Source of the DNA: Verrucomicrobiia bacterium
Lineage (GTDB): Bacteria; Verrucomicrobiota; Verrucomicrobiia; Verrucomicrobiales; DEV007
Length of the DNA stretch: 64,000 bases
Direction: 5' to 3'
NCBI GenBank assembly: GCA_020439945.1
Contig: JAGRPB010000005.1
Span: forward strand, 1 to 64,000
Position numbers and translations under genes: made by a program
Notes under the pieces: generated by a model
The model's input: only the letters and a program-made list of their open reading frames with translations
The model's database searches: none
Told to the model about the DNA's origin: nothing
Shown here: positions 1 through 64,000 of the stretch, in pieces
Position numbering within the stretch: the stretch's first letter is position 1
How the letters are laid out: every line of letters begins with the position of its first letter

Positions 1-267
1 TTCAGGCATCGACTCAAGCCACTCGACGAACGACTGGCGGTGGATCAGCCGGCGCCCAGAAACGTTTCCGGGTTTCTTGATGATAATGCTCTTGAACCAG
101 CCATTTCTGATTCCCTCGTAGATGGTTGAACGGCTTACGCCGTTTCCCGAGAGGCTTCTCCCTCCATCAATTGTGAGGTAGATCGGTTCGGTTTTCTCGG
201 AAATCTCTTCGCTTTCCGAGCCTGCGTGGGGTGGGGTTGTGATCGTTTTCACGATCAGGAACAACAT
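1..267 (-). CDS. Putative HTH DNA-binding (excisionase-like) protein, cut by the left edge
   Basis: An open frame of 89 codons runs from an ATG at 267 to the first base of the window without a stop, so the C-terminus lies outside. After about 30 polar residues it reads YLTIDGG...VSRSTIYEGIRNGW and then RRLIHRQSFVEWLES. This is the layout of short MerR/AlpA-like helix-turn-helix proteins that act as excisionases or regulators in integrative elements: a recognition helix (SRSTIYEGI), then a wing ending in a basic 'R-L-I' segment. It lies 70 bp downstream of the 296-residue gene and reads the same way as the integrase. A role in excision or element control is inferred from family and context. 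It could equally be a plain transcriptional regulator. Confidence 0.6.
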   Translation of the reverse strand, partial: MLFLIVKTITTPPHAGSESEEISEKTEPIYLTIDGGRSLSGNGVSRSTIYEGIRNGWFKSIIIKKPGNVSGRRLIHRQSFVEWLESMPE

Positions 268-337
268 CCATCAATCTTAGGGCGCAACCAACCTTGCGGT
301 TTCGCGGATAGATTGAACTGGTGTTGATTCCTTGGAA

Positions 338-1228
338 TTAGGTCCAGTTTTTAGGAATGGCCGCCTTTATCCCCACCTTCAATTGGTCATCGAGGCGGTC
401 GCCCGCTCGGGTTGCCGACTCAGCTTCCTTCTCACGGCTCCAATTCAACAGGACGTGATCCAAATCCTTTCTTCCGGCCTTCTTCCTACCGTTTCTCTGG
501 CGCATCTTTTCGTGCTCGCTTCTGATCGCCTTTGCGACCTGCCACCACAGCTTGAACTCCGAACTAGATATCCGCCTTGGGGTTCGTGGAAGATATCGGC
601 TGGCGGATCTCCAGCCGTGATTGTCGATGACCTCCTTCAACTCACTCCGGTCGCGAATAACCCTTCGTTTCAAGCATCCTATTTCTGGAGTGTACTCCGG
701 CCAACTGGAATTGCGATGACGACTGATGAGTCGGAACAGAGCCCTACCTCGTCGGGCTGCCAGATACGACGGAGTCCCCTTCTCTGAACGATACAGAGGT
801 CGATCCGGACCTTTTGTCTCCAAACCGAGGCAGATATGTTCCAACCACTCGTTCAACTCGTCTTCGATTTGAAACGGAATCAGTGGGGCTTCGCTCCTTG
901 TCGCGGCGATTTCTTTCAATGCTTCTGGAGATTTCCGATATGCTTCCCCCAACGCAACCGAAGCGGAAGCAGCGACCCGAAAAAGTGCGGTGGCGCATCG
1001 ATTTCTCATCTCATCACTCGGCAAATTGAGGCCCATTTTGAGAAACGCGATCCAGCAAAGAATATTGTCGGTCGCCTCAATTATTTCCGTTTTACTTCCG
1101 GCACGACGGCCCGAAAAAAACTCCGCCCAAGCATCCGCATCGCAACTTTCCCGCTGGGCCACACTTCCTTTGGATTCACCTGCGAGAACCTCAAAGAGCC
1201 ATGACCAAGATTCCTCACCGCTTTTCAT
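338..1228 (-). CDS. Hypothetical protein of the integrative element
   Basis: This encodes 296 residues of no family that I recognise. Its ATG overlaps the integrase stop codon (ATGA at 1225-1228), which implies translational coupling and one transcript. The protein is charged and largely helical, with no signal peptide or membrane segment. Tryptophans recur (WSWLFEVLAGES, ILCWIAFLKMGLNL, LNEWLEHICLGLE), and the C-terminal third is very basic (RQRNGRKKAGRKDLDH), compatible with binding nucleic acid. The antisense and alternative-frame ORFs inside it are shadows. Position between integrase and excisionase-like gene suggests an element-specific accessory protein; no function can be assigned. Confidence 0.65.
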   Translation of the reverse strand: MKSGEESWSWLFEVLAGESKGSVAQRESCDADAWAEFFSGRRAGSKTEIIEATDNILCWIAFLKMGLNLPSDEMRNRCATALFRVAASASVALGEAYRKSPEALKEIAATRSEAPLIPFQIEDELNEWLEHICLGLETKGPDRPLYRSEKGTPSYLAARRGRALFRLISRHRNSSWPEYTPEIGCLKRRVIRDRSELKEVIDNHGWRSASRYLPRTPRRISSSEFKLWWQVAKAIRSEHEKMRQRNGRKKAGRKDLDHVLLNWSREKEAESATRAGDRLDDQLKVGIKAAIPKNWT

Positions 1229-2403
1229 TCTGCACTCGGCCTTTCCTTTTCGTCCGCCTTCGGTTCGGTCGTGATGTCTGGGAGGGTCGCCACGCCGCCT
1301 TTCAATGCATCCTCTCCAACTCGGATGTAGGAGCGGTGAACCGCTTCGTTGTCGTGACCCACAATCTCTTGGGCTACCGCAGCCGACACGCCGGCCTCAT
1401 GAAGCAGAGACACGGTTGAGCGACGCAGGGAGTGAAAAGAAAGTCCCTTGAGATCATGGCGTGAAGCCCGTCCTTTTCCATCGCCTTCATGCGTCTGCGC
1501 AGTCCGAAAACCTGCCTGAGCAAGCAACTCCCCAAACTCTCGGGAAAGACTGGAGACCTTCCCTTCCTTCGAGACACGAGCAAAGGCCCGAGAATGAAGC
1601 GGGGTATCTCCTGAGTCACTCGACGGCAGCTTCATGACATGCTCTTTCAACGGCGCCGCCATCGGGACCACTACCGATCTTCCCGTTTTCTTCGTGGTGA
1701 GACGAATCTCTCCTTTTTCCAGGTCCACATTCCGCCAGCAGAGGCGGGCAAGATCTCCTAGCCTTTGACCCGTGTAGAGGCCAAACACGATCAGACTCTT
1801 CCATTCGTTGTCGGCGACCGATAGAATAGCCCTGATCTCCTCCACCTTGAAGGCCGGCAGCTTTGAGTCCGCCTTCTCCTTCGGAACCCCCTTGACCAGT
1901 TCGAGAGCAGGATCCACGAGCAAGCCCTGTTCGCGGGCTGCCCGGAACGCCATCCTCAGCACTCGCAGGCAAAGATTCACAGTCGCTGGACTTCGGACCT
2001 TCGCCTGGGCGTCGCGAAACGAAAGCAGGTCGGTGCGCGTCAACTCATCGAGCATTCGATCGGACTTCCCGCCGATGTGGTCCATGAATTTGTCCACTGC
2101 CACCTGATAGGAGGGAATCGTGTTTGGCGAACAGGTTCCCTTCTTCTCCTCAATGAAACGGCTCAGGTAATCGCGAACCGTAGGCATATCGGCTTCGTCG
2201 CCGATCTCTGCCAGCATCTCCCTCATGATGGTCCGAATCTGCCTGGAGGTTCTGGCAGCGGCTGCGGACTCCCAACCTTCAGCGATTCGCTTTGCTTCCT
2301 TCCGATCCGTGGTGCCGGTGGACCTTTTGAGACGTCGTCCGTCCCTAGCGCGGTAGCACGCAACCCAGAACTTCGACTTCGCTCTTTTTGTCAGGCTGGC
2401 CAT
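1225..2403 (-). CDS. Site-specific tyrosine recombinase (integrase)
   Basis: Phage-type integrase of 392 residues counted from the MASLTKRAKSK start at 2403. The frame is open to an ATG at 2454, but the extra 17 residues are atypical. An N-terminal Arm-binding segment is followed by a SAM-like core-binding domain (about residues 75-160) and a catalytic domain (about 175-370). The full catalytic set is visible: Arg214 (TGQRLGDLA), Lys238 (TTKKTG), His324 and Arg327 (HSLRRS), His350 (GHDNE) and nucleophile Tyr359 (RSYIRV). It would cut and rejoin DNA at the element's attachment sites. The gene reads away from the tRNA-like att remnant about 150 bp upstream, the usual arrangement for tRNA-targeting islands. 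The downstream gene overlaps it by 4 bp. Confidence 0.93.
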   Translation of the reverse strand: MASLTKRAKSKFWVACYRARDGRRLKRSTGTTDRKEAKRIAEGWESAAAARTSRQIRTIMREMLAEIGDEADMPTVRDYLSRFIEEKKGTCSPNTIPSYQVAVDKFMDHIGGKSDRMLDELTRTDLLSFRDAQAKVRSPATVNLCLRVLRMAFRAAREQGLLVDPALELVKGVPKEKADSKLPAFKVEEIRAILSVADNEWKSLIVFGLYTGQRLGDLARLCWRNVDLEKGEIRLTTKKTGRSVVVPMAAPLKEHVMKLPSSDSGDTPLHSRAFARVSKEGKVSSLSREFGELLAQAGFRTAQTHEGDGKGRASRHDLKGLSFHSLRRSTVSLLHEAGVSAAVAQEIVGHDNEAVHRSYIRVGEDALKGGVATLPDITTEPKADEKERPSAE

Positions 2404-2549
2404 GGGTAGGAACCATAGTAGCCAACTATCCGGGACCGTGCAAGCCCCTTTCAAGAGGTCCGTAACCGGCTTGGAATCCTTTTGTTTTATAGCCTGAAAC
2501 GATTCTCCTGCATCACTCTGGACAAGCGCGGATACGGCCTAATCGTCTC

Positions 2550-2577
2550 GCGGGTTCGATTCCCGCTCCCGCCTCCA
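2550..2577 (+). other. tRNA 3'-end remnant, probable attR of the integrative element
   Basis: The bases form a perfect 5-bp T-arm (GCGGG TTCGATT CCCGC, 2550-2566), then an acceptor 3' strand TCCCGCC, a U discriminator and CCA at 2575-2577. No matching 5' half (GGCGGGA) lies within 100 bp upstream, so this is the tail of a tRNA gene, not a full gene. The acceptor and discriminator fit tRNA-Cys best, with Gly possible. Its orientation fits integration into the 3' end of a plus-strand tRNA whose intact copy would lie left of the window. The rest of 2404-2804 shows no gene; the small minus-strand ORF at 2487-2693 overlaps this remnant and has no coding features. Confidence 0.7.
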
Positions 2578-2804
2578 TCTTCGGGATTTCCGATGCCTGG
2601 GTCAGGGACGCATCCATCCTTCGCTGAATGATCGCAACCGGAATCAATCCGGCAACCTGGTGCCGAGGTTCCTCCGCGACGACCCAAGCGCATCCCCTTT
2701 CAACCGTATCCGAGGTTCGTCGATGCCAACCGAATCAAGAACCTTTCCCAAGTCACGAAGCGTCCTGATTGAACGTATTTATTTGCAGAATTCATGCGTG
2801 GTTC

Positions 2805-3281
2805 GTGAAAGCGATTTTTCTCGATTTTGATGGAGTGATCAGAATACCGGCGCCCAGTTTCTCCGGGCGACCGGAAGCCGAATTCTGTTCCGAGCGAAAG
2901 ACTCGGGTTTCGCGACTCGCCGAGGAATCGGGCGCCCAAATCGTGATTTCTTCGGATTGGCGCCGGAAATATGACAGGGACCAGATCGAGCGGATTCTGG
3001 CCCCACAGATCCCGTCCAACCTCTTGCACCTCGACTGGCGCACGCCGTTGATTGGCGTTGATCCAGGATCCACGAAAGAGGAATCCCTGATTCCGCGGGG
3101 AGCTGAGATCCTTTGCTGGCTCGCCAGTCATCCCGAACTATTGGGATTCGTGATTCTCGACGACATGCTTTCGCGGTTCTTTCCCCTGATGGGAACAAAC
3201 CTCGTTTCGTGTCAATTGGCCGAGGGATTCACGGAAGATCGCTACCTCGCGGCCCGCAACATTCTCCAGCAAGCGAGCTGA
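2805..3281 (+). CDS. HAD-superfamily hydrolase-like protein (HAD domain of the RNA-repair 'Swiss army knife' type)
   Basis: A small protein of about 158 residues from a GTG at 2805 (VKAIFLDFDGVI); the frame is open from a TTG at 2769. Motif I of the HAD fold is clear: FLDFDGV at the N-terminus, with the nucleophile and acid Asp pair. Motif II is IVISSDWR (Ser), and a late FVILDD matches the metal-binding acidic motif. No cap domain is present. This layout matches the stand-alone HAD_SAK domain family. The predicted activity is phosphohydrolase or phosphotransferase; the substrate cannot be told. It stands alone just outside the integrative element, with about 300 bp of non-coding DNA behind it. 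Confidence 0.75.
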   Translation: MKAIFLDFDGVIRIPAPSFSGRPEAEFCSERKTRVSRLAEESGAQIVISSDWRRKYDRDQIERILAPQIPSNLLHLDWRTPLIGVDPGSTKEESLIPRGAEILCWLASHPELLGFVILDDMLSRFFPLMGTNLVSCQLAEGFTEDRYLAARNILQQAS

Positions 3282-3586
3282 AACCCGAGAGACAGCGGCG
3301 GGGCTTAAGGAGCAGGCCGGTTAGGACAACTGGAAACCTCGAGAGCGAAGCCGGTCCAAAAAAACCTTCCCGACCATTGGCGTTTGGGGACAAATTCGCG
3401 AACTGTCCGGAATGAAGGAATCTCGAAGAATCGTCCCCACGTCGGACGATGAGGCTCAGGGCGACGTGATTTTTCCGGCAGGCAAAATGCCCTTTCACCC
3501 TAATGAGCCGATAACGTCGGCACCGGTATCATAGGGTGGCCGACTATTCCCTTTTCTCTCACCGATCTGCCAGTTAAACCGTCGCG
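3282..3586. other. Non-coding stretch before the two-component operon
   Basis: I see no credible gene in these 305 bases. Overlapping short ORFs on both strands have no domain or start signal. The promoter of the downstream response-regulator operon should lie here, but no convincing -35/-10 pair, operator palindrome or terminator hairpin with a T-run stands out. Confidence 0.5.
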
Positions 3587-4285
3587 ATGAAGATTCTGTA
3601 TGTCGAGGATTCCGCTTCCCTGCGCGACACGGTGTCGCGGGGACTGAGGAAAGCCGGGTTCACGGTGGACGTCGCCACGGATGGGGAAACCGGACTCGAC
3701 CTGGCTCTGGCCGGCGAGTACGCCGTGGTGGTCCTCGACGTGATGCTGCCCGGATTGGATGGTTTCGAGGTGTTGCGTGAGCTTCGAAAAGCGGGGAGCA
3801 AATGCCAGATCCTGATGCTGACCGCCCGCGTCGAGATTGCGGATCGGGTACGCGGACTGGAAACGGGGGCCGACGACTATCTGGTGAAACCATTCGCCTG
3901 GGAGGAATTCCTGGCCCGGGTCAGGACCCTGGTTCGCCGACGCTTCCGGCAACCCAGCGACCTGCTGGAAATGGGGGATCTGCGCATCGATCTGCGGGCG
4001 CATCGCGCCTGGGTAGACGGTAGCGAGCTGGATCTCCGGCCGAGGGAATTTGGGATTCTCCAGTACCTCGCCCTGCGCGGCGGGGAGATCGTGACCCGAA
4101 CCGAGATCCTGGAGGAAGTCTACGACCACTCCGTCGACCTGAAGAGCAACGCGATCGATGCCGCTGTCTGCAATGTGCGACGAATCCTGTCGGAGAGCGG
4201 GCTGAATGACGCGATCAAAACGATCCCGCGACGCGGCTACCTGATCGAAAAGAAGATTTCTCGCAAACAACATGGCGCTTCCTGA
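3587..4285 (+). CDS. OmpR/PhoB-family response regulator
   Basis: A regulator of 232 residues. The receiver domain (1-115) has the acidic pocket, the phospho-acceptor Asp51 (VVLDVMLPGLDG), Thr79 and Lys101 (DDYLVKPF). The C-terminal winged helix (about 128-224) carries the usual LRPREFGILQYLALRGGEIV helix and ends in AIKTIPRRGYLIEK, typical of OmpR-type DNA binders. The ATG at 3587 gives the canonical MKILYVEDS start. It overlaps the kinase gene by 14 bp, so the two form one unit and should be cognate. The efflux genes follow in the same direction, so it probably controls them. Confidence 0.95.
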   Translation: MKILYVEDSASLRDTVSRGLRKAGFTVDVATDGETGLDLALAGEYAVVVLDVMLPGLDGFEVLRELRKAGSKCQILMLTARVEIADRVRGLETGADDYLVKPFAWEEFLARVRTLVRRRFRQPSDLLEMGDLRIDLRAHRAWVDGSELDLRPREFGILQYLALRGGEIVTRTEILEEVYDHSVDLKSNAIDAAVCNVRRILSESGLNDAIKTIPRRGYLIEKKISRKQHGAS

Positions 4286-5792
4286 GTCCAACTCGATCCG
4301 GCGGCGGTTGCAGATTTCGGTCACGCTGACGGTGGCGACCCTGTTCACCCTCGGGTCCGCCGGCGTCTATGGCTATGTCCGAAATCAGGAGGAAAGCGAA
4401 TTCCGCGAGGCCCTGAGCCAACGCCTGGAAATCCTGATTTCCGAAACCGAACTGGAATACAACGGAGAAATCGACGCGAGTTTCCACGATCGGGCGACCG
4501 ACCAATTTGAAGCGATCAGCGAGTCCCGACCGCCCAACCGGCAAGGTGCCCCCGAGCACCCCGATGCCGTCTACTACGTGCTTCGCAACCATCACGGAGA
4601 GACGTTGTTGAAATCGCCATGGCTGGAAGACGAATCCCGGCTCGCTTTTCAACGTGCCCCGACCAGGGGCGCCGTGGAATTCGGATCAACCACCCTCGGT
4701 GATGGACGCCACGCCCGGACTGTCTCCACCACCTTTCCCCTGCCTCTGGAAAAGCTGGATCCCGATGAAACGGTGCCGGAAAACGCCTCCGTCCCTCCCG
4801 ACTACGATGCGGACCGTCCGGAGAATCAAGTGCACCTGATCGTCGCGGAAAGCGATGAGGGAATGCGCCACATGCTGACTGTGTTGGGAATGTCGCTTTT
4901 CGCCGTCGGGATCCTGATCACGGTCGCCACCACGCTCCTGATCGCGCTGTTGGTGAAACGCGCCTGCCTGCCTATCGGGGTCCTGGGTTCCGACTGCGCG
5001 AAGATCGGATCGGAAAACCTGAACGCGAGACTGGTCGGCGACCGGACCCCGGAAGAACTGCTCCCCCTGGTGGCCCAGTTCAACGCGCTCCTCGACAGGT
5101 TGGAACAGGCATTCGAGCGGGAGCGGCGGTTCTCGGTCGATATCGCCCACGAATTGCGAACCCCCATCGCCGAACTCAGGTCGCTGGCGGAAGTCGCCCT
5201 GCAACCTTCGCCGGAAGAAGAAGCGGGAGAAGACCCCGGAGATGTCTATCGGGAAACGGCCCTCATCGGAGAACGGATCCATCGCCTGATCGATACCCTA
5301 TCCAACTTGTATCGGAGTGAATCGAGTGCCGTCTCGGTGAGAAATGAGGAGGTGAACTTGCGGAATCTGTTGGAGGAGTCCGTGGCAACCCATCGGACCA
5401 CGTTCGGTTCCACTCATCGAGAGATCGAAATTGAAGGCGAAGACGCAATCGTGATCCAAACCGATCCGGCGCTGGCGCGAGGCATTCTCGACAACCTGGT
5501 CGGCAACGCCGTGACTCATTCGGTGCCCTCCACCAAGTTAATCTGCCGGATTGCCCGACCGGAGGGTGCGGGCACCGCGTTCGTCGAGATCGGCAACGAG
5601 ACCGATCGGTTGACCGGTGAGGACCTTCGGCACTTGGGCGAACCTTTCTGGCAGAAGGACACGGCCCGATCAGATCCGGGACACTTTGGGCTGGGACTGA
5701 GTTCCGTCATGGCCTACGTGAAGCTCCTCAAGGCCGAAATCCAATACCGGTTGGAGAAGGGCCGCTTTCTCGCCACGGTGACGTTTCCGTGA
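4272..5792 (+). CDS. Membrane sensor histidine kinase
   Basis: Inner-membrane kinase of 506 residues. TM1 is about 14-36 and TM2 about 200-228, bracketing a periplasmic sensor domain of about 160 residues. A HAMP linker follows, then the dimerisation/phospho-acceptor domain with His293 (IAHELRTPIAEL) and a HATPase domain with N box LDNLVGNAVTHS and G2 box HFGLGLSSV. The G1 box is odd: where DxGxG is expected, the sequence reads GNETDRLTGEDL. The signal is unknown; placement next to an RND efflux operon suggests a toxic compound or envelope stress. It should phosphorylate the regulator encoded just upstream. Confidence 0.93.
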   Translation: MALPESNSIRRRLQISVTLTVATLFTLGSAGVYGYVRNQEESEFREALSQRLEILISETELEYNGEIDASFHDRATDQFEAISESRPPNRQGAPEHPDAVYYVLRNHHGETLLKSPWLEDESRLAFQRAPTRGAVEFGSTTLGDGRHARTVSTTFPLPLEKLDPDETVPENASVPPDYDADRPENQVHLIVAESDEGMRHMLTVLGMSLFAVGILITVATTLLIALLVKRACLPIGVLGSDCAKIGSENLNARLVGDRTPEELLPLVAQFNALLDRLEQAFERERRFSVDIAHELRTPIAELRSLAEVALQPSPEEEAGEDPGDVYRETALIGERIHRLIDTLSNLYRSESSAVSVRNEEVNLRNLLEESVATHRTTFGSTHREIEIEGEDAIVIQTDPALARGILDNLVGNAVTHSVPSTKLICRIARPEGAGTAFVEIGNETDRLTGEDLRHLGEPFWQKDTARSDPGHFGLGLSSVMAYVKLLKAEIQYRLEKGRFLATVTFP

Positions 5793-5957
5793 ATCCACCG
5801 GGAACCTTTGGAAGGCGAGACCTGGGCCAAGACCAGCGTCCGCACGCCCCCCGATAGGTCTTCAAAGGATCGCAATCCCCCCTCGAATCGCGTTCGGAGC
5901 GGCAGAATCGGCGTTCGCGCTAATGGTTTCGTAATCTCGCGGTGATCCCCGTGAGTC

Positions 5958-7385
5958 ATGTCGTTTCCTCGGCCAACAGGAATGGAGGTTCGCGCCCCCT
6001 ATCGCGAGTTGGTGACCCTGCTCATCATCGCGAGCAGTCTTCTGTCCGGTTGCGCCTCCTATCAACCGCGATCGCTGGAACCCTCCGCCACGTTGGCGGA
6101 TCTGGAGGGGCGACGACTCGATGATCGCGGTCTCCAGGCATTCTTCACGGCCCACGAAAAGGCGATCGATGCCAGCCGCGGACGCTGGGGGCTCTCCGAG
6201 TTCACCCTGGTCGCGCTCTATTTTCATCCCGAGTTGGCGACGGCCCGGGCGGAACTGGAACTGGCGAAGGCCGGCACGGTGCGAGCCGCCGAAATACCCA
6301 ATCCAACCCTGAGCGTGGGACCGGGCTACAATTCCACGTCCACCGGCATTTCCCCCTGGATCCTGACGACGGCACTCGACTTTCCCGTGGAGTGGCCGGC
6401 AAAGCGTTCCCTCCGTCGCGAAGGGGCCCGACGTGAGGAACAATCCGCCTACTGGCAGTTGGCCGCCACCGCCTGGAAAGTGCGAAGTCGTCTGCGCCAG
6501 GCCCTGCTTTCTCTCTATGCGTCCGAGCGCATGGAACGGCAGCTCCAAGACCAGGAGGACCTGCAGTCGGAGATCGCGGAATTGCTGGAACAGAAGCGCA
6601 AGGCCGGCGAAGCGTCTCCTTTCGAAGCGAGCCAGGCCCGATTGGGGCTTAGCCAGACGCGTCTCTCCCTGCATGAAGCGGAACGGCAGGTCGCCATCGG
6701 TCGGGTGCGCCTGGCGGACGCGATCGGCATCCCCCACGTCGCCCTGGAGGACGTTTCCATCGACTATTCCGCCTTCGATCGAGACCGATCGGGAATCGGC
6801 TCGGCCGAGGCGCGCCGTCGAGCACTGACCAACCGCGCCGATCTCCTGGCGGCCCTGGAGGACTACGCGGTCGCCGAAGAGAACCTCCACCTGGAGATCG
6901 CCGACCAATACCCGGATTTCAACCTCGGCCCCGGCTACGAGCTCGACCAGACCGACAACAAATGGAGCCTCGGACTCTCGGTGGAACTGCCGATCCTGAA
7001 CCGGCACCGGGGAAGAATCGCCGAGGCGGAAAAGACGCGCGAACTGGCGGCGGCGCGATTTTCCCAGCTACAGAACGCCGTGCTCGGCGAAATCGACGAG
7101 GCGGTCGCGAACCTGGACGGCTCACGGCGAAAAACCCGGACCGCGCGCGAGATCCTGTCGGAGGTTGAAGAAGCGGCGACTCTTTCCGACAAGATCCAGC
7201 AGGCCGGGGAAATCGAGAAGGCGGAACTGCTGCAGAGAAAGCTGGAAGTAAGCGCCAGTCAGATGGCCCTGATCGATGCCGAGATCGGGGAACTGGAAGC
7301 TGTCGGGCAACTGGAAGACGCCCTCCAGGTGCCGACGGATGTGCCCTTGGACTCGCTTCTGCCAGAACGATCCTCCACCCCATGA
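5958..7385 (+). CDS. Outer-membrane efflux lipoprotein (TolC/CzcC family)
   Basis: A 475-residue outer-membrane factor that forms the exit duct of the RND pump. After a basic N-terminus and hydrophobic stretch comes a lipobox, LLSGC, so the mature protein is likely lipid-anchored at that Cys. The rest is two OEP repeats rich in long amphipathic helices (ATARAELELAKAGTVRAAEI; EKTRELAAARFSQLQ) with beta-barrel segments such as PNPTLSVGPGYNSTS and PDFNLGPGYELDQTDNKW. Its last codons overlap the adaptor gene (ATGA at 7382). The 165-bp gap after the kinase gene holds no gene. The substrate cannot be read from this component. Confidence 0.92.
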   Translation: MSFPRPTGMEVRAPYRELVTLLIIASSLLSGCASYQPRSLEPSATLADLEGRRLDDRGLQAFFTAHEKAIDASRGRWGLSEFTLVALYFHPELATARAELELAKAGTVRAAEIPNPTLSVGPGYNSTSTGISPWILTTALDFPVEWPAKRSLRREGARREEQSAYWQLAATAWKVRSRLRQALLSLYASERMERQLQDQEDLQSEIAELLEQKRKAGEASPFEASQARLGLSQTRLSLHEAERQVAIGRVRLADAIGIPHVALEDVSIDYSAFDRDRSGIGSAEARRRALTNRADLLAALEDYAVAEENLHLEIADQYPDFNLGPGYELDQTDNKWSLGLSVELPILNRHRGRIAEAEKTRELAAARFSQLQNAVLGEIDEAVANLDGSRRKTRTAREILSEVEEAATLSDKIQQAGEIEKAELLQRKLEVSASQMALIDAEIGELEAVGQLEDALQVPTDVPLDSLLPERSSTP

Positions 7386-8464
7386 AACCACTTCGCGCCA
7401 TCTTCGCCATCCTGATCTTTGCCCTGATGGGAGTGGGCGCCTGGGCGGTTTTTTTCCGGAAACCTGCGGAGGAATCCGCCGACTCTGCCGACGTCGCCAC
7501 GGAAGTGGTCGTGAAATCCGCCACCCTGACCCGCAAGACCCTGGCCGAAACGGTCGATGCCTTCGGGCTGGTGATGCCTGAAGTGGCTTCCGAAGATCAT
7601 CCCGCCGCGATGGCAACCCTGTCACCGCCCACCAGCAGCCTGATCACCGAGGTCCATTGCTGGGAGGGAAAGGCGGTCGAGAAAGGAGACCTGCTCGTAT
7701 CGCTGGATACCCGCCAGGCCCAGGCCCAACTGAACCAGGCCAAAGCGGCCGCGGAGTTCGCCACTCGTGAATTCGAAAGACAGAAAAAGCTCGTGGCCAT
7801 CGAGGGCACTTCGGAAAAAACCTTCCAGTCCGCCCAGAACGATCGGGACAAGGCTCTCCTGGAGGTCGCCGCCGCGGAGACCGCTTTGAGCCTGCTTCAA
7901 GTCAGCGCTCCCATTTCCGGATTGGTAACCATGGTCGACGCCAATCCAGGTGAAACCGCCGATCCGGTAAACACCCTGGTCGAAATCGTGGATCCCTCCC
8001 GCCTCGTCCTGAGCGCCCGGATTCCGGCGACGGACGCCTCTCAAGTGAAGCCGGATCAGGCGGCCCACTTCTTTCGCCTCGGAAATCCACTGGATGGCGA
8101 TGGGCGGGTCATCTTCGTCAATCCCCGCGTCGATCCCGCGAACGGAAGTGTCGAAGCGCGCATATCCCTCCCTCCCGACGGCCAGGTTCGACTGGGTGAA
8201 TGGTTGGAAGTCCGCATCGTCACCCGCACAAAGGCCGACGTGCTCGTCGCTCCGGTGGAGAGCATCACCTCCCCCGGAGATGAAGGACCGGTGATTTCAG
8301 TCATCGAGGGAGAAACCGCCAGGCAGATTCCAGTGAAAACCGGTATCGAGGATCACGGGTGGGTCGAAATCGAGGGCGATGGATTGCGGGAGGGAACTCT
8401 CATCGTCACCGAGGGCGCCTACGGCCTGCCCGAAGAAACGGGCGTGAGAATACTCGGTCAGTGA
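7382..8464 (+). CDS. RND efflux periplasmic adaptor (membrane fusion protein)
   Basis: A 360-residue HlyD/AcrA/CzcB-type adaptor. One N-terminal membrane anchor (about 5-24) precedes a barrel-sandwich hybrid (about 75-190: VHCWEGKAVEKGDLLVSLDTRQA and the closing half LLQVSAPISGLVTMVDANPG). An alpha-helical hairpin lies between the halves (ATREFERQKKLVAIEGTSEK), followed by a beta-barrel and a membrane-proximal domain. It bridges the RND permease and the outer-membrane duct. Start and stop are tightly coupled to both neighbours: ATGA with the duct gene, and a 10-bp gap to the permease. Confidence 0.93.
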   Translation: MKPLRAIFAILIFALMGVGAWAVFFRKPAEESADSADVATEVVVKSATLTRKTLAETVDAFGLVMPEVASEDHPAAMATLSPPTSSLITEVHCWEGKAVEKGDLLVSLDTRQAQAQLNQAKAAAEFATREFERQKKLVAIEGTSEKTFQSAQNDRDKALLEVAAAETALSLLQVSAPISGLVTMVDANPGETADPVNTLVEIVDPSRLVLSARIPATDASQVKPDQAAHFFRLGNPLDGDGRVIFVNPRVDPANGSVEARISLPPDGQVRLGEWLEVRIVTRTKADVLVAPVESITSPGDEGPVISVIEGETARQIPVKTGIEDHGWVEIEGDGLREGTLIVTEGAYGLPEETGVRILGQ

Positions 8465-8474
8465 ATCGCGGCGA

Positions 8475-11400
8475 ATGACCTCATCACCCACGCCACCCTC
8501 CAGACTCGGCCGGTTTGCCACGCGTCATTCGCTGGCCATCCTGTTCATCTGCGCCGCCCTGTGCGCGGCGGGCACCTTTTCCGCCCGGCGCATGCCGTCC
8601 TCGGTCTTCCCGCAGACCGATTTCCCCCGCGTCGTCATCCTCGTGGACAACGGGGTGATGCCCGCTGACGAGATGATGGCCGCCATCACCCGCCCGATCG
8701 AGGAAGCCATGAAAGACATCCCGGGCTCGGTCACGGTGCGATCCGCCACGGGACGCGGAAGCGCCGAGATCAATGTCTTCTTCAACTGGCGGGTCGACAT
8801 GGTTCAGAGCGAACTCTACGTGCTCGGCCGGCTCGCGCAGATCCGATCCAGACTCCCTCCCACCGCGACATCGACCGTCTGGCGACTGACCTTTTCCGCA
8901 TTTCCCATCATCGGGGTCAGCCTGACCAGCTCGACCCGGGACATCACCCACCTCTGGGAGACGGCGCGCTACGACATCAAGCCGCGGTTTTTGCGAGTCG
9001 GCGGCGTGGCACGGGTGGACATCGTGGGAGGACGGGCGCCGGAATGGCACGTCATCGCCGAGCCGGAAAAATTGCTGGCGGCCGGTGTGACCCTTCCCGA
9101 AATCGCGGACGCCCTGCGGAAAAACAACCTCATCTCCCCGGCCGGGATGCACGAGGAAGACTACCAACTCTACCTCGCCACGGTGGACGGTCGAATCTGG
9201 ACGCCCGAAGAAATCGAGGAGCTGACCGTGGCGGTGCGGAATGGCAGGGCGGTCCGGGTGGCGGATTTCGCGAAGGTCGAACGCGGACCCGAGCCAGTCT
9301 TCAACGTCGTCACCGCCGAGGGAGTCGACGCCGTCCTGCTGAACATTCGCAGTCAACCCGACGGAAGCACCCTCGATATCGCCAGGGACGTACGCGCGGA
9401 GATCGCCAAACTGCGGAGCGAGCTGCCGCCCGACATGAAATTGGCCTTCTACTACGACCAGAGCGAACTCGTCCGCTCCTCGGTGCGGAGTGTCTGGGAG
9501 GCCATCTTCTTCGGACTATTGCTTTCGGTGACCATCATCTTCTTCTTCCTGAAAAACTGGGGCGCCACCTTGACGGCCATCATCGTCATTCCCGTCTCGG
9601 TCCTCGTGACCGTGGTCGCGATGAATCTGCTTCAAATGAGTTTCAACCTCATGACTCTCGGTGGCATCGCGGCAGCCATCGGGCTGATCATCGATGATGC
9701 CATCGTCGTGGTGGAAGCCATCTACACCAACATCAGGCGCGGCCTGCCCCGGATCGAAGCGATCCAGAATGCCATCGGTGAAATCTTCCGACCCCTGGTG
9801 GGATCAACCCTGACGCCGGTGGTCGTCTTCCTGCCGCTGGCATTTCTCGACGGGATCACCGGTGTCTTCTTTCGCGCCCTGGCATTCACCATGGTGGTGG
9901 CCCTGCTGAGTTCACTGGTTCTGGCGATCTCGCTGACACCGTCGCTAGCCGCCTGGATTTTGCGGGGCGCCGATAAGGATTCGTCGGAGAAGACGGAAAC
10001 CCGCGAGCGTGATTCCGGGGAGGGATTCGTCCTCAGAAGTCTCCAGCGCCTCTATGAATCCGCGATTCGCGCCGCCCTGGCCAATCGCGCTTTCACTCTG
10101 CTCGCCTGCGCCGCCCTGATCGGGCTCGGTTGGGGCATCCATCAGAAACTGGAAAGCGATTTCCTTCCCGCCATGGACGAGGGCGGATTCGTCATCGACT
10201 ACGTCGCGCCACCGGGAACGAGCCTGAGCGAAACGTCCCGCCAACTGCTCCAGGCCGAAGCGATCTTGAAAGAGGTTCCCGAGGTGGAAAGCTACTCGCG
10301 GCGCACCGGCGCCCGCCTCGCTCTGGCGATCGCCGAACCCAATACCGGAGACTTTCTGGTCAAACTGAAACCCGACCGCCAGCGAAGCACCGACGATGTC
10401 ATTTCCGAATTGCGCGGAAAATTCATGAAGGCGGTGCCCGGAATCGAGTGGGAATTCCCCGGAATCCTTGGCGATCTGATCGGGGACCTGACCTGGTCTC
10501 CTAAGCCCATAGAGATCAAACTTTTCTCCACCGACCTCGACTGGCTGCGAAAGAAGGCCGTGGAAATCGAGGAATCGATTCAGGAAGTGCCCGGCGTGGT
10601 CGATACCTTCTATGGCCTGACCTTGACGGGGAATTCGCTCAATCTGCGAGTCCGTCATGCCGAAGCGCGGAGGTTCGGACTCACCACCGAGGACATCGCC
10701 GTCGTGGTCAACTCGGCTTTGTTGGGGGAAGAAGCCTCCACCATCCTCGAGGGGGACCGGTTGACGACCATCAGGGTGATGGCCGAAAAGAGCCGGTTTC
10801 CGACCATAGACGCCCTGCGACGACTTCCGCTGAGAACCGCCTCCGGCGATCTGATCCAACTCCGGCAGGTCGCCGAAGTGAATCGGGAACCCGGCCAACT
10901 CGAACTGCATCGCGAAGACCTCCGCCAACTGGTGGCCGTGACTGGGGACCTGGAAGGTCGTGATCTCGGAAGTGCGATCTCCGAGATCAAGCAGAAGCTG
11001 GAAGGAGATTCCTCCATTCCACCCGGCACCTTGGAATTCGGAGGCCTCTACGAACAACAGCAGGAGAGTTTCCGGAATCTCGTTTTCGTTCTCATCGCCG
11101 CCATCTTCCTGGTTTTCACGGTCCTGCTCATCGAATTCCGAACCTTCCACGAACCGCTGGCCATCGTCTTCGGCGCCGTCCTCGCCCTCTTTGGCACGGT
11201 GTCCGCCTTGTGGCTCACCGGCACCTCCCTCAACATCGTCAGTTTTCTCGGCGCCATCATCGGTGTGGGGATCGTGGCCAAAAACGGCATTCTCATGCTG
11301 GATTTCGTGGAGCAATTGAGGGAGAAGGGCCTCAGCCTCGAGGAAGCGCTGGTTCAAAGCGGACACCGTCGACTTCGTCCGGTATTGATGACCTCGCTCG

Positions 11401-11570
11401 CCGCCGCCCTGGGCATGCTGCCGCTCGCCTACGGACTGGGAACCGGCGCCGACATGCTCAAGCCCCTGGCGATCGCCGTCATCGGCGCGCTCTGCATCAG
11501 CGTGATGCTCTCGTTGGTCGCGACCCCGGTTCTCCTGCTGGTCCTCCGGGGAAAAGAGCCGGCTTCGTGA
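8475..11570 (+). CDS. RND multidrug efflux permease (AcrB/HAE1-like)
   Basis: A full-length inner-membrane proton/drug antiporter of 1031 residues with the 12-helix, two-porter-loop plan: first helix about 14-34, large periplasmic loops about 35-330 and 555-860. The proton relay is visible. TM4 carries Asp407-Asp408 (GLIIDDAIVVVEA) and TM10 carries Lys936 (IVAKNGILMLDF), matching the two aspartates and lysine of AcrB. The DD form argues for the drug (HAE) type rather than the heavy-metal type, despite the CzcC-like duct. It ends the operon; the next gene starts more than 300 bp away. The substrate range is unknown. Confidence 0.94.
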   Translation: MTSSPTPPSRLGRFATRHSLAILFICAALCAAGTFSARRMPSSVFPQTDFPRVVILVDNGVMPADEMMAAITRPIEEAMKDIPGSVTVRSATGRGSAEINVFFNWRVDMVQSELYVLGRLAQIRSRLPPTATSTVWRLTFSAFPIIGVSLTSSTRDITHLWETARYDIKPRFLRVGGVARVDIVGGRAPEWHVIAEPEKLLAAGVTLPEIADALRKNNLISPAGMHEEDYQLYLATVDGRIWTPEEIEELTVAVRNGRAVRVADFAKVERGPEPVFNVVTAEGVDAVLLNIRSQPDGSTLDIARDVRAEIAKLRSELPPDMKLAFYYDQSELVRSSVRSVWEAIFFGLLLSVTIIFFFLKNWGATLTAIIVIPVSVLVTVVAMNLLQMSFNLMTLGGIAAAIGLIIDDAIVVVEAIYTNIRRGLPRIEAIQNAIGEIFRPLVGSTLTPVVVFLPLAFLDGITGVFFRALAFTMVVALLSSLVLAISLTPSLAAWILRGADKDSSEKTETRERDSGEGFVLRSLQRLYESAIRAALANRAFTLLACAALIGLGWGIHQKLESDFLPAMDEGGFVIDYVAPPGTSLSETSRQLLQAEAILKEVPEVESYSRRTGARLALAIAEPNTGDFLVKLKPDRQRSTDDVISELRGKFMKAVPGIEWEFPGILGDLIGDLTWSPKPIEIKLFSTDLDWLRKKAVEIEESIQEVPGVVDTFYGLTLTGNSLNLRVRHAEARRFGLTTEDIAVVVNSALLGEEASTILEGDRLTTIRVMAEKSRFPTIDALRRLPLRTASGDLIQLRQVAEVNREPGQLELHREDLRQLVAVTGDLEGRDLGSAISEIKQKLEGDSSIPPGTLEFGGLYEQQQESFRNLVFVLIAAIFLVFTVLLIEFRTFHEPLAIVFGAVLALFGTVSALWLTGTSLNIVSFLGAIIGVGIVAKNGILMLDFVEQLREKGLSLEEALVQSGHRRLRPVLMTSLAAALGMLPLAYGLGTGADMLKPLAIAVIGALCISVMLSLVATPVLLLVLRGKEPAS

Positions 11571-11891
11571 TCGGGTACGCCATCCGGGTCGCCTCCCCGA
11601 CTCACGGTATCTTTGTCTCGAAAAGAGCGCCGGTTCGCTTCGTCCCGGTGAGTGACTTCGCAGGGCAGCCCCACTCAGCGATGTTTCCCTCGCCGTCGCC
11701 GCGGGATTTCGGGATTCAGACATCACGATCCGGCATGCGTTGATCGTGGTCGCGCTCAAAGGGCTCGCTTTTCGGGCCACGATTCCCACTCGCCCTCCCC
11801 TTCCGGGCAAAATCGGAATTCGATCCGGCAATCCTTGCAGAGTCCAAATCGCGCCGATTCGGGCATGATTTGAGAAACCCATCACCCAATC
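11571..11891. other. Non-coding gap between the efflux operon and the cytochrome gene
   Basis: About 320 bases with no supportable gene. Short ORFs here are out-of-frame shadows. No T-run terminator or clear promoter elements were recognised, although one transcript should end here and another begin. Confidence 0.45.
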
Positions 11892-12368
11892 ATGAAACCA
11901 TCCGCTTTTTCCGTTTCAGGGCTCGCCTGGGGCTGCCTTGTCATCATCTGCCTCTTTACTTCCTGCAGCGAAGAAGCCCGACAATCGCGGGGATTTCACC
12001 TGCCGGAGGGTGACGTGGATGCTGGGAAGGTCGCTTTTGTGGAATTGAAATGCACTCAGTGCCATTCCGTTGCCGGTTCCGAATTCTCCGATATCAAATC
12101 GGGCACGGGTCATGTCATCGGCGGAGAAGTCCGCAAGATCAAGACCTACGGTGAACTGGTGACATCGGTCATCGATCCCAGTCACCGGATCTCCGAGCAG
12201 TATGCCTCGAGAGAGGACATTCCCGAAGACAAACGAACCCAGACGCCCATGCCGACTTTCAACTCGGTAATGACCGTGAAGCAGATGTGCGACATCGTCA
12301 CTTTCCTGCACTCCCGCTACCGCGAAACCGGTCCCGAGTTTCCGGATTACCCGATGCTGATGCCCTGA
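11892..12368 (+). CDS. Lipoprotein c-type cytochrome
   Basis: A single-haem cytochrome of 158 residues. The signal segment ends in a lipobox (LFTSC, Cys25), so it is probably anchored to a membrane by lipid and faces the periplasm. The haem motif CTQCH spans 54-58. The distal Met ligand is likely Met120 (TQTPMPTF) or Met127 (NSVMTV), followed by the final helix VKQMCDIVTFLHSRY. It would carry electrons in respiration; its partner is not encoded nearby. It is monocistronic and converges with the next gene across only 34 bp. Confidence 0.9.
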   Translation: MKPSAFSVSGLAWGCLVIICLFTSCSEEARQSRGFHLPEGDVDAGKVAFVELKCTQCHSVAGSEFSDIKSGTGHVIGGEVRKIKTYGELVTSVIDPSHRISEQYASREDIPEDKRTQTPMPTFNSVMTVKQMCDIVTFLHSRYRETGPEFPDYPMLMP

Positions 12369-12402
12369 GTGAGTGTTTCGATTTCAACCCGGTCGGGAAA
12401 AG

Positions 12403-13716
12403 TCAGGGCGATACCAGATCAGGCGCGGCCCCGACTTCGCCCTTGATCGCTTCCATCGGTTCGATCTCCACCTTGACCCGATCCGGCACTTTCCGAAGGC
12501 GGTTGCTGCTCTCGCTGGCGTAGACCGTCACGCTGATCGGAGATTTGAGGGAAAAGGCCTTCGCATCGTCGCGGAACGAGCAATCCTCAAAGGCACAGTT
12601 AACGGTCGAGATCAGCACGCTAAGCGGTAGATCGCAACTACGGAAGAGGCAATCCCTCATCACCAGGGTGTCCGTCTGTGCCAGCGTTCCCGCGTCCTGA
12701 CGGTAGTCGAGATCGGGAAACTTGACCCGATCGAAGGTGGTCCGGGTCGCCTGGTAGCCCACGTCCTGGGTATTCCAGCTTTCAAACAGATCGCCGGAAA
12801 CCAGCGTGTTTTCGAAAATCCAGCGGGATGCCTGCGGTCGTCCCCTCCACCCATCGCCCTTCGCCAGCCGGGTGCGTTCGAGGACACAATTGATGAAGTG
12901 CCAATCGGCGCCCAATCCTCCCGTGAGGTAGGCGCCCTCGAAGCGCACGCCGAAGGCGTTTCCCTCCCCGGTCATCACGAAAATCTCTCCCTTGTCGGTC
13001 GTGTAGATCTCGGTGGTCGCGGGAACATAAAAAAAAAAGGGGCGCGCAGGTTCGCGGGCGCCGATCGTGATCTTGTCGCGGAGGCGGTGGCGCCCCACCG
13101 GGAGCGTGAGGGGATTCAAGAAGTTTCCCCCATTCAGCACTTCCTCACCCGACGGAGCCGGCGCCGACCACGGGGCGCCGGATTTCACGACCATCGCGTT
13201 TTTTTCCGGATTCGAGACTTCGTCCGTTTTCGCAACCAACCCATCAAGGATCTTTTTCGCCTTCATGGCTTCGGCGAGGTTTCCCGCCTTGGTTTGGGCG
13301 GACTGGATCTCTTCGAGAGATGTCCGATAGACCTTCCGAAGGTTGTCCTGGAGTTCCGACCGCTTTTCTTCGATCGGTTCGAGGCTTTTCTGATAGATCT
13401 CGCGAAGCGGTTCGAGGTCCTTCAATTCTCCACCACCGGTCACGCTCGTCTTCGCGAACAGCTTCTCCTCTTTTTGCACCTCGAGGAGAGCGTCGAGATT
13501 TCCCTCTTCCATGTAACGCTTCTCCAACCGTTTCAGCTGTTCGACGTATGCCGCCTGGGCTCGCAGGGTTTCGCTCTCCACGGGAACGAGGGCGCGCGTT
13601 TTGGCCTCTTCGAACTGAGCCGTCAATCGATCCACCGGCCCAGCCTCCTGTCCCCTGCCCGCCGGGACAGCAAGAATGAAGGACACGACGGCGAGAAAAA
13701 GTCCGGCTGTTTTCAT
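12403..13716 (-). CDS. Secreted hypothetical protein with N-terminal coiled coil
   Basis: The 437 residues begin with a cleavable signal peptide (MKTAGLFLAVVSFILAVPAG, then RGQ). Residues about 25-170 are strongly helical and charged (YVEQLKRLEKRYMEEGNLDALLEVQ and LEEIQSAQTKAGNLAEAMKAKKILDGL). The C-terminal 240 residues look beta-rich and repetitive, with short strands such as GGNFLNPLTLP, HFINCVLERTRL, WIFENTLVSGD, VMRDCLFRSCDLPL and CAFEDCSFRDDA. That resembles a right-handed beta-helix or pentapeptide-like solenoid, but catalytic residues are not recognisable. Helical region plus solenoid is a common secreted plan in Planctomycetes and Verrucomicrobia. An A10 tract lies inside the gene. 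Function unknown. Confidence 0.75.
   Translation of the reverse strand: MKTAGLFLAVVSFILAVPAGRGQEAGPVDRLTAQFEEAKTRALVPVESETLRAQAAYVEQLKRLEKRYMEEGNLDALLEVQKEEKLFAKTSVTGGGELKDLEPLREIYQKSLEPIEEKRSELQDNLRKVYRTSLEEIQSAQTKAGNLAEAMKAKKILDGLVAKTDEVSNPEKNAMVVKSGAPWSAPAPSGEEVLNGGNFLNPLTLPVGRHRLRDKITIGAREPARPFFFYVPATTEIYTTDKGEIFVMTGEGNAFGVRFEGAYLTGGLGADWHFINCVLERTRLAKGDGWRGRPQASRWIFENTLVSGDLFESWNTQDVGYQATRTTFDRVKFPDLDYRQDAGTLAQTDTLVMRDCLFRSCDLPLSVLISTVNCAFEDCSFRDDAKAFSLKSPISVTVYASESSNRLRKVPDRVKVEIEPMEAIKGEVGAAPDLVSP
13029..13038. repeat. A10 homopolymer inside a coding sequence
   Basis: Ten consecutive A on the plus strand (T10 in the sense strand of the 12403-13716 gene) encode three Phe in the segment RPFFFYVP. 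Such runs are rare in coding DNA of this GC content and are prone to slippage in replication or transcription. Confidence 0.8.
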
Positions 13717-13827
13717 CTCTTCAAGCCTACCGATTCAACGTTGTCTCCGTCAATGTCACGATCGCGCGCCCAAGGTCGTTCGTTTTTTCACCACCCTTCG
13801 GGCCTTGCTGTCCGGGAGACATTCTGA

Positions 13828-14907
13828 TTGAGTTTTCCCGTGCCGAATATCACTCGATTCACCCCAGCCCCTTCCACCGCGGTCATCGTCATCTCGACTA
13901 TCGCGCTGACCGGCATCCTTTCATGGACCGCGGCTCAACAAGGCCCCCCTGGCCGCGACCGGCGGGGAGGGCCTCCCGGCGGATTCCGCCAGCACACGGC
14001 CAACGCCTCCTCTCCCATTCAGCTCGTCCCCGCAACCCGCCAACCTCCCGCCCGCAGCGAGTCCACCTTTCAGAAAACCGGAGCGTCGGGCCTCGAAGTC
14101 CGCGCCAACGGAATTCCCGACCATCGGGTCGGCGCCTTCCCGAATCGCGGCAATCCCAACTCGATTACCGAGCAGGGCTACGACATCGTCATTCCCTCCG
14201 ATCCCAGGCCGGCGCCTCGCGCCACCTCCCAGTTCGGTCCCTTCGGCATCGCGCTCAACGGAGTGATGCTCGATCCCGGTGCCGCGGAATACTGGCAGGG
14301 CGATCCTTCGCTCGGCTGGACCTACGAAGCGCTTGGTGGCGCCGTGGCGCTGGGGATCGATGAAAACCACGCTCACGTGCAGCCCACCGGGGCCTATCAC
14401 TATCACGGCCTGCCTACCCTGTATCTCAAGCAGCTCGGCGTCGGCGCCGATCGGCATTCGGCCCAGATCGGCTGGGCGGCGGACGGGTTTCCCATCTATG
14501 CGCTCTACGGATACCGGGAGGCGAAGAACCCCGCGTCCGGAATCGTGAAATTGCAATCCAGCTACCGGTTGAAAAGCGGGAAACGCCCCACGGAACCCGA
14601 CGGTCCGGGTGGCACCTACGACGGCGCCTTCGTGCAGGATTATGAGTATGTGGAAGGCGGCGGCGACCTCGACGAATGCAACGGTCGTTTCTGCGTCACT
14701 CCGGAATATCCCGAGGGCACCTACGCCTACTTCCTGACCGAAGCCTGGCCGGTGATCCCCCGCCTGTTCCGCGGCACCCCGGTTCCCCTGCGCGAGGAGG
14801 GGCGCGGCGGCGGGCCCGGTCCGGGTGGTCCTCCCGGTCGCGATTTCGGCCCTCCACCCGGCGGACCGGGAGGCAGACCTCCCTTTCCGCCACCGCCTCA
14901 ACATTGA
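13828..14907 (+). CDS. Secreted YHYH-domain protein with Pro/Gly-rich tail
   Basis: A protein of about 359 residues. The start is TTG at 13828 or, in the same frame, GTG at 13840. A hydrophobic signal segment (VIVISTIALTGILSWTAAQQ) leads to a Gly/Arg/Pro-rich linker and then the YHYH domain: NGIPDHRVGAFPNRGNPNSI, GIALNGVMLDPGAAEYW, the signature GAYHYHGLP, AADGFPIYALYG, and YVEGGGDLDECNGRFCVTPE. The domain recurs in secreted proteins of marine and soil bacteria; its function is not settled, though clustered His suggest metal binding. The last 45 residues are a low-complexity Pro/Gly tail. It converges on the next gene with 13 bp between stops. Confidence 0.85.
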   Translation: MSFPVPNITRFTPAPSTAVIVISTIALTGILSWTAAQQGPPGRDRRGGPPGGFRQHTANASSPIQLVPATRQPPARSESTFQKTGASGLEVRANGIPDHRVGAFPNRGNPNSITEQGYDIVIPSDPRPAPRATSQFGPFGIALNGVMLDPGAAEYWQGDPSLGWTYEALGGAVALGIDENHAHVQPTGAYHYHGLPTLYLKQLGVGADRHSAQIGWAADGFPIYALYGYREAKNPASGIVKLQSSYRLKSGKRPTEPDGPGGTYDGAFVQDYEYVEGGGDLDECNGRFCVTPEYPEGTYAYFLTEAWPVIPRLFRGTPVPLREEGRGGGPGPGGPPGRDFGPPPGGPGGRPPFPPPPQH

Positions 14908-14920
14908 GGCCGATCGCTGA

Positions 14921-17110
14921 CTAAGCCGCCTCGGCGGATGCCGGCGCAGAAGAGGAAATCCGACGACGACCCGCCAGCCACGTTTCGACTACCAGAATGG
15001 CCAACACGGCCACCAGCAGCCATTTCCAGAGCTTCTGATTGCGTTCCTTTTCCTCGGCTTCGACGCGGCGACGTTGCGACTCGGTGAGCAGGGCCTCCCC
15101 GGCGTCGGCTGAGGTATTCCGGGAAGCGGTCACGACCGGAACACCGAACTCTCCCAGGGCCACCACCGGATCGACCGGTTCGAGCCGGCTTTCATCGGGC
15201 GGCAAATTGATGGCATAGACCCGGGACTGCGATCGGCCGAGCGCGTCCACGGACTCCACCCGGTAAAAACCCGGCCGCTCGGTGGCGACGAATTCGGTCT
15301 CACCTTTTCCAGCGGATACCGCTTCGCCGGGTTCCGGCGGCACGACGCGGATCTCGGTCTCGTTTCCCGGCAGTGGAATGCCGTCGCCCACATAACGGGT
15401 TGGCTCCGCCACTGCGGAGAATCCGGCCTGCCCGAGTAGTCCGTACACCAACGGCACGAATTTCGAGGAAAGCGCCAACTGGCTCTCTCGTGGCTCCCAC
15501 CCGGAGAGGAACAGGAACAACTTCCCGCCCCTGTCTCCCTCGGGCCATTCCATCCAGGCGGGCGACCCGTCGTCAAAACGCGCCAGCACTCTCGCGCCGT
15601 TCTCCTCGGATTCCGGGAAACTCAACGAGCGATGCCGCCAGGTGTGAATCTTGGTGAAATCGCGAATCTGCGCCTGGGCGAACGGAGCGAGCACCGGATG
15701 ATCAAAATCGATCTCGGCGAGCATGGCGTAGTCGTCCACCTTGGCTTCCCCCAGTTCGAGCGACTCGATGCCGGTGAGTTTCTTCAGGGTCTTCGCCTCC
15801 GTTCCCTCGGTGATGATCGCGAGGACGAGCTTCCCGCTCGCGGCGAACTTCTTCAGCGCTTCTGGCAGCACTTCGGGGGTCTGGTCGTTCAATCGGACCA
15901 CGGCGACCTCGATTTCGGACAACACCTCGGGGTGAACGGCAATCTCCTCAAAAGTTATCCCGGTGACCGAGGGATCGATGGCCGGTGTGCGATGCATCGC
16001 CCGGCTGAGATAAAAAAGCGGGGAACCGACATCCTCGGCCGACGCTTCCGCACCGACGTAGAGCAATCTGACCGGGCGCGGCTGGGCGCGGGCCACGTAG
16101 ACCCGGTTGTCGAAATCCTGGCCGTCGCCCTGGATCTCAAGAATGCCATCGCGGGTTTCCTCGGCCCGGGGCGGAACCGCCATCACCCGGCTGGCTCCCG
16201 CGGGCAGGAAACCCTCGATCCGGTTTTTCTCCTCTCCCAGCCAAGTCAACGAGAACTGCTCCGTCTCGCTTTCACGGCCGTTCGTGATTCTGACTCGCCG
16301 ACGCGGCGGTCTCAAGCCGGTCCGATTCTCCTCCCTCTCCATCTCTTGTTCGTCTTCGGAAGCGGCGACGAGATGCAGGGCCAGATTTCCCGCGTCCGTC
16401 TTCGGAGTGATCACGATGGGGCGCACCTTCACCACCTCCGGCCAGGCAAAACGGTTCAGCGAATCTCGTTCCGCACCCTCCTGGAAATCGCTGATCACCA
16501 CGATCTCCTGCTCCTCCATCTCATGCTGCGTGTTCGCATCGGCCATCAGATCGGCGGCGCCGGTGAGCGCGGCGCCCAGGTGGGTCGACCGCCAGCCGGG
16601 CAGGGTCTCTTCCCCCTCTTTCGCCCAATCATTCAAAGCGACCACCCGGGCCGAGCCGGTCACGTTTTCAAAACCCTCGAAGGAACGCACCACCTCGAAT
16701 CGGTCATCGAACCAGACCAGCGCCACCTCGTCGTTCACTCCGGTATCGGCCAGCACCTCCTCCGCTTCTCCCATCGCCCGCTCCCAGAGATCGGAACGTC
16801 GCATCGAGGCGCTGCCATCGATCATCACCACGAGTCGGCGCCCCTCCTGGTCTTCGCCGGGCATCTGGGCGGAACGGAGAAAGGGACGACCGAACATGAT
16901 CGCGAGGAGGATCAGCGCCAGGCACCGCAGTGCGAGCAACAGCCAGCGCTCGACCCGCGTCCGCCGAGTGAGTCGTTCCGGCGATTTCTCCAGAAACATC
17001 AGCGAACTGAAAGTCTGGTGATCTTTCGGCGGGCGCCGGCGAAGATGGAGCAGGATCGGGATGGCGATCGCGGCCGCGCCGAGGAGATAGAGGGGAAACA
17101 GGAAACTCAT
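14921..17110 (-). CDS. BatA-like membrane protein with VWA domain
   Basis: The 729 residues start with the BatA/aerotolerance N-terminal module: helix 1 (FLFPLYLLGAAAIAIPILLHL), a basic loop with HLRRRPPKDHQTFSSL, and helix 2 (LLLALRCLALILLAIMFGRP). A von Willebrand A domain follows (about 90-260) with an intact MIDAS start, DGSASM. The middle contains beta-sandwich-like segments and a glutamine-amidotransferase-like region. A C-terminal helix (LWKWLLVAVLAILVVETWLA) anchors the end. It is the last gene of the MoxR/DUF58 operon. Such VWA proteins are thought to work with MoxR ATPases in envelope protein or metal-complex assembly; the client is unknown. Confidence 0.88.
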   Translation of the reverse strand: MSFLFPLYLLGAAAIAIPILLHLRRRPPKDHQTFSSLMFLEKSPERLTRRTRVERWLLLALRCLALILLAIMFGRPFLRSAQMPGEDQEGRRLVVMIDGSASMRRSDLWERAMGEAEEVLADTGVNDEVALVWFDDRFEVVRSFEGFENVTGSARVVALNDWAKEGEETLPGWRSTHLGAALTGAADLMADANTQHEMEEQEIVVISDFQEGAERDSLNRFAWPEVVKVRPIVITPKTDAGNLALHLVAASEDEQEMEREENRTGLRPPRRRVRITNGRESETEQFSLTWLGEEKNRIEGFLPAGASRVMAVPPRAEETRDGILEIQGDGQDFDNRVYVARAQPRPVRLLYVGAEASAEDVGSPLFYLSRAMHRTPAIDPSVTGITFEEIAVHPEVLSEIEVAVVRLNDQTPEVLPEALKKFAASGKLVLAIITEGTEAKTLKKLTGIESLELGEAKVDDYAMLAEIDFDHPVLAPFAQAQIRDFTKIHTWRHRSLSFPESEENGARVLARFDDGSPAWMEWPEGDRGGKLFLFLSGWEPRESQLALSSKFVPLVYGLLGQAGFSAVAEPTRYVGDGIPLPGNETEIRVVPPEPGEAVSAGKGETEFVATERPGFYRVESVDALGRSQSRVYAINLPPDESRLEPVDPVVALGEFGVPVVTASRNTSADAGEALLTESQRRRVEAEEKERNQKLWKWLLVAVLAILVVETWLAGRRRISSSAPASAEAA

Positions 17111-17144
17111 GAAAGGAGTGGGAAATGAATCGTGCTCAGTTTCT

Positions 17145-17999
17145 TCAGGAATCGGAACCCCGATGAACGTCCCGCCTGATCAGATCGGCCAACCACTCGG
17201 GGTCGGGACGCACCGCGCTGGAATAACGGAATTCCCGCGCGCCCAACACCGGAAAAGCGGCGGGCCCGGTCGAATTGACCGCCAGGAGTCGTCCCTTCGG
17301 GTCGACCACCGGTCCTCCGCTGTTGCCGCGCTCGAGCGGCGAATCGTGACGAAGCAGTTGGAAACGCACTCCCTCCACCTCCCGCTCCACCACTTCCATG
17401 AGCGGGCCGGCCACCGGTTCGAGAATGAACTGGGTCGCGAAACCGTTCATTGAATCGGAGCCGCTCCGATCACTGATTCCAGCACTGACGATCGTCGCTC
17501 CGGGGGAAGGTGGTCGTCCCCAACGAAACACGTTTTCCAATCTCACCGGGACATGGATCACCGCGAAGTCGGCAAATCGCGAGGAGGGATCGCCGAGATA
17601 AACCAAGCGGGCCGGCACCGCGCTCAGCCCTTTTTCCGTCCAGAAAACGACGCTGAGCGTCCGATCCTCGATGCAGTGGGCGGCGGTAACGAAATATCCT
17701 CGCGAATCGACCGCGGCGGCGCTACCGAAAATCAAATCGGAATCGGTCCGGGGACTTCCTCCCAGGATGGCTTCTGAACGATCGGTCTGATCCAGCACCG
17801 TCAGATCCTCGACATTCACCAGAAGCGCCGTGCGACGCAGCACGAATTCCCGCAGCGTCTCGCTCCCGACCTTCCGGTCCTCCATGGAGCGGAACGATTC
17901 CTCCCGCTCCCATTCGCTGACCTCACGTACCGTGTTGCATCCGGCACCCAACAGGGTAAGCACCGACAGGATCAACACGTGGGGCGGCAGCGGCGTCAT
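17145..17999 (-). CDS. Lipoprotein trypsin-like serine protease
   Basis: A predicted periplasmic or outer-membrane protease of 284 residues. A signal with lipobox LLGAGC (near residue 21) suggests lipid anchoring. The chymotrypsin-fold catalytic triad is clear: His in FVTAAHCIED, Asp in RFADFAVIHVP, Ser in ERGNSGGPVVD. No PDZ domain follows, unlike DegP/HtrA. The gene sits within the MoxR operon between the DUF58 and VWA genes (34 bp before the latter), so envelope quality control or processing linked to that complex is a reasonable inference. Confidence 0.88.
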   Translation of the reverse strand: MTPLPPHVLILSVLTLLGAGCNTVREVSEWEREESFRSMEDRKVGSETLREFVLRRTALLVNVEDLTVLDQTDRSEAILGGSPRTDSDLIFGSAAAVDSRGYFVTAAHCIEDRTLSVVFWTEKGLSAVPARLVYLGDPSSRFADFAVIHVPVRLENVFRWGRPPSPGATIVSAGISDRSGSDSMNGFATQFILEPVAGPLMEVVEREVEGVRFQLLRHDSPLERGNSGGPVVDPKGRLLAVNSTGPAAFPVLGAREFRYSSAVRPDPEWLADLIRRDVHRGSDS

Positions 18000-18045
18000 G
18001 TCGGTCGGCGAAACAGGATCGGTCGTCAGGTCTCGGAGTCTTCTC

Positions 18046-19002
18046 TCAGGCGCGATTCACCGCCCTCGCCGGCAGGAGTCCGCCATCTTTACGACTGCGA
18101 ATGAAATCGAACAGGGACAGTTCGAGCGGTTCGTCGGTCGGCACGAGCCGGTAGTCGATCCGGTTGCGATCGCAGATTCCGCGGATCGCCTCGAGATGGG
18201 CGTTCAACTTCTTCAGGTAACCGGCCCGAGCGACATCGGGGTCGATGTAGAGATCGCGCCCGGTTTCCACGTCCCGAAAGTGAGTGGCTTTGTCGAAGGT
18301 GAACTCCAGTTCCGCCCGATCGAGGGTGTGAAAAATCACCAGGTCGTGACCAGCCGCCGCCAGGTAACCGAGTTGGGTTTCCAATTCGTCGATCGGCGCC
18401 AGCAGATCGGAGATGAGCACGAACACGCCGCGGCGCCGGATCATTTCCGACAGTGCCTTGAGGGGAGCAATCAAATCCGTTCCATTGCCACGCGGCGCCT
18501 GCTCGAGACGCATCATCAGGCGCCTCAGGTGGCCGGGACGATTGCGGGCCGGGATGGCCTGGTCGGGTTTCTCGTCAAAAGTCGCCAAGCCCACCGCGTC
18601 TCCCTGTCCCATCAGGAAATACGCCAGCGTCGCCGCGAGGGTGGCCCCGTATTCCGCTTTCGTGTAATCCCCAAAGCCGTAGCCCATCGATTGGCTCTGA
18701 TCGACGAGCAGAGTGCAGCGGAGATTGGTCTCGTCCTCGAATTTCTTGATGAAAACCCGATCGCTCCGCGCCACTACCTTCCAGTCGATGAAGCGGGGAT
18801 CATCGCCCTTGGTGTAGGGCCGATACTCACTGAACTCGACTGAGAAGCCGTGATAGGGCGACTTGTGGAGGCCTTTCCAGAAACCCTCGACGACCACCCG
18901 CGCCCGCATCTCGAGCGACTTGATCCGCATCAGTGTCGCCGGATCAATGAGGGAGTTGTTTGAACGAATGGACATGTTGAGGAGCCCGGAATCAGGCCGC
19001 AT
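18046..19002 (-). CDS. DUF58-domain protein
   Basis: A 318-residue protein of the DUF58 family, a VWA-like fold usually encoded beside MoxR ATPases. Diagnostic segments are SVEFSEYRPYTKGDDPRFID, WKVVARSDRVFIKKFEDE, LRCTLLVDQSQSMGYGF (MIDAS-like DQSQS) and GLATFDEK. There is no signal peptide or membrane helix, so it should be cytosolic. It overlaps the small upstream gene by 11 bp. In known systems MoxR and DUF58/VWA proteins cooperate in chaperone-like metal or cofactor insertion; here the role is inferred from the neighbourhood. Confidence 0.92.
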   Translation of the reverse strand: MRPDSGLLNMSIRSNNSLIDPATLMRIKSLEMRARVVVEGFWKGLHKSPYHGFSVEFSEYRPYTKGDDPRFIDWKVVARSDRVFIKKFEDETNLRCTLLVDQSQSMGYGFGDYTKAEYGATLAATLAYFLMGQGDAVGLATFDEKPDQAIPARNRPGHLRRLMMRLEQAPRGNGTDLIAPLKALSEMIRRRGVFVLISDLLAPIDELETQLGYLAAAGHDLVIFHTLDRAELEFTFDKATHFRDVETGRDLYIDPDVARAGYLKKLNAHLEAIRGICDRNRIDYRLVPTDEPLELSLFDFIRSRKDGGLLPARAVNRA

Positions 19003-19276
19003 AAATGAACTCGGCCAGGTTGCGTGACGCTTTCAAGTAAGCGCCATAGGGCGGAACCTTCTTGGCCAGCCAGACGATGGGGTCGGTCAGCACACGGCCC
19101 GCCTCGGTCTTCTGCCGAATCGAAATGCCGGCGACATCGGCGGCCAGCACCGGCAGGGGGAAAAGGAAGAAATAGAAAACGGCACCCAAGACGACGAACA
19201 CCCCCGCGAGCCGCAGCAGGCCGGGTTTCGATTCCACGGGCTCGTCAGGCAAAGGCGTCTGGGTCGAATCGGTCAT
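18992..19276 (-). CDS. Small membrane protein of the MoxR operon
   Basis: A 94-residue protein from the ATG at 19276 (MTDSTQTPLPDEP); the open frame extends upstream, but that segment is basic and lies in the spacer after the MoxR gene. It has a hydrophobic segment, LAGVFVVLGAVFYFFLFPLPVLAADVAGI, that forms one or two helices, and a soluble tail (DPIVWLAKKVPPYGAYLKAS). It overlaps the DUF58 gene and is co-transcribed with it. No family is recognised; a small membrane anchor for the MoxR/DUF58 machinery is possible. Confidence 0.7.
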   Translation of the reverse strand: MTDSTQTPLPDEPVESKPGLLRLAGVFVVLGAVFYFFLFPLPVLAADVAGISIRQKTEAGRVLTDPIVWLAKKVPPYGAYLKASRNLAEFIYAA

Positions 19277-19313
19277 GTTGAAAACGCTGGGCTTTCCTCT
19301 CGCCGGCACGGGT

Positions 19314-20360
19314 TCACATTTTTGCCGTTCTTTTCTCGGAGACACTTTCGACCAGCTTCTTCACCACGCTGTCGACGGTGACGCCCTCGGCTTCGGCCCG
19401 ATAGTTGACGAGGATTCGATGTCGCAACACCGGACCCGCCATCGCCCGGATATCGTCAAACGTCACGTGCGCCCGCCCCTCGAGCAGGGCCCGCGTTTTT
19501 CCTCCGAGCACGAGGAATTGGCTGGCCCGGGTGCCGGCGCCCCAGTTGACCCACTCATCGACGAAGTCGGGCGCCCCGGAACGATTGGGGCGCGAGGCCG
19601 CCGCGAGGCGCACCGCATAACGGACCACCTCGTCAGCAACCGGCACCTTGCGGACGACCTGGTGGCATTTGAGGAGGTCCTCGCCGTTGAAAAGCTGCGT
19701 CACCGGTTCTCCGGGACCGGCCGTGGTCCGGCGAACGACTTCCACCTCGTCGTCCTCGGGCAGGTAATCGATGACGATATTGAGCATGAAACGGTCGAGC
19801 TGCGCTTCGGGAAGCGGGTAGGTGCCTTCCATCTCGATGGGGTTCTGCGTCGCCAGCACGAAGAAGGGCGCGTCCAGCTTGATGCTCTCTCCGGCCACCG
19901 AGACCTGTTTCTCCTGCATCGCTTCGAGCAAGGCCGCCTGGGTCTTGGGCGGGGTCCGGTTGATCTCGTCGGCCAGGATGATGTTGGCGAAAATCGGTCC
20001 CTTGGAAAACACCAGCTCGCGCCCGCCATCCGAGGTCTCCTCGAGGATTTCCGTCCCCGTGATATCGGAGGGCATCAGGTCGGGCGTGAACTGGATGCGG
20101 TGGAAACTCAGGTCGAAAACCTTCGCCAAAGTCGACACGAGCAGCGTCTTCGCCAATCCCGGCGCCCCGGTGATGAGGCAATGTCCCCCGCAAAGAAGTG
20201 CGACTAGCAGCTGATCCACGACCTCATTCTGACCGACAATCACCTTGGATAGTTCCCGGCCAATCTGTTCGCGAGCGTCTTTCAGTTTTTCGGTCATTTC
20301 CCGTTCGAGTTCGAAGTCGGGATTGGATTCGGATTTGGGGATCGGTGGCGGGGTGCTCAT
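19314..20360 (-). CDS. MoxR-family AAA+ ATPase
   Basis: A 348-residue cytosolic ATPase. It has Walker A GAPGLAKT (65-72), Walker B IILADEINR (about 127-135), the MoxR hallmark NRTPPKTQAALLEAMQEKQV, sensor 1 in FVLATQNPIEMEGTYPLPEA, and a C-terminal lid with sensor 2 (GAGTRASQFLVLGGKTRAL). MoxR proteins act as chaperone-like motors with VWA-domain partners, here probably the DUF58 and BatA-like proteins of the same operon. The ATG at 20360 lies only 5 bp from the inverted repeat that bounds the upstream four-helix-bundle gene. No Shine-Dalgarno sequence is evident. Confidence 0.94.
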   Translation of the reverse strand: MSTPPPIPKSESNPDFELEREMTEKLKDAREQIGRELSKVIVGQNEVVDQLLVALLCGGHCLITGAPGLAKTLLVSTLAKVFDLSFHRIQFTPDLMPSDITGTEILEETSDGGRELVFSKGPIFANIILADEINRTPPKTQAALLEAMQEKQVSVAGESIKLDAPFFVLATQNPIEMEGTYPLPEAQLDRFMLNIVIDYLPEDDEVEVVRRTTAGPGEPVTQLFNGEDLLKCHQVVRKVPVADEVVRYAVRLAAASRPNRSGAPDFVDEWVNWGAGTRASQFLVLGGKTRALLEGRAHVTFDDIRAMAGPVLRHRILVNYRAEAEGVTVDSVVKKLVESVSEKRTAKM

Positions 20361-20365
20361 GGGAG

Positions 20366-20395
20366 AGGGGTGAGGATCGAGGATCGAGGAGTGAG
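20366..20395. repeat. Left inverted repeat of the four-helix-bundle cassette
   Basis: This 30-bp segment begins AGGGGTGAGGATCGAGGATC on the plus strand. The reverse complement of 20788-20819 begins AGGGGTGAGGAGCGGGGATC. About 22 of the first 25 positions match. The two repeats flank the four-helix-bundle gene, and the left one ends 5 bp from the MoxR start codon. Confidence 0.75.
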
Positions 20396-20397
20396 TT

Positions 20398-20766
20398 TCA
20401 GGTGTGAATGTCGAGTTTCTTGATCAGCGAGGCCAACATCCGGCCTAATTCGTCGAGCTTTCCCAGCAGTTGTTCCGAGGTGTCAGCATCAGAAAAGCCA
20501 AGTCGGTTGGAAAGCAGAATCTGGGTTTCAACTTCAGCGATTGATCCCCGAGCGATTCTCAGGAAGCGAATGTAATCGCGGGTGGAACGACGGCCGTGGC
20601 CCTCCGCAATATTGGATGGAATCGAGACGGAAGCCCGCCGTATTTGTGAGACGAGTCCAAATTTTTCGTCATTCGGAAACTGCTTCGAGAATTCGTAGAT
20701 TGAAGCCGCCAAATCCATAGCCAAATTCCAGACTTTCAAATCGCGGTATGAATTGATCGAACTCAT
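20398..20766 (-). CDS. Four-helix-bundle protein (23S rRNA intervening-sequence family)
   Basis: This 122-residue protein starts at the ATG at 20766 (MSSINSYRDLKVW). Family signatures are SYRDLKVWNLAMDLAASIYEF, FGLVSQIRRASVSIPSNIAE with G-H-G-R, and YIRFLRIARGSIAEVETQI, typical of the bundle proteins first seen in 23S rRNA intervening sequences and related to the Avd accessory proteins of diversity-generating retroelements. The proteins form pentamers and bind nucleic acid; their cellular role is unsettled. No reverse transcriptase or template repeat is nearby. Near-identical inverted repeats directly outside the gene and its exact fit between two operon genes suggest it arrived as a unit. 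Confidence 0.88.
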   Translation of the reverse strand: MSSINSYRDLKVWNLAMDLAASIYEFSKQFPNDEKFGLVSQIRRASVSIPSNIAEGHGRRSTRDYIRFLRIARGSIAEVETQILLSNRLGFSDADTSEQLLGKLDELGRMLASLIKKLDIHT

Positions 20767-20787
20767 CTCAATTGCTCTCGATTCCAT

Positions 20788-20819
20788 CCCTCGACCCTCG
20801 ATCCCCGCTCCTCACCCCT
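20788..20819. repeat. Right inverted repeat of the four-helix-bundle cassette
   Basis: This segment is the partner of 20366-20395 in inverted orientation and ends immediately before the stop codon of the DUF4159 gene at 20820. Together the repeats define a unit of about 454 bp that fills the whole space between the DUF4159 stop and the MoxR start. Confidence 0.75.
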
Positions 20820-21725
20820 TCAATGCGTCATCGCATAAAAGATAATGTTAATCCCCAGCGGGTAGGCATACTTTTCAGAGAACTCCCTGAAGAACCACGG
20901 ATCGGTTCCTTCCTCTTCCCAGCCGTCGCCCAGGTCGGTGTTCCAGCAGATCATCATGCACATGCGACCATTGTCGTCGAAGATCGCGCGGTAGTGAGGC
21001 GTTTCCGCGCCGGGCTTGTTCCACTCGTAGGTGATGCCCTGTTCCTTGCCCATGATGGCCATGCCGACGGCGGGAATCTGCGGTTTCAGGGGAAGATCGA
21101 AAACCACGTGAAAGATGGGGTGATCCAGTTCCAGTTCGACCGGCTCGCGATCGGGAAAAATCTGTTTCAGAGCCCGGTAGAAACCGTTCCATTCGTAGAT
21201 GCCCCAGAAATCATCGACCATGATGAAGCCGCCATTCAACAGGTAGTCTCGCAGGATTTTCGCTTCCTCGTCGGTGATCCAGATGTCTCCGGGCTCGAGC
21301 ATGTAGACGAACGGGTATTGCCTCAACTGTTCCGGGTCGATATCCACCACACAGCCAACGGGATTGACTTCGAGCGAAGTAAGTTGGTTGAGCCGATACG
21401 AAAAATTCAGGTCGCTGTCGGGATAGTCGATCAGCCACTTCGACCGCCTTCCCATCCAGGTGCCCGAGTTGTAGCGAAGCCGGGCGAAGGTGAACACGTC
21501 GTTCGGCAACTCCTGGCTGACGTTCCACTCGGGAAAGTCGTAGTGCTGCCCGCGCCCCCAATCGCGCGGGTCGCGTGGCACTTCGCCGTCCGTGATCCCG
21601 AACCAGGTGGGCATCACCTTGCCGACGTTGCTGTCCTGGGCCAGCAACAGCAGCGGCGCGGTCAGCAGGATCGCCACAGAAATGGCGCGCCATGAAATCC
21701 GGATACCTGGAGAGCCGACTTTCAT
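20820..21725 (-). CDS. Secreted DUF4159-domain protein
   Basis: The protein has 301 residues with a signal peptide (AISVAILLTAPLLLLAQ). The DUF4159 domain fills the rest: FTFARLRYNSGT, WLIDYPDSDLNFSYRLNQLT, YPFVYMLEPGDIWITDEEA, LRDYLLNGGFIMVDDFWG, and the terminal YPLGINIIFYAMTH. The fold resembles class I glutamine amidotransferase-like domains without the nucleophile. DUF4159 genes habitually travel with MoxR/DUF58/BatA operons in Bacteroidetes and the PVC group, as here. Its start overlaps the upstream gene's stop (ATGA at 21722-21725). Molecular function unknown. Confidence 0.88.
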   Translation of the reverse strand: MKVGSPGIRISWRAISVAILLTAPLLLLAQDSNVGKVMPTWFGITDGEVPRDPRDWGRGQHYDFPEWNVSQELPNDVFTFARLRYNSGTWMGRRSKWLIDYPDSDLNFSYRLNQLTSLEVNPVGCVVDIDPEQLRQYPFVYMLEPGDIWITDEEAKILRDYLLNGGFIMVDDFWGIYEWNGFYRALKQIFPDREPVELELDHPIFHVVFDLPLKPQIPAVGMAIMGKEQGITYEWNKPGAETPHYRAIFDDNGRMCMMICWNTDLGDGWEEEGTDPWFFREFSEKYAYPLGINIIFYAMTH

Positions 21726-24481
21726 GGATTGGATTGCTTTCCCTGTTTGGATTCGGGAGTTGCGACCGCGCCTCCGCCGCCAAACGGATCATCCCCTTTC
21801 TTCGTCCGCTCGACATCACCGGTTCCCGGCTTGGCAGAAGCCGTCCCGGCTCCGGTTTCCGCAGGTTCCTCAAACGCCAGCAAGAGCTGGTGCGCCTCCC
21901 GGTAGCGAGGCGCATCCACCAGCGCGTCGAGCAGGTAGCGCTTGGCTCGCGACTCGTCATCCGGCTTCAACAGGCGGGCGAGCCGGAACCGGATCTCGCT
22001 GGGATTCACCGGTTTCAGGATCAGCAGTTTCTCGAAAGATTCGACCGCCGATTTCCGCTCGTTCTTCGCTTCCAGCGCGCACCCGCGACAGTAATGAGCG
22101 TGCTTGAGGAACGGGTTGATGGCTTCGGCCTGGTGAGCCGTTTGCAGCAGGCCATCCCAATTGCCACTCTCCATGTCGAGGTCCAGCAGGCGCGTGTAGG
22201 CGGTGTAGGCTTCGGCGGAACGATCCGCCAATTCGCGCAAGGTCTTCGTTTCGCCCTCCGAATCACCCAACGCTCTCTGGGCCTGTGCCTTCAGAGCGTA
22301 GCCACCGCCGTTGTGGGTGTTGTCCGGATAGAGTGCGATGAAATTGTCGGCCGCATTGACCGCTTCCGTCCATTTTTCCTGCGCCAGGAAATGCTGGGTC
22401 AGACGATGCCAGGCCCACAGGCTGTTCGGTCGTTGCTCAGCATACTGGGCAATCGCGTCGGGATCGAGCGGATCGACCACCTCCGGAGGCGGTTGGGTCC
22501 AGTCCACTCCCGGCGCCAGGTTTTCCGCCAACGAAACCACGTGGGCGCGAAATTTCTTTTCCAAGGCCTCGATGTCTTCCGTGTTCCGGGCAATGGCGTC
22601 GTTGATCAGGACACCGTCACCAAGATCCTTGAGAATCTTCTGAAACTGATCGAGCCCGTAATGGTCGATGAGGTATTTCACCACCAGCATCGACTGGAAA
22701 TAGCCGAACATGAGATGCTCGGAACTCTCCGGATGAAGAAAGGCGCCACTCAGATCCGAGATCGGCGTCAGGGCATCCTCATCCAGGATCATTCGCCGCG
22801 GATCCTGCTCCATCCTCTGCCCCCATTTCGGATCACGCTGAACTTCTTCGTAAACCGAAATCCCCTCGCTCAACCAACGCGGCATCTTGTTGTGGGTGAC
22901 GGTCAGGGTCACGACGTGGCAGAACTCGTGCCACAGCGTCGCCTCCCAATTGTTCCGGGCGTGAGCCAGCCCACCCGGACTGTTCATCGTCACCACCGTG
23001 CCGAAACAGGCGCCGAGAATGCCGGCGCCGCCGAGATTTCCGAACGTACGAATGGCAAAATCCTGCTGGTGAGGGAAGAACTCGACCAGAACCGGATGAT
23101 CCAGCTCCAACCCGTATTTCTCGCAGAGAACTTTCTTGGCCTCGGTCAGCAATTCCATGGCCCGATCACCATAGATCTCCGCCTCGTTGGCCGGCATGCG
23201 AATGGTGAAGTCGGGTGACGAAACCGTTTCATAACTCGCCAACTCATCCCGCAGGACCGTCAGGTTATAGGCCAGCACGTTGTATTCGTCGGCCTCGCTG
23301 ACCTCCTGCGCCAGGGCGAAGGCGGCGTCCTCATCGCCGATCCTCAACAGGTCGTGGGCGAGTTGCAGCCTCGCCGGCAGAAAATCCGGATCCATCTCCA
23401 GCGCCGATCGCTGGCGGGCGGCGCCTTCCTGGAAGCGGTAATTCCGGGACAACACTCGCCCGATGGTGTGATCGACCTCCGGATTCTCGGCCCAATATGC
23501 GAGCGCCTTCTTCCGCGATTCCTCGAAAGCCGCCTCGTCCGCCCGCGCCAGGTTGTCGACGACCGCGCGATAGGCCCACGCCAACGGATGATGGGAATTC
23601 ACCGAAAGCACCAGGTCGATGCGCTCGTTTGCCGCGTCGTATTCCTCGGCGTTGATCAGCGTCTCTGCCTGACGAAGCAAACTCGGCGCGTGCACCGGGT
23701 TCGTCTCCAGCGCGCGCTCCAGGTGTTTTCTGGCCGACTCTCCATCACTGGGAGCATAGGCCTCCGACAGACCGTAGCGGATTTCGGGATCATTGGGCGC
23801 GAACTTCAGCGCCGCGTTGAATTCGTTCGCGGCCCGCTGGTAGTCCGACTTGTCGAGCGCCAGCTGACCCGACGCAATGTGGGCGTCCACCAACCCGGAA
23901 GGAATGTCGTCCTTGGTCTTTGGCTTCTGCGCCGCCACCGGCGCGAAGTATTGCTCCATCACCTTGGCCGGATCCGCCCCCAGCGCCAAGGCGGCCCGAC
24001 CGAGCGCGACCTTGGTCATGCCGCCGCGCTCTTCGCGTTTCAGCTTCAGCGCGGCCTCATTGACCAGCTTCAGCATCTCGCTCGCCTTTTCCTTTTTCCC
24101 ATAAGCCGCGAAGAGATCGTGCGCCGCCATCAGAGCCGGAATGTTGTCCGGGTAGGAGATGGGAAGTTTTTCCGCTTCCTCCAGCGCCTCCTCGATTTCG
24201 CCCGTGGCCGCGAGGGACTGAAACTTGATCACCCGCCAATCGACCGCCGGTTGGCCGCGCTGATCGGCCATCCGGCAGACCTGCAGGCAGATGTCGTAGC
24301 GCCCCGCCTGGAACAATTCCCTGACCGCGGGCACATTTTCCTCATCGAAGAAACGTTTGTAGTCCGCCTGCCCGAACACCGGCGACGCCACCGGTCCCAG
24401 CAATGCCAATGTCGCGAAGGCGATCAGGGAGAGTCGGATTGACCGGAATCGGGGGTGAAAAGGCTCGGTCATGGGGCTCAC
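21722..24481 (-). CDS. TPR-repeat protein with gluzincin (peptidase MA-like) domain
   Basis: A large secreted protein of 919 residues: signal peptide (LIAFATLALLGPVASPVFGQ), many TPR-like helix pairs (for example YQRAANEFNAALKFAPNDPE and ARKHLERALETNPVHAPSLL), then a zinc-peptidase module. His518, Glu519 and His522 form WHEFCH, and the glutamate of LSEGISVYEE could be the third ligand, as in MA-clan gluzincins. A second TPR block follows (IALYPDNTHNGGGYALKAQ). The end is Lys/Gly/Ser-rich. It could act as a periplasmic scaffold and protease for the MoxR operon; the substrate is unknown. Confidence 0.87.
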   Translation of the reverse strand: MSPMTEPFHPRFRSIRLSLIAFATLALLGPVASPVFGQADYKRFFDEENVPAVRELFQAGRYDICLQVCRMADQRGQPAVDWRVIKFQSLAATGEIEEALEEAEKLPISYPDNIPALMAAHDLFAAYGKKEKASEMLKLVNEAALKLKREERGGMTKVALGRAALALGADPAKVMEQYFAPVAAQKPKTKDDIPSGLVDAHIASGQLALDKSDYQRAANEFNAALKFAPNDPEIRYGLSEAYAPSDGESARKHLERALETNPVHAPSLLRQAETLINAEEYDAANERIDLVLSVNSHHPLAWAYRAVVDNLARADEAAFEESRKKALAYWAENPEVDHTIGRVLSRNYRFQEGAARQRSALEMDPDFLPARLQLAHDLLRIGDEDAAFALAQEVSEADEYNVLAYNLTVLRDELASYETVSSPDFTIRMPANEAEIYGDRAMELLTEAKKVLCEKYGLELDHPVLVEFFPHQQDFAIRTFGNLGGAGILGACFGTVVTMNSPGGLAHARNNWEATLWHEFCHVVTLTVTHNKMPRWLSEGISVYEEVQRDPKWGQRMEQDPRRMILDEDALTPISDLSGAFLHPESSEHLMFGYFQSMLVVKYLIDHYGLDQFQKILKDLGDGVLINDAIARNTEDIEALEKKFRAHVVSLAENLAPGVDWTQPPPEVVDPLDPDAIAQYAEQRPNSLWAWHRLTQHFLAQEKWTEAVNAADNFIALYPDNTHNGGGYALKAQAQRALGDSEGETKTLRELADRSAEAYTAYTRLLDLDMESGNWDGLLQTAHQAEAINPFLKHAHYCRGCALEAKNERKSAVESFEKLLILKPVNPSEIRFRLARLLKPDDESRAKRYLLDALVDAPRYREAHQLLLAFEEPAETGAGTASAKPGTGDVERTKKGDDPFGGGGAVATPESKQGKQSNP

Positions 24482-24541
24482 AATGAAGCGGAAATCGGAG
24501 ACGGCGTAAAGGGGGATCGCGGGGGCGGCATCGCGGCGCGC

Positions 24542-24582
24542 GATTCAACAGGGTCAAGTCCCCGACTCAACCCTGTTAAGTC
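24542..24582. repeat. Dispersed palindromic repeat, copy 1 (intergenic)
   Basis: The arms AACAGGGT-CA-AGTC and GACT-CA-ACCCTGTT are complementary except for the CA/CA step and are separated by CCC. The hairpin lies between the end of the AmmeMemoRadiSam gene and the start of the TPR gene. The same core occurs near 38.7, 43.2 and 59.6 kb. There is no T-run after it, so it is not a standard terminator. The rest of the 24482-24676 spacer shows no gene. Confidence 0.75.
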
Positions 24583-24676
24583 ACGGTCAGGACGCAGCTT
24601 TCGTGCCGCGAGCAATCGTCATGATCGATGCAACCCCATGAACCGCCGGGCGTCTCGCCACGACCGAATTTGACGA

Positions 24677-27600
24677 TCATCGCAATGTGGCTCCCGCGTA
24701 GCCGACTACCCGCGAAGTGTCTCCCGAGACGTGGGCGCTCGTGTCGTAGCGGACGATCTCGACTTCGGCGGGCTTTTGCTTTTCCAACGCCCGGAGGACA
24801 GCGACGGCGGGGCGGAGGCCGCACATGCTGATGTTGTTTTCCCGGCAGGTATCGTAGAGGCCGCGGGGATCGGCGGCTTTGAAGCGCTCAAGCGCCAGGG
24901 CGTCTCGGCGGCGGTTTTCCTCCTCGTTGGCGAAGTGATTCATGTCGCTGGAAATAACGAAAAGGACGCGATCGCCGAGTTCGGATTTCAGGGCGGCCAA
25001 GGCTTCGGCGAGCGGCGCGAGATCCTCGAAGTCGGCGGCGCCGATGGCGATGGGGACAATTCGGAGATTGGGATTTTTTCGGTGGAGAAAAGGCAGCAAC
25101 ACTTCGCAGCCGTGCTCGGCTCGGTGAGCGGCGGATTCCTTTTCCAGACCGGGACAACGGTCGGCGAGAAAGTCGACCCACTCGGTCGCGACGGGAATGA
25201 TCGCATCCGGAATTCGCCAAGACCCAGCGGAGCTAACCGACCAGTTGGCTCCGTGCGCTGTGTGCTTGGGGCCGATGACCACCACGACTTCAGGCACGGT
25301 GACGCGAGCGAGCGTTTCGGCGATGATCTCGCCGCAAAAGACCCACCCGGCATGTGGCAGCATGACAGCTCGGACTGGCTCGGTTTTCTCGTCCGCGTGA
25401 TCGGCGAAGAGGGTATCGAGGACGTTCTCGATCTCCGCCGCGCCGCGGGGATAAAACTGACCCGCCACGGCGGGAGGACGGACATTCGCGGTCGATTCGG
25501 CCTTGGCCAACTGATTGGCGGGGAGACGAAATCGAATCAGCTGACGCTGGAAGGCAATCAGCTCGGCTTTTCCGGCGGCCCAATCGGCAATGCTGAGCCC
25601 GATCGATTTCAGGGACTCCGCGACGGGATCGGCGGGTCGGGTTTCGCCGGGAATGGTGATGCCGAAGCGTTCTCCCTGTCGCGCCAGCACGGCGCCGCGG
25701 GCGAGGACGAGTCGATGCCTGTCCGGGAAATCCGCCGGATGCAGGAAAATCGGGATACTGAGCAGGTGAAGTCTGGCCTCCGCGTTTTCGAGCGCGAAAT
25801 CCTCGATTCCGCTCGCAATGGATTGAGCGGCCTCGCGAACGAGCTCAATGAGACTGGCTCCCGCTCTCAGTGCCACGGCGCGCCGTTGGCCGATTTCGAG
25901 AATGACTCCGAGCGGCGCTTCGTTCGCCTGGGCGACGGTTTTCGGCACCTGGATTTGCTGGCCGGATTTCCGCAGGCAGGCGATCACCAGCGAGGCCAAC
26001 GATTCGAGCGCAGGGCGCGGGAGCGAGGCGGGATCGAGTTCGGATTTCTGCGGTGCGGCAGAAAACGGGTCGCCTTCGAAAACGGTCAGGTCAGTATCGT
26101 CGGCCATCCAGGCTTCCTCGGGGAGCCCGGCCTTCAGCGAAACCTGTCGTAAGAAGGTCGAAGCGTCGTAGCCCTGCTCCACGGCGACCTGGGGCAGTAG
26201 GAGTCCACGCTGCGAACCGCGCCCGAGGATGACGCCGTGTTTGCCGACTTCAATGGCACTGGCTCGCGCTTCTCCTTTTTCAGGGATGACGCGAAAGCTG
26301 TGCATCGGGGTCAGCTCGATCTGGAGATAGGGCAGTTCCTCCGCGACGATGCGGGGGAAACGCCGGTCGCGGGTGGCCACCGCGGGCGCCGCTTCGGCGA
26401 GCAAAGCGGCGATCGGGTTGGCCTCCTCGGCTCGGTAATTGCCGATGCAGCCACGCAATTGGTGACCGCGCTTGAGGCTGACGAACAGGCCGTGGCAGGG
26501 AAAACTCGCGATTGCTTCGGGCAATTGGCGCGCGGGTTTTTCACCGCGGACTGCTGCTTCGACAAGATGCCTGGCCTGGGCGAGCAATGCTTGGCGGACG
26601 TTTTCGTCGAGGACGACGACTGGCTGGTCTTTGATTTCTTTCTTCACCGATTTCTGAATGCTGATCGGCAGGCGTCTCCGTCCCCAATCACCGCGTTCAT
26701 TTTCAAAAACGCCGGGAATTTTTTCGCCGCAGGCTGCGCAGCCTCCGTCTCGGATCTGGTATCGACCGAGTTGGTAGTGATCTCGCTCGATCACGATTTC
26801 GCCACACTTTGGACAACGAGTGCTCTGACGATCGCCATCGAGGACATTGCCGACATAAACGTATTTCAGGCCGCGACTCATCGCGATTTCTCGGGCTTCG
26901 ATGAGGGTTTCGTGCGGCGTCGGCGGAATGTCGCGCATCTTGAAATCGGGATGGAAGGCCGAGAAATGAAGCGGCACTTCGTCCCCGAGATTCTCGGCGA
27001 TCCAATCGGTCATTCGCCCGAGTTCATCCGGTGAATCGTTCTCGCCCGGAATGATCAGAGTCGTGATCTCGAACCAGGTATCGCTTTCACGCTTGAGCCA
27101 CTTCAGCGTGTCGAGCACCGGCTCGAGTTGAGCGAAGGCGAGTTTCCGGTAAAAGCGATCGGTGAAGGCCTTGAGGTCGATGTTGGCGGCGTCGATGTGC
27201 TGGTAAAATTCGGGACGCGCCTCGGTTCCGATGTAGCCGGCGGTGACGGCGACGGTCTTGATGCCCTCGGCCCGCGCCACCTTGGCCGTGTCGATGGCAT
27301 ACTCCGCCCAGATGACCGGGTCGTTATAGGTGAAGGCGATGCTGCGACATCCGTTTGCTTTCGCGGCGGCAACGATGTCTTCGGGACTGGCTTCCTCGGA
27401 GAGGATCTCGATCTCGCGCGATTTCGAGATGTCCCAGTTCTGGCAGAATTTGCAGCCGAGGTTGCATCCGGCGGTCCCGAACGAAAGAACCGGCGTGCCG
27501 GGCAGGAAATGGTTGAGCGGCTTTTTCTCGATCGGATCGATACAGAAACCGGTGCTTTTCCCGTAGGTGGTCAGCACGATCCGATCACCCTCGTTTTTGC

Positions 27601-27757
27601 GGACAAAACAGAAGCCGCGCTGGCCCTCGCCAATGCGGCACTCGCGCGGGCAGAGGGTGCAAACGAGGCGGTCGCCTTCGCGATGCCACCATTTGGTGGC
27701 CATGATCCCTGTGGAAACGGGAGCTTCAGCGGTCGCGCTCATACTTGAGCATCGCAT
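24677..27757 (-). CDS. AmmeMemoRadiSam fusion: radical SAM + AMMECR1 + degenerate AMMECR1-like + MEMO
   Basis: A single 1026-residue chain holds all three AmmeMemoRadiSam components. Residues 1-360 form a radical-SAM enzyme (AmrS type) with CxxxCxxC at Cys98, Cys102 and Cys105 and a zinc-ribbon-like set at Cys315, 318, 340 and 343. Residues about 380-565 form an AMMECR1 domain (LRGCIG at 435-440; GLLLPQVAVEQGYD). Residues about 585-745 look like a second, decayed AMMECR1 that has lost LRGC. Residues about 760-1026 form a MEMO domain (PPAVAGQFYP, His802 in PHAGW, His832 in GPKHT, SSDMNHF, Cys979). The system's chemistry is not settled. In-frame starts at 27757 and 27742 are equally possible; neither has a clear ribosome site. 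A downstream operon follows on the same strand. Confidence 0.92.
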   Translation of the reverse strand: MRCSSMSATAEAPVSTGIMATKWWHREGDRLVCTLCPRECRIGEGQRGFCFVRKNEGDRIVLTTYGKSTGFCIDPIEKKPLNHFLPGTPVLSFGTAGCNLGCKFCQNWDISKSREIEILSEEASPEDIVAAAKANGCRSIAFTYNDPVIWAEYAIDTAKVARAEGIKTVAVTAGYIGTEARPEFYQHIDAANIDLKAFTDRFYRKLAFAQLEPVLDTLKWLKRESDTWFEITTLIIPGENDSPDELGRMTDWIAENLGDEVPLHFSAFHPDFKMRDIPPTPHETLIEAREIAMSRGLKYVYVGNVLDGDRQSTRCPKCGEIVIERDHYQLGRYQIRDGGCAACGEKIPGVFENERGDWGRRRLPISIQKSVKKEIKDQPVVVLDENVRQALLAQARHLVEAAVRGEKPARQLPEAIASFPCHGLFVSLKRGHQLRGCIGNYRAEEANPIAALLAEAAPAVATRDRRFPRIVAEELPYLQIELTPMHSFRVIPEKGEARASAIEVGKHGVILGRGSQRGLLLPQVAVEQGYDASTFLRQVSLKAGLPEEAWMADDTDLTVFEGDPFSAAPQKSELDPASLPRPALESLASLVIACLRKSGQQIQVPKTVAQANEAPLGVILEIGQRRAVALRAGASLIELVREAAQSIASGIEDFALENAEARLHLLSIPIFLHPADFPDRHRLVLARGAVLARQGERFGITIPGETRPADPVAESLKSIGLSIADWAAGKAELIAFQRQLIRFRLPANQLAKAESTANVRPPAVAGQFYPRGAAEIENVLDTLFADHADEKTEPVRAVMLPHAGWVFCGEIIAETLARVTVPEVVVVIGPKHTAHGANWSVSSAGSWRIPDAIIPVATEWVDFLADRCPGLEKESAAHRAEHGCEVLLPFLHRKNPNLRIVPIAIGAADFEDLAPLAEALAALKSELGDRVLFVISSDMNHFANEEENRRRDALALERFKAADPRGLYDTCRENNISMCGLRPAVAVLRALEKQKPAEVEIVRYDTSAHVSGDTSRVVGYAGATLR

Positions 27758-27822
27758 GAACCGAACTGTTCGCTCAATGCTGATTCTGCGGAACAGAATC
27801 GAAAAACGCGGTGCCCGCTCGG

Positions 27823-28365
27823 TCAGGCTTCCGGTGGCTCCTCATTGTGAGTTCTAAAGTAATCACGAAGGAAAACCAAATCAGGCGCATCTTTTGCCCG
27901 GTGGGTTTTTGACTTCATCCTCCAAAGAAGCCGCGGTGAAGCGAAGGGAATTGGCACGCCATCCACTTCTCGGATTACGATGTCCTTGGAAGCTTCCTCG
28001 TAGTCGATCCCACACGCGGACCGCATCAGGTCAACCACGATCTCGTCGGCCACGCGTACCACGGTATATTTAGCCACGTCACCGGGATCGAGCTGCTTGA
28101 CCGCTTGATCGGGTAGTGATTCCAGCGCCTGAAAAACCCGAGCTTCGTTTTCCAGAGACGTGTCGATGATCAGATCGACGTCTTCGGTGAATCTACCGTA
28201 ACCGGCATGGATCACGGCAAAGCCTCCCACCACCACATAGCTCACCGAGAGTTCATTCAACAATTGGCATAGCTTGGCGAGATCTCCGTTGTCCGGCGGA
28301 CGAGGGATCAACTCTTCCGATTCTCCGCCTCGATCGCTCGATCCACCGCTGCTTTTCTCATCCAT
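27823..28365 (-). CDS. Nucleotidyltransferase-fold protein (DUF6036/MNT-like), possible toxin
   Basis: The protein has 180 residues. The polymerase-beta-type nucleotidyltransferase signature is VVVGGFAVIHAGYGRFTEDVD followed by LIID: the GG motif, then the metal-binding D-x-D. A third acidic position lies in EIVVDLMRSA, and PRLLWRMKSKTHRAKDAPDL matches the C-terminal part of the family. Such proteins transfer nucleotides to RNA or proteins, and several act as toxins or regulators beside a small partner. Its first codons overlap the small upstream gene by 58 bp, supporting a two-gene unit. The pair sits between the AmmeMemoRadiSam gene and scpA and may be an accessory insertion. Confidence 0.8.
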   Translation of the reverse strand: MDEKSSGGSSDRGGESEELIPRPPDNGDLAKLCQLLNELSVSYVVVGGFAVIHAGYGRFTEDVDLIIDTSLENEARVFQALESLPDQAVKQLDPGDVAKYTVVRVADEIVVDLMRSACGIDYEEASKDIVIREVDGVPIPFASPRLLWRMKSKTHRAKDAPDLVFLRDYFRTHNEEPPEA

Positions 28366-28562
28366 TCGTCAGCTTCTTCGTGTGAGTGAAAACGATAGAC
28401 TCCTTTGGGACAGACTCGAAAACGACGTGACCGATATATTTGCCGACCAGACTCCTGAACGCGAGAAAAGGGCATATAAACACGCCGGCCCACCGTTTTC
28501 CCGATGGTTTCTTCGACGTTGATGACCGGATGGCATTGATCGTCGTGAGATTCTTCGGCCAT
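28308..28562 (-). CDS. Small partner protein of the nucleotidyltransferase (antitoxin-like)
   Basis: An 84-residue protein from the ATG at 28562 (MAEESHDDQCHPV); the frame extends further upstream, but the added sequence overlaps the divergent scpA region. The C-terminal segment CPKGVYRFHSHEEADEWMRK is typical of very short proteins encoded directly before DUF6036-type nucleotidyltransferases. It overlaps the next gene by 58 bp, so translation is probably coupled. An antitoxin or specificity role is inferred from this arrangement alone. Confidence 0.6.
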   Translation of the reverse strand: MAEESHDDQCHPVINVEETIGKTVGRRVYMPFSRVQESGRQIYRSRRFRVCPKGVYRFHSHEEADEWMRKAAVDRAIEAENRKS

Positions 28563-28762
28563 GGGTGAAAATACGACGCCTCCGCCAAGCGTCAATGTGA
28601 ATGCCCATCCCACATAGCCGCTGGACAAGCGAAATGCTGCCCGAATCCATCCCTCCGCTTCCGGTTGCATTTGGCTCGGGCGGGCGCTTTGATAGCGGCT
28701 CCCCTGCCCCGGCTTTTCGCGCGTTTTCGCGCGAATGCCGTCGCCCAATCCGCACCGCGTCC

Positions 28763-29626
28763 GTGTCCGACACCGAAACTGATTCCCAGACCGACTTAGC
28801 TACCTCGCCGGAAGCTCCCGACGAAGTTTCAGCGTCTCGTCTGGAAGAGGCGACGCTGGAATTTGAGGAACCCGGTGAAGCCGCCGTGGCGCCACCGGAC
28901 TACGACTACAAGGTGCAGCTGGAAATCTTCGAGGGGCCGCTGGACCTGCTGCTCTACCTGATCAAGCGCGACGAAGTCGACATCTACGACATCTCGATCG
29001 AGACGATCACGAAGCAGTACATGACCTTCATCGAGACTTTCCGCATGCTGAACATCGGCCTCGCGGGCGAGTTCCTCGTGATGGCGGCCAATCTCTGTTA
29101 CATCAAGAGCCGCACCCTGTTACCCAAGCATCATCAACCGCCGGAAGACGATGCAGAGGACGAGGATCCGCGCTGGGACCTGATCCGGCAGCTGATCGAA
29201 TACAAGAAATTCAAAGACGCGGCGACCTTCCTGCAGCGGCGCGAATCGGAGCAGCAGAATATTTTCGCCCACGTCCCGGAAAAGATCGAGACGAACAAGG
29301 ACCAGGAACGCCCGCTGGCCGAGGTCAGCATTTTCGACCTGATCCGCGCCTTCCAGGGCATCCTGCGGCGTTTCGATGACGACGACGCCTTCGACCAGAT
29401 CGTCGACGAGCGCTGGACGGTCAGTGACAAAATCGATCACCTGCTGAAAACGATCCCGCCCGGAAATGCGGTACGATTTTCGGCCCTTTTCGAGAATGTC
29501 AGTACCAAGGGCGAGGTCATCGTGACTTTCCTGGCCCTTCTGGAGCTGATGAAGCTGAACCATTTCCGGGTCCGTCAGGACACGCTTCTCGGCGAAATCG
29601 AGTTGCAACGAAACGAGAATTCGTGA
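28763..29626 (+). CDS. scpA: Segregation and condensation protein A
   Basis: The kleisin subunit of the bacterial SMC complex, which compacts and segregates chromosomes. The N-terminal SMC-binding region is clear ([20 protein letters not shown], then [15 protein letters not shown]), followed by [14 protein letters not shown] and a C-terminal winged helix ([20 protein letters not shown]). The frame is open from an ATG at 28601, but its first 54 codons are Pro/Arg/Gly-rich and unlike the family. A GTG at 28763 gives about 287 residues, near the normal length. About 50 acidic, low-complexity residues still precede the domain. scpB follows 55 bp later. The 200-bp spacer from 28563 is shared with the divergent small gene. 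Confidence 0.9.
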
Positions 29627-29681
29627 AGGAAGCGGAAACAAATCGGGACCGTGCCGCCCATTTGTTTTCCGACGCGACACC

Positions 29682-30515
29682 ATGCATCTGATCAACATCG
29701 TCGAAGCCCTGATCTTCGCGGCTCCGGAGCCGATCTCGACCCCGGAGATCGTCAAAGCGGTGCGCCGTGCCGCCGAGGAGCACGAGGGCGAGGAAGCGAC
29801 GGAATGGCGCAAGGTGAGCGAAAGCACCATTGCGCAGACCATCGATGAACTGGGCGAGCTTTTCGCCGAATCCGGTCGCGCGATGCAGTTGGTCGAGGGC
29901 GCCTCGGGCTGGCGATTCGTGACGCGGCCGGAATTCGCCGACTTCGTCCGCGCGCTGATTCCAGGGATGCGGCCCGAGCGGCTGAGCCCTCCGGCCCTGG
30001 AAACGCTGGCGATCATCGCCTATCGCCAACCGATTACGAAGGCGGACATCGAGGCGGTTCGCGGAGTGGCGGTGGATGGCGTGCTCCAGAAAGTCATCGA
30101 ACGCGGGTTGGTGAAAATCGGCGGTCGTGCCGACTTGCCCGGTCGGCCGTTGCTCTACGAGACGACGGATCTTTTCCTGGAACACTTCGGGGTGCGGAAT
30201 CTCGAGGAACTTCCGAACGCTTCCGAACTCCGCAACGTGCCCCTCCCCTCAGCCAAAGGCGACGCTCCAGAGGAGCCGAAGGAGGAGCAACTGCGCCTCG
30301 CCGACGCGAAGGGACGCGAACTCGGACAGGGTGGCGATGACGAACCCTCACCCGGGCCGGAAGCGACCGCTGAAGTTGAGGAGGAAACCGAAGATAGCGA
30401 AGCCTTGGCGGAAGAGGTCGTCGACGAGCAAGTGGAGGATTCCGGGTCCGAGTCTGACACGGCGGTTGATTCAGACGCTGAAGAGGAAGAAACTCCCCCC
30501 ATCGGGGAACCCTGA
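29682..30515 (+). CDS. scpB: Segregation and condensation protein B
   Basis: A 277-residue partner of ScpA that dimerises and regulates SMC. Two winged-helix domains occupy about 1-170: [95 protein letters not shown]. The last 100 residues are an acidic Glu/Asp/Ser-rich tail that is longer than usual and probably disordered. The ATG at 29682 gives the standard N-terminus. It is followed 6 bp later by pheA. Confidence 0.94.
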
Positions 30516-30521
30516 CCAATC

Positions 30522-31610
30522 ATGACGCTCGAAGAACTGCGCCGGAAAATCGACACGATCGATACCGAACTACTGCGATTGCTCAATGAGCGAGCGGACG
30601 TGGTTCATGAAGTCGGCGCTTTGAAAAAGCGCGAGGGGCTGGAGATCTATGCTCCCGAACGCGAAGACGCTCTGCTCAAGAGCCTGGTAGTCAAAAGCCA
30701 GGGACGACTGACCGAGAAATCGATCCGCGCCATCTACCGGGAGATCATGTCGGCCGCGCTGGCGCTGGAGGAGGATCTCAAGATCGCCTACCTCGGCCCT
30801 CCCGGCACCTGGACGCACCAGGCTTCCATCGGCAAATTCGGCCACAGTGTCGAATATCTCCCCCAACCCAATCTGGCCGACGTTTTCGACCAGGTGACGC
30901 GCCGTCTGGCGGACTACGGGGTCGTGCCGATCGAAAACTCCACCGAGGGCGCGGTCACGCACACCCTCGATCTCTTTGCCGATTCCCCGCTGAAAATCTG
31001 TGCCCAGATTTTCATGCCCATTGAGAACAACCTGATGGCGAAATGCCCGCGGGAGGAAATCAAGGCGTTCTACTCGCATCCCCAGGTCTTCGCCCAGTGC
31101 CGGCAGTGGCTGGGGCTGAATTTCCACACCACGCCCACGATCGAGACGTCCAGCACGGCAGCCGCCGCCGAAATCGCGGCCCGGGAACCCGGCGCGGCCG
31201 TCCTCGGCGGATCACTGCTGGCGGAAATGCACGGCCTGACGATCCTGGAACGCAGCATCCAGGACATCGCCAGCAACACGACGCGCTTCCTCGTCATCAG
31301 TCCCCGCACCTGTCCGTCGACCGGCAAGGACCGGACCTCGCTGATGTTCTCCGTGCGCGATGAGCCCGGCTCGCTGCACAAAGCACTGGAACCCTTCGAA
31401 GAGTTCCACATCAACCTGTCGAAAATCGAGAGTCGGCCCTCGAAACGGCGGGCCTGGGAGTATTTTTTCTTTGTGGATGTCTCGGGGCATTGCGAGGATG
31501 AAGAATTGGTTTCGGCATTGCGACAACTGGAGCAGCATTGCAGCTTCGTGAAGCTTCTGGGCAGCTATCCGGATACCGGCCGCCTGGGTGAGAACGACAC
31601 CGACAATTGA
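30522..31610 (+). CDS. pheA: Bifunctional chorismate mutase / prephenate dehydratase (P-protein)
   Basis: The 362-residue enzyme of phenylalanine synthesis. Residues 1-85 are an AroQ chorismate mutase (LEELRRKIDTIDTELLRLLN, ERADVVHEVG, IYREIMSAALALE). Residues about 88-270 are prephenate dehydratase (IAYLGPPGTWTHQAS, VVPIENSTEGAVTHTLDLF, and the catalytic NTTRFLVIS). An ACT domain (about 280-355) carries KIESRPSKRRAWEYFFFVD, the phenylalanine-binding motif for feedback inhibition. The chain converts chorismate to phenylpyruvate. It is 6 bp behind scpB, so the genes are probably co-transcribed although unrelated in function. Confidence 0.96.
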   Translation: MTLEELRRKIDTIDTELLRLLNERADVVHEVGALKKREGLEIYAPEREDALLKSLVVKSQGRLTEKSIRAIYREIMSAALALEEDLKIAYLGPPGTWTHQASIGKFGHSVEYLPQPNLADVFDQVTRRLADYGVVPIENSTEGAVTHTLDLFADSPLKICAQIFMPIENNLMAKCPREEIKAFYSHPQVFAQCRQWLGLNFHTTPTIETSSTAAAAEIAAREPGAAVLGGSLLAEMHGLTILERSIQDIASNTTRFLVISPRTCPSTGKDRTSLMFSVRDEPGSLHKALEPFEEFHINLSKIESRPSKRRAWEYFFFVDVSGHCEDEELVSALRQLEQHCSFVKLLGSYPDTGRLGENDTDN

Positions 31611-31870
31611 CGGCCAGCGGGTTTTGGCTACAATCCCGGCCCCTTGATTCGCTTTGCCGCGACCTCAAAAGGGAACTTCCGGCTACTGACGGATGGGCGT
31701 CGCCAACGGCGCCAGGTTGAGGAATCGAAGGATCTGGCACCTCCCTCGAAACCCCTCAGCCGTAAAATTTTACTGCCGCTAGGAACAGATCCGGCTTTGT
31801 CTCGGGAGTGAGCGGACTCCATCGCGAGCAAAGCCATCCAGGAACATTCGAAGCAGCGAAACCGATTTTC

Positions 31871-36439
<4,569 letters not shown>

Positions 36440-36498
36440 ACGAGGAAACCGATCGCCGTTCTTCCCTTCAATCCGATTCCCCTCAACGCCCCGTCACC

Positions 36499-36891
36499 AT
36501 GAAAGCCTTCTTCCTCGTGGCGGCGGGCGGAGCCTCGGGCGCCCTGCTCCGCTGGTTCGTGGCCGGCGGGGTGGACTGGCTGACCGGCCGCGTCGAGACG
36601 GGCTTTTTCCACTCTAAATTCCCCTGGGGCATTCTCGCCGCGAACCTGATCGGGTGTTTCCTCATCGGACTCCTCTACGGATTCGCCGAAACGCGGGAGT
36701 GGCTCACCGATGCCACGCGCTGGCTGCTGCTCGTCGGGTTTCTCGGCAGCTTCACCACCTTCTCGACCTTCGGGTGGAACAGCTTCGACCTGCTGCGTCA
36801 CGGCCATTTCGGAATCGCCATCGCCAATGTCCTCGCCAGCGTCGTGATCGGAATGCTCCTCGTCTGGACCGGTTACTCGCTGGCTCGTTGA
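36499..36891 (+). CDS. crcB: Fluoride ion channel CrcB/Fluc
   Basis: A 130-residue membrane protein with four hydrophobic helices. Family motifs are present: GGASGALLRWFV at the start, ILAANLIGCFLIGLLYGF with the conserved Asn, and the Phe-box/Na+-site region GFLGSFTTFSTFGWNSF. These proteins dimerise in antiparallel fashion and let fluoride leave the cytosol. The gene lies 59 bp behind gltB; no fluoride riboswitch is visible in that spacer, so control by fluoride may be absent or transcriptional. Confidence 0.95.
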   Translation: MKAFFLVAAGGASGALLRWFVAGGVDWLTGRVETGFFHSKFPWGILAANLIGCFLIGLLYGFAETREWLTDATRWLLLVGFLGSFTTFSTFGWNSFDLLRHGHFGIAIANVLASVVIGMLLVWTGYSLAR

Positions 36892-36942
36892 TCGGGATTC
36901 GGTGAGCAAAATTCGTCCAATTCACCGAGTTTTCTCGCCAAT

Positions 36943-36959
36943 TGGCCAGAAATTGTCCA
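36943..36959. promoter_or_regulatory. Candidate operator TGGCC-N7-GTCCA upstream of the two-component operon
   Basis: The imperfect palindrome TGGCC-AGAAATT-GTCCA ends 10 bp before the kinase ATG. An almost identical site with the same 7-bp spacer lies at 39664-39680, before the next gene after the regulator. The two sites bracket the operon, as expected for autoregulation by the encoded regulator. A further GTCCAATTCACC half-site lies about 20 bp upstream. Confidence 0.5.
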
Positions 36960-36969
36960 CTTTGCCCGG

Positions 36970-38316
36970 ATGACTGGGCCGTCGGAGCCGTCGCAGCCAA
37001 CCACCCGGGGCGGAATCTTTCGTCGCCTGGCGATTCCGTTTTCGGTTTTCGCCGCGATCGCCTCGGTCGCGCTGGTCGGATGGACCGATCACACCTTCCA
37101 CCGGGAATCGTTGCGACAGTTCCGCGACATGGCGGAAGCCAATGCCCGCATGATCGACCGGTTGCGGCTCCCCCACTCTCCCGAACTCGCCCAAAAACTT
37201 GCCGCCGTCCTCGGGGTCAGCGTCGGATTTCGCTATTCCGACCGACTGAGCGAAGACCTGGAGCCTGCGATCGCGGACACGATCGAGGGTCTTGTCGCCG
37301 ATAAAGCGAAATCGGGCCGCACCGGCGCCTGGGAAATCGCCGTCGCCCCCGTCAGCGGAGGCTCGGCCCACCTGCTGCTCCTGCGGGAACGCGAACGGTT
37401 CCTCGCCGACGCCTCCAGCTGGCTGTTGCCGGTGGTCATCGTGACCGTGTTCGGCGGCGGCATCGCCTTTCTCATTGCCCGGCGACTGGTGCGGCCGCTG
37501 GTCCTGCTGGATCGATGGCTGCCGAATCTCGATCGCGAATCACCGGCCTCTCCACCGGCCGAAGTGATCGCACGGCCCGACGAGATCGGCGCACTGGCCC
37601 GTTCGCTGGCCGAAGGTCAACGCCGACTCCACGAGGAGCAGGCCCTGCGCCGACAATCGGAACGGCTCGCCACTCTCGGACGCATCGCCACCAGTCTCGC
37701 CCACGAAATCCGAAATCCGGCCGCCGCCATCCGCCTCCACGCCGACCTGATGGCCCGCGCCACTTGCGGCGAGGAAAACGCGGAATCGATCGACCTGATT
37801 CGCGACGAAACCGATCGTATCACCGATCTGGTCAACCAGTGGCTCTTCGTCGCCCGTGGCGCGCCGCCGAAGACGGAAACCAGCGACCTCACCGAGCTCG
37901 CCCGCCGGGTGTTGCATCGGCTGAAACCACAACTCGATCACGCCGGAGTCACGGCGGAGATTCTCGGCGAGTTCCCCGTCAGCGCTTCCATCGACGCCGC
38001 GAGGATGGAGCAGGTGCTGCGAAACCTCTTCCTCAACGCCGCCCAGGCGATGCCGGAAGGCGGCCGGGTCTTCGTTCATCTCGAGCAGCAGAATCCTGAC
38101 GAGGCCATCATCCGAATTCGCGACCATGGTCCAGGATTCAGCGAAACGGCGATCGAACGCTGGCACGAACCGTTTTTCTCCGAGCGCGAAGGCGGCATGG
38201 GACTCGGCCTGACGCTGGTCGCCGAGGTCGTCCAGGGTCACGGTGGTTCGGTCGCGGTCGCCAACCCACCGGACGGCGGCGCCGAAGTGACGCTTCGTAT
38301 TCCGAATCCTTCATGA
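36970..38316 (+). CDS. Membrane sensor histidine kinase (NtrB-like)
   Basis: The protein has 448 residues. TM1 lies about 21-38 and TM2 about 151-170, with a short periplasmic domain of roughly 110 residues; a HAMP segment follows. Phospho-acceptor His245 sits in TSLAHEIRNPAAAIRLHAD. The HATPase domain has NLFLNAAQAMPEGG (N), IRDHGPGFSE (G1) and GMGLGLTLVAEVVQGHGG (G2), all intact. The HEIRNP motif and the partner's type place it near the NtrB/ZraS group. The stop overlaps the start of the regulator gene (ATGA at 38313), so the two are cognate. The input is unknown; targets may include the adjoining outer-membrane gene. Confidence 0.92.
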   Translation: MTGPSEPSQPTTRGGIFRRLAIPFSVFAAIASVALVGWTDHTFHRESLRQFRDMAEANARMIDRLRLPHSPELAQKLAAVLGVSVGFRYSDRLSEDLEPAIADTIEGLVADKAKSGRTGAWEIAVAPVSGGSAHLLLLRERERFLADASSWLLPVVIVTVFGGGIAFLIARRLVRPLVLLDRWLPNLDRESPASPPAEVIARPDEIGALARSLAEGQRRLHEEQALRRQSERLATLGRIATSLAHEIRNPAAAIRLHADLMARATCGEENAESIDLIRDETDRITDLVNQWLFVARGAPPKTETSDLTELARRVLHRLKPQLDHAGVTAEILGEFPVSASIDAARMEQVLRNLFLNAAQAMPEGGRVFVHLEQQNPDEAIIRIRDHGPGFSETAIERWHEPFFSEREGGMGLGLTLVAEVVQGHGGSVAVANPPDGGAEVTLRIPNPS

Positions 38317-39632
38317 GTGGCCTACCCAGAGTTCTGATCGTGGAAGACGAGCGCCCCCTCGCGCTCGCGTTGGCGGCCACGCTTCGGCATGTCGGCGCCG
38401 CCAGCCAACTCGCGCCCACCGCCGCGAAGGCCCGGCGCTTTCTCGAAGCGGAAGGTCCCTTCGCGGCGATGATCCTCGACATCGGGCTGCCGGACCAGAA
38501 TGGGTTGGCCTTTCTGGAATCGATTCCCCCGGATCAGCGGCCACCCGTGTTCGTGATCACCGCGCACGGCGAGATCGACAACACCATCACGGCGCGAAAA
38601 CTGGGCGTGCGCGGGTTTTTCCCCAAGCCCTTGGATTTCGACGCCTTCACCGGCGCGCTGGAAAACCTGCTCCGCGACCTGACCCTGTCAGGTCCGGGAC
38701 CCAACAGGGTTGAATCGAACGCCGAATCGCCTCCCGACGCCGCCTTCATCGGCGCGGCCCCGGCGATGCGGGCCGTGTTTCAGCAGATCGCGCACGCCTG
38801 CGCCAGCGACGAACCCGTGCTGGTGCGCGGCGAAACCGGAACCGGAAAATCGCTGGTGGCGAGTCTGATTGGGAAAAACTCCCGGCGCGCCGGCGCCTCG
38901 TTCGAGAACTTTCTGGCCGGCGGCGATTCCTCGCAATCCACTCTCGACGCAAGCATCCGTCGGGCGGAAGGCGGCACGCTGCTCATCGAGGAGGTGGCGG
39001 CCCTTTCCTCCGATTGCCAGACGGAGTTGGTCCGGCACATCGAACGGGGCGAGAAGGGCTTTCCCAGGTTGCTGGCCACCTGCCTGGAGCCGCTGCTTGG
39101 CGCCGTCGACGCGGGTCACTTCCGGAGCGATCTCTACTACCGTCTCCAGGTTCTCGAGGTTCGGCTGCCCCCGTTGCGCGAACGGATCGCGGACCTGCCG
39201 GCACTGGCGGCTTACTTCGCCGGCCAGCATGAACCCGGAAAGCGGATCGGAATTTCCGAGGGAGCACTCAAACGTCTCGGCGCTCACCGGTGGCCGGGAA
39301 ATCTGCGGGAGCTTCGCAATGTCGTTTCCTACGCGCTCACCGCCAACGCCGGTGGCACCCGAATCGATGCCGATCATCTGCCGGACTATCTCGGAAAACC
39401 AAACGACGACACGGGGGAGGAACTTCCCGAATCCTTTCGCGAGGCGTTGGCCGTCTGGCTGGACTCACGGATGGCTTCGGAGGCGTCGCCGCCGACCTAT
39501 CGCGACCTCTCCGAAACGATCGAAAGCGAACTGGCTCGACAGTTGCTCGAACGCTTTGACGGAAAACTGGCACGCCTGGCCAGCGAACTCCAGGCCAACC
39601 GGGCCACGCTTCGTCGAAAACTGCGCCGCTGA
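38313..39632 (+). CDS. NtrC-family response regulator without the GAFTGA loop
   Basis: A 439-residue regulator. The receiver has Asp56 (MILDIGLPDQNG) and Lys105. The AAA+ domain has Walker A GETGTGKS (173-180), a Walker B-like GGTLLIEEV (E in place of D) and RSDLYYRLQVLEVRLPPLRER with arginine-finger and sensor elements. Fis-type HTH is at about 405-438 (ESELARQLLERFDGKLARLA). Between Walker A and B only about 40 residues remain instead of about 65, and ELFGH...GAFTGA is missing, so it should not activate sigma-54 polymerase. It may act on sigma-70 promoters or repress. The receiver-AAA linker contains a palindromic repeat encoding NRVES. Confidence 0.88.
   Translation: MSGLPRVLIVEDERPLALALAATLRHVGAASQLAPTAAKARRFLEAEGPFAAMILDIGLPDQNGLAFLESIPPDQRPPVFVITAHGEIDNTITARKLGVRGFFPKPLDFDAFTGALENLLRDLTLSGPGPNRVESNAESPPDAAFIGAAPAMRAVFQQIAHACASDEPVLVRGETGTGKSLVASLIGKNSRRAGASFENFLAGGDSSQSTLDASIRRAEGGTLLIEEVAALSSDCQTELVRHIERGEKGFPRLLATCLEPLLGAVDAGHFRSDLYYRLQVLEVRLPPLRERIADLPALAAYFAGQHEPGKRIGISEGALKRLGAHRWPGNLRELRNVVSYALTANAGGTRIDADHLPDYLGKPNDDTGEELPESFREALAVWLDSRMASEASPPTYRDLSETIESELARQLLERFDGKLARLASELQANRATLRRKLRR
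38680..38716. repeat. Dispersed palindromic repeat, copy 2 (inside the response regulator)
   Basis: Arms ACCCTGTCAGGTCC and GGACCCAACAGGGT match at 12 of 14 positions around a single G. The repeat lies within the flexible linker between the receiver and AAA+ domains and is read in frame as GPGPNRVES. Confidence 0.75.
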
Positions 39633-39663
39633 AATCCCCAACTGAGCGGATTTCATTCAAAAC

Positions 39664-39680
39664 TGGACGGTTTTTGTCCA
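39664..39680. promoter_or_regulatory. Candidate operator TGGAC-N7-GTCCA
   Basis: A perfect 5-bp inverted repeat with a 7-bp spacer (TGGAC-GGTTTTT-GTCCA) lies 77 bp before the ATG of the outer-membrane protein gene. It matches the site at 36943-36959 in both sequence and spacing, so the two are likely bound by the same factor, most simply the Fis-type regulator encoded between them. Confidence 0.55.
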
Positions 39681-39698
39681 TTTTCGAAATTTCGAAAA
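39681..39698. promoter_or_regulatory. Perfect 18-bp palindrome next to the operator
   Basis: TTTTCGAAATTTCGAAAA is perfectly self-complementary and begins directly after the TGGAC-N7-GTCCA site. It could be a second binding site or part of an AT-rich promoter element. No similar site was noticed before the kinase gene. Confidence 0.4.
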
Positions 39699-39756
39699 AT
39701 CTCCGTTGTCGGGAGGGGCCGGTCCGGTGTGTGGTGGGCCGAATCAACCCGAAAAC

Positions 39757-40668
39757 ATGAAAATCAACGACTCGATCATGAAAGTCACTTTCGTCCCCGC
39801 CCTTTCCTTGGGGGTGTTGGCCATCGCCACACTCACCTCCCTGGCGCAAGAGGAAACCCCACCCGTCGTGGCCGACTTGACGGCGACGGAAGCATCCGGT
39901 GAGGAGCTTACCTATTCCGGCAACGAAGTCGGCGCCTACAATCAGCCACAATGGGTACAGCATCGCCGTTTCGCCAATACTCGCGTTCACATCCAGCAGG
40001 ATCCGTGGGAGATGGCGCTCGAGCATTGGTGGCGCGGCCGGCTCGACGACGGCGAGTGGAAGCATCGTTTCCAGGAAGAATTCGAGATCGGTCTGCCGGG
40101 CCGCATTCAGCTCGATCTCTACGAGGACTGGGTCGTCGAGGATGGCCGTGCGTCGCACCACGACATCGCCCTGGAAATGCGCTACGGCCTCGCGGACTGG
40201 GGCGTCATTCCCCTGAATCCGGCACTCTATTTCGAATACAAGTGGGTCGACCCCGATCACGGCGGTGACGTGGTCGAACCTAAGCTCCTTTTGGGCGATG
40301 AATTCGGCGACGGCTGGCAGTACGGGCTGAACCTGGTCTGCGAACGCGAACTGGGCGGCGAAAACACCGAGGAATGGCAAGTGACCCAGGGTCTCAGCAA
40401 GGCGATGGGCGACGGTTCGTTTTCACTCGGTCTCGAAGCCAAGTATGTGAACGAAACGGTCGAAAGCGACCGTGGCAACGCCGAGCACAAGGTGCAGTTC
40501 GGGCCCAGCGTGCAGTTCCGGCCTTTTGGCGACGCCCATCTCGACATCGTGGCGCTGGCGGGCCTGACCGACGAATCGCCCGATCTCGAAGCCTGGGTGG
40601 TGTTCGGCTGGGATTTCGGCGGCAGCGGTGGCAAAAAGGTCCACGCTCCGATTTCCGGTCGTCGATAG
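39757..40668 (+). CDS. Predicted outer-membrane beta-barrel protein
   Basis: About 303 residues from ATG 39757 (MKINDSIMKVTF), with a second ATG at 39778. A signal peptide (VTFVPALSLGVLAIATLTSLAQ) precedes alternating, aromatic-rich strands: FQEEFEIGLPGRIQLDLYED, HDIALEMRYGLADWGVIPLN, ALYFEYKWVDPD, GSFSLGLEAKYVNETVES, ending in AWVVFGWDFGGSG. This looks like a small transporter-type porin. It carries the TGGAC-N7-GTCCA operator and is probably the main local target of the adjacent two-component system. Substrate unknown. Confidence 0.7.
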   Translation: MKINDSIMKVTFVPALSLGVLAIATLTSLAQEETPPVVADLTATEASGEELTYSGNEVGAYNQPQWVQHRRFANTRVHIQQDPWEMALEHWWRGRLDDGEWKHRFQEEFEIGLPGRIQLDLYEDWVVEDGRASHHDIALEMRYGLADWGVIPLNPALYFEYKWVDPDHGGDVVEPKLLLGDEFGDGWQYGLNLVCERELGGENTEEWQVTQGLSKAMGDGSFSLGLEAKYVNETVESDRGNAEHKVQFGPSVQFRPFGDAHLDIVALAGLTDESPDLEAWVVFGWDFGGSGGKKVHAPISGRR

Positions 40669-40684
40669 GCAGTCCCGGGGGATT

Positions 40685-40700
40685 CCGGATTTGAATCCGG
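40685..40700. terminator. Short hairpin between the barrel gene and the TonB-like gene
   Basis: CCGGAT-TTGA-ATCCGG forms a 6-bp stem with a 4-base loop, 16 bp after the barrel gene stop and followed by only three T. It could be a weak terminator or an operator for the downstream gene. Confidence 0.35.
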
Positions 40701-40740
40701 TTTCGCGTGGGTAGAGAGTGGTTTTCTCGTTATTCGAGAC

Positions 40741-41628
40741 ATGTCTCTGCCTTCGCAACCCGCCCGCCTCAATTATCGCGAGAGCTTCTCCAAGCGCCCT
40801 CTGCGCTTGGAAGAGGCTCCGTCGTGCGTCGGCGCTCCGACCGGTCCCCACCGTTCGCTGTTCTGGCCGATCGTCTTCTCGGTCGGATTTCACACCGTGG
40901 CGGCGATGGCGGCGGCTTTCTGGTTTCACCTGGCGCCCGGCGATCTCTCGTCCGGGGATGTGCCCGTGATCGAAGTCAGCGTCGCGGCTCCGGCACCCGT
41001 CGAGAGCGATGAGGACGCGTCCGCGGAGATCGAGACGCCGCCCCCGCCGATGCGGGAGGCCGACCCGGTCGAATTGACCGAAATCGACTCGCCTCCGACG
41101 GACGCTCCCCACACCCCCGAACCGGAAACGACCGATCCGAGCGAATTCGCGGAACCGGCGTCCGAGGATCTACTGGTGGCCCTGGGTCCATCGGTGGATT
41201 TTCCCGAGCCCGAGCCGAAGCCCGAGCCGACACCACCGAAGCCGAAGAAAACCGCGCCGAAACCCTCGTCCTCACCAAAACCTGCGCCCACCTCTTCTGA
41301 GAGCGTTGCCGCCAAGCCGAAGAAAGCGGCCCCCAAGGCGAGCAAAGGCAGTTCGAAGACCGCCCCTCCCCGTCCACTGTCCCCGGCCGCGCCGAACTAC
41401 CCGGCCGCCGCCCGCAAGGCCGGTCGCGAGGGCACGACCTGGGTGATGGTGGTGGTGAAATCCAGCGGCGCCCTGCGCTCGGCCCGGGTCCACCGCAGCG
41501 CCGGTGATTCCAGCCTCGATAATGCGGCGCTGGCCTGCGTGAAACGGTGGCGATTCGAACCCGGCTATCGATCCGGTGAAGCGGTGGAAGCGTCCGCTCT
41601 GGTCAAAATCTCGTTTCGCCTGGACTGA
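40741..41628 (+). CDS. TonB-family energy transducer
   Basis: A 295-residue protein. An N-terminal cytoplasmic segment leads to one membrane helix (LFWPIVFSVGFHTVAAMAAA, with the SxxxH-like VGFH motif), then a long periplasmic Pro/Glu/Lys/Ser-rich spacer (PEPEPKPEPTPPKPKKTAPK) and a C-terminal TonB domain (NYPAAARKAGREGTTWVMVV, LDNAALACVKRWRFEPGYRS). It should pass proton-motive energy to TonB-dependent outer-membrane receptors. ExbB and ExbD genes are not adjacent. It follows the barrel gene by 72 bp and might serve it, although that barrel shows no plug domain. Confidence 0.88.
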   Translation: MSLPSQPARLNYRESFSKRPLRLEEAPSCVGAPTGPHRSLFWPIVFSVGFHTVAAMAAAFWFHLAPGDLSSGDVPVIEVSVAAPAPVESDEDASAEIETPPPPMREADPVELTEIDSPPTDAPHTPEPETTDPSEFAEPASEDLLVALGPSVDFPEPEPKPEPTPPKPKKTAPKPSSSPKPAPTSSESVAAKPKKAAPKASKGSSKTAPPRPLSPAAPNYPAAARKAGREGTTWVMVVVKSSGALRSARVHRSAGDSSLDNAALACVKRWRFEPGYRSGEAVEASALVKISFRLD

Positions 41629-41809
41629 TTCGGATTCGGTGTTTCCCGGAACGACGGGTGAGGAGGGCGCCGCCACTGACGTGGCAACGAAGCAAACGCA
41701 GAGGATCGATCCCTCTCGGTTCGGCGGTGGTGAATCCGACTTCCCATTTGGGTCGCGCCACTCTGTCCCAGACCATTCGATCCCCGCGAACTCGCCGTAA
41801 TTTCACCTT

Positions 41810-41945
41810 TCCAGATAATCAAACTTGGTTTATAAAAATAATTACAGCTGAAATTTTTAGAAAAAAGAGTATTTTCTGAGTTGTTTTTATCCGTTTTATT
41901 TATTAAAATCATATCTGCGAGAACTCGTAATTTTGAATTCAAGCA
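41810..41945 (+). promoter_or_regulatory. AT-rich island upstream of the nitrilase/PKS-NRPS operon
   Basis: The 340-bp spacer after the TonB-like gene (41629-41968) contains no gene. Its right part is strikingly AT-rich, with runs such as TTTATAAAAATAATTA and TTTTATTTATTAAAATC, against a GC-rich background. It contains TTTTTATC at 41884-41891, an octamer that appears twice in the AT-rich region at 62.3 kb. This is probably the promoter region of the biosynthetic operon and perhaps a target for an AT-preferring nucleoid protein. Confidence 0.5.
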
Positions 41946-41968
41946 GAGTCGGTCTTCGACCGCCGAAC

Positions 41969-42745
41969 ATGAAAATCCTTTGTTGCCAGACAGATATCTC
42001 GTGGGAAAACCGGGACGAGAATTTCGAAAAGATTGAGGGAATGCTGGGCGAAACCGTGATCGAGCCCGGGTCCTTGTTGATTTTTCCGGAACTGGCCACG
42101 GCGGGCTTTTCCATGAACGTCCCGGCCATCGCGGAATCCGCTGACGGCCCCTCGGCGCAGTTTTTTGCCAACATCGCGCGGCGCACGGACAGTCACGTGC
42201 TCGCGGGAATCCCGGGGCGCAATCCCGATTCGGGTCTCGGATGGAACGAGGCGGTCTGCTTTTCCCCGGACGGCTCGGAGTTGGGCCGCTACCGGAAGAA
42301 TCACCTCTTTCCCCTCGCCAACGAAGGTCATTTCTACGAAGCCGGAACCGAATCGATCCTGTTGGACTGCGATGGCTGGAAGGTCGCGCCTTTCATCTGC
42401 TACGACCTGCGGTTCCCAGAACTTTTCCGCAACGCCGCGCGCCGGGGCGCCGATCTCTTTGTCGTCATCGCCAACTGGCCCGCGCTTCGCGAGGACCACT
42501 GGACCACGCTACTGCGAGCTCGCGCCATCGAAAACCAGGCTTACGTCGCCGGGGTGAATCGCTGGGGTGCCGACCCGAATCTCGAATACTCCGGCGCCAG
42601 CCTGGTGGTCAGCCCAACTGGCGAAGTGATCGCTCGGGCCGAGTCCGAGCCCACGGTCCTTCGCTCGCTGCTCGAGCGCAACGCCCTCGACGACTGGCGA
42701 TCGCGCTTCCCGGCACTAGCCGACATGAAACCCGCTTCATTCTAA
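41969..42745 (+). CDS. Carbon-nitrogen hydrolase (nitrilase superfamily, omega-amidase/YafV-like)
   Basis: The 258-residue enzyme starts at the ATG at 41969 (MKILCCQTDISWENRDEN). The Glu-Lys-Cys triad is visible: Glu in IFPELATAGFSMN, Lys in GRYRKNHLFPLANEGHF, Cys in APFICYDLRFPELFRN. The GFSMN and WENR segments resemble YafV/Nit2 omega-amidases, which hydrolyse alpha-ketoglutaramate. It is the first gene of a rightward operon and lies 47 bp before the hybrid synthase. In the pathway it could recycle an amide nitrogen donor, trim the product, or simply be linked; the sequence does not decide. Confidence 0.9.
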   Translation: MKILCCQTDISWENRDENFEKIEGMLGETVIEPGSLLIFPELATAGFSMNVPAIAESADGPSAQFFANIARRTDSHVLAGIPGRNPDSGLGWNEAVCFSPDGSELGRYRKNHLFPLANEGHFYEAGTESILLDCDGWKVAPFICYDLRFPELFRNAARRGADLFVVIANWPALREDHWTTLLRARAIENQAYVAGVNRWGADPNLEYSGASLVVSPTGEVIARAESEPTVLRSLLERNALDDWRSRFPALADMKPASF

Positions 42746-42792
42746 CCCTCGTCCTCCTCCCTTCCCCACCGTTCACAGATTTCGCACAGTTT

Positions 42793-45700
42793 ATGAGGTC
42801 CGAGAAACCCGTCATTCAAATCAGTGCCACGTTTACCGCCGAGCCATTGCGCCCGGCGTTGGCGTTCTGGTTGCGTGAACTCGGGATCGACCTCCACATT
42901 CGTTTTTCCGGCTACAATCAGGTCCTGCAACAGGCTCTCGATCCCGCCAGCGAAAGCGCCGCCAATCAGGAAGGGTTCAACGTCTTTCTCGTTCGTCCCG
43001 ACGATCTTCGTGCCGGCAACGGCGCCCACGGACTTGCCGACGAATTGACGAACGCGCTCACCGGTCTTGCTTCCCGCTCGCGGGCCACCCAACTCGTGAT
43101 TTTCTGTCCCCATGCCGAGGCAGATCCGGAAACAACGCGATTCGAGGCGGAGGTTGCCGAAAATCTGGCGCAGCTGCCCAACATCGAAGTCAACAGGGTT
43201 GAGTCCTGGACCCAACCCTCTTCAGTCGACTCGGTTTTCGATCCCGAAGCGGATCGCTCCGGCCGGATTCCCTTCACCGAAACCTTTTACGCCACACTCG
43301 CGACGGCCATCGCGCGCCGGATGAGCGCTCACCTTCGCCCGCCGACGAAGGTGTTGGTGCTCGATGCGGACAACACGCTCTGGGGCGGTGTCTGCGGCGA
43401 AGATGGGGCGGAAAAACTCGACCTCGCCGGACCATGGAAGTCGGTCCGCGACTTCGCAATCGCGAAACGGACCGAAGGTTTCCTGCTTTGTCTCTGCTCG
43501 AAAAACAGCGAAGCCGATGTGGATCGCGTCTTCGAAACTCGCGCCGCGGAACTCGGATTGACGCGTGCCGATTTCGCCGGTTGGAAAGTCAACTGGCAGC
43601 CGAAATCTTCAAACCTGATCGAGCTGGCCGGCGAGCTGAACCTCGGCATCGACAGTTTCGTGTTCCTCGACGACAACCCGGCCGAGATCGCCGAAGTCGC
43701 GGCAAACTGTCCGGGCGTAGTCGCACTCACCCTGCCGAAGGACGAGTCGGAGATTCCCGCCTTCCTTAAAAACCTGTGGAGTCTCGATCGGGTGCGCCTG
43801 ACAGAGGAAGACGCGAAACGCGCCGAGTTTTATCAGCACGAAGCCGAGCGACGCCAACTCAATGAAAGCGCGCCGAGCTTTGCCGATTTCCTCGCCAGCC
43901 TTGAGCTGAAGATCGACATCCACGAAGCCACGACGGCGGAACTGCCGCGCATTTCCCAGCTCACGCTGCGGACAAATCAATTCAACGCGAATGGGCTTCG
44001 ACTTTCCGAGACGGAACTTTCGGAGCGACTCGAAAAGGGAACGCGCTGCCTTGCGGTTCACGTTTCGGATCGCTTTGACGACTACGGTCTGGCTGGCGCG
44101 ATGCTGATTTCCACCGACTTCACCGTCGAAGGATTCATGCTCAGCTGCCGCGCCATGGGCAAGGGCGTCGAGCGAGCCATGGTGACCCGGCTGGCCGAGG
44201 AAACTGAGGCGGCCGGAATCGCTTTCCTTTTCAGCGAAACGGAACGCAATGAGCCCTGCCGTCGATTCTTCGAAGGTATCGGCGCGACTCGCACCTCGAC
44301 TGGCTTTACCCTTCCCACTTCGGCCGCGAAAAGTCTACCGCTCATTCCGATCGAGCCAGTCGCAAAAACGAGCGGCGGCATGAACGGCACCGCCAAGAGA
44401 ACATCGGCGAATCTGCTCTCGAGCGAACTTGCCCATCGGATCGCGAACGAGCTTCGCCATCCGGAAAGGCTCCTCGCGCAATTGCAGGCGGGCAACCTTC
44501 ACCCCCGACCCGAGATCGCCCAGGCATTCGTGAAGCCGGGCAGCAAGCTCGAGAATCGGATCGCCGAGATCTGGCGAAACATCCTCTGCCTCGAAACGGT
44601 CGGCATCGGCGATCCTTTTTCGGCACTCGGCGGAACCTCCGTTCAGCTCGTTCGACTGCACGCTCAATTGCAGCGCGAATTCGATCGCGATATCGCGCTG
44701 ACGGAACTGTTCGAACTGCCGACCATCGCCGATCAGGTTCGTCGCATCGAAGCCGGCGCTGCGGCGGAGAAATCGGTCGAAGTGATCGAACAGATTGAGA
44801 AATCCGACGACGACGCGGTCGCCATCATTGGGATATCACTTCGCGTTCCCGGCGCCAACGATCCTGATCAGTTTTGGGAAAACCTCGCTGGCGGCGTGGA
44901 ATCGCTGTCGCGTTTTGAGCGGGAAGAGATTCCCGAGTTCGAAGACTACGACAAACCGGGCTTCGTGCCGGTGAAAGGCATCATCGACGATGTCGACAAG
45001 TTCGACGCGGCCTTCTTCGGCATTCTTCCGAAGGACGCGAAGATCATGGACCCGCAACAGCGGATCTTTCTCGAACTGGCCTGGGAAGCGATGGAACGCG
45101 CCGGGTATCAGCCGGACAATCTCCGCCATCGCATCGGGGTTTACGCCGGCGCCTATTTCGATTCTTACCTGCTCGCCAACCTGTGCACCGATCGGGAATT
45201 CCTCGCGGACCTGATTCCGCAAATCCAGGTCGGTTCGCTCCAGACGGAACTTGGCAACGACAAGGATTACCTCGCCACGCGCGTCGCCTTCAAACTCAAC
45301 CTGCGCGGCCCGGCGATGACGCTGCAGACGGCTTGCTCGACATCGATGGTCGCCATCGTCGAAGCCTGTCGCGCGATTCAATCCGGCCTCTGCGACATGG
45401 CGCTCGCCGGCGGCGTGACGATCACGCTGCCGCTGAAGCGTGGTTACCACTATACTGAGCAGGGCATGCTTTCCGGCGACGGTCATTGCCGTGCCTTCGA
45501 CGAGAAGGCCTCCGGCACCGTGTTCGGCAACGGCGCGGGCGTGATCATGCTCAAGCGACTGAGCGATGCGATGCGCGATCGCGATCATATCCACGCCGTC
45601 ATTCGCGGTACCGGAATGAACAACGATGGCGGCGTGAAACACAGCTACACCGCGCCGAGTGTCGAAGGACAGACCGACGTCATCCGCATGGCGCATCGCG

Positions 45701-48700
45701 ATGCCGGGATCGATCCGCGAACCATTTCCTACATTGAAGCGCACGGTACCGGCACGCCGCTCGGCGACCCGATCGAGATCACCGCGCTGACCAAGGCGTT
45801 TCGCGCTGGCGGTGTCGAAGAAAACCAGATCTGTGCGGTTGGTTCGCTGAAAACCAACATCGGTCACCTCGACGTGGCTTCCGGTGTGTGCGGTGTGATC
45901 AAGACGGCGCTGTCACTCGAGAAAGCGCAGCTACCGCCCATCGTGCATTTCCAGAAAGCGAATCCGAAGATCGATTTCGAGAACAGCCCGTTCTACGTGA
46001 ACACCACGCTGGCGCCATGGAAGGCCGGCTTCGAGAATGCTCCACGTCGCGCTGGCGTGAGTGCCTTTGGCGTTGGAGGGACGAACGCGCACGTCATCGT
46101 CGAAGAGTCGCCTGTCATCGAATCGAAACCGTCCACCCGGGACTCCCAGTTATTCCTGCTTTCAGGGCGCACCGATGCCGCGCTAGAACAGGCCGCGACC
46201 AACCTGGCCGCATTTGCCGAGAGATCGGACAATCTCGATCCCGCCGACGCGGCGTGGACGCTGGCGATCGGACGCAAGCCTTTCCGTTGCCGTCGCGCGG
46301 TGGTGGCAAAAGATTTCGCCGACCTGAAGGCACAGATCGCCGCGGGCAAAGGCGCGAAAGGCATCGCCGACCGTAGCAATCCGCCGGTGAACTTCATGTT
46401 CCCCGGCCAGGGCGCGCAGCATCTCGACATGGCGCGGGATTTCTACGAGTCCGAACCACGTTTCCGCGAGCTGATTGATCGTTGCTCGGAGATTCTTCGT
46501 CCGCATCTCGGATTGAACCTGACCGACGTGTTGTTCCCCGGCGAGGGCGCTGATCGCGAATCGGCTTCAAAACAGCTCAAGCATACCGTACTCGCTCAGC
46601 CGGCGATCTTCGTGATCGAATACGCGATGGCCGATCTCTGGCAGAGCTGGGGCATCGAGCCGGCGGCGATGATCGGTCACAGCGTCGGCGAGTTCGTGGC
46701 GGCGTGCCATGCCGGCGTCTTCGATCTCGAAAGCGGACTGGAACTGCTCGCGGCTCGCGGTCGACTGATGGGCGATCTCCCCGGCGGTGGCATGCTTTCC
46801 GTTCGATTGGCCGCCGAGGAATTGAAAAAGCGGCTTCCGGATTCGCTCGATCTCGCGGCCGTGAATGGTCCCGCCCTGTGCGTGGTGGCTGGACCGCACG
46901 AGGAGTTGGACGCCTTCGCAAAGCAACTCGAAGCCGACGACATCATCGCGAAACCGCTGCACACCTCGCACGCCTTCCATTCGTGGATGATGGATCCGGT
47001 GATCGATCGATTCGCGGCCTGCTTTGAGAAAATCGAGCTGCGCGCGCCTTCGAAACCGATCCTTTCGACCGTCACCGGCGAGTGGCTGACCCAAGCGGAA
47101 ACCACCGATCCCCGCTACTGGGCGAAGCACTTGCGCGAGACAGTTCGTTTCCATGATGCCGTCGCGATCCTCGGCGCCGTACAGCCGGATCAGGTTTTCC
47201 TGGAAGTCGGCCCCGGCCAAACCCTGACCGGACTGGCGCGGCAAACGCTGAATCGAAAGGACGGTCACTTCGCCGTTTCGACCTGCCGCCACGTGAAGGA
47301 GGAAGGCTCCGATCACGCCAACGCCCTCGAATCGCTCGGCAAACTTTGGACGGCTGGAGTCGAGGTGAATTGGGAAGCCTTTTACGGACATGAGACCCGC
47401 AAGCGCGTCGTTCTGCCGACCTATCCCTTCGAGCGGAAACGCCACTGGGTCGATCCCAAGCCGATGGACGCCGCCGCCATCCCCGCGACGGTCCCGCCGA
47501 CACCTGTCGCCCTCCCCGTGCCCGCGCCAGAGGCGCTGCCTCAGCAACCCGATTTTTCCCGCACCGCTATGAGCACTCCCGAAAACATCTCGCGCCTCGA
47601 CGCCCTCGGCGAAGCGGTCCGCGGCATCCTGACCGATCTCTCCGGCATTCCCGAAGAGGATCTCGCGGGTGACGCGACCTTCCTCGAACTGGGCTTCGAC
47701 TCGCTCCTGCTGACCCAAGTCAGCAAGGCCTTTCAGGATGGATTTCAGACCGAAATCACGATGCGGCAACTGATGGCGGAGGTCTCCACCATCGACGCGA
47801 TGGTCAATCACCTGGATGCCACGCTTGCTCCGGACCAGTACCGCGATACCCAATCCATTCCGGTTCTCGAGACGCCAGCCTCGGCTCCAACTCCAGTCAC
47901 TGCAGCGCCTCAACCCGCGGTTCCTGTGCAGACTCCGACCATTGCTCCTGCGCCGATTCCCAGTTTCACGCCGACCTCTGCCGGAAGCGGCGTTGAAAGC
48001 CTCGTTGCTCAACAGCTCGAACTGATGCGCCAGCAACTGGCGTTGCTTCAGGGTCATCCCGTCGCGCCCGCCGCTTTGCCTCAAGCCGCACCGGCTCCGG
48101 TCGCACCTGTTCCCGCCGCACCACAGCCCGCGCCGGCACCGGCTCCCAAGCCCGCCGCGAAATCCTCTTCGAACGGCGGCAATGGCTCCGGCTCCAGTTC
48201 TCCGGACGTTTCCGCGCCTTCGACGACAATCAGTCGCGACGCCGAAACGCTCACCGATCAGCAGCAGCGTCATCTCGATGAACTCATCGCGAAGTACATC
48301 GACAAGACCCGCACCTCGAAGGAACTGACCGCAAAATATCGCCAATGGTATGCCGATCCCCGGACCGTTTCCGGTTTCAATCGGAACTGGAAAGAGATGA
48401 TCTACCAGATCGCGGTGAAGAAATCGAAGGGCTCGCGGCTGCTCGACATCGACGGGAATGAGTACATCGATCTGCTCAACGGTTTCGGTCCGAACTTCCT
48501 GGGTCACTCGCCGGATTTCGTGACCAAGGCGCTGCACGAGCAACTCGATCGCGGCGTCGAAGTCGGTCCGCAGAGCGTGACCGCCATGGAAGCGGCCAAG
48601 CTGTTCTGCGAGATCACCGGCAACGGACGCGCCAGCTTTGTGAACACCGGTTCGGAAGCGGTCCAGGCCGCGATGCGCCTCGCGCGGACCGTGACCGGTC

Positions 48701-51700
48701 GCGACAAGATCGTGATTTTTGCCAAGGACTATCACGGTAACTTCGACGAGATGCTGGTGCGCTCGGTCGGCGAAGGCGACAAGCGTCGCTCCCTGCCCAT
48801 CGCGCCGGGAATCCCCTTCCGTGCGGTCAACGATGTGATCGTGCTGCCCTACGGTTCCGACGAAGCGCTCGAAGTGATTCGCAACCAGGCCAGCGAACTC
48901 GCCGCGGTGATCGTCGAACCGATTCAGAGCCGGCGTCCCGAGTTTCAGCCCAAGGATTTCATCCGCGAAGTTCGCGCCATCACCGAGAGATCGGGCACGG
49001 TGTTCGTTTTCGACGAGGTCATCACCGGTTTCCGAACCGGTCCTCGCGGCGCCCAGGAATACTATGGGGTGAAGGCCGACATCGCGACCTACGGCAAGGT
49101 CATCGGCGGCGGCATGCCCATCGGCGTGGTCGCCGGAAAAGCGGAATACATGGACACCTTCGATGGTGGCATCTGGCAGTACGGCGACGATTCCTTCCCC
49201 GAGAAGGGCGTGACTTTCTTCGCCGGCACTTTCGTTCGTCATCCGCTGGCGATGGCCGCGACCAAGCAGGTGCTGACTTTCCTCCGCGACAAGGGTCCCG
49301 AATTCTGGACCACGGTCCGAGAGCGAGCCAATCGTCTCGCCGGATCGGTCGACCGGATGTTCGTCGAAAACGAGGCACCGTTCCGGATGCCGAATTTTGG
49401 CTCGCAGATGTTCGTCCGCGTCACTGAGGATCACAAGTATGCCAATCTGCTCTTCTTCCACTTGAGGCAGAAGGGCGTGTTCCTCCTCGAAGGGTTCCCC
49501 ACCTACATGACGGCGGCGCACACGGACGAGGACGTCGACTACGTGATCGACGCCTTTACGGAATCGGTGGCCGAATTGCAGGAAGGCGGATTCTTCACCC
49601 GGCCCGCGCACCTTCCCGCGCCACACCTCAATGGTTCTCGACTCACCGGCCCCAAGCGGCTGCTCACCGATGTCGCGAATCCAGCGGTCTCCGAACCGGA
49701 AGTCCAGTTTGTCGCTCAGACGTCCGACGATCCAGGACGCCTCTATCCGATGACCGAATCACTGCACGAGGTATGGCTCGCTTCCCAAGCCAGCGAAAAT
49801 GCCTCCTTGTGTTTCAACGAAGTCAACACGCTCACCTTTTCGGGCCCGCTCGACGAAGCCGCGCTGAAACAGGCCGTGCAGGATGTCGTGGCGCGTCACG
49901 AGGGTCTTCGCGCCGTCTACCAGGCCGATGGCGAGGGTTTTCGTGTGCAACCGGAACTCACGATCGAGGTTCCGGCCAAGGCTGTTGACTCGGTCGACCC
50001 GATCGCAGCCGACGCCGAGATCGAAGCGCTGCTGAAAGCCGAACAAACAACGCCGTTCGACCTGGAAAACGGACCGCTTTTCCGCGCCACCCTGGTCCGG
50101 AAAAACACGGACGAACACGTCCTCATTCTCAACGCCCACCACCTCGCCTGCGACGGTTGGTCGTTCAACCTGGTCACCGCCGAACTCAGTCAGGCCTATG
50201 CCTCGCGAAAGAACGGCGAGACACCGCAACTCGAGAAACCGAGTCGGCAATTCGGCGATCACGCCATCGAAACGGCCTGGAAAGAACAGCAGTCCGATCG
50301 GAGCGACAGCGAAGCCTACTGGCTCGAACGATTCGCCGATCCAGTGCCGCCTCTTTCGCTGCCCACCGATTTCGCCACGGCCGACGAACCCGACTTTCGC
50401 GCCGACACGCTCGCCGAACAACTCGATGCCGAGACCTGCCGAGCTCTCAAAAAGGCCGCCGGAAAATCCGGCGCCACGCTCTTCGCGCTCGTGATGAGCG
50501 CCTACCAGGCCCTGCTCCACCGGATCAGCCGTCAGCACCGGCTGGCGGTCGCTTTCCCCGTCGCGGGCCAGAATTCCGAAGGCGCCCAAGGTCTGGTCGG
50601 GCATTGTGTGAACTTCCTGCCGTTCGTGTCCGACATCGATCCGGACCAGAAATTCTCGGCCTTCGTCGGCGACGTACAGCGCCATCTCCTGAACGCACTC
50701 GAGCATTCCGACTATACCTACGGAAAGCTGATCAAGAAACTGGGCATCGCCCGTTCCGTGGGCCGGAGTTCCCTGGTGGAAGCCGTCTTCAACCTGGAGC
50801 GGATGGATGGTTATGAAGAGTTTGCCGGGGTCAAAACTTCGATCGCCGAAGTCGATCGGCGGTTCACCGGAAACCCGCTTTTCCTCAAGGGGCTCGAAAG
50901 CGAAAACGGTCTCGAACTTCGCTTCGATTTCCAGACCGGACTTTTCTCGAAGGAAACAGTTCGTCACTGGCTGGCTTCCCTGCGAGCGATCCTGGAAAAG
51001 GTGATCGCGACGCCTGACGCCACCGTGTCCGAGATCGCGTCTTCGATGGCCGACTGGCAATTCGATCTGCTGAAAAGCTGGAACGACACCGCCACCGACT
51101 ATCCTCGCGACAAGTCGATCATCGATCTCTTCGACGAGGTCGTCGCCGAGCATCCCCGCGCGGTCGCGATTCGCCTCGACGACAGAGAGATTTCCTACCG
51201 TGAAATTTCCGATCAGGCGGACCGGTTTGCCGCGTTTCTGGAGAATAATGCAAAGGGGTCACTCCAACGAGTCGGTCTGTTTCTCGAACGCACGCCGGAC
51301 CTGATCGCGGCCGAATTCGCCATCCTGAAAACCGGCGCCGCCTGCGTGCCGCTCGATCCCGAGTATCCCTGCGAGCGTCTCCAGTTTGTCCTGAAAGACA
51401 GCGGCGTGGATGCCGTGCTGACCACCGAGTCACTCAAGGACCGGATGCCTCGCGATCTCAATATCCTGCTCGTCGAGGATGCGAGCCGGACTGGCAAAGC
51501 TGACCTTTCTCAACGCACGATCGAGCCCAACGCACCCGCGTTTCTGCTCTACACGTCCGGCTCCACCGGCACTCCGAAAGGGGCCATCATTCCGCATCGG
51601 GCAGTCAACCGACTCGTTAGAAACACAAACCTCTGCGAACTCGGTCGCGGCGAAGTGATTCTGCATCCGTCGAGCGTCTGCTTTGACATCATGCTGTTCG

Positions 51701-53796
51701 AGATTTTCGGCGCACTCCTGAATGGCGGGACCGTGGCGCTTCCAACATCCGGACCGATCAACATCGAAGAGATCACCCGCTGCATTCGCGAACTGGGAGT
51801 GACCACCCTCTGGCTGACCAGCGGACTCTTCCAGATCATGGTCGAGGAAGACATCGACGCCTTCGCCGGGCTCACGCAGCTCGTCACCGGCGGCGATGTG
51901 GTCTCGGCGGATCACGCCCGGCGTGTGCTCGAAAGACATCCCGCTCTCCGGCTGATCAACGGTTACGGCCCAACGGAAAACACCACCTTCACGACTTGCC
52001 ATCAGATCGTGACCGGCGATTTCAACGGCAGACCTCTCCCCATCGGACGTCCCCTGCCGAACAATTCTGTCTGGATTCTCGATGAATCCGGCCTGCCAGT
52101 TTCGCCCTGCATTCCCGGTGAGCTGTGCTGCGGCGGAGACGGTCTGGCTCTGGAATACCTGAACCGTCCGGAGCTGACGGCGGAACGCTTCTTCGCCGAT
52201 CCGTTCAGCGACTCTCCAGGTGCCCGCCTCTATCATACCGGCGACCTCTGCCGCTACCGGGCTGACGGTGAGCTGGAGTTTTTCGGTCGCATCGATCACC
52301 AGGTGAAAGTCCGCGGTTTCCGGGTCGAACTGGGCGAAATCGAAGCGCGGCTGCTCGACTTCCCCAAGGTTCATCAGGTCAAAGTCATCGCCCACGGAAA
52401 CGACGCCGGGAGCAAGTCCCTGATCGCCTATGCTTCGCCTCTCACCGGCCAATCCCTGACCAGCGCCGAGTTGGCCGACTACCTGCGCTCCAAGTTACCG
52501 GCCTACATGGTGCCGAACACCTTCGTGATCCTCGACGAACTGCCCATCAACCGAAATGGCAAGATCGACCGCCACGCGCTACCGATACCCGAGCAGCTCG
52601 ATGAAACGACCGATGGTGAGGCCCATCCGGGCGTCAATGGCAACCAGCCTAGCCCGACCGAAGAGGCGCTCACCGTTTTCTGGAAAGAGATCCTCCGCGT
52701 TCGCGAGATCGGACTCGACGATGACTTCTTCGCGATGGGCGGTCACTCTCTCCTGGGGATGCGCCTGTTCTCCCGCATCCAGCGATATCTCGGCATTTCC
52801 CTCCCGCTGGCCATGCTCTACAAGGCGCCAACGATTCGTCAACTGGGACGGGTGATCGATCATGGTCTGGAGCAGGAAGCGACTGAATCCGAAACGGAAG
52901 AACGCGAAACGCTTCCAGCCGAAGAATCTCCCACGAAGACGACGGCATCCCCATCGGAACACGTGCCTGCCCCGCTTGCCGATACGACCATCGTCGTTCA
53001 GCCGAAAGGCGATCAACGACCCCTGTTCGCGGTTCACGGAGGCGATGGCGGCATCCTTTTCTACTGCAACCTGGCGGAGCGCCTGGGTGAGCACCGACCC
53101 TTCTATGCCTTCGAAGCTCCGGCGCTGACGGCGGGCGGTCCGATCCCGGATGAATCGGTCGAAACGACCGCGGCTCGCTACGTTTCCGAATTGCGAAAAG
53201 TGCAACCGGAAGGTCCCTACCTGCTCTGCGGCTATTCCTTCGGCGGCGTCGTCGCCTATGAAATGGCGCATCAGTTGAACGCCGAAGGGCAGGAAATCAC
53301 CTTTCTCGGTCTAATCGACACCGAGAATCCCGCCGCCATGGTGAGGAAACTCAGTGTCGCCGAGCGTGTCGCTTTCAACTGGCAAAAGCGCAATCGCGAG
53401 GACGCCGGCGTCATGGAAAAGATCGGCAGGCTCAGCAAGCGGGTCGGTACCGGCATTGCCTACCGTCTCTGGTTTGAAGTCGAAGGCGCCGCCGCCAAAA
53501 CGCTGCCTCCGTCGAAGAATACCGGCTGGCTACGCCAGGCTCAGATTCGCACCTCCTACGAACGCGCCATGGATGCCTACGTGCCGAAGCCGATCGACGG
53601 TCAGGTCACCCTCTTTCGCGCGGAACAGGGCAACGACAAGTTCGATGTCGGTGAAGACTACGGCTGGGGACCGCTGGCGTCCCGCGGCGTGGAAGTCATC
53701 GACGTTCCGGGCAATCACATCACCATCTTCGACAAACAGAACATTGATGGCTTTGCTGAAGCTTTCCGTGACGCATTGTCCGGCGTGCGGGTGTAA
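42793..53796 (+). CDS. Hybrid PKS/NRPS megasynthase: FkbH-ACP-KS-AT-ACP-AMT-C-A-PCP-TE
   Basis: A 3667-residue chain from ATG 42793 (MRSEKPVIQIS); the open frame upstream overlaps the nitrilase gene. FkbH-like HAD domain with GNAT-like tail (about 170-520) begins LVLDADNTLWGGVCGEDG. ACP1 has Ser616 (GGTSVQL). KS: Cys848, His984, His1025. AT: Ser1297 (GHSVGE) and HAFH at 1393-1396, the malonyl type. ACP2: Ser1637. A Pro/Ala-rich linker (about 1685-1815) leads to a class III aminotransferase with PLP Lys2102 (TYGKVIGGG). C: HHLACDG at 2449-2455. A: YTSGSTGTPKG from 2920. PCP: Ser3319. TE: Ser3482 (GYSFGG), His3642. No KR, DH or ER. The order suggests a C3 starter, one malonate extension, transamination of the beta-keto group and addition of one amino acid. 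Confidence 0.95.
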   Translation: MRSEKPVIQISATFTAEPLRPALAFWLRELGIDLHIRFSGYNQVLQQALDPASESAANQEGFNVFLVRPDDLRAGNGAHGLADELTNALTGLASRSRATQLVIFCPHAEADPETTRFEAEVAENLAQLPNIEVNRVESWTQPSSVDSVFDPEADRSGRIPFTETFYATLATAIARRMSAHLRPPTKVLVLDADNTLWGGVCGEDGAEKLDLAGPWKSVRDFAIAKRTEGFLLCLCSKNSEADVDRVFETRAAELGLTRADFAGWKVNWQPKSSNLIELAGELNLGIDSFVFLDDNPAEIAEVAANCPGVVALTLPKDESEIPAFLKNLWSLDRVRLTEEDAKRAEFYQHEAERRQLNESAPSFADFLASLELKIDIHEATTAELPRISQLTLRTNQFNANGLRLSETELSERLEKGTRCLAVHVSDRFDDYGLAGAMLISTDFTVEGFMLSCRAMGKGVERAMVTRLAEETEAAGIAFLFSETERNEPCRRFFEGIGATRTSTGFTLPTSAAKSLPLIPIEPVAKTSGGMNGTAKRTSANLLSSELAHRIANELRHPERLLAQLQAGNLHPRPEIAQAFVKPGSKLENRIAEIWRNILCLETVGIGDPFSALGGTSVQLVRLHAQLQREFDRDIALTELFELPTIADQVRRIEAGAAAEKSVEVIEQIEKSDDDAVAIIGISLRVPGANDPDQFWENLAGGVESLSRFEREEIPEFEDYDKPGFVPVKGIIDDVDKFDAAFFGILPKDAKIMDPQQRIFLELAWEAMERAGYQPDNLRHRIGVYAGAYFDSYLLANLCTDREFLADLIPQIQVGSLQTELGNDKDYLATRVAFKLNLRGPAMTLQTACSTSMVAIVEACRAIQSGLCDMALAGGVTITLPLKRGYHYTEQGMLSGDGHCRAFDEKASGTVFGNGAGVIMLKRLSDAMRDRDHIHAVIRGTGMNNDGGVKHSYTAPSVEGQTDVIRMAHRDAGIDPRTISYIEAHGTGTPLGDPIEITALTKAFRAGGVEENQICAVGSLKTNIGHLDVASGVCGVIKTALSLEKAQLPPIVHFQKANPKIDFENSPFYVNTTLAPWKAGFENAPRRAGVSAFGVGGTNAHVIVEESPVIESKPSTRDSQLFLLSGRTDAALEQAATNLAAFAERSDNLDPADAAWTLAIGRKPFRCRRAVVAKDFADLKAQIAAGKGAKGIADRSNPPVNFMFPGQGAQHLDMARDFYESEPRFRELIDRCSEILRPHLGLNLTDVLFPGEGADRESASKQLKHTVLAQPAIFVIEYAMADLWQSWGIEPAAMIGHSVGEFVAACHAGVFDLESGLELLAARGRLMGDLPGGGMLSVRLAAEELKKRLPDSLDLAAVNGPALCVVAGPHEELDAFAKQLEADDIIAKPLHTSHAFHSWMMDPVIDRFAACFEKIELRAPSKPILSTVTGEWLTQAETTDPRYWAKHLRETVRFHDAVAILGAVQPDQVFLEVGPGQTLTGLARQTLNRKDGHFAVSTCRHVKEEGSDHANALESLGKLWTAGVEVNWEAFYGHETRKRVVLPTYPFERKRHWVDPKPMDAAAIPATVPPTPVALPVPAPEALPQQPDFSRTAMSTPENISRLDALGEAVRGILTDLSGIPEEDLAGDATFLELGFDSLLLTQVSKAFQDGFQTEITMRQLMAEVSTIDAMVNHLDATLAPDQYRDTQSIPVLETPASAPTPVTAAPQPAVPVQTPTIAPAPIPSFTPTSAGSGVESLVAQQLELMRQQLALLQGHPVAPAALPQAAPAPVAPVPAAPQPAPAPAPKPAAKSSSNGGNGSGSSSPDVSAPSTTISRDAETLTDQQQRHLDELIAKYIDKTRTSKELTAKYRQWYADPRTVSGFNRNWKEMIYQIAVKKSKGSRLLDIDGNEYIDLLNGFGPNFLGHSPDFVTKALHEQLDRGVEVGPQSVTAMEAAKLFCEITGNGRASFVNTGSEAVQAAMRLARTVTGRDKIVIFAKDYHGNFDEMLVRSVGEGDKRRSLPIAPGIPFRAVNDVIVLPYGSDEALEVIRNQASELAAVIVEPIQSRRPEFQPKDFIREVRAITERSGTVFVFDEVITGFRTGPRGAQEYYGVKADIATYGKVIGGGMPIGVVAGKAEYMDTFDGGIWQYGDDSFPEKGVTFFAGTFVRHPLAMAATKQVLTFLRDKGPEFWTTVRERANRLAGSVDRMFVENEAPFRMPNFGSQMFVRVTEDHKYANLLFFHLRQKGVFLLEGFPTYMTAAHTDEDVDYVIDAFTESVAELQEGGFFTRPAHLPAPHLNGSRLTGPKRLLTDVANPAVSEPEVQFVAQTSDDPGRLYPMTESLHEVWLASQASENASLCFNEVNTLTFSGPLDEAALKQAVQDVVARHEGLRAVYQADGEGFRVQPELTIEVPAKAVDSVDPIAADAEIEALLKAEQTTPFDLENGPLFRATLVRKNTDEHVLILNAHHLACDGWSFNLVTAELSQAYASRKNGETPQLEKPSRQFGDHAIETAWKEQQSDRSDSEAYWLERFADPVPPLSLPTDFATADEPDFRADTLAEQLDAETCRALKKAAGKSGATLFALVMSAYQALLHRISRQHRLAVAFPVAGQNSEGAQGLVGHCVNFLPFVSDIDPDQKFSAFVGDVQRHLLNALEHSDYTYGKLIKKLGIARSVGRSSLVEAVFNLERMDGYEEFAGVKTSIAEVDRRFTGNPLFLKGLESENGLELRFDFQTGLFSKETVRHWLASLRAILEKVIATPDATVSEIASSMADWQFDLLKSWNDTATDYPRDKSIIDLFDEVVAEHPRAVAIRLDDREISYREISDQADRFAAFLENNAKGSLQRVGLFLERTPDLIAAEFAILKTGAACVPLDPEYPCERLQFVLKDSGVDAVLTTESLKDRMPRDLNILLVEDASRTGKADLSQRTIEPNAPAFLLYTSGSTGTPKGAIIPHRAVNRLVRNTNLCELGRGEVILHPSSVCFDIMLFEIFGALLNGGTVALPTSGPINIEEITRCIRELGVTTLWLTSGLFQIMVEEDIDAFAGLTQLVTGGDVVSADHARRVLERHPALRLINGYGPTENTTFTTCHQIVTGDFNGRPLPIGRPLPNNSVWILDESGLPVSPCIPGELCCGGDGLALEYLNRPELTAERFFADPFSDSPGARLYHTGDLCRYRADGELEFFGRIDHQVKVRGFRVELGEIEARLLDFPKVHQVKVIAHGNDAGSKSLIAYASPLTGQSLTSAELADYLRSKLPAYMVPNTFVILDELPINRNGKIDRHALPIPEQLDETTDGEAHPGVNGNQPSPTEEALTVFWKEILRVREIGLDDDFFAMGGHSLLGMRLFSRIQRYLGISLPLAMLYKAPTIRQLGRVIDHGLEQEATESETEERETLPAEESPTKTTASPSEHVPAPLADTTIVVQPKGDQRPLFAVHGGDGGILFYCNLAERLGEHRPFYAFEAPALTAGGPIPDESVETTAARYVSELRKVQPEGPYLLCGYSFGGVVAYEMAHQLNAEGQEITFLGLIDTENPAAMVRKLSVAERVAFNWQKRNREDAGVMEKIGRLSKRVGTGIAYRLWFEVEGAAAKTLPPSKNTGWLRQAQIRTSYERAMDAYVPKPIDGQVTLFRAEQGNDKFDVGEDYGWGPLASRGVEVIDVPGNHITIFDKQNIDGFAEAFRDALSGVRV
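43189..43227. repeat. Dispersed palindromic repeat, copy 3 (inside the megasynthase)
   Basis: Arms AACAGGGTTGAGTCC and GGACCCAACCCTCTT match at 13 of 15 positions when folded. The repeat is read in frame as NRVESWTQPSSVDS (residues 134-147), just before the FkbH catalytic core and in a segment that looks like a linker. NRVES is also what copy 2 encodes. Confidence 0.75.
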
Positions 53797-53818
53797 ACTC
53801 GCGGGATCTTTCCGCGAA

Positions 53819-54571
53819 ATGCCGTCCACCTTTCAGCCAACGATCCAGGCATTCGACGCCCTTCCTCCCGCTCCCACTCTCGCACCGCCAGAGCGGGGAA
53901 GCGTGGATCTGTGGCTCGCTTCGTTGACGGGTGACAGCGCGGAGTTTGAACCGCTGCTTACCGACGACGAAAAGAGACGCGCCAACGCCTTCCACTTCGA
54001 GGTCGACCGGAAAAAATTCATCATCGGACGAGGGCGACTCAGGATCTTGCTGGGTCGCTATCTCCGATGCGATCCGGCAACCGTGTCCATCGAGCCCGGT
54101 AAGAATTTGAAGCCTCGACTGGCGAACTCCGGCGGGAAGCTGGACTTCAACCTCTCCCACAGCGGCGATCACGTCCTCTATGCCGTCACCTCGGGCGAAA
54201 GTGTGGGAGTCGATCTCGAATCCATCCATCGAGAAGGGACTCTCCCGGATTGCGCGAAGACGATCTGTTCGGAGGAAGAACTTCCGCGTCTGAGAAGACT
54301 CCCATCGGACCGCCTTCCCCGCGCCCTACTGAGATTGTGGACGGCGAAGGAAGCCTTTCTGAAGGCATTGGGAACCGGCCTGCACTTGCCGCCCGACCAA
54401 TTGGAGATCCCGTCGTCGATCACGGACGGCTCTCCGGATTCCACCACGCTTCTCTGGCTGGAATCACCCGAAGTCTCCGGGCGCTATCGCATCTACCCGA
54501 TGCCCGAATGCGAACGCCGCATCGGATACTCGGCGGCGGTGGCGCTGGAACAGTATGACCCGAAAGACTAA
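53819..54571 (+). CDS. Sfp-type 4'-phosphopantetheinyl transferase
   Basis: A 250-residue enzyme from ATG 53819 (MPSTFQPTIQAF), 22 bp after the synthase stop; the open frame further upstream only overlaps the synthase. Family motifs are complete: FNLSHSGDHVLYAV, VGVDLESI with the Mg-binding acidic pair, and LLRLWTAKEAFLKALGTGL. It transfers phosphopantetheine from CoA to the Ser of carrier domains, so it should activate Ser616, Ser1637 and Ser3319 of the synthase and the ACP of the neighbouring PKS. Its stop codon overlaps that of the convergent glycosidase gene (CTAA at 54568-54571). Confidence 0.95.
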   Translation: MPSTFQPTIQAFDALPPAPTLAPPERGSVDLWLASLTGDSAEFEPLLTDDEKRRANAFHFEVDRKKFIIGRGRLRILLGRYLRCDPATVSIEPGKNLKPRLANSGGKLDFNLSHSGDHVLYAVTSGESVGVDLESIHREGTLPDCAKTICSEEELPRLRRLPSDRLPRALLRLWTAKEAFLKALGTGLHLPPDQLEIPSSITDGSPDSTTLLWLESPEVSGRYRIYPMPECERRIGYSAAVALEQYDPKD

Positions 54572-55665
54572 GAAGTTGGCGTCTCGAAAAGACGACGCAG
54601 GGCGGCACCGGCGCCCTTGCCAAGGGTCCGGTTGGGTTCGACCTGGGTTCCCTCGTGCCACTCGTTGAACGAAGTGATCGCGACCGATCGAAGCCGGGAG
54701 TCGAGGTGCTCCTTGGCCATGGCCCCCTGGGCTTTCAAGAACGAGACCGAACTCGCTCCCGGTTTCAGTACCCGGGGAATCACGTAGTAGGGATTCTCCC
54801 GGTTTCCTCCGCCGGCGTTGAATCCGGGAATGATTCCGGGGACAAAACCAACCCCTTCCTCGGCAGCCAGGGAACGATACCGGGCAAAAACGTCACCCGA
54901 GCGGGCCACGAAATCACTCCAATCGTGCGACGCGGAAAACTCCGCGGGTCCGTGCATGTTGTAACTGGTGATGGCGTCGAATGCCTGGATCCGACGCCGG
55001 TCCGGCGCTCCCCAGTAGACCTCGTCCCCCACCAGGAAGAGTGAAAATCCCTGCGCCTCCACCACCGCCCTCGCCCGGCTCAACGCGGTCACGTAGTCGC
55101 CCGAGAAAGTTCGGCTCAGGTAGAGATAGACCACCGGTTTCCCGCCGATCCGATAGTAAGCCGGATGAGCGAAGTATTCGCGGGCCAGATGGCGGAAGTG
55201 CTCCGCGAAATCGGCCGCCCGTCTCAGGTCGAACTCGATACCGCGCGCCGAATCGAGCCCCAGGATTCCCTCGGACTCGTAGAGGAGACAGAAAGTCTGC
55301 GGTAGACCGGGATTGGCCGCGTTTTGGGCCTCGATCTCCGGCACCACGTGGCGAAGCATCGTTTCGTCTTCCCACGATCCTGGCCCCCACCAGGAACAGA
55401 TCCAGTTGGCGATTCCAAACTCTTCCGACCACTCCAGGTGCTGGCGAATGGTTTCGGGGGATCTCGATGAGTAGCGCCCCAACTCGGGACCGTCGCCCCG
55501 CTCCTTTCCGGCATAGCCCAGATTCCAATGACGACCGGTATCCGAATACCACGGATAGTAGTAGGCGCTGACGTGAATGGGCGAGGTTTCCACCGCCCCG
55601 CTCGCAGCGTGGGCGACTGCGCCCGGCAACCAGGGAGCCATCGAAAGGAAGCGACGCCGGTCCAT
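54568..55665 (-). CDS. Secreted GH99-like glycoside hydrolase
   Basis: About 365 residues from ATG 55665 (MDRRRFLSMAPWLPGAVAHA), a twin-arginine-like signal (RRRFL). The mature part matches endo-mannanase/mannosidase GH99-like (WsbX-type) proteins: VSAYYYPWYSDTGRHW, LEWSEEFGIANWICSWWGPG, YRIGGKPVVYLYLSR, FDAITSYNMHGPAEF, and near the end VAITSFNEWHEGTQVEP, the conserved acidic region. It would cut alpha-linked mannose-type glycans outside the cytoplasm. It is co-oriented with the PKS (gap 7 bp) and probably in the same transcript, odd for a PKS operon but consistent with the polysaccharide genes upstream on that strand. Confidence 0.85.
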   Translation of the reverse strand: MDRRRFLSMAPWLPGAVAHAASGAVETSPIHVSAYYYPWYSDTGRHWNLGYAGKERGDGPELGRYSSRSPETIRQHLEWSEEFGIANWICSWWGPGSWEDETMLRHVVPEIEAQNAANPGLPQTFCLLYESEGILGLDSARGIEFDLRRAADFAEHFRHLAREYFAHPAYYRIGGKPVVYLYLSRTFSGDYVTALSRARAVVEAQGFSLFLVGDEVYWGAPDRRRIQAFDAITSYNMHGPAEFSASHDWSDFVARSGDVFARYRSLAAEEGVGFVPGIIPGFNAGGGNRENPYYVIPRVLKPGASSVSFLKAQGAMAKEHLDSRLRSVAITSFNEWHEGTQVEPNRTLGKGAGAALRRLFETPTS

Positions 55666-55672
55666 CACGATT

Positions 55673-58600
55673 TCAGACGGTTGCAGTTTTTCCCCGCCTG
55701 TGGCTCGCCGGAGTCTTTGGCGCCGGTGACTCGGCAAGATAGGATCCCACACACTCGGCCAGCTGATTCAGATATGGTGGGTCGAAAATCTCGAGGTGCG
55801 TTCCTCCGATGTAGCGAAACGCGAGTTCCCCGTTCAGCCAACCACGCCAGCCGCGGATCTCGTCGGGATACTCGAACTTGTCCCAGGGATGCTCGGTCAC
55901 CACCAACAGGGCGCGAAACGTGACCGGCCTGGGCCGATAGGTTCGGACGAGGGATTCGAAACTCCGGTGAGCGAGGGTGCGTTTCTTTCTCAGTTCGTCC
56001 CGCCAGAAGAGTCGTTCGCCCAGGAAAACCCCAATGTGGCGAAACATCCAACCGGCGAGATGAACGACGCGACGCGACAGACTGGCGACTCTGCCCGTCA
56101 TCGAAAGATCGGCGGTCGTCAGCCAGTGGTTTCGCAGGCGGTCGATATTTCCCACCTGCCGGATCGTCCCCGGGTTGAACATGTCCAGAATGATGACCGA
56201 CTCGATCTCATCGCCCTCTTCGATCGCGATCCTCGCGGTTTCATAGGCGAGTAGTGCGCCAAAGGAATAGCCGCAGAACACCTTCGGCCCCTCCGGTTGG
56301 AATTCCCGGATCGCCTCGTAGTAGCGCCGGGCCAGGGATTCCAGATCGCCGACGAGCGCGTCGTCATCGCCGTGAAACAAGGGGCTTTCCACCGCAAAAA
56401 CGGACCGATCATTTCCCACTCGCTCCGCCAGTTCGCGATAAAACATCACGCTTCCATCGATGGCGTGAAAACAGAACACGGGCGCACCGCGCTCCGGATT
56501 TCGAAGAACGAGCGGCACCACGAAACTCGGCGCCCCGTCGAGTCGGTCGTTGGGAATCTCGTCATCGATCAAACCCAGTGCCGCCGCCACGCTGCGCGGT
56601 GTGGGCGAACCGAGGAGAGCGGACAAGGGGAGCGATTGCCCGAACTTGCGCTGGATCGTGGCCAGCAGTCGCACCGCCGTCACGGAGTCTCCGCCCCGAT
56701 CGAAGTAATGGTCGTCCGGCCCGAGAGTGGCGTCCTTCAATTCCGCGCGCCAGAGCGACACCATCGTCGACAGCGCGTCTTCGGAGGTGGTTTCTTCGGA
56801 AAGGTCGTCAGTGTCAGATTGCTTCGGCGGAAAGAGATCCCGCCATTTCCGTCTCCACCCGTTTATCGGCTTCGGGGACTCGGGATGGTGGGGCCGCCTC
56901 TGATTCGACGTCTCCGTCGGAAAGGCCGCCGTCGCCAGGCAGGTCTGCTCGACGAAATGGCAACCCGGTAGCGAGAGGCGCCGCCGACCACTCGCCGGCA
57001 GAATTTTTTCCCAGTCAATCGGGTAACCGGACACCCAGCTTTCTCCGAGAGCCCGGAGCGACATCTGCTCCTCATCGGAGGCCGCCTCGCGCGCGCCCGG
57101 GAGAGTCGACAGAGTGACATGTTCGGAATCGCCCAGCACCTCACCCGCCAACGCAGTCAGCGTATTTCCCGGTCCGATTTCCAGGAGCAGCAACGGGCTT
57201 CCGTCATCCTCCGCCGCCCAGGCCGACAGGGTTCGCAGGTTCTTTTCAAAACGAACCGTCGAGCGGAGATGCCTCGCGAAATAGGCCGGAGAGACAGCTT
57301 CTTCCGCCGTCAGCCAATCCTCGGTCAGATTCGACAGGACAGGCAGTTCCGGCTCCCTCATCGCGATCCCGTCGAAGGCTCGTTCGAAAACCGGCAGGAC
57401 TGATTCCATCGCCCGGGAATGGAACGCGGCCGAGGTTTTCAATCGGCGAAACCGGATCGCGTTTCTTTCCAGATCCGCCTCCCATTCATCGAGCGCCGCC
57501 AGCGCCCCCGCGACGACAGTCTGGCTGGGGCTGTTCACCACCGCCAGGTCGATTTCGGCATGCGCCTCCAGCAGTTTCACCACCCGCTTTTCCTCCGCAA
57601 AAACCGCCGTCATTCCGCCAGATCCGTTCGCCTCACCCATCAACCGGCCCCGCCGCGCCACGATCGCCAACGCGTCTTCCAACGAGAACACCCCGGCCAA
57701 AGCGGCGGCCACATATTCGCCGATGCTGTGCCCGAGAACCGCGGCCGGCTCGATTCCCCAGGCTTGCCACCGTTTCGCCAGCGCCCAGCAAACGACGAAC
57801 AGCGCCGGCTGAGCGTATTCGGTCTGGTGAATCAGATCACGCTCGGCTGAATCCGGCTCGGGAAACACGATCGCCTCCAGTTTTCGATCCAGGTGACGAT
57901 CGAGATGCCGCGCGCACTCCTCGAAGGCTCGGCGAAACGCCGCGTCGTTCTCCCACATTCCCCGTGCCATCCCGGCATATTGCGCGCCTTGGCCGGGAAA
58001 GAGGAAAACCGGACGACGCTCCCGCACTTGGCCGACGAATTCGCGATTCGGGGGTTCCCGCCACGCGGCGGAGAGTTCTTCCGCGCTCCGGGCCGCCCGA
58101 AAGTCACGCACCTTCCACTCGCGCCGCCCTCGCTGAAGCGTGAAAGCGGCATCGGCCAGTGACAATTCCGGATTCCTTTCCAGAAAAGTCGGCCATTTGC
58201 CGAGCAGCCCTTCGAGACCTTCATGGGAGCGCGCGGAAAACGGCAACAGTTGCCACCCGGTCGATTCCGCGGGTTCGGGCAAATCCGCCGGCGCCTCTTC
58301 CACGATGGTGTGGGCGTTCGTTCCTCCGAGTCCGAAGGCACTCACGGCGGCCAGGCGCGGCTTGTCGTTAGCGGTCTTCCAACTTTCCTTCCCGATCGCG
58401 AGACGGAACGGACTGTCCTCCAATCTCAGCCTCGGGTTGGGAGTTTCCACATTCAGCGTGGCGGGAATCGTGCGATGTTTCAGGGCCAGCACGACCTTGA
58501 TCAATCCCGCGATACCGGCCGCGGCATCGGCGTGACCGATGTTCGATTTCACGGAACCGATCGGACAATCGCCGCGTCTCGTTGTCGTCTCGCGCCAGGC

Positions 58601-59593
58601 GATGGTCAACCCTTCGAGTTCGATCGGATCGCCCTTTTGCGTGCCGGTTCCGTGCGCTTCCACCAGCGTGATGTCGTTCGCGGTCACCCCGGCGCGCCGC
58701 ATCGCCAGGCGAATCACTTCGGCCTGACCCTCGGGACTCGGCGAAGCGTAACTACGGCGCCGACTACCGTCATTGTTCACCGCTCCACCGCGAATCACCG
58801 CGTGGATCTGATCGCCGTCGCGTCGGGCCGCGGCCAGCGGTTTCAACAACACGGCACCGGCCCCCGAGGTGAAGATCGTGCCTCCCGCCTCCGCGTCGAA
58901 CACCCGGCAGCGTCCTTCGGACGAATACATCAGGCCGTGCTCATAGTCGTACCCCCGGCCCGGCATCCACGAATAGGAGACGCCACCGGCCACCGCCATC
59001 TCACAACGGCCCGCCCAGATCGCCTCGCAGGCCTCGTTCACCGCCACCAGCGAGGTCGAGCAAGCGGTCTGAATCGTGTTCGACGGCCCGCTGAATCCGA
59101 AGGTGTAGGACACTCGCGAGGCGAGATAGTCGGAGGCGTTGGCGATTCCCACCGAGAGGCGCTCTCCGATCGGCAATCCGATGTGAGGATAGAGGTAGAT
59201 CGGCGCCCCGCTGCCGGCATACACGCCCACCCGGGAGCCCTCCGGCTCGCCGGGATAACCGGCGTCCTCCAAGGTCTCAAAAACCGTGCGCAGGAATACG
59301 CGGAACTGCGGATTGAGCAATTCCGCCTTCGCGGGGCTGAGTCCGAAAACGCACGGCTCGATGTCCAGCATCCCGTCGGCGTCCACTCCACGCCGAACGT
59401 AGGTGGCCCGTTGGTATTCCTCCGGAGACACGCCGCCGGCCCGCAATTCTTCCTCCGAGAAATCACGAATTCCCTCCCGTCCCTCGTCGATCAGTTTCCA
59501 GTAGGCGTCGATGTCCGAAGCCCCGGGAAACCGGCAACCCATTCCGATGATGGCAATTCCGTCGATTGCCGACTGAGGATACGTGTTTGGCAT
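55673..59593 (-). CDS. Single-module polyketide synthase: KS-AT-ACP-TE
   Basis: A 1306-residue chain from ATG 59593 (MPNTYPQSAIDGIAII). KS (about 10-430): Cys178 (QTACSTSL), EAHGTGTQKGDP and KSNIGHADAAAG histidines, and an unusual LLNPQFR where DPQQR is common. AT (about 530-850): FLFPGQGAQYAG, Ser623 (LGHSIGEY), and SAAFHS in the specificity region, close to the malonyl HAFH type but with the first His changed. ACP: Ser970 (GGDSVTAV). TE: Ser1110 (GYSFGALL), His in GTHLEIFDPP. There are no reductive domains and no loading ACP, so it probably accepts an acyl chain in trans and releases a beta-keto or pyrone-like product. It converges on the PPTase gene through the GH99-like gene. Confidence 0.93.
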   Translation of the reverse strand: MPNTYPQSAIDGIAIIGMGCRFPGASDIDAYWKLIDEGREGIRDFSEEELRAGGVSPEEYQRATYVRRGVDADGMLDIEPCVFGLSPAKAELLNPQFRVFLRTVFETLEDAGYPGEPEGSRVGVYAGSGAPIYLYPHIGLPIGERLSVGIANASDYLASRVSYTFGFSGPSNTIQTACSTSLVAVNEACEAIWAGRCEMAVAGGVSYSWMPGRGYDYEHGLMYSSEGRCRVFDAEAGGTIFTSGAGAVLLKPLAAARRDGDQIHAVIRGGAVNNDGSRRRSYASPSPEGQAEVIRLAMRRAGVTANDITLVEAHGTGTQKGDPIELEGLTIAWRETTTRRGDCPIGSVKSNIGHADAAAGIAGLIKVVLALKHRTIPATLNVETPNPRLRLEDSPFRLAIGKESWKTANDKPRLAAVSAFGLGGTNAHTIVEEAPADLPEPAESTGWQLLPFSARSHEGLEGLLGKWPTFLERNPELSLADAAFTLQRGRREWKVRDFRAARSAEELSAAWREPPNREFVGQVRERRPVFLFPGQGAQYAGMARGMWENDAAFRRAFEECARHLDRHLDRKLEAIVFPEPDSAERDLIHQTEYAQPALFVVCWALAKRWQAWGIEPAAVLGHSIGEYVAAALAGVFSLEDALAIVARRGRLMGEANGSGGMTAVFAEEKRVVKLLEAHAEIDLAVVNSPSQTVVAGALAALDEWEADLERNAIRFRRLKTSAAFHSRAMESVLPVFERAFDGIAMREPELPVLSNLTEDWLTAEEAVSPAYFARHLRSTVRFEKNLRTLSAWAAEDDGSPLLLLEIGPGNTLTALAGEVLGDSEHVTLSTLPGAREAASDEEQMSLRALGESWVSGYPIDWEKILPASGRRRLSLPGCHFVEQTCLATAAFPTETSNQRRPHHPESPKPINGWRRKWRDLFPPKQSDTDDLSEETTSEDALSTMVSLWRAELKDATLGPDDHYFDRGGDSVTAVRLLATIQRKFGQSLPLSALLGSPTPRSVAAALGLIDDEIPNDRLDGAPSFVVPLVLRNPERGAPVFCFHAIDGSVMFYRELAERVGNDRSVFAVESPLFHGDDDALVGDLESLARRYYEAIREFQPEGPKVFCGYSFGALLAYETARIAIEEGDEIESVIILDMFNPGTIRQVGNIDRLRNHWLTTADLSMTGRVASLSRRVVHLAGWMFRHIGVFLGERLFWRDELRKKRTLAHRSFESLVRTYRPRPVTFRALLVVTEHPWDKFEYPDEIRGWRGWLNGELAFRYIGGTHLEIFDPPYLNQLAECVGSYLAESPAPKTPASHRRGKTATV

Positions 59594-59601
59594 CAGCGAC
59601 T

Positions 59602-59680
59602 GGACAGGGTCATCTGAAAGACCCAACAGGGTCTGGCTCGCGATCAAAGAGGGTCGAGTCTGCCGCCCTACCCTGTTGAC
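59602..59680. repeat. Dispersed palindromic repeat, copy 4 (extended, at a gene end)
   Basis: Two direct ACAGGGT units (59604-59610 and 59626-59632), GAGGGTCGAGTC (59649-59660) and ACCCTGTTGAC (59670-59680) form an expanded version of the repeat. On the minus strand it encodes the last 23 or so residues of the glycosyltransferase, including its stop codon, and ends 9 bp before the PKS start codon. Confidence 0.6.
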
Positions 59681-60818
59681 CGGCCGGCTCGCTTTCGGGC
59701 AAGTCGACGAAGCAGTCGAGAATCTGCCGCGTTTCCTCGAGAAACCGGGCTTCAGAAAACCGCTCCGCATTGGCGCGGATCGCGTTCGCCTCCCAGGCGA
59801 TCCGGTCGAAGGCATTCAGAGCTTCGGCGAGCGACGCCGCCTCGGGTTCGTCGAAAAAGACGCCGGTTTCGTTTTCAATCACAGTCTCCAGCGCGCCGCC
59901 GGCCCGGAAGGCGACGACGGGTTTCCCACATGCCTGTGCCTCGACAGGCGTGATGCCAAAATCTTCGCAACCCGGGAAAACGTATCCGCGGCAGGTCGCC
60001 ATGGACTCGGTGACCTGTTCGTCGGGCGCCCGCCCGAGGAAGGTGACGCTCGGGCCGGCCATGGCTTCGAGTCGGGCACGATCCGGTCCATCGCCGATGA
60101 TGACGAGCTTTCGACCGGTTTCGGTGAAGGCGCGGACGGCGAGGTCGATCCGCTTGTAGGCGACCAAGCGCGACACGATGAGGAAGAAATCCTCGCTCCG
60201 GTCGCTGACCTGAAAACGCTCCACATCGACGGGTGGATAGACGACGAGACTGTCGCGACCGTAGCATTTCCGGATGCGGTCCTGGACGTTGCGTGAGTTG
60301 GCCAGGAAGAGATCGATCTTCCGGCTCTGACGCCGATCGCTCCACCGAAAGATCGGCATCAGGGCACGAACGAAACGGCGCAGCAACGGATTCCCGATCT
60401 CGTTCTCGAGGTAGCTGTCGGGATTCCAGAAAAAGCGCGGCGGCGTGTGGCAGTAGCACACAAAACGCGCGCCCGCCGGCTTGGGAATCCACTTGGAAAA
60501 GCTGCTGCTGCTGATCCAGGCGACGGTTCTCCGGGGCAATCGGAGGCTTTGAAACGCGAAGGGATAGAGAAAAAACAACTTCTTGTGATGCCGGTTCATT
60601 CCCGGCAGACGCTGCATCCAGGTATTGTGAACCTCGGCGTCGCGAAACACGGGAAAGAGGTTCGACCCCAGGGTGGCGCTGGTGAAAATCGGCGCATCCG
60701 GATAGGCTTTGGCCATCAATTCAACGACGCGTTCGGCGCCTCCCATCTGAATGAGAAAGTCGTGGACGAGGCTGAGGCGTTCGGCGGAAACGGGAGTCGC
60801 GTTGATGGGACGGGACAT
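59610..60818 (-). CDS. GT4-family glycosyltransferase
   Basis: A 402-residue retaining glycosyltransferase of the GT-B fold. The N-terminal domain starts LSLVHDFLIQMGGAERVVEL; the C-terminal donor domain has FFLIVSRLVAYKRIDLAVRA, LVIIGDGPDRARLEAMAG and the E-x7-E-like EDFGITPVEAQACGKPVVAF. It would transfer a nucleotide-activated hexose to a lipid-linked oligosaccharide. It lies between the sugar transferase and the PKS on the same strand. Its C-terminal tail (GQQGRAADSTLFDREPDPVG) comes from the palindromic repeat and is not a family feature. Confidence 0.92.
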   Translation of the reverse strand: MSRPINATPVSAERLSLVHDFLIQMGGAERVVELMAKAYPDAPIFTSATLGSNLFPVFRDAEVHNTWMQRLPGMNRHHKKLFFLYPFAFQSLRLPRRTVAWISSSSFSKWIPKPAGARFVCYCHTPPRFFWNPDSYLENEIGNPLLRRFVRALMPIFRWSDRRQSRKIDLFLANSRNVQDRIRKCYGRDSLVVYPPVDVERFQVSDRSEDFFLIVSRLVAYKRIDLAVRAFTETGRKLVIIGDGPDRARLEAMAGPSVTFLGRAPDEQVTESMATCRGYVFPGCEDFGITPVEAQACGKPVVAFRAGGALETVIENETGVFFDEPEAASLAEALNAFDRIAWEANAIRANAERFSEARFLEETRQILDCFVDLPESEPAGQQGRAADSTLFDREPDPVGSFR

Positions 60819-60848
60819 TGGGAAGGAGCGGTGGAAAGACGAAGACGC

Positions 60849-62261
60849 TCAGCGTGCCGAACGAGGTGGGAAAATGACCTGGAGCCCGGTTTCGGCGACG
60901 ATGCAGACATCCATCATCAGGGACCAGTGGCGCAGGTAGAAATGGTCGAGGCGGACGCGGTGGCGGACTTTCAGTGGCGTGTCGGTTTCGCCGCGGCAGC
61001 CTCTCACCTGCGCGAGCCCGGTGATTCCCGGTTTGGCAAAATGCCGGATGGGATAGTCGGAAACGATCTCGGCAAAGCTGACATCGTGATCGACAAAGTG
61101 CGGTCGCGGACCCACCACGCTCATCTCGCCGAGCAACACGTTGAGGAATTGCGGGAACTCGTCGAGGCTCGTCTTGCGAAGAAATACCCCACCGGGGAAA
61201 ATTCGAGGATCGCCTTTTTTCGCCTGGGCCCCGGGCGTCTGATTGAGGTGCATGGTTCGGAATTTGAACACCTCGAAAATCTCGCCATTCCGGCCGGTGC
61301 GTCGCTGCCGGTAAAAAAGCGGTCCTCGTGAAACGAAGAGTTGGAGCAGTTTTACCCCGAAGCAAAGGACGGGGAGAATGAAGGCAACGACGGCGAAGGA
61401 AAAGGCGAGATCGAAGGTGCGTTTGAGGATGCGGTTGATCGGATCCTCGAGGGGTTCCTGCCAGTTGGTCAGGAAGAGGCGCGAACCGGATCGGTGGGAA
61501 TCGAAGTTGCCTTTGAACTGCGCCCGCTTGTCATCGACCCAGATCAGTCGCATGCCCAGAGAATCGCAGAGTTGCTGCAAATTGGGAACGAGATCGGGCT
61601 GGTCGTCGAGCCCCAGAGCCAACAGGAGCCGGGCGTGGCATTGGCGGCAGATATCGCGAATGTTTCCGAAATCCCCCAGCACGGGAAAGCTCGGCAGGGT
61701 CATCACATCGCCACCGCCGTAGCGGACATAACCGAGAAACTCAGCACCCGGCAGGGTTCCCGTCATTTGCAGAGCGCCATCGCGCTCGATCTCCTTCGGC
61801 GGAGCGAGGACCACGGTATTGGCCTGGGGGTAATGTTTCGGCCGCCGAAACAGGAAATGGTGCAGCATTCGGTGTCCGACCTGGTTCATCCAAGAAATCC
61901 AGACGGTGTAACCACAGAAGAAGAGCGCGAGGAAGACACGGGACATCCGATCGTCCTTGCTCATGACGATGACACCAAAGATTGCGACGAGCGCGAACAG
62001 GATCTCGCGCTGAGTCACCGTCCAGATTTGAGCCCGAGAGAGACCTCCCAGCGAACGCGAGCGTTCCTCGCGAATGAGGAATTCAAAGAGAGCCGCAGCC
62101 GGGACCAGAAGCGACATCCAAACGTAGTTGGCGGGGAGCAGATCACGCTGATAGACGATCAGGTGCAACCCCCAGACTGTCAGCCAGTAAAGCAGGATGC
62201 TCCCGGCCTGCTTGATGAGGAAGTGAAGCTTTATCAAACCTCTGTATCGGTGAGAGATCAT
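60849..62261 (-). CDS. Polyprenyl-phosphate sugar-1-phosphate transferase (WbaP/WcaJ-like)
   Basis: A 470-residue membrane enzyme that starts exopolysaccharide repeat units by placing a sugar-1-phosphate on undecaprenyl phosphate. Four hydrophobic helices occupy the first 130 residues, a Rossmann-like linker domain follows, then a fifth helix ([20 protein letters not shown]) and the catalytic domain: [52 protein letters not shown] and [17 protein letters not shown]. The full length indicates the bacterial priming-transferase type. It is the first gene of the minus-strand set that continues to the glycosyltransferase 30 bp further on. Confidence 0.94.
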
Positions 62262-62401
62262 GACCTGGAGAATTTGCGATTATCAAAAACTAATCTCAAC
62301 ATTGCTATTTTTATCAAATTTTGATTGATTTGCGAAAATCTTCAAGCATTTTTATCAGAAATTACTTTTGTGATTTTTATAAATCCGAATCCGCCGTTCT
62401 G
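62262..62401. promoter_or_regulatory. AT-rich divergent promoter region of the polysaccharide genes
   Basis: These 140 bases separate two divergent genes and are strongly AT-rich. TTTTTATC occurs at 62308-62315 and 62349-62356, and a related ATTTTTATAAAT lies at about 62375. The same octamer is present at 41884 upstream of the biosynthetic operon. Both promoters of the divergent pair must lie here; exact -35/-10 boxes cannot be assigned. Confidence 0.55.
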
Positions 62402-64000
62402 ATGCCGTCCACCGCACTGGCTCCCCGCACCGAAACTTCACTGGCCAAACCACCCGCCTCACAAAGCTGGGATCTGGTCGAACTCACACCGCTGATCGAC
62501 TTCGACGATCTGCTCGCCATCGTGAAACGGCGACTGATCTGGTTGATCGCCATTCCGGCGGTGTGTGTGGCCTTTGCCCTGATCTACGTCTACCTGTTCG
62601 CCACACCGCTCTACAAAAGCTCGGCGCTGGTGTTCGTGGATCCGATGTTCGATCGCACTCTGCAGGTGGAAGCGGTGGGCCCCGGCATTTCCGATCTCGA
62701 TTCTCTGAACTCGCTGGAAAAGGCGATCGTCTCCGACTCGGTCATCCTGCGCGTGGTCGATCGACTGAATCTCTGGAACGATCTCGGATTCCTGCCGAAG
62801 TCGTTGCACAAGTATGTTGAGAAGGGCGAAAAAATCTCCAGCTCACGTTTGCTGAAAGAACTCCGCGACAAGCGCGTCAGCGCGAGCCTCATTCGTCCGA
62901 CACGCCTGATTGAACTGGTGGTCTACGATCCCGACCCGCGTCGCGCGCAATTGATCGCGACCACCTTTGTCGACGAATTCGAAAGTTTCCTCGGCGATCA
63001 GAAGCGGAAAGAGGCGGGGCATTCCACCGACGAACTCCGGACTCGCGCGGACCAGGCCTACACCCGCGCTCTGGATGCGGAGAAGCAGCTGGAAAACTTC
63101 CGCCGGGAAAATCCCGAGCTGACGGTGGAGCAGGACCACCAGCTATTCGCTGAGCGGCTGACCCGGATCGGTGAGGAACTCAACTCGGTTTCGAGCCGCG
63201 TTTTCGACCTCCGCAGCCGGGTGGAAACGCTCAAGGGAGTCGATCCGGAAAAGGATCCCATCAAGGTGATCAACCTGGGTAAATTCGCGGATCTCGATCA
63301 CGTTTCCGACCTGCTCAATCAGCGGATCGCCGCTCACGCGAACCTGGCGGCGCTGCGCGAGCAGATCACCGAAAACCATCCCCGCTACCGTGAAGCACAG
63401 AGCCGCGCGACCGAGATCGACACCCAGTTGAAGCAACTCGCCAGTGAATTGAAAAGCTCTCTCGAAGCCGACTACGAGGCGGCCGCCACGAATGAGAAGC
63501 TGCTCGCGGAACGCGTCTCCGAACTCCAGGTCCAACTCAACAATGTGAAAGCGGCCAGCTCGGAGTTTCGCGCCATCCAACAGCGGGTGGAAACCGAGTG
63601 GCAGGTCCACCAGCAACTCCAGCAACGCATCGGCCAAACCGAACTGGATACGGAAAAATCCACCGAGATCACCACCCTGATGTCCGAACCGATCGTGGCC
63701 TTCAAACCGTCGAAACCAAACAAACCGATCGCGGTATTGGCGGGCGGATTCATCGGCTTACTGATGGGACTCGGCCTGGTGACCTTCGATCTTTTCCGCG
63801 GTCGGCCTTTCGTGAACCGCCGCCAGGTCGAACAGGTCCTCGACATTCCCGTCGCCGCCGAAATCGGGCATCCCGAGGACCAGGCCAACGATCCACGACT
63901 GATGCAGGAGATGACCCGCGTGCTCCTGGCCCCGGAATATCGACACGCCCGATTTGTCCATCTTTCCTCGCTTTCGCCGAAGGAACAGGACCTCCGCATC
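62402..64000 (+). CDS. Wzz/GumC-type polysaccharide chain-length and export protein, cut by the right edge
   Basis: The open frame from ATG 62402 (MPSTALAPRTETSLAKPP) runs 533 codons to the window's end without a stop. A Wzz domain begins with a cytoplasmic segment, TM1 (LIWLIAIPAVCVAFALIYVY), YKSSALVFVDP and long periplasmic coiled coils (DELRTRADQAYTRALDAEKQ; TNEKLLAERVSELQVQLNNV). The proline-rich PSKPNKP motif precedes TM2 (IAVLAGGFIGLLMGLGLVTF). The final part, LDIPVAAEIGHPE, resembles the start of a BY-kinase-like domain, which may continue beyond the edge. It controls polymer length and export with an outer-membrane channel. Confidence 0.9.
   Translation, partial: MPSTALAPRTETSLAKPPASQSWDLVELTPLIDFDDLLAIVKRRLIWLIAIPAVCVAFALIYVYLFATPLYKSSALVFVDPMFDRTLQVEAVGPGISDLDSLNSLEKAIVSDSVILRVVDRLNLWNDLGFLPKSLHKYVEKGEKISSSRLLKELRDKRVSASLIRPTRLIELVVYDPDPRRAQLIATTFVDEFESFLGDQKRKEAGHSTDELRTRADQAYTRALDAEKQLENFRRENPELTVEQDHQLFAERLTRIGEELNSVSSRVFDLRSRVETLKGVDPEKDPIKVINLGKFADLDHVSDLLNQRIAAHANLAALREQITENHPRYREAQSRATEIDTQLKQLASELKSSLEADYEAAATNEKLLAERVSELQVQLNNVKAASSEFRAIQQRVETEWQVHQQLQQRIGQTELDTEKSTEITTLMSEPIVAFKPSKPNKPIAVLAGGFIGLLMGLGLVTFDLFRGRPFVNRRQVEQVLDIPVAAEIGHPEDQANDPRLMQEMTRVLLAPEYRHARFVHLSSLSPKEQDLRI

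Follow-up and report, generated by a model that had tools for sequence, protein, structure and literature searches.

In cyanobacteria, the intergenic repeats known as STRR consist of G-rich tandem units of 7 bp that often form inverted pairs, and REP/REPIN elements are defined by one or a few repeat sequences common to the copies of a genome. To our knowledge, the ends of the familiar transposon families are unlike terminal repeats that drift in sequence yet keep their period and their mutual match. Elements have also been described within ribosomal genes. The intervening sequence (IVS) of the Coxiella burnetii 23S rRNA gene, according to the accessible portions of the article (PMC4990558), is 428 nt long, carries a four-helix-bundle (4HB)-type (S23p) open reading frame (ORF) and a 28-bp terminal stem that is cut by RNase III in vitro, and displays, upstream of the start, tandem GACAGAT heptamers in a number that differs from strain to strain. 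In the same portions it is stated to be unclear where such elements come from, with reference to a mobile-element hypothesis (PMC4990558). Heptamer arrays and their inverted pairs were described by Rehm et al. in Xanthomonas and Nostoc (GGGAATC, GGGGATT), and within the available sections of that work the 4HB gene is not part of the description (PMC4692102). Excerpts of other articles liken the PF05635 family to Avd (PMC10053308), list a 4HB gene in regions called phage elements (PMC5524665), and treat transposase-bearing 23S insertions (PMC2672173), and the terms "four helix", "S23", "heptam" and "inverted" are absent from the text of a study of rRNA insertions in CPR (PMC11270868). No paper joining 4HB genes to heptad inverted arrays outside rRNA was recognized among the papers listed from open-licence PubMed Central, preprints excluded.

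The locus described here lies in a window of 64,000 nucleotides (64 kb; contig JAGRPB010000005.1) from a Verrucomicrobiia bacterium of the order Verrucomicrobiales, in a minus-strand operon where a DUF4159 gene (21725-20820) is followed by a 4HB gene (20787-20398), by the gene of a MoxR-type AAA ATPase (AAA_3; 20360-19314) and, further on, by DUF58. The initial annotation of this DNA, made from the letters alone, had proposed that the 4HB gene and imperfect inverted repeats of about 30 bp directly outside it fit exactly between the DUF4159 stop and the MoxR start, and this anatomy is borne out in all its parts. The ORF (20398-20787, minus strand) encodes 129 residues, or 122 from an internal start at 20766, and its product belongs to the PF05635 and TIGR02436 four-helix-bundle proteins, exceeding both curated cut-offs (139.6 bits with a cut-off of 33.8, and 136 bits with a cut-off of 24, respectively). 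The closest solved structure is that of XCC0516 (2gsc, E 1e-27), and solved relatives display five chains per entry. The unit (20361-20819, 459 bp) fills the entire gap between the MoxR start (20360) and the DUF4159 stop (20820), and holds, besides the ORF, two inverted arms on the same strand: one downstream of the gene (20361-20395), C-rich in the sense direction, and one upstream (20788-20819), G-rich in sense, which starts directly after the DUF4159 stop codon. The arms are 83% complementary over 29 nt (20361-20389 and 20789-20817), with a core of 24 nt (20366-20389 and 20796-20819) that is 92% complementary, and their inverted match scores 20, compared to a maximum of 18 in 20,000 shuffles of the two intergenic pieces. 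Each arm is in addition, which the initial annotation did not note, a degenerate tandem array of approximately four heptads (e.g. GAGGATC GAGGATC GAGGAGT); the period-7 score of the left intergenic piece, 16, was reached by 0/20,000 shuffles, and that of the right piece is 13 (P 0.00015, 20,000 shuffles). The two arms are the only period-7 arrays scoring at least 12 in the window, which holds two weaker ones, scoring 11 at 37704 and 9 at 37034. Elsewhere in the window (42241-53796), a plus-strand open frame of 3851 aa overlaps several long minus-strand frames, and one side must be a shadow.

The genome to which the window belongs contains seven PF05635 genes, all of which (7/7, flanks read by eye) are accompanied by heptad arms. 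Every unit is different: GGTTAGC, GAGGATC, GTTGGCT, AATCAGT, TTTTCAG, GGTTCAG and one near GGAGCTT. The expectation that other bundle genes would carry the same terminal repeats was therefore not fulfilled: arms are present, but they are lineage-specific heptad arrays with no common sequence, and since the heptads differ between copies, looking for one shared terminal repeat would have yielded no hits. The conditions that would have refuted the proposal, among them a lack of repeats around all other copies, did not materialize either. In a set from the order, comprising 80 of its 115 PF05635 matches (the remaining 35 being weak or not fetched), a period-7 score of at least 9 was found in 56/80 upstream flanks, 41/79 downstream flanks and 25/800 control segments, with periods other than 7, 14 aside, not similarly raised; the inverted match exceeded the 99th percentile of mismatched flank pairs in 41/79 elements. 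(Denominators of 79, 78 and 70 leave out elements with a flank that ends at a contig end.) In 80 loci of many phyla, a period-7 score of at least 10 was reached by 41/78 upstream flanks, 36/80 downstream flanks and 36/800 controls; period 8 was also raised (20/78, 17/80 and 6/800, respectively), and inverted arms surpassed the 99th percentile in 48/78. A minority of flanks in both collections showed no period-7 signal. A clear unit length was assigned to 137 of 165 elements, being 7 bp in 105, 8 bp in 27, 6 bp in three, and 9 and 11 bp in one each, and in the 50 order elements with clear arms the median arm measures 32.5 bp and the median total, from outer arm end to outer arm end, 487 bp. Arms made of short tandem arrays, with a 4HB gene between them, recur across the order and many phyla.

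These elements also share a characteristic placement. An array follows the stop codon of the upstream ORF in 71 elements, and in 51 of these it starts 0-10 bases past that codon (median 6); the upstream neighbour is co-directional with the element in 62/70 cases and both neighbours in 50/70. Strands of neighbours were assigned from the longest ORFs, and an antisense ORF is the apparent source of error in at least one "-,-" case (nuoI/J in G029). The possibility that heptads are seeded from host sequence at the stop codon, hinted at by single sites, was rejected as a general rule, the in-register match being 3.20 compared to 2.80-2.81 in controls and strong (at least 7 of 10) in five of 71 elements. 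When read inward, the arm is G-rich, G exceeding C in 90/106 elements and C exceeding G in 12/106. A 4HB subfamily starting with EKLKVYQ (L066, L072; G022:C461, G027:C6) has 6-bp units and reversed polarity, with a C-rich upstream arm.

The initial annotation had viewed the gene and its repeats as a mobile cassette, and operons with an empty DUF4159/MoxR site were indeed found. In 30 fetched DUF4159 loci, the 4HB gene is present in two, one being the window and the other a sister species whose heptads differ, and MoxR directly follows DUF4159 in nine others, six of them bare junctions and three with an array but no gene; at the remaining loci MoxR does not directly follow, or the locus is unreadable. 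The three arrays belong to one genus (L098, L100, L101) and are single heptad arrays after the DUF4159 stop, which could represent either the scar of a lost element or an independent array. Five of the six other sites of the same genome have a clean empty junction in sister or family genomes, and at the sixth (L006) the sole junction seen without the gene (L279) holds other DNA. No period-7 array scoring at least 10 was detected in 13/14 junction loci without a 4HB gene, and three gene-less junctions (L265, L270, L279) contain other inserted DNA. At two of these (L270, L279), where the genome of the window has a bundle element, the other inserted DNA of the sister species has no 4HB match. An apparent decayed inverted pair without a gene was noted, by eye only, at a G001 site (L261). 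Some sites are occupied across several genera (sucC, nuoI/nuoJ), which indicates that residence can be long. Movement of the copy in the window is inferred from relatives, no movement of that copy having been seen.

Plasmids allow occupied and empty sites to be compared at close range. Forty plasmid records, nearly all of them cyanobacterial, carry a 4HB gene. The entire arms-plus-gene segment, of approximately 420 bp, is present in Trichormus variabilis plasmid C (L285) and absent from two plasmids (L286, L287) whose identity to it around the site is 97-98%. The sequence at the site is ..AAAAAGTAATTAACAAATAAATATG in the empty plasmids and, in the occupied plasmid, ..AAAAAGTAATAAATCAG.. on its left side and ..TTCTTCTTTGTAATTAACAAATAAATATG on its right side, which leaves a possible target duplication of 5-8 bp, either GTAAT or 8 bp with one mismatch. 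Calothrix and Nostoc plasmid pairs likewise differ by the presence of the element, with no clean duplication. Short target duplications of the kind that a transposition event could leave behind are clean at one site at most, and are ambiguous or absent at the other junctions. In place of the whole element found in another plasmid, Nostoc plasmid L295 contains an inverted pair of arrays with no gene. In another plasmid operon, an element occupies one junction (L297, L298, L326) and a different 4HB element lies one gene further in sister plasmid L284, so that each element's plasmid serves as the empty site of the other. Furthermore, elements at three unrelated sites (L285, L296, L297) can be aligned with 78-82% identity along 416-419 bp, an alignment that covers the arms and stops there, and the close copies L285 and L289 differ by whole heptads in one arm. 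In relatives, therefore, the arms and the gene form a single segment that a gene junction either contains or lacks; most such segments follow a stop codon directly and share the direction of the upstream gene. The suggestion that gene and repeats move as a small element gains support from the empty sites, from the occupied and empty plasmid pairs and from the one element in three contexts.

These comparisons bear on a rival reading, in which the 4HB gene is an ordinary resident of the operon that is inherited vertically, the arms being a by-product. Same-site orthologues in sister species and across genera are in its favour, as is purifying selection on the ORF, dN/dS or pN/pS being 0.06-0.27 in 8/9 ORF pairs, with the ninth pair too close to tell. 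However, a single junction holds, in different genomes, two unrelated 4HB subfamilies that are only 28-29% identical; three paralogues of G018, 70-76% identical and all with octads, lie in unrelated contexts; and plasmids that are 97-98% identical differ by the element alone. Purifying selection is also seen between elements of different contexts (0.10-0.15 for L285/L296/L297). The resident-gene reading is largely refuted by the plasmid pairs and, as an account of this unit, is very improbable, although it could still hold for single old sites.

At 60-70% 4HB identity, heptads match in 5.5 of 7 positions between different contexts (12 pairs) and in 5.6 between shared contexts (10 pairs), and at 30-50% identity sharing is at background. 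Contexts were regarded as different, for the permutation analysis, if blastp linked none of the flanking ORFs within 1.5 kb; the heptad match of 31 such pairs was 4.77 of 7 compared to 3.57 (0/2000 permutations), and ten non-overlapping pairs gave P 0.0002. On a quick 4HB tree of 132 tips, a unit length of 7 or 8 requires 15 changes, compared to a shuffled mean of 24.8 and a minimum of 19 (1000 shuffles); the tree excludes the 28/165 elements without a clear unit length, and the count omits five with other units (6, 9, 11). Since heptad sequence and unit length follow the 4HB phylogeny across contexts, the arms are part of the inherited unit. Relatives thus demonstrate that arms travel with the gene into new contexts and that the ORF is under purifying selection; on the strength of these sequence comparisons, protein and arms evolve together.

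Such inheritance also weighs on the notion that heptad arrays are simple repeats made by the host, which gather in intergenic gaps and between two of which the bundle gene merely happens to lie. Arrays do occur without the gene, as single arrays at DUF4159/MoxR in the three genomes of one genus and as inverted pairs both elsewhere and at plasmid site L295, and heptamer repeats are known, from the available sections of the corresponding article, in Xanthomonas and Nostoc (PMC4692102); in addition, 40/137 strong arrays (score of at least 12) lie more than 300 bp from any 4HB gene. However, 13/14 gene-less junction loci lack an array scoring at least 10, the arms move with the gene in the plasmid pairs, in the three contexts and in the heptad permutation, and sampling yielded 2 arrays in 351 kb of six genomes without the gene versus 18 in 326 kb of seven genomes with it. 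One genome with seven 4HB genes (G029) showed no array in 120 kb of random samples. The host-repeat reading is already disfavoured, and we consider it quite improbable. Two neighbourhoods (L069 2837-5377, and L041) each contain many arrays of one heptad type (AAATGCT and AAGATGG, respectively), including some inverted pairs without a gene, as if spread locally.

The match between the arms could also have a reason at the RNA level, in that the arms of the operon transcript could pair into a double-stranded stem that encloses the ORF and that RNase III cuts, in the manner of 23S rRNA intervening sequences, with selection on the stem keeping the arms complementary. The predicted fold does pair the arms (z -3.5 compared to shuffles), and RNase III excision has been shown, in the accessible part of the report, for the Coxiella element of the same anatomy (PMC4990558). 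Nevertheless, in the 106/165 elements whose arms could be aligned, 136 mismatches are of a kind tolerated in a sense RNA (G.U, U.G) and 187 of a kind that is not (A.C, C.A; P 0.005), which is the wrong direction for RNA selection. As G.U mismatches are no more favoured than A.C ones, copying at the DNA level, slippage or a recent origin accounts for the match better than does selection for an RNA stem; the latter was rejected as the reason for the arm match in the absence of an excess of G.U-compatible mismatches. The RNA-level reading as a whole remains conceivable, if rather unlikely.

The identity of the factor that would move the unit was approached through candidate partners. A Y1 (HUH) transposase could act in trans, as proposed for REP elements: counts of Y1_Tnp and 4HB genes correlate across 38 genomes (Spearman 0.64, or 0.55 with genome size held, without correction for phylogeny), and some of the 20 Y1_Tnp genes sampled have strong arrays of 7- or 8-bp units nearby. 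However, the sampled genes have palindromic repeats of their own, and a 4HB element occurs without any Y1_Tnp match in G026, a genome that is 99% complete. On this one counter-example Y1_Tnp was rejected as an obligatory partner, and its involvement is considered unlikely. The Y1_Tnp loci of G029 and G000 (L316 264-811, L317 1509-1708, L306 1478-1576, L305 1-72) display very long perfect heptad or octad arrays, of up to approximately 78 units, beside palindromic repeats. A retroelement, in which a reverse transcriptase would copy the unit via RNA with the protein as Avd-type partner of that enzyme, has in its favour a weak similarity (29 bits to Avd, cut-off 80; 24.6 bits to bAvd, cut-off 40) and the co-directional upstream gene in 62/70 cases; yet RVT_1 was unmatched in three element-rich genomes, G011 (16 4HB genes), G029 (one contig, seven) and G016 (five). 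A reverse transcriptase was thus rejected as an obligatory partner, and we give next to no credence to the retroelement. Carriage by phages was not detected in 50,697 phage records; in IMG/VR, 23 contigs hold a 4HB gene, 19/23 with a period-7 arm scoring at least 10, and some of these contigs look like duplicates.

Taken together, the preferred explanation is that the segment 20361-20819 is probably a copy of a widespread small mobile DNA unit, composed of a single 4HB ORF and of terminal inverted repeats that are tandem arrays of a short unit, usually of 7 bp; how it inserts, what moves it in trans, what the 4HB protein does and how the arms stay matched are inferred. Insertion would occur at the DNA level via a staggered cut, as the possible 5-8 bp duplication at the cleanest site suggests, with the cutting and joining enzyme presumably supplied in trans by the host or by another element, although no partner enzyme was found. 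The 4HB protein would be kept for acting on behalf of the element, probably as an oligomer that binds its own arm repeats, a role for which there are no binding data, and copying or slippage between the arms may keep them matched as they drift together. In the transcript, the arms can form a stem around the gene, similarly to those of 23S rRNA intervening sequences, and such a stem may lessen the impact on the host operon. The "non-autonomous" character initially assigned to the unit has not been shown, as the bundle gene could itself be required. Several observations weigh against this explanation: old-looking sites, arrays at a distance from a 4HB gene, the absence of arrays from the G029 samples, flanks devoid of period-7 signal, target duplications of ambiguous extent and, for the copy in the window, the lack of any observed movement. 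A bolder conjecture, with a real but less than even chance of being correct, is that the 4HB protein is all that a new class of mobile element encodes for its own mobility, and that the ends of this element are a self-renewing tandem array and not a fixed sequence; unit length (7 or 8 bp in most cases, 6 or 11 in others) would be set by the protein lineage, the array would be rewritten in both arms together, arrays from lost elements would be one source of the heptamer repeats seen in Xanthomonas and cyanobacteria, and an element that landed in a ribosomal gene would have become the 23S rRNA intervening sequence. The finding ties together the origin of 23S rRNA intervening sequences, the nature of the scattered bacterial 4HB genes and the reason for heptamer arrays, and the existence of occupied and empty sites in culturable Nostocales renders the mechanism of movement testable.

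The unit can finally be placed among known systems. Inverted ends that move with the unit and empty sites, as expected of a MITE- or IS-like mobile unit with terminal inverted repeats, are met in relatives, and at the site of the window by six bare junctions. As in REP/REPIN elements and their RAYT (Y1_Tnp) genes, short inverted elements lie between genes, in a coding form and in gene-less forms; however, the seven copies of the genome carry seven different heptads, so that the shared-repeat criterion is not met, and the gene encodes a four-helix bundle and not an HUH nuclease. The protein has a fold and profile related to those of Avd, but falls below both curated cut-offs of that group, and no reverse transcriptase was found in genomes rich in units (no RVT_1 in G011, G029 or G016), and thus membership in the diversity-generating retroelements is not met (29 bits compared to 80). 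With the heptamer arrays of Xanthomonas and Nostoc, as far as the available description of these reaches, the arms share G-rich 7-bp tandem units, inverted pairs and an intergenic location; those arrays have no described 4HB link and are generally not tied to mobile elements, whereas here arms and gene form one unit. The Coxiella IVS, in the accessible account of it, is likewise one 4HB-type ORF between complementary ends, with tandem heptamers and a similar size (428 nt in Coxiella, 459 bp in the window). Complementary ends and heptamers by the ORF, two features of a 23S rRNA intervening sequence, are thus met and location inside a 23S rRNA gene is not, the unit lying between the DUF4159 and MoxR protein genes; furthermore, the heptads differ from that of Coxiella and were here traced through many lineages, and movement with the arms is shown by empty sites. 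Its place in a protein operon means that the unit is not a 23S IVS, though built like one; by this analogy it looks like a free-standing relative of the 23S IVS in protein operons, and the 23S IVS may in turn be such an element residing in a ribosomal gene.

Follow-up and report, generated by a model that had tools for sequence, protein, structure and literature searches.

In a window of 64,000 nucleotides from a Verrucomicrobiia bacterium (contig JAGRPB010000005.1), a single gene encodes a PKS-NRPS that begins with an FkbH loading unit and stops after one amino acid, and the question arises what such a protein would make and where its product would end up. Our preferred reading, to which we assign a probability of roughly 0.55, is that a glycerate-started beta-amino dipeptide is made by this one protein in a single pass and that the product is most likely linked to, co-exported with or co-regulated with a surface polysaccharide. 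The features on which this reading is based are collected in Table 1.

Table 1. The synthase, its domains and the neighbouring genes in the window (residue ranges of the domains as matched by Pfam/NCBIfam)
Feature	Position	Strand	Residues	Basis
CN_hydrolase (nitrilase), YafV/omega-amidase type, 258 aa, ATG 41969	41969..42745	+		PF00795 2.5e-49
PKS-NRPS single protein, 3667 aa	42793..53796	+		translation, Pfam, NCBIfam, alignment
Loading unit: SGNH-like (residues 1-180), HAD/FkbH (185-335), GNAT-like (340-510)	42793..44472	+	FkbH 185-498	TIGR01686, model, PDB fold search
ACP1, Ser in GGTS, residues 613-616	44530..44772	+		Pfam, alignment
KS	44812..46122	+	674-1053	PF00109/PF02801; Cys-His-His present
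AT, malonyl-type HAFHS	46393..47364	+	1201-1524	PF00698, alignment
ACP2, GFDSL	47560..47862	+		Pfam, alignment
Class III aminotransferase (AMT), MycA type	48310..49602	+	1867-2233	PF00202; PDB 6kfm 1.6e-127
C domain	49744..51039	+	2318-2749	PF00668 6.9e-85; HHLACDG
A domain, pocket DIFWVGGTFK	51130..52563	+	2780-3257	Pfam, alignment, pocket extraction
PCP, GGHS	52669..52854	+	3293-3354	Pfam, alignment
TE, GYSFGG with Asp and His	53017..53796	+	3409-3518	PF00975, alignment
4'-phosphopantetheinyl transferase (PPTase), 250 aa, 22 bp after synthase	53819..54571	+		PF01648, HetI-like
GH99/WbsX-type glycan enzyme	54568..55752	-		domain search
Second small PKS, KS-AT-ACP-TE	55673..59815	-		domain search
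Glycosyltransferase	59610..60818	-		domain search
Initiating sugar transferase (Bac_transf)	60849..62261	-		PF02397 2.7e-55
Wzz-domain chain-length/export protein, runs out of window	62321..64000	+		domain search

The frame of the synthase stays open between position 42241 and the stop codon at 53796 and contains no internal stop when translated from 42793. This last position is the likely start, since homologues have their N-termini at about this residue and since the additional stretch upstream lies, in a different frame, over the nitrilase gene; a start at 42241 was rejected because the frame thereby added runs into the nitrilase gene and is unconserved. The one-polypeptide order FkbH-ACP-KS-AT-ACP-aminotransferase-C-A-PCP-TE, which a sequence-only reading of this DNA had proposed, was recovered by Pfam and NCBIfam, including three PP-binding stretches, and recurs in many genomes, which excludes a chance arrangement. 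Its further claim that all active-site residues are present was likewise borne out by alignment with relatives, which returned the motifs ACS, EAHGTGT and NIGH in the KS, GHSVGE and HAFHS in the AT, and TSGSTGTPKG in the A domain. The two AT motifs are what we take to be a malonyl signature, and a hydroxy- or methoxymalonyl-ACP route was rejected, as neither an acyl dehydrogenase nor an O-methyltransferase is encoded nearby. In the two genus-g9 genomes (L121 of G241 and L128 of G238), the TE has Cys as its nucleophile (GYCFGG), whereas Ser is found at this position in the remaining aligned relatives.

With 282.8 bits against TIGR01686, the FkbH domain lies well above the NCBIfam cut-off of 146.65. 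The HAD motif DxDxT, the catalytic Lys and Asp and a conserved Cys were all found in it, and D191/D193/T195, K237, D293/D294 and C452 are invariant among 12 FkbH domains. An AlphaFold model of residues 1-560 (mean pLDDT 84, with an alignment of 12 sequences as input) matches BF1531 (3slr) best in a fold search of the PDB, followed by HAD phosphatases and, more weakly still, SGNH/GDSL hydrolases, and according to the model the unit carries an additional N-terminal SGNH-like domain (residues 1-180). No other FkbH match was obtained in the window's own genome. FkbH units load glycerate in the NRPSs for vioprolide, cystomanamide and dysinosin (PMC8949500, PMC10099666, PMC6520454), and from these examples and family knowledge we infer glyceryl as the substrate group of the FkbH unit in the window.

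The AMT has mycosubtilin synthase A (6kfm) as its closest PDB entry, far ahead of glutamate semialdehyde aminomutases, and it possesses the YGK PLP lysine as well as the MycA-type position, with a PKS ACP before it and a C domain after it, so that the earlier proposal of an iturin-type, beta-amino-forming enzyme holds as far as the sequence goes. As the amine source of the MycA AMT is glutamine (PMC3870968), glutamine is probably also the donor here. In this context, the nitrilase gene, whose end lies 47 bp upstream of the synthase and which had been overlooked in the sequence-only reading, deserves attention. Its product carries a Glu-Lys-Cys triad (FPEL, YRKN and ICYD motifs read off the translation) and has PRK10438 (the E. 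coli YafV model) as its best NCBIfam match with 179.7 bits, which is below the equivalog cut-off of 249; the best PDB matches are 2e11, 3p8k and mouse Nit2 (2w1v), the latter being an omega-amidase (cited in PMC6302742). Glutamine transamination is rendered irreversible by nitrilase-family omega-amidases (PMC6302742), and the enzyme of the window would probably act likewise, hydrolysing 2-ketoglutaramate and thereby making the glutamine-dependent transamination one-way. Such a nitrilase gene lies directly upstream of the synthase on the same strand in 13 loci, the window included, which belong to several genera and two families and occupy deep as well as shallow positions in the AMT tree. None of this type was detected in the 26 AMT loci of other phyla that were inspected, so the pairing is not universal; a Xenorhabdus plasmid examined for the fabclavine nitrilase carries a different cluster.

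Several other interpretations of the enzymes themselves can be imagined. That the synthase is decayed or inactive appears highly improbable, given an intact frame, the presence of every active site and many intact relatives; some relatives are split (G408, G425, G463), but nothing in the window itself points in this direction. An FkbH unit that loads a group other than glyceryl, such as lactyl, would lead to a different beta-amino acid, and for the FkbH unit of bryostatin lactate has reportedly been proposed as the outcome. The Cys of the CSKN motif is, moreover, replaced in some relatives of the alignment. The HAD residues and the SCR cysteine are, however, all invariant, the outcome reported for FkbH units in NRPSs is glycerate, and no gene that could provide a lactyl unit is found nearby, which is why we regard such loading as quite unlikely. 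A stronger objection concerns the nitrilase, which might be a tailoring or unrelated enzyme that exerts no ketoglutaramate ratchet. Its score under the YafV cut-off and the several FkbH loci that lack a nitrilase fit this explanation, as does the listing of the nitrilase Zmn15 of the zeamine cluster merely as a possible tailoring enzyme (PMC3547906). We nevertheless consider it unlikely, because the gene is tightly paired with a glutamine-type AMT in two bacterial families, because AMT and nitrilase are also combined in the zeamine and fabclavine clusters, and because in G238 and G241 the copy adjacent to the synthase is the sole close homologue of the window nitrilase (about 46%, with other matches at about 30%).

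Under our preferred reading, in which each reaction, the donor, the stereochemistry and the fate of the product are predictions, the FkbH unit would take up and dephosphorylate D-1,3-bisphosphoglycerate and place the glyceryl group on ACP1, from where the KS would extend it with malonyl supplied by the AT to 4,5-dihydroxy-3-oxopentanoyl on ACP2. The MycA-type AMT would then replace the beta-keto group by an amine taken from glutamine, while the adjacent YafV-like omega-amidase would clear the by-product 2-ketoglutaramate and so drive the transamination in one direction. Coupling of the beta-amino acyl chain to a Val-like amino acid on the A-PCP module would be carried out by the C domain, and the TE would free the dipeptide, possibly in cyclised form; the three carrier domains would be activated by the neighbouring PPTase, a gene for which is also found near the synthase in many relatives. 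The product, finally, would most likely end on a surface polysaccharide or be exported or regulated together with it.

The identity of the last residue can be approached through the A domain. Most relatives have the pocket DA(F/L)W(I/L)GGTFK, and many match the Val code DAFW(I/L)GGTFK exactly, DAFWLGGTFK having been assigned to Val in MlcM (PMC9113097). The pocket of the window departs from this consensus by Ile at position 236 and Val at position 299 and is probably valine-like, so that 3-amino-4,5-dihydroxypentanoyl-Val or a near neighbour is the predicted product. For this dipeptide, C10H20N2O5, an [M+H]+ of 249.1445 is calculated, or 231.134 if it is cyclised. The product logic of the sequence-only reading, namely a 3-amino-4,5-dihydroxypentanoyl unit joined to one amino acid and released by the TE, thus stands in its domain assignment and chemistry at the level of sequence, and is refined by the Val-like last residue and by glutamine as the probable donor. 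In the open-access literature searched, we found neither a compound of such origin, in agreement with its tentative view that none is described, nor a homologue with a characterised product, be it of this or of a different type.

A search of genomes for the same domain order revealed a recurrent family. Among 388 genomes of the phylum, the order is present in one protein in five genomes of another family and is split in a sixth, and within the order Verrucomicrobiales the AMT was found in 55 of 387 genomes. Of the 49 loci that were read, 21 are loaded by FkbH and 18 by an A domain, two have no loader, and the remainder are cut by contig ends; at least 17 intact FkbH-to-TE single proteins exist in Verrucomicrobiales genomes, the window included. 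On the AMT tree, the starter type requires four changes compared with a mean of 15 after shuffling, from which we conclude that loaders are rarely exchanged. The nearest named relative is the Verrucomicrobiia MAG Co_bin.17 (AMT 93%). The loader-less synthases (L169 of G511 and L167 of G505) start with the KS; G511 has nevertheless kept the nitrilase and polysaccharide neighbours.

What had also been overlooked is that the synthase lies in a polysaccharide setting, which makes a free new compound just one possible outcome. The PPTase gene is followed by convergent genes for the WbsX/GH99 enzyme, the second PKS, the glycosyltransferase and the initiating sugar transferase, and on the contig the Wzz gene is followed by a Wzx-type flippase and a further glycosyltransferase. 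The hallmarks of a surface-polysaccharide locus (initiating sugar transferase, glycosyltransferase, Wzz/Wzc and flippase) are thus found beside the synthase. The GH99/WbsX gene adjoins the synthase also in G450 and G397 of the same genus and in G511, and homologues of the glycosyltransferase are located beside the synthase in G397, G479 and G511 (71-76%) as well as in four alphaproteobacterial AMT loci (34-39%). In the comparisons, the second PKS was the best match for the KS-AT portion of most AMT synthases with an A-domain loader. A further observation in the window concerns positions 24677-27757 on the reverse strand, where radical SAM, AMMECR1 and Memo domains are combined in one ORF.

This setting recurs. 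When PF02563 and PF02397 were mapped in 43 genomes, a polysaccharide-export or sugar-transferase gene was located within 16 kb of the AMT in 25 of them (1.9 expected) or, counted by lineage, in 5 of 12 (0.6 expected; P ~1.5e-4), figures that presuppose random placement and lineages delimited by eye and are hence a guide; the 18 genomes that have no such gene within this distance are explained in part by contig ends. In six genomes of the other family mentioned above, genes for an outer-membrane barrel, Wza, Wzc and a sugar transferase come after the FkbH synthase in the same orientation; these export genes are found upstream of the synthase in ten A-loaded relatives, and in three genomes of the window's own family Wza and barrel genes are located upstream. 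The same pairing is present on seven proteobacterial plasmids (Aliiroseovarius, Rhodobacter, two Rhizobium, Jannaschia, Loktanella and Variovorax paradoxus); two plasmid loci with unannotated records were left out of the comparison. Among the controls, no polysaccharide genes were found near the bacillomycin synthase BamA, an example of the iturin-type synthases of Bacillus, which have none, or near the AMT loci of Spirosoma, Variovorax RA8, Paenibacillus, Xenorhabdus and Azospirillum. Methyltransferases of the TIGR04325 family recur beside proteobacterial AMT synthases (L203, L209, L211, L212, L215).

The repeated occurrence of the synthase gene in loci for polysaccharide assembly and export suggests that the product is part of the cell coat or moves along with it. 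No gene for a transferase that would plainly move the dipeptide to a glycan was identified, and no exosortase gene was found in the flanks of the window or of its relatives. One could also imagine a conventional secreted amino-polyol-Val dipeptide, possibly cyclised, that has no link to a glycan and whose neighbours merely share an accessory surface or biofilm region. A TE and a PPTase are present as in ordinary clusters, and loci such as those of G238, G241, G398 and G456 have no polysaccharide genes nearby. However, the pairing with polysaccharide genes recurs in different arrangements and phyla, and neither a dedicated small-molecule exporter nor a resistance gene adjoins the synthase of the window, so that this alternative appears possible but the less probable one. 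Returning to the coat-associated product, a broader and tentative extension, possible rather than probable from our point of view, would be a cross-phylum class of glycan-locus AMT PKS-NRPSs whose beta-amino acyl-peptide products would be attached to surface polysaccharides or move with them, with the Verrucomicrobiales members distinguished by the 1,3-bisphosphoglycerate start and a dedicated omega-amidase that would drive the glutamine transamination.

FkbH- and AMT-containing PKS-NRPSs are a known kind of system, and the more surprising aspects are the pairing with an omega-amidase and the recurrence of the synthase in glycan loci. The synthases for mycosubtilin, iturin and bacillomycin (MycA, BamA) share the order KS-AT-ACP-AMT-C, the MycA-type AMT and the beta-amino acyl chain with the protein of the window; MycA and BamA, however, start with a fatty acyl-AMP ligase and run on into a multimodular lipopeptide, whereas the protein of the window starts with FkbH, which sets it apart from the iturin family, and stops after one amino acid with a TE. 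In the NRPSs for vioprolide, cystomanamide, corramycin, dysinosin and foxicin, FkbH and a carrier likewise replace an A domain, but glycerate is coupled directly via C domains, whereas here the glyceryl-ACP would prime a KS and transamination would follow. In the cystomanamide pathway, too, a beta-amino acyl unit, a module for glyceric acid and a sugar occur together, yet an iso-fatty acid is the source of the beta-amino part, and glycerate is incorporated at a later stage by a separate module. The zeamine and fabclavine clusters contain a MycA-like AMT and a nitrilase, but represent PUFA-synthase-like iterative polyamine systems that are not loaded by FkbH. The roughly 1000-aa FkbH-ACP-TE proteins from an Aquisphaera plasmid, a cyanobacterium and a myxococcote (L139 13956-16967, L037 9992-12976, L048 9959-13081), whose FkbH part is 39-43% identical to that of the window, lack KS, AMT and peptide module and would yield a glycerate unit only. 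The Aquisphaera protein, which is encoded in an exopolysaccharide/exosortase locus, the only one in our comparison with an exosortase, might make glycerate substituents for a glycan.

Overall, glycolysis (through 1,3-bisphosphoglycerate), polyketide extension, transamination and peptide coupling would be joined here in one protein, a very small complete assembly line whose product is for this reason directly predictable and testable. The omega-amidase pairing further provides a testable explanation for the nitrilases of zeamine- and fabclavine-type clusters. Finally, as such synthases are repeatedly placed in polysaccharide loci of both Proteobacteria and Verrucomicrobiota, one may ask whether parts of surface glycans, rather than free antibiotics, are what many orphan PKS-NRPSs make.
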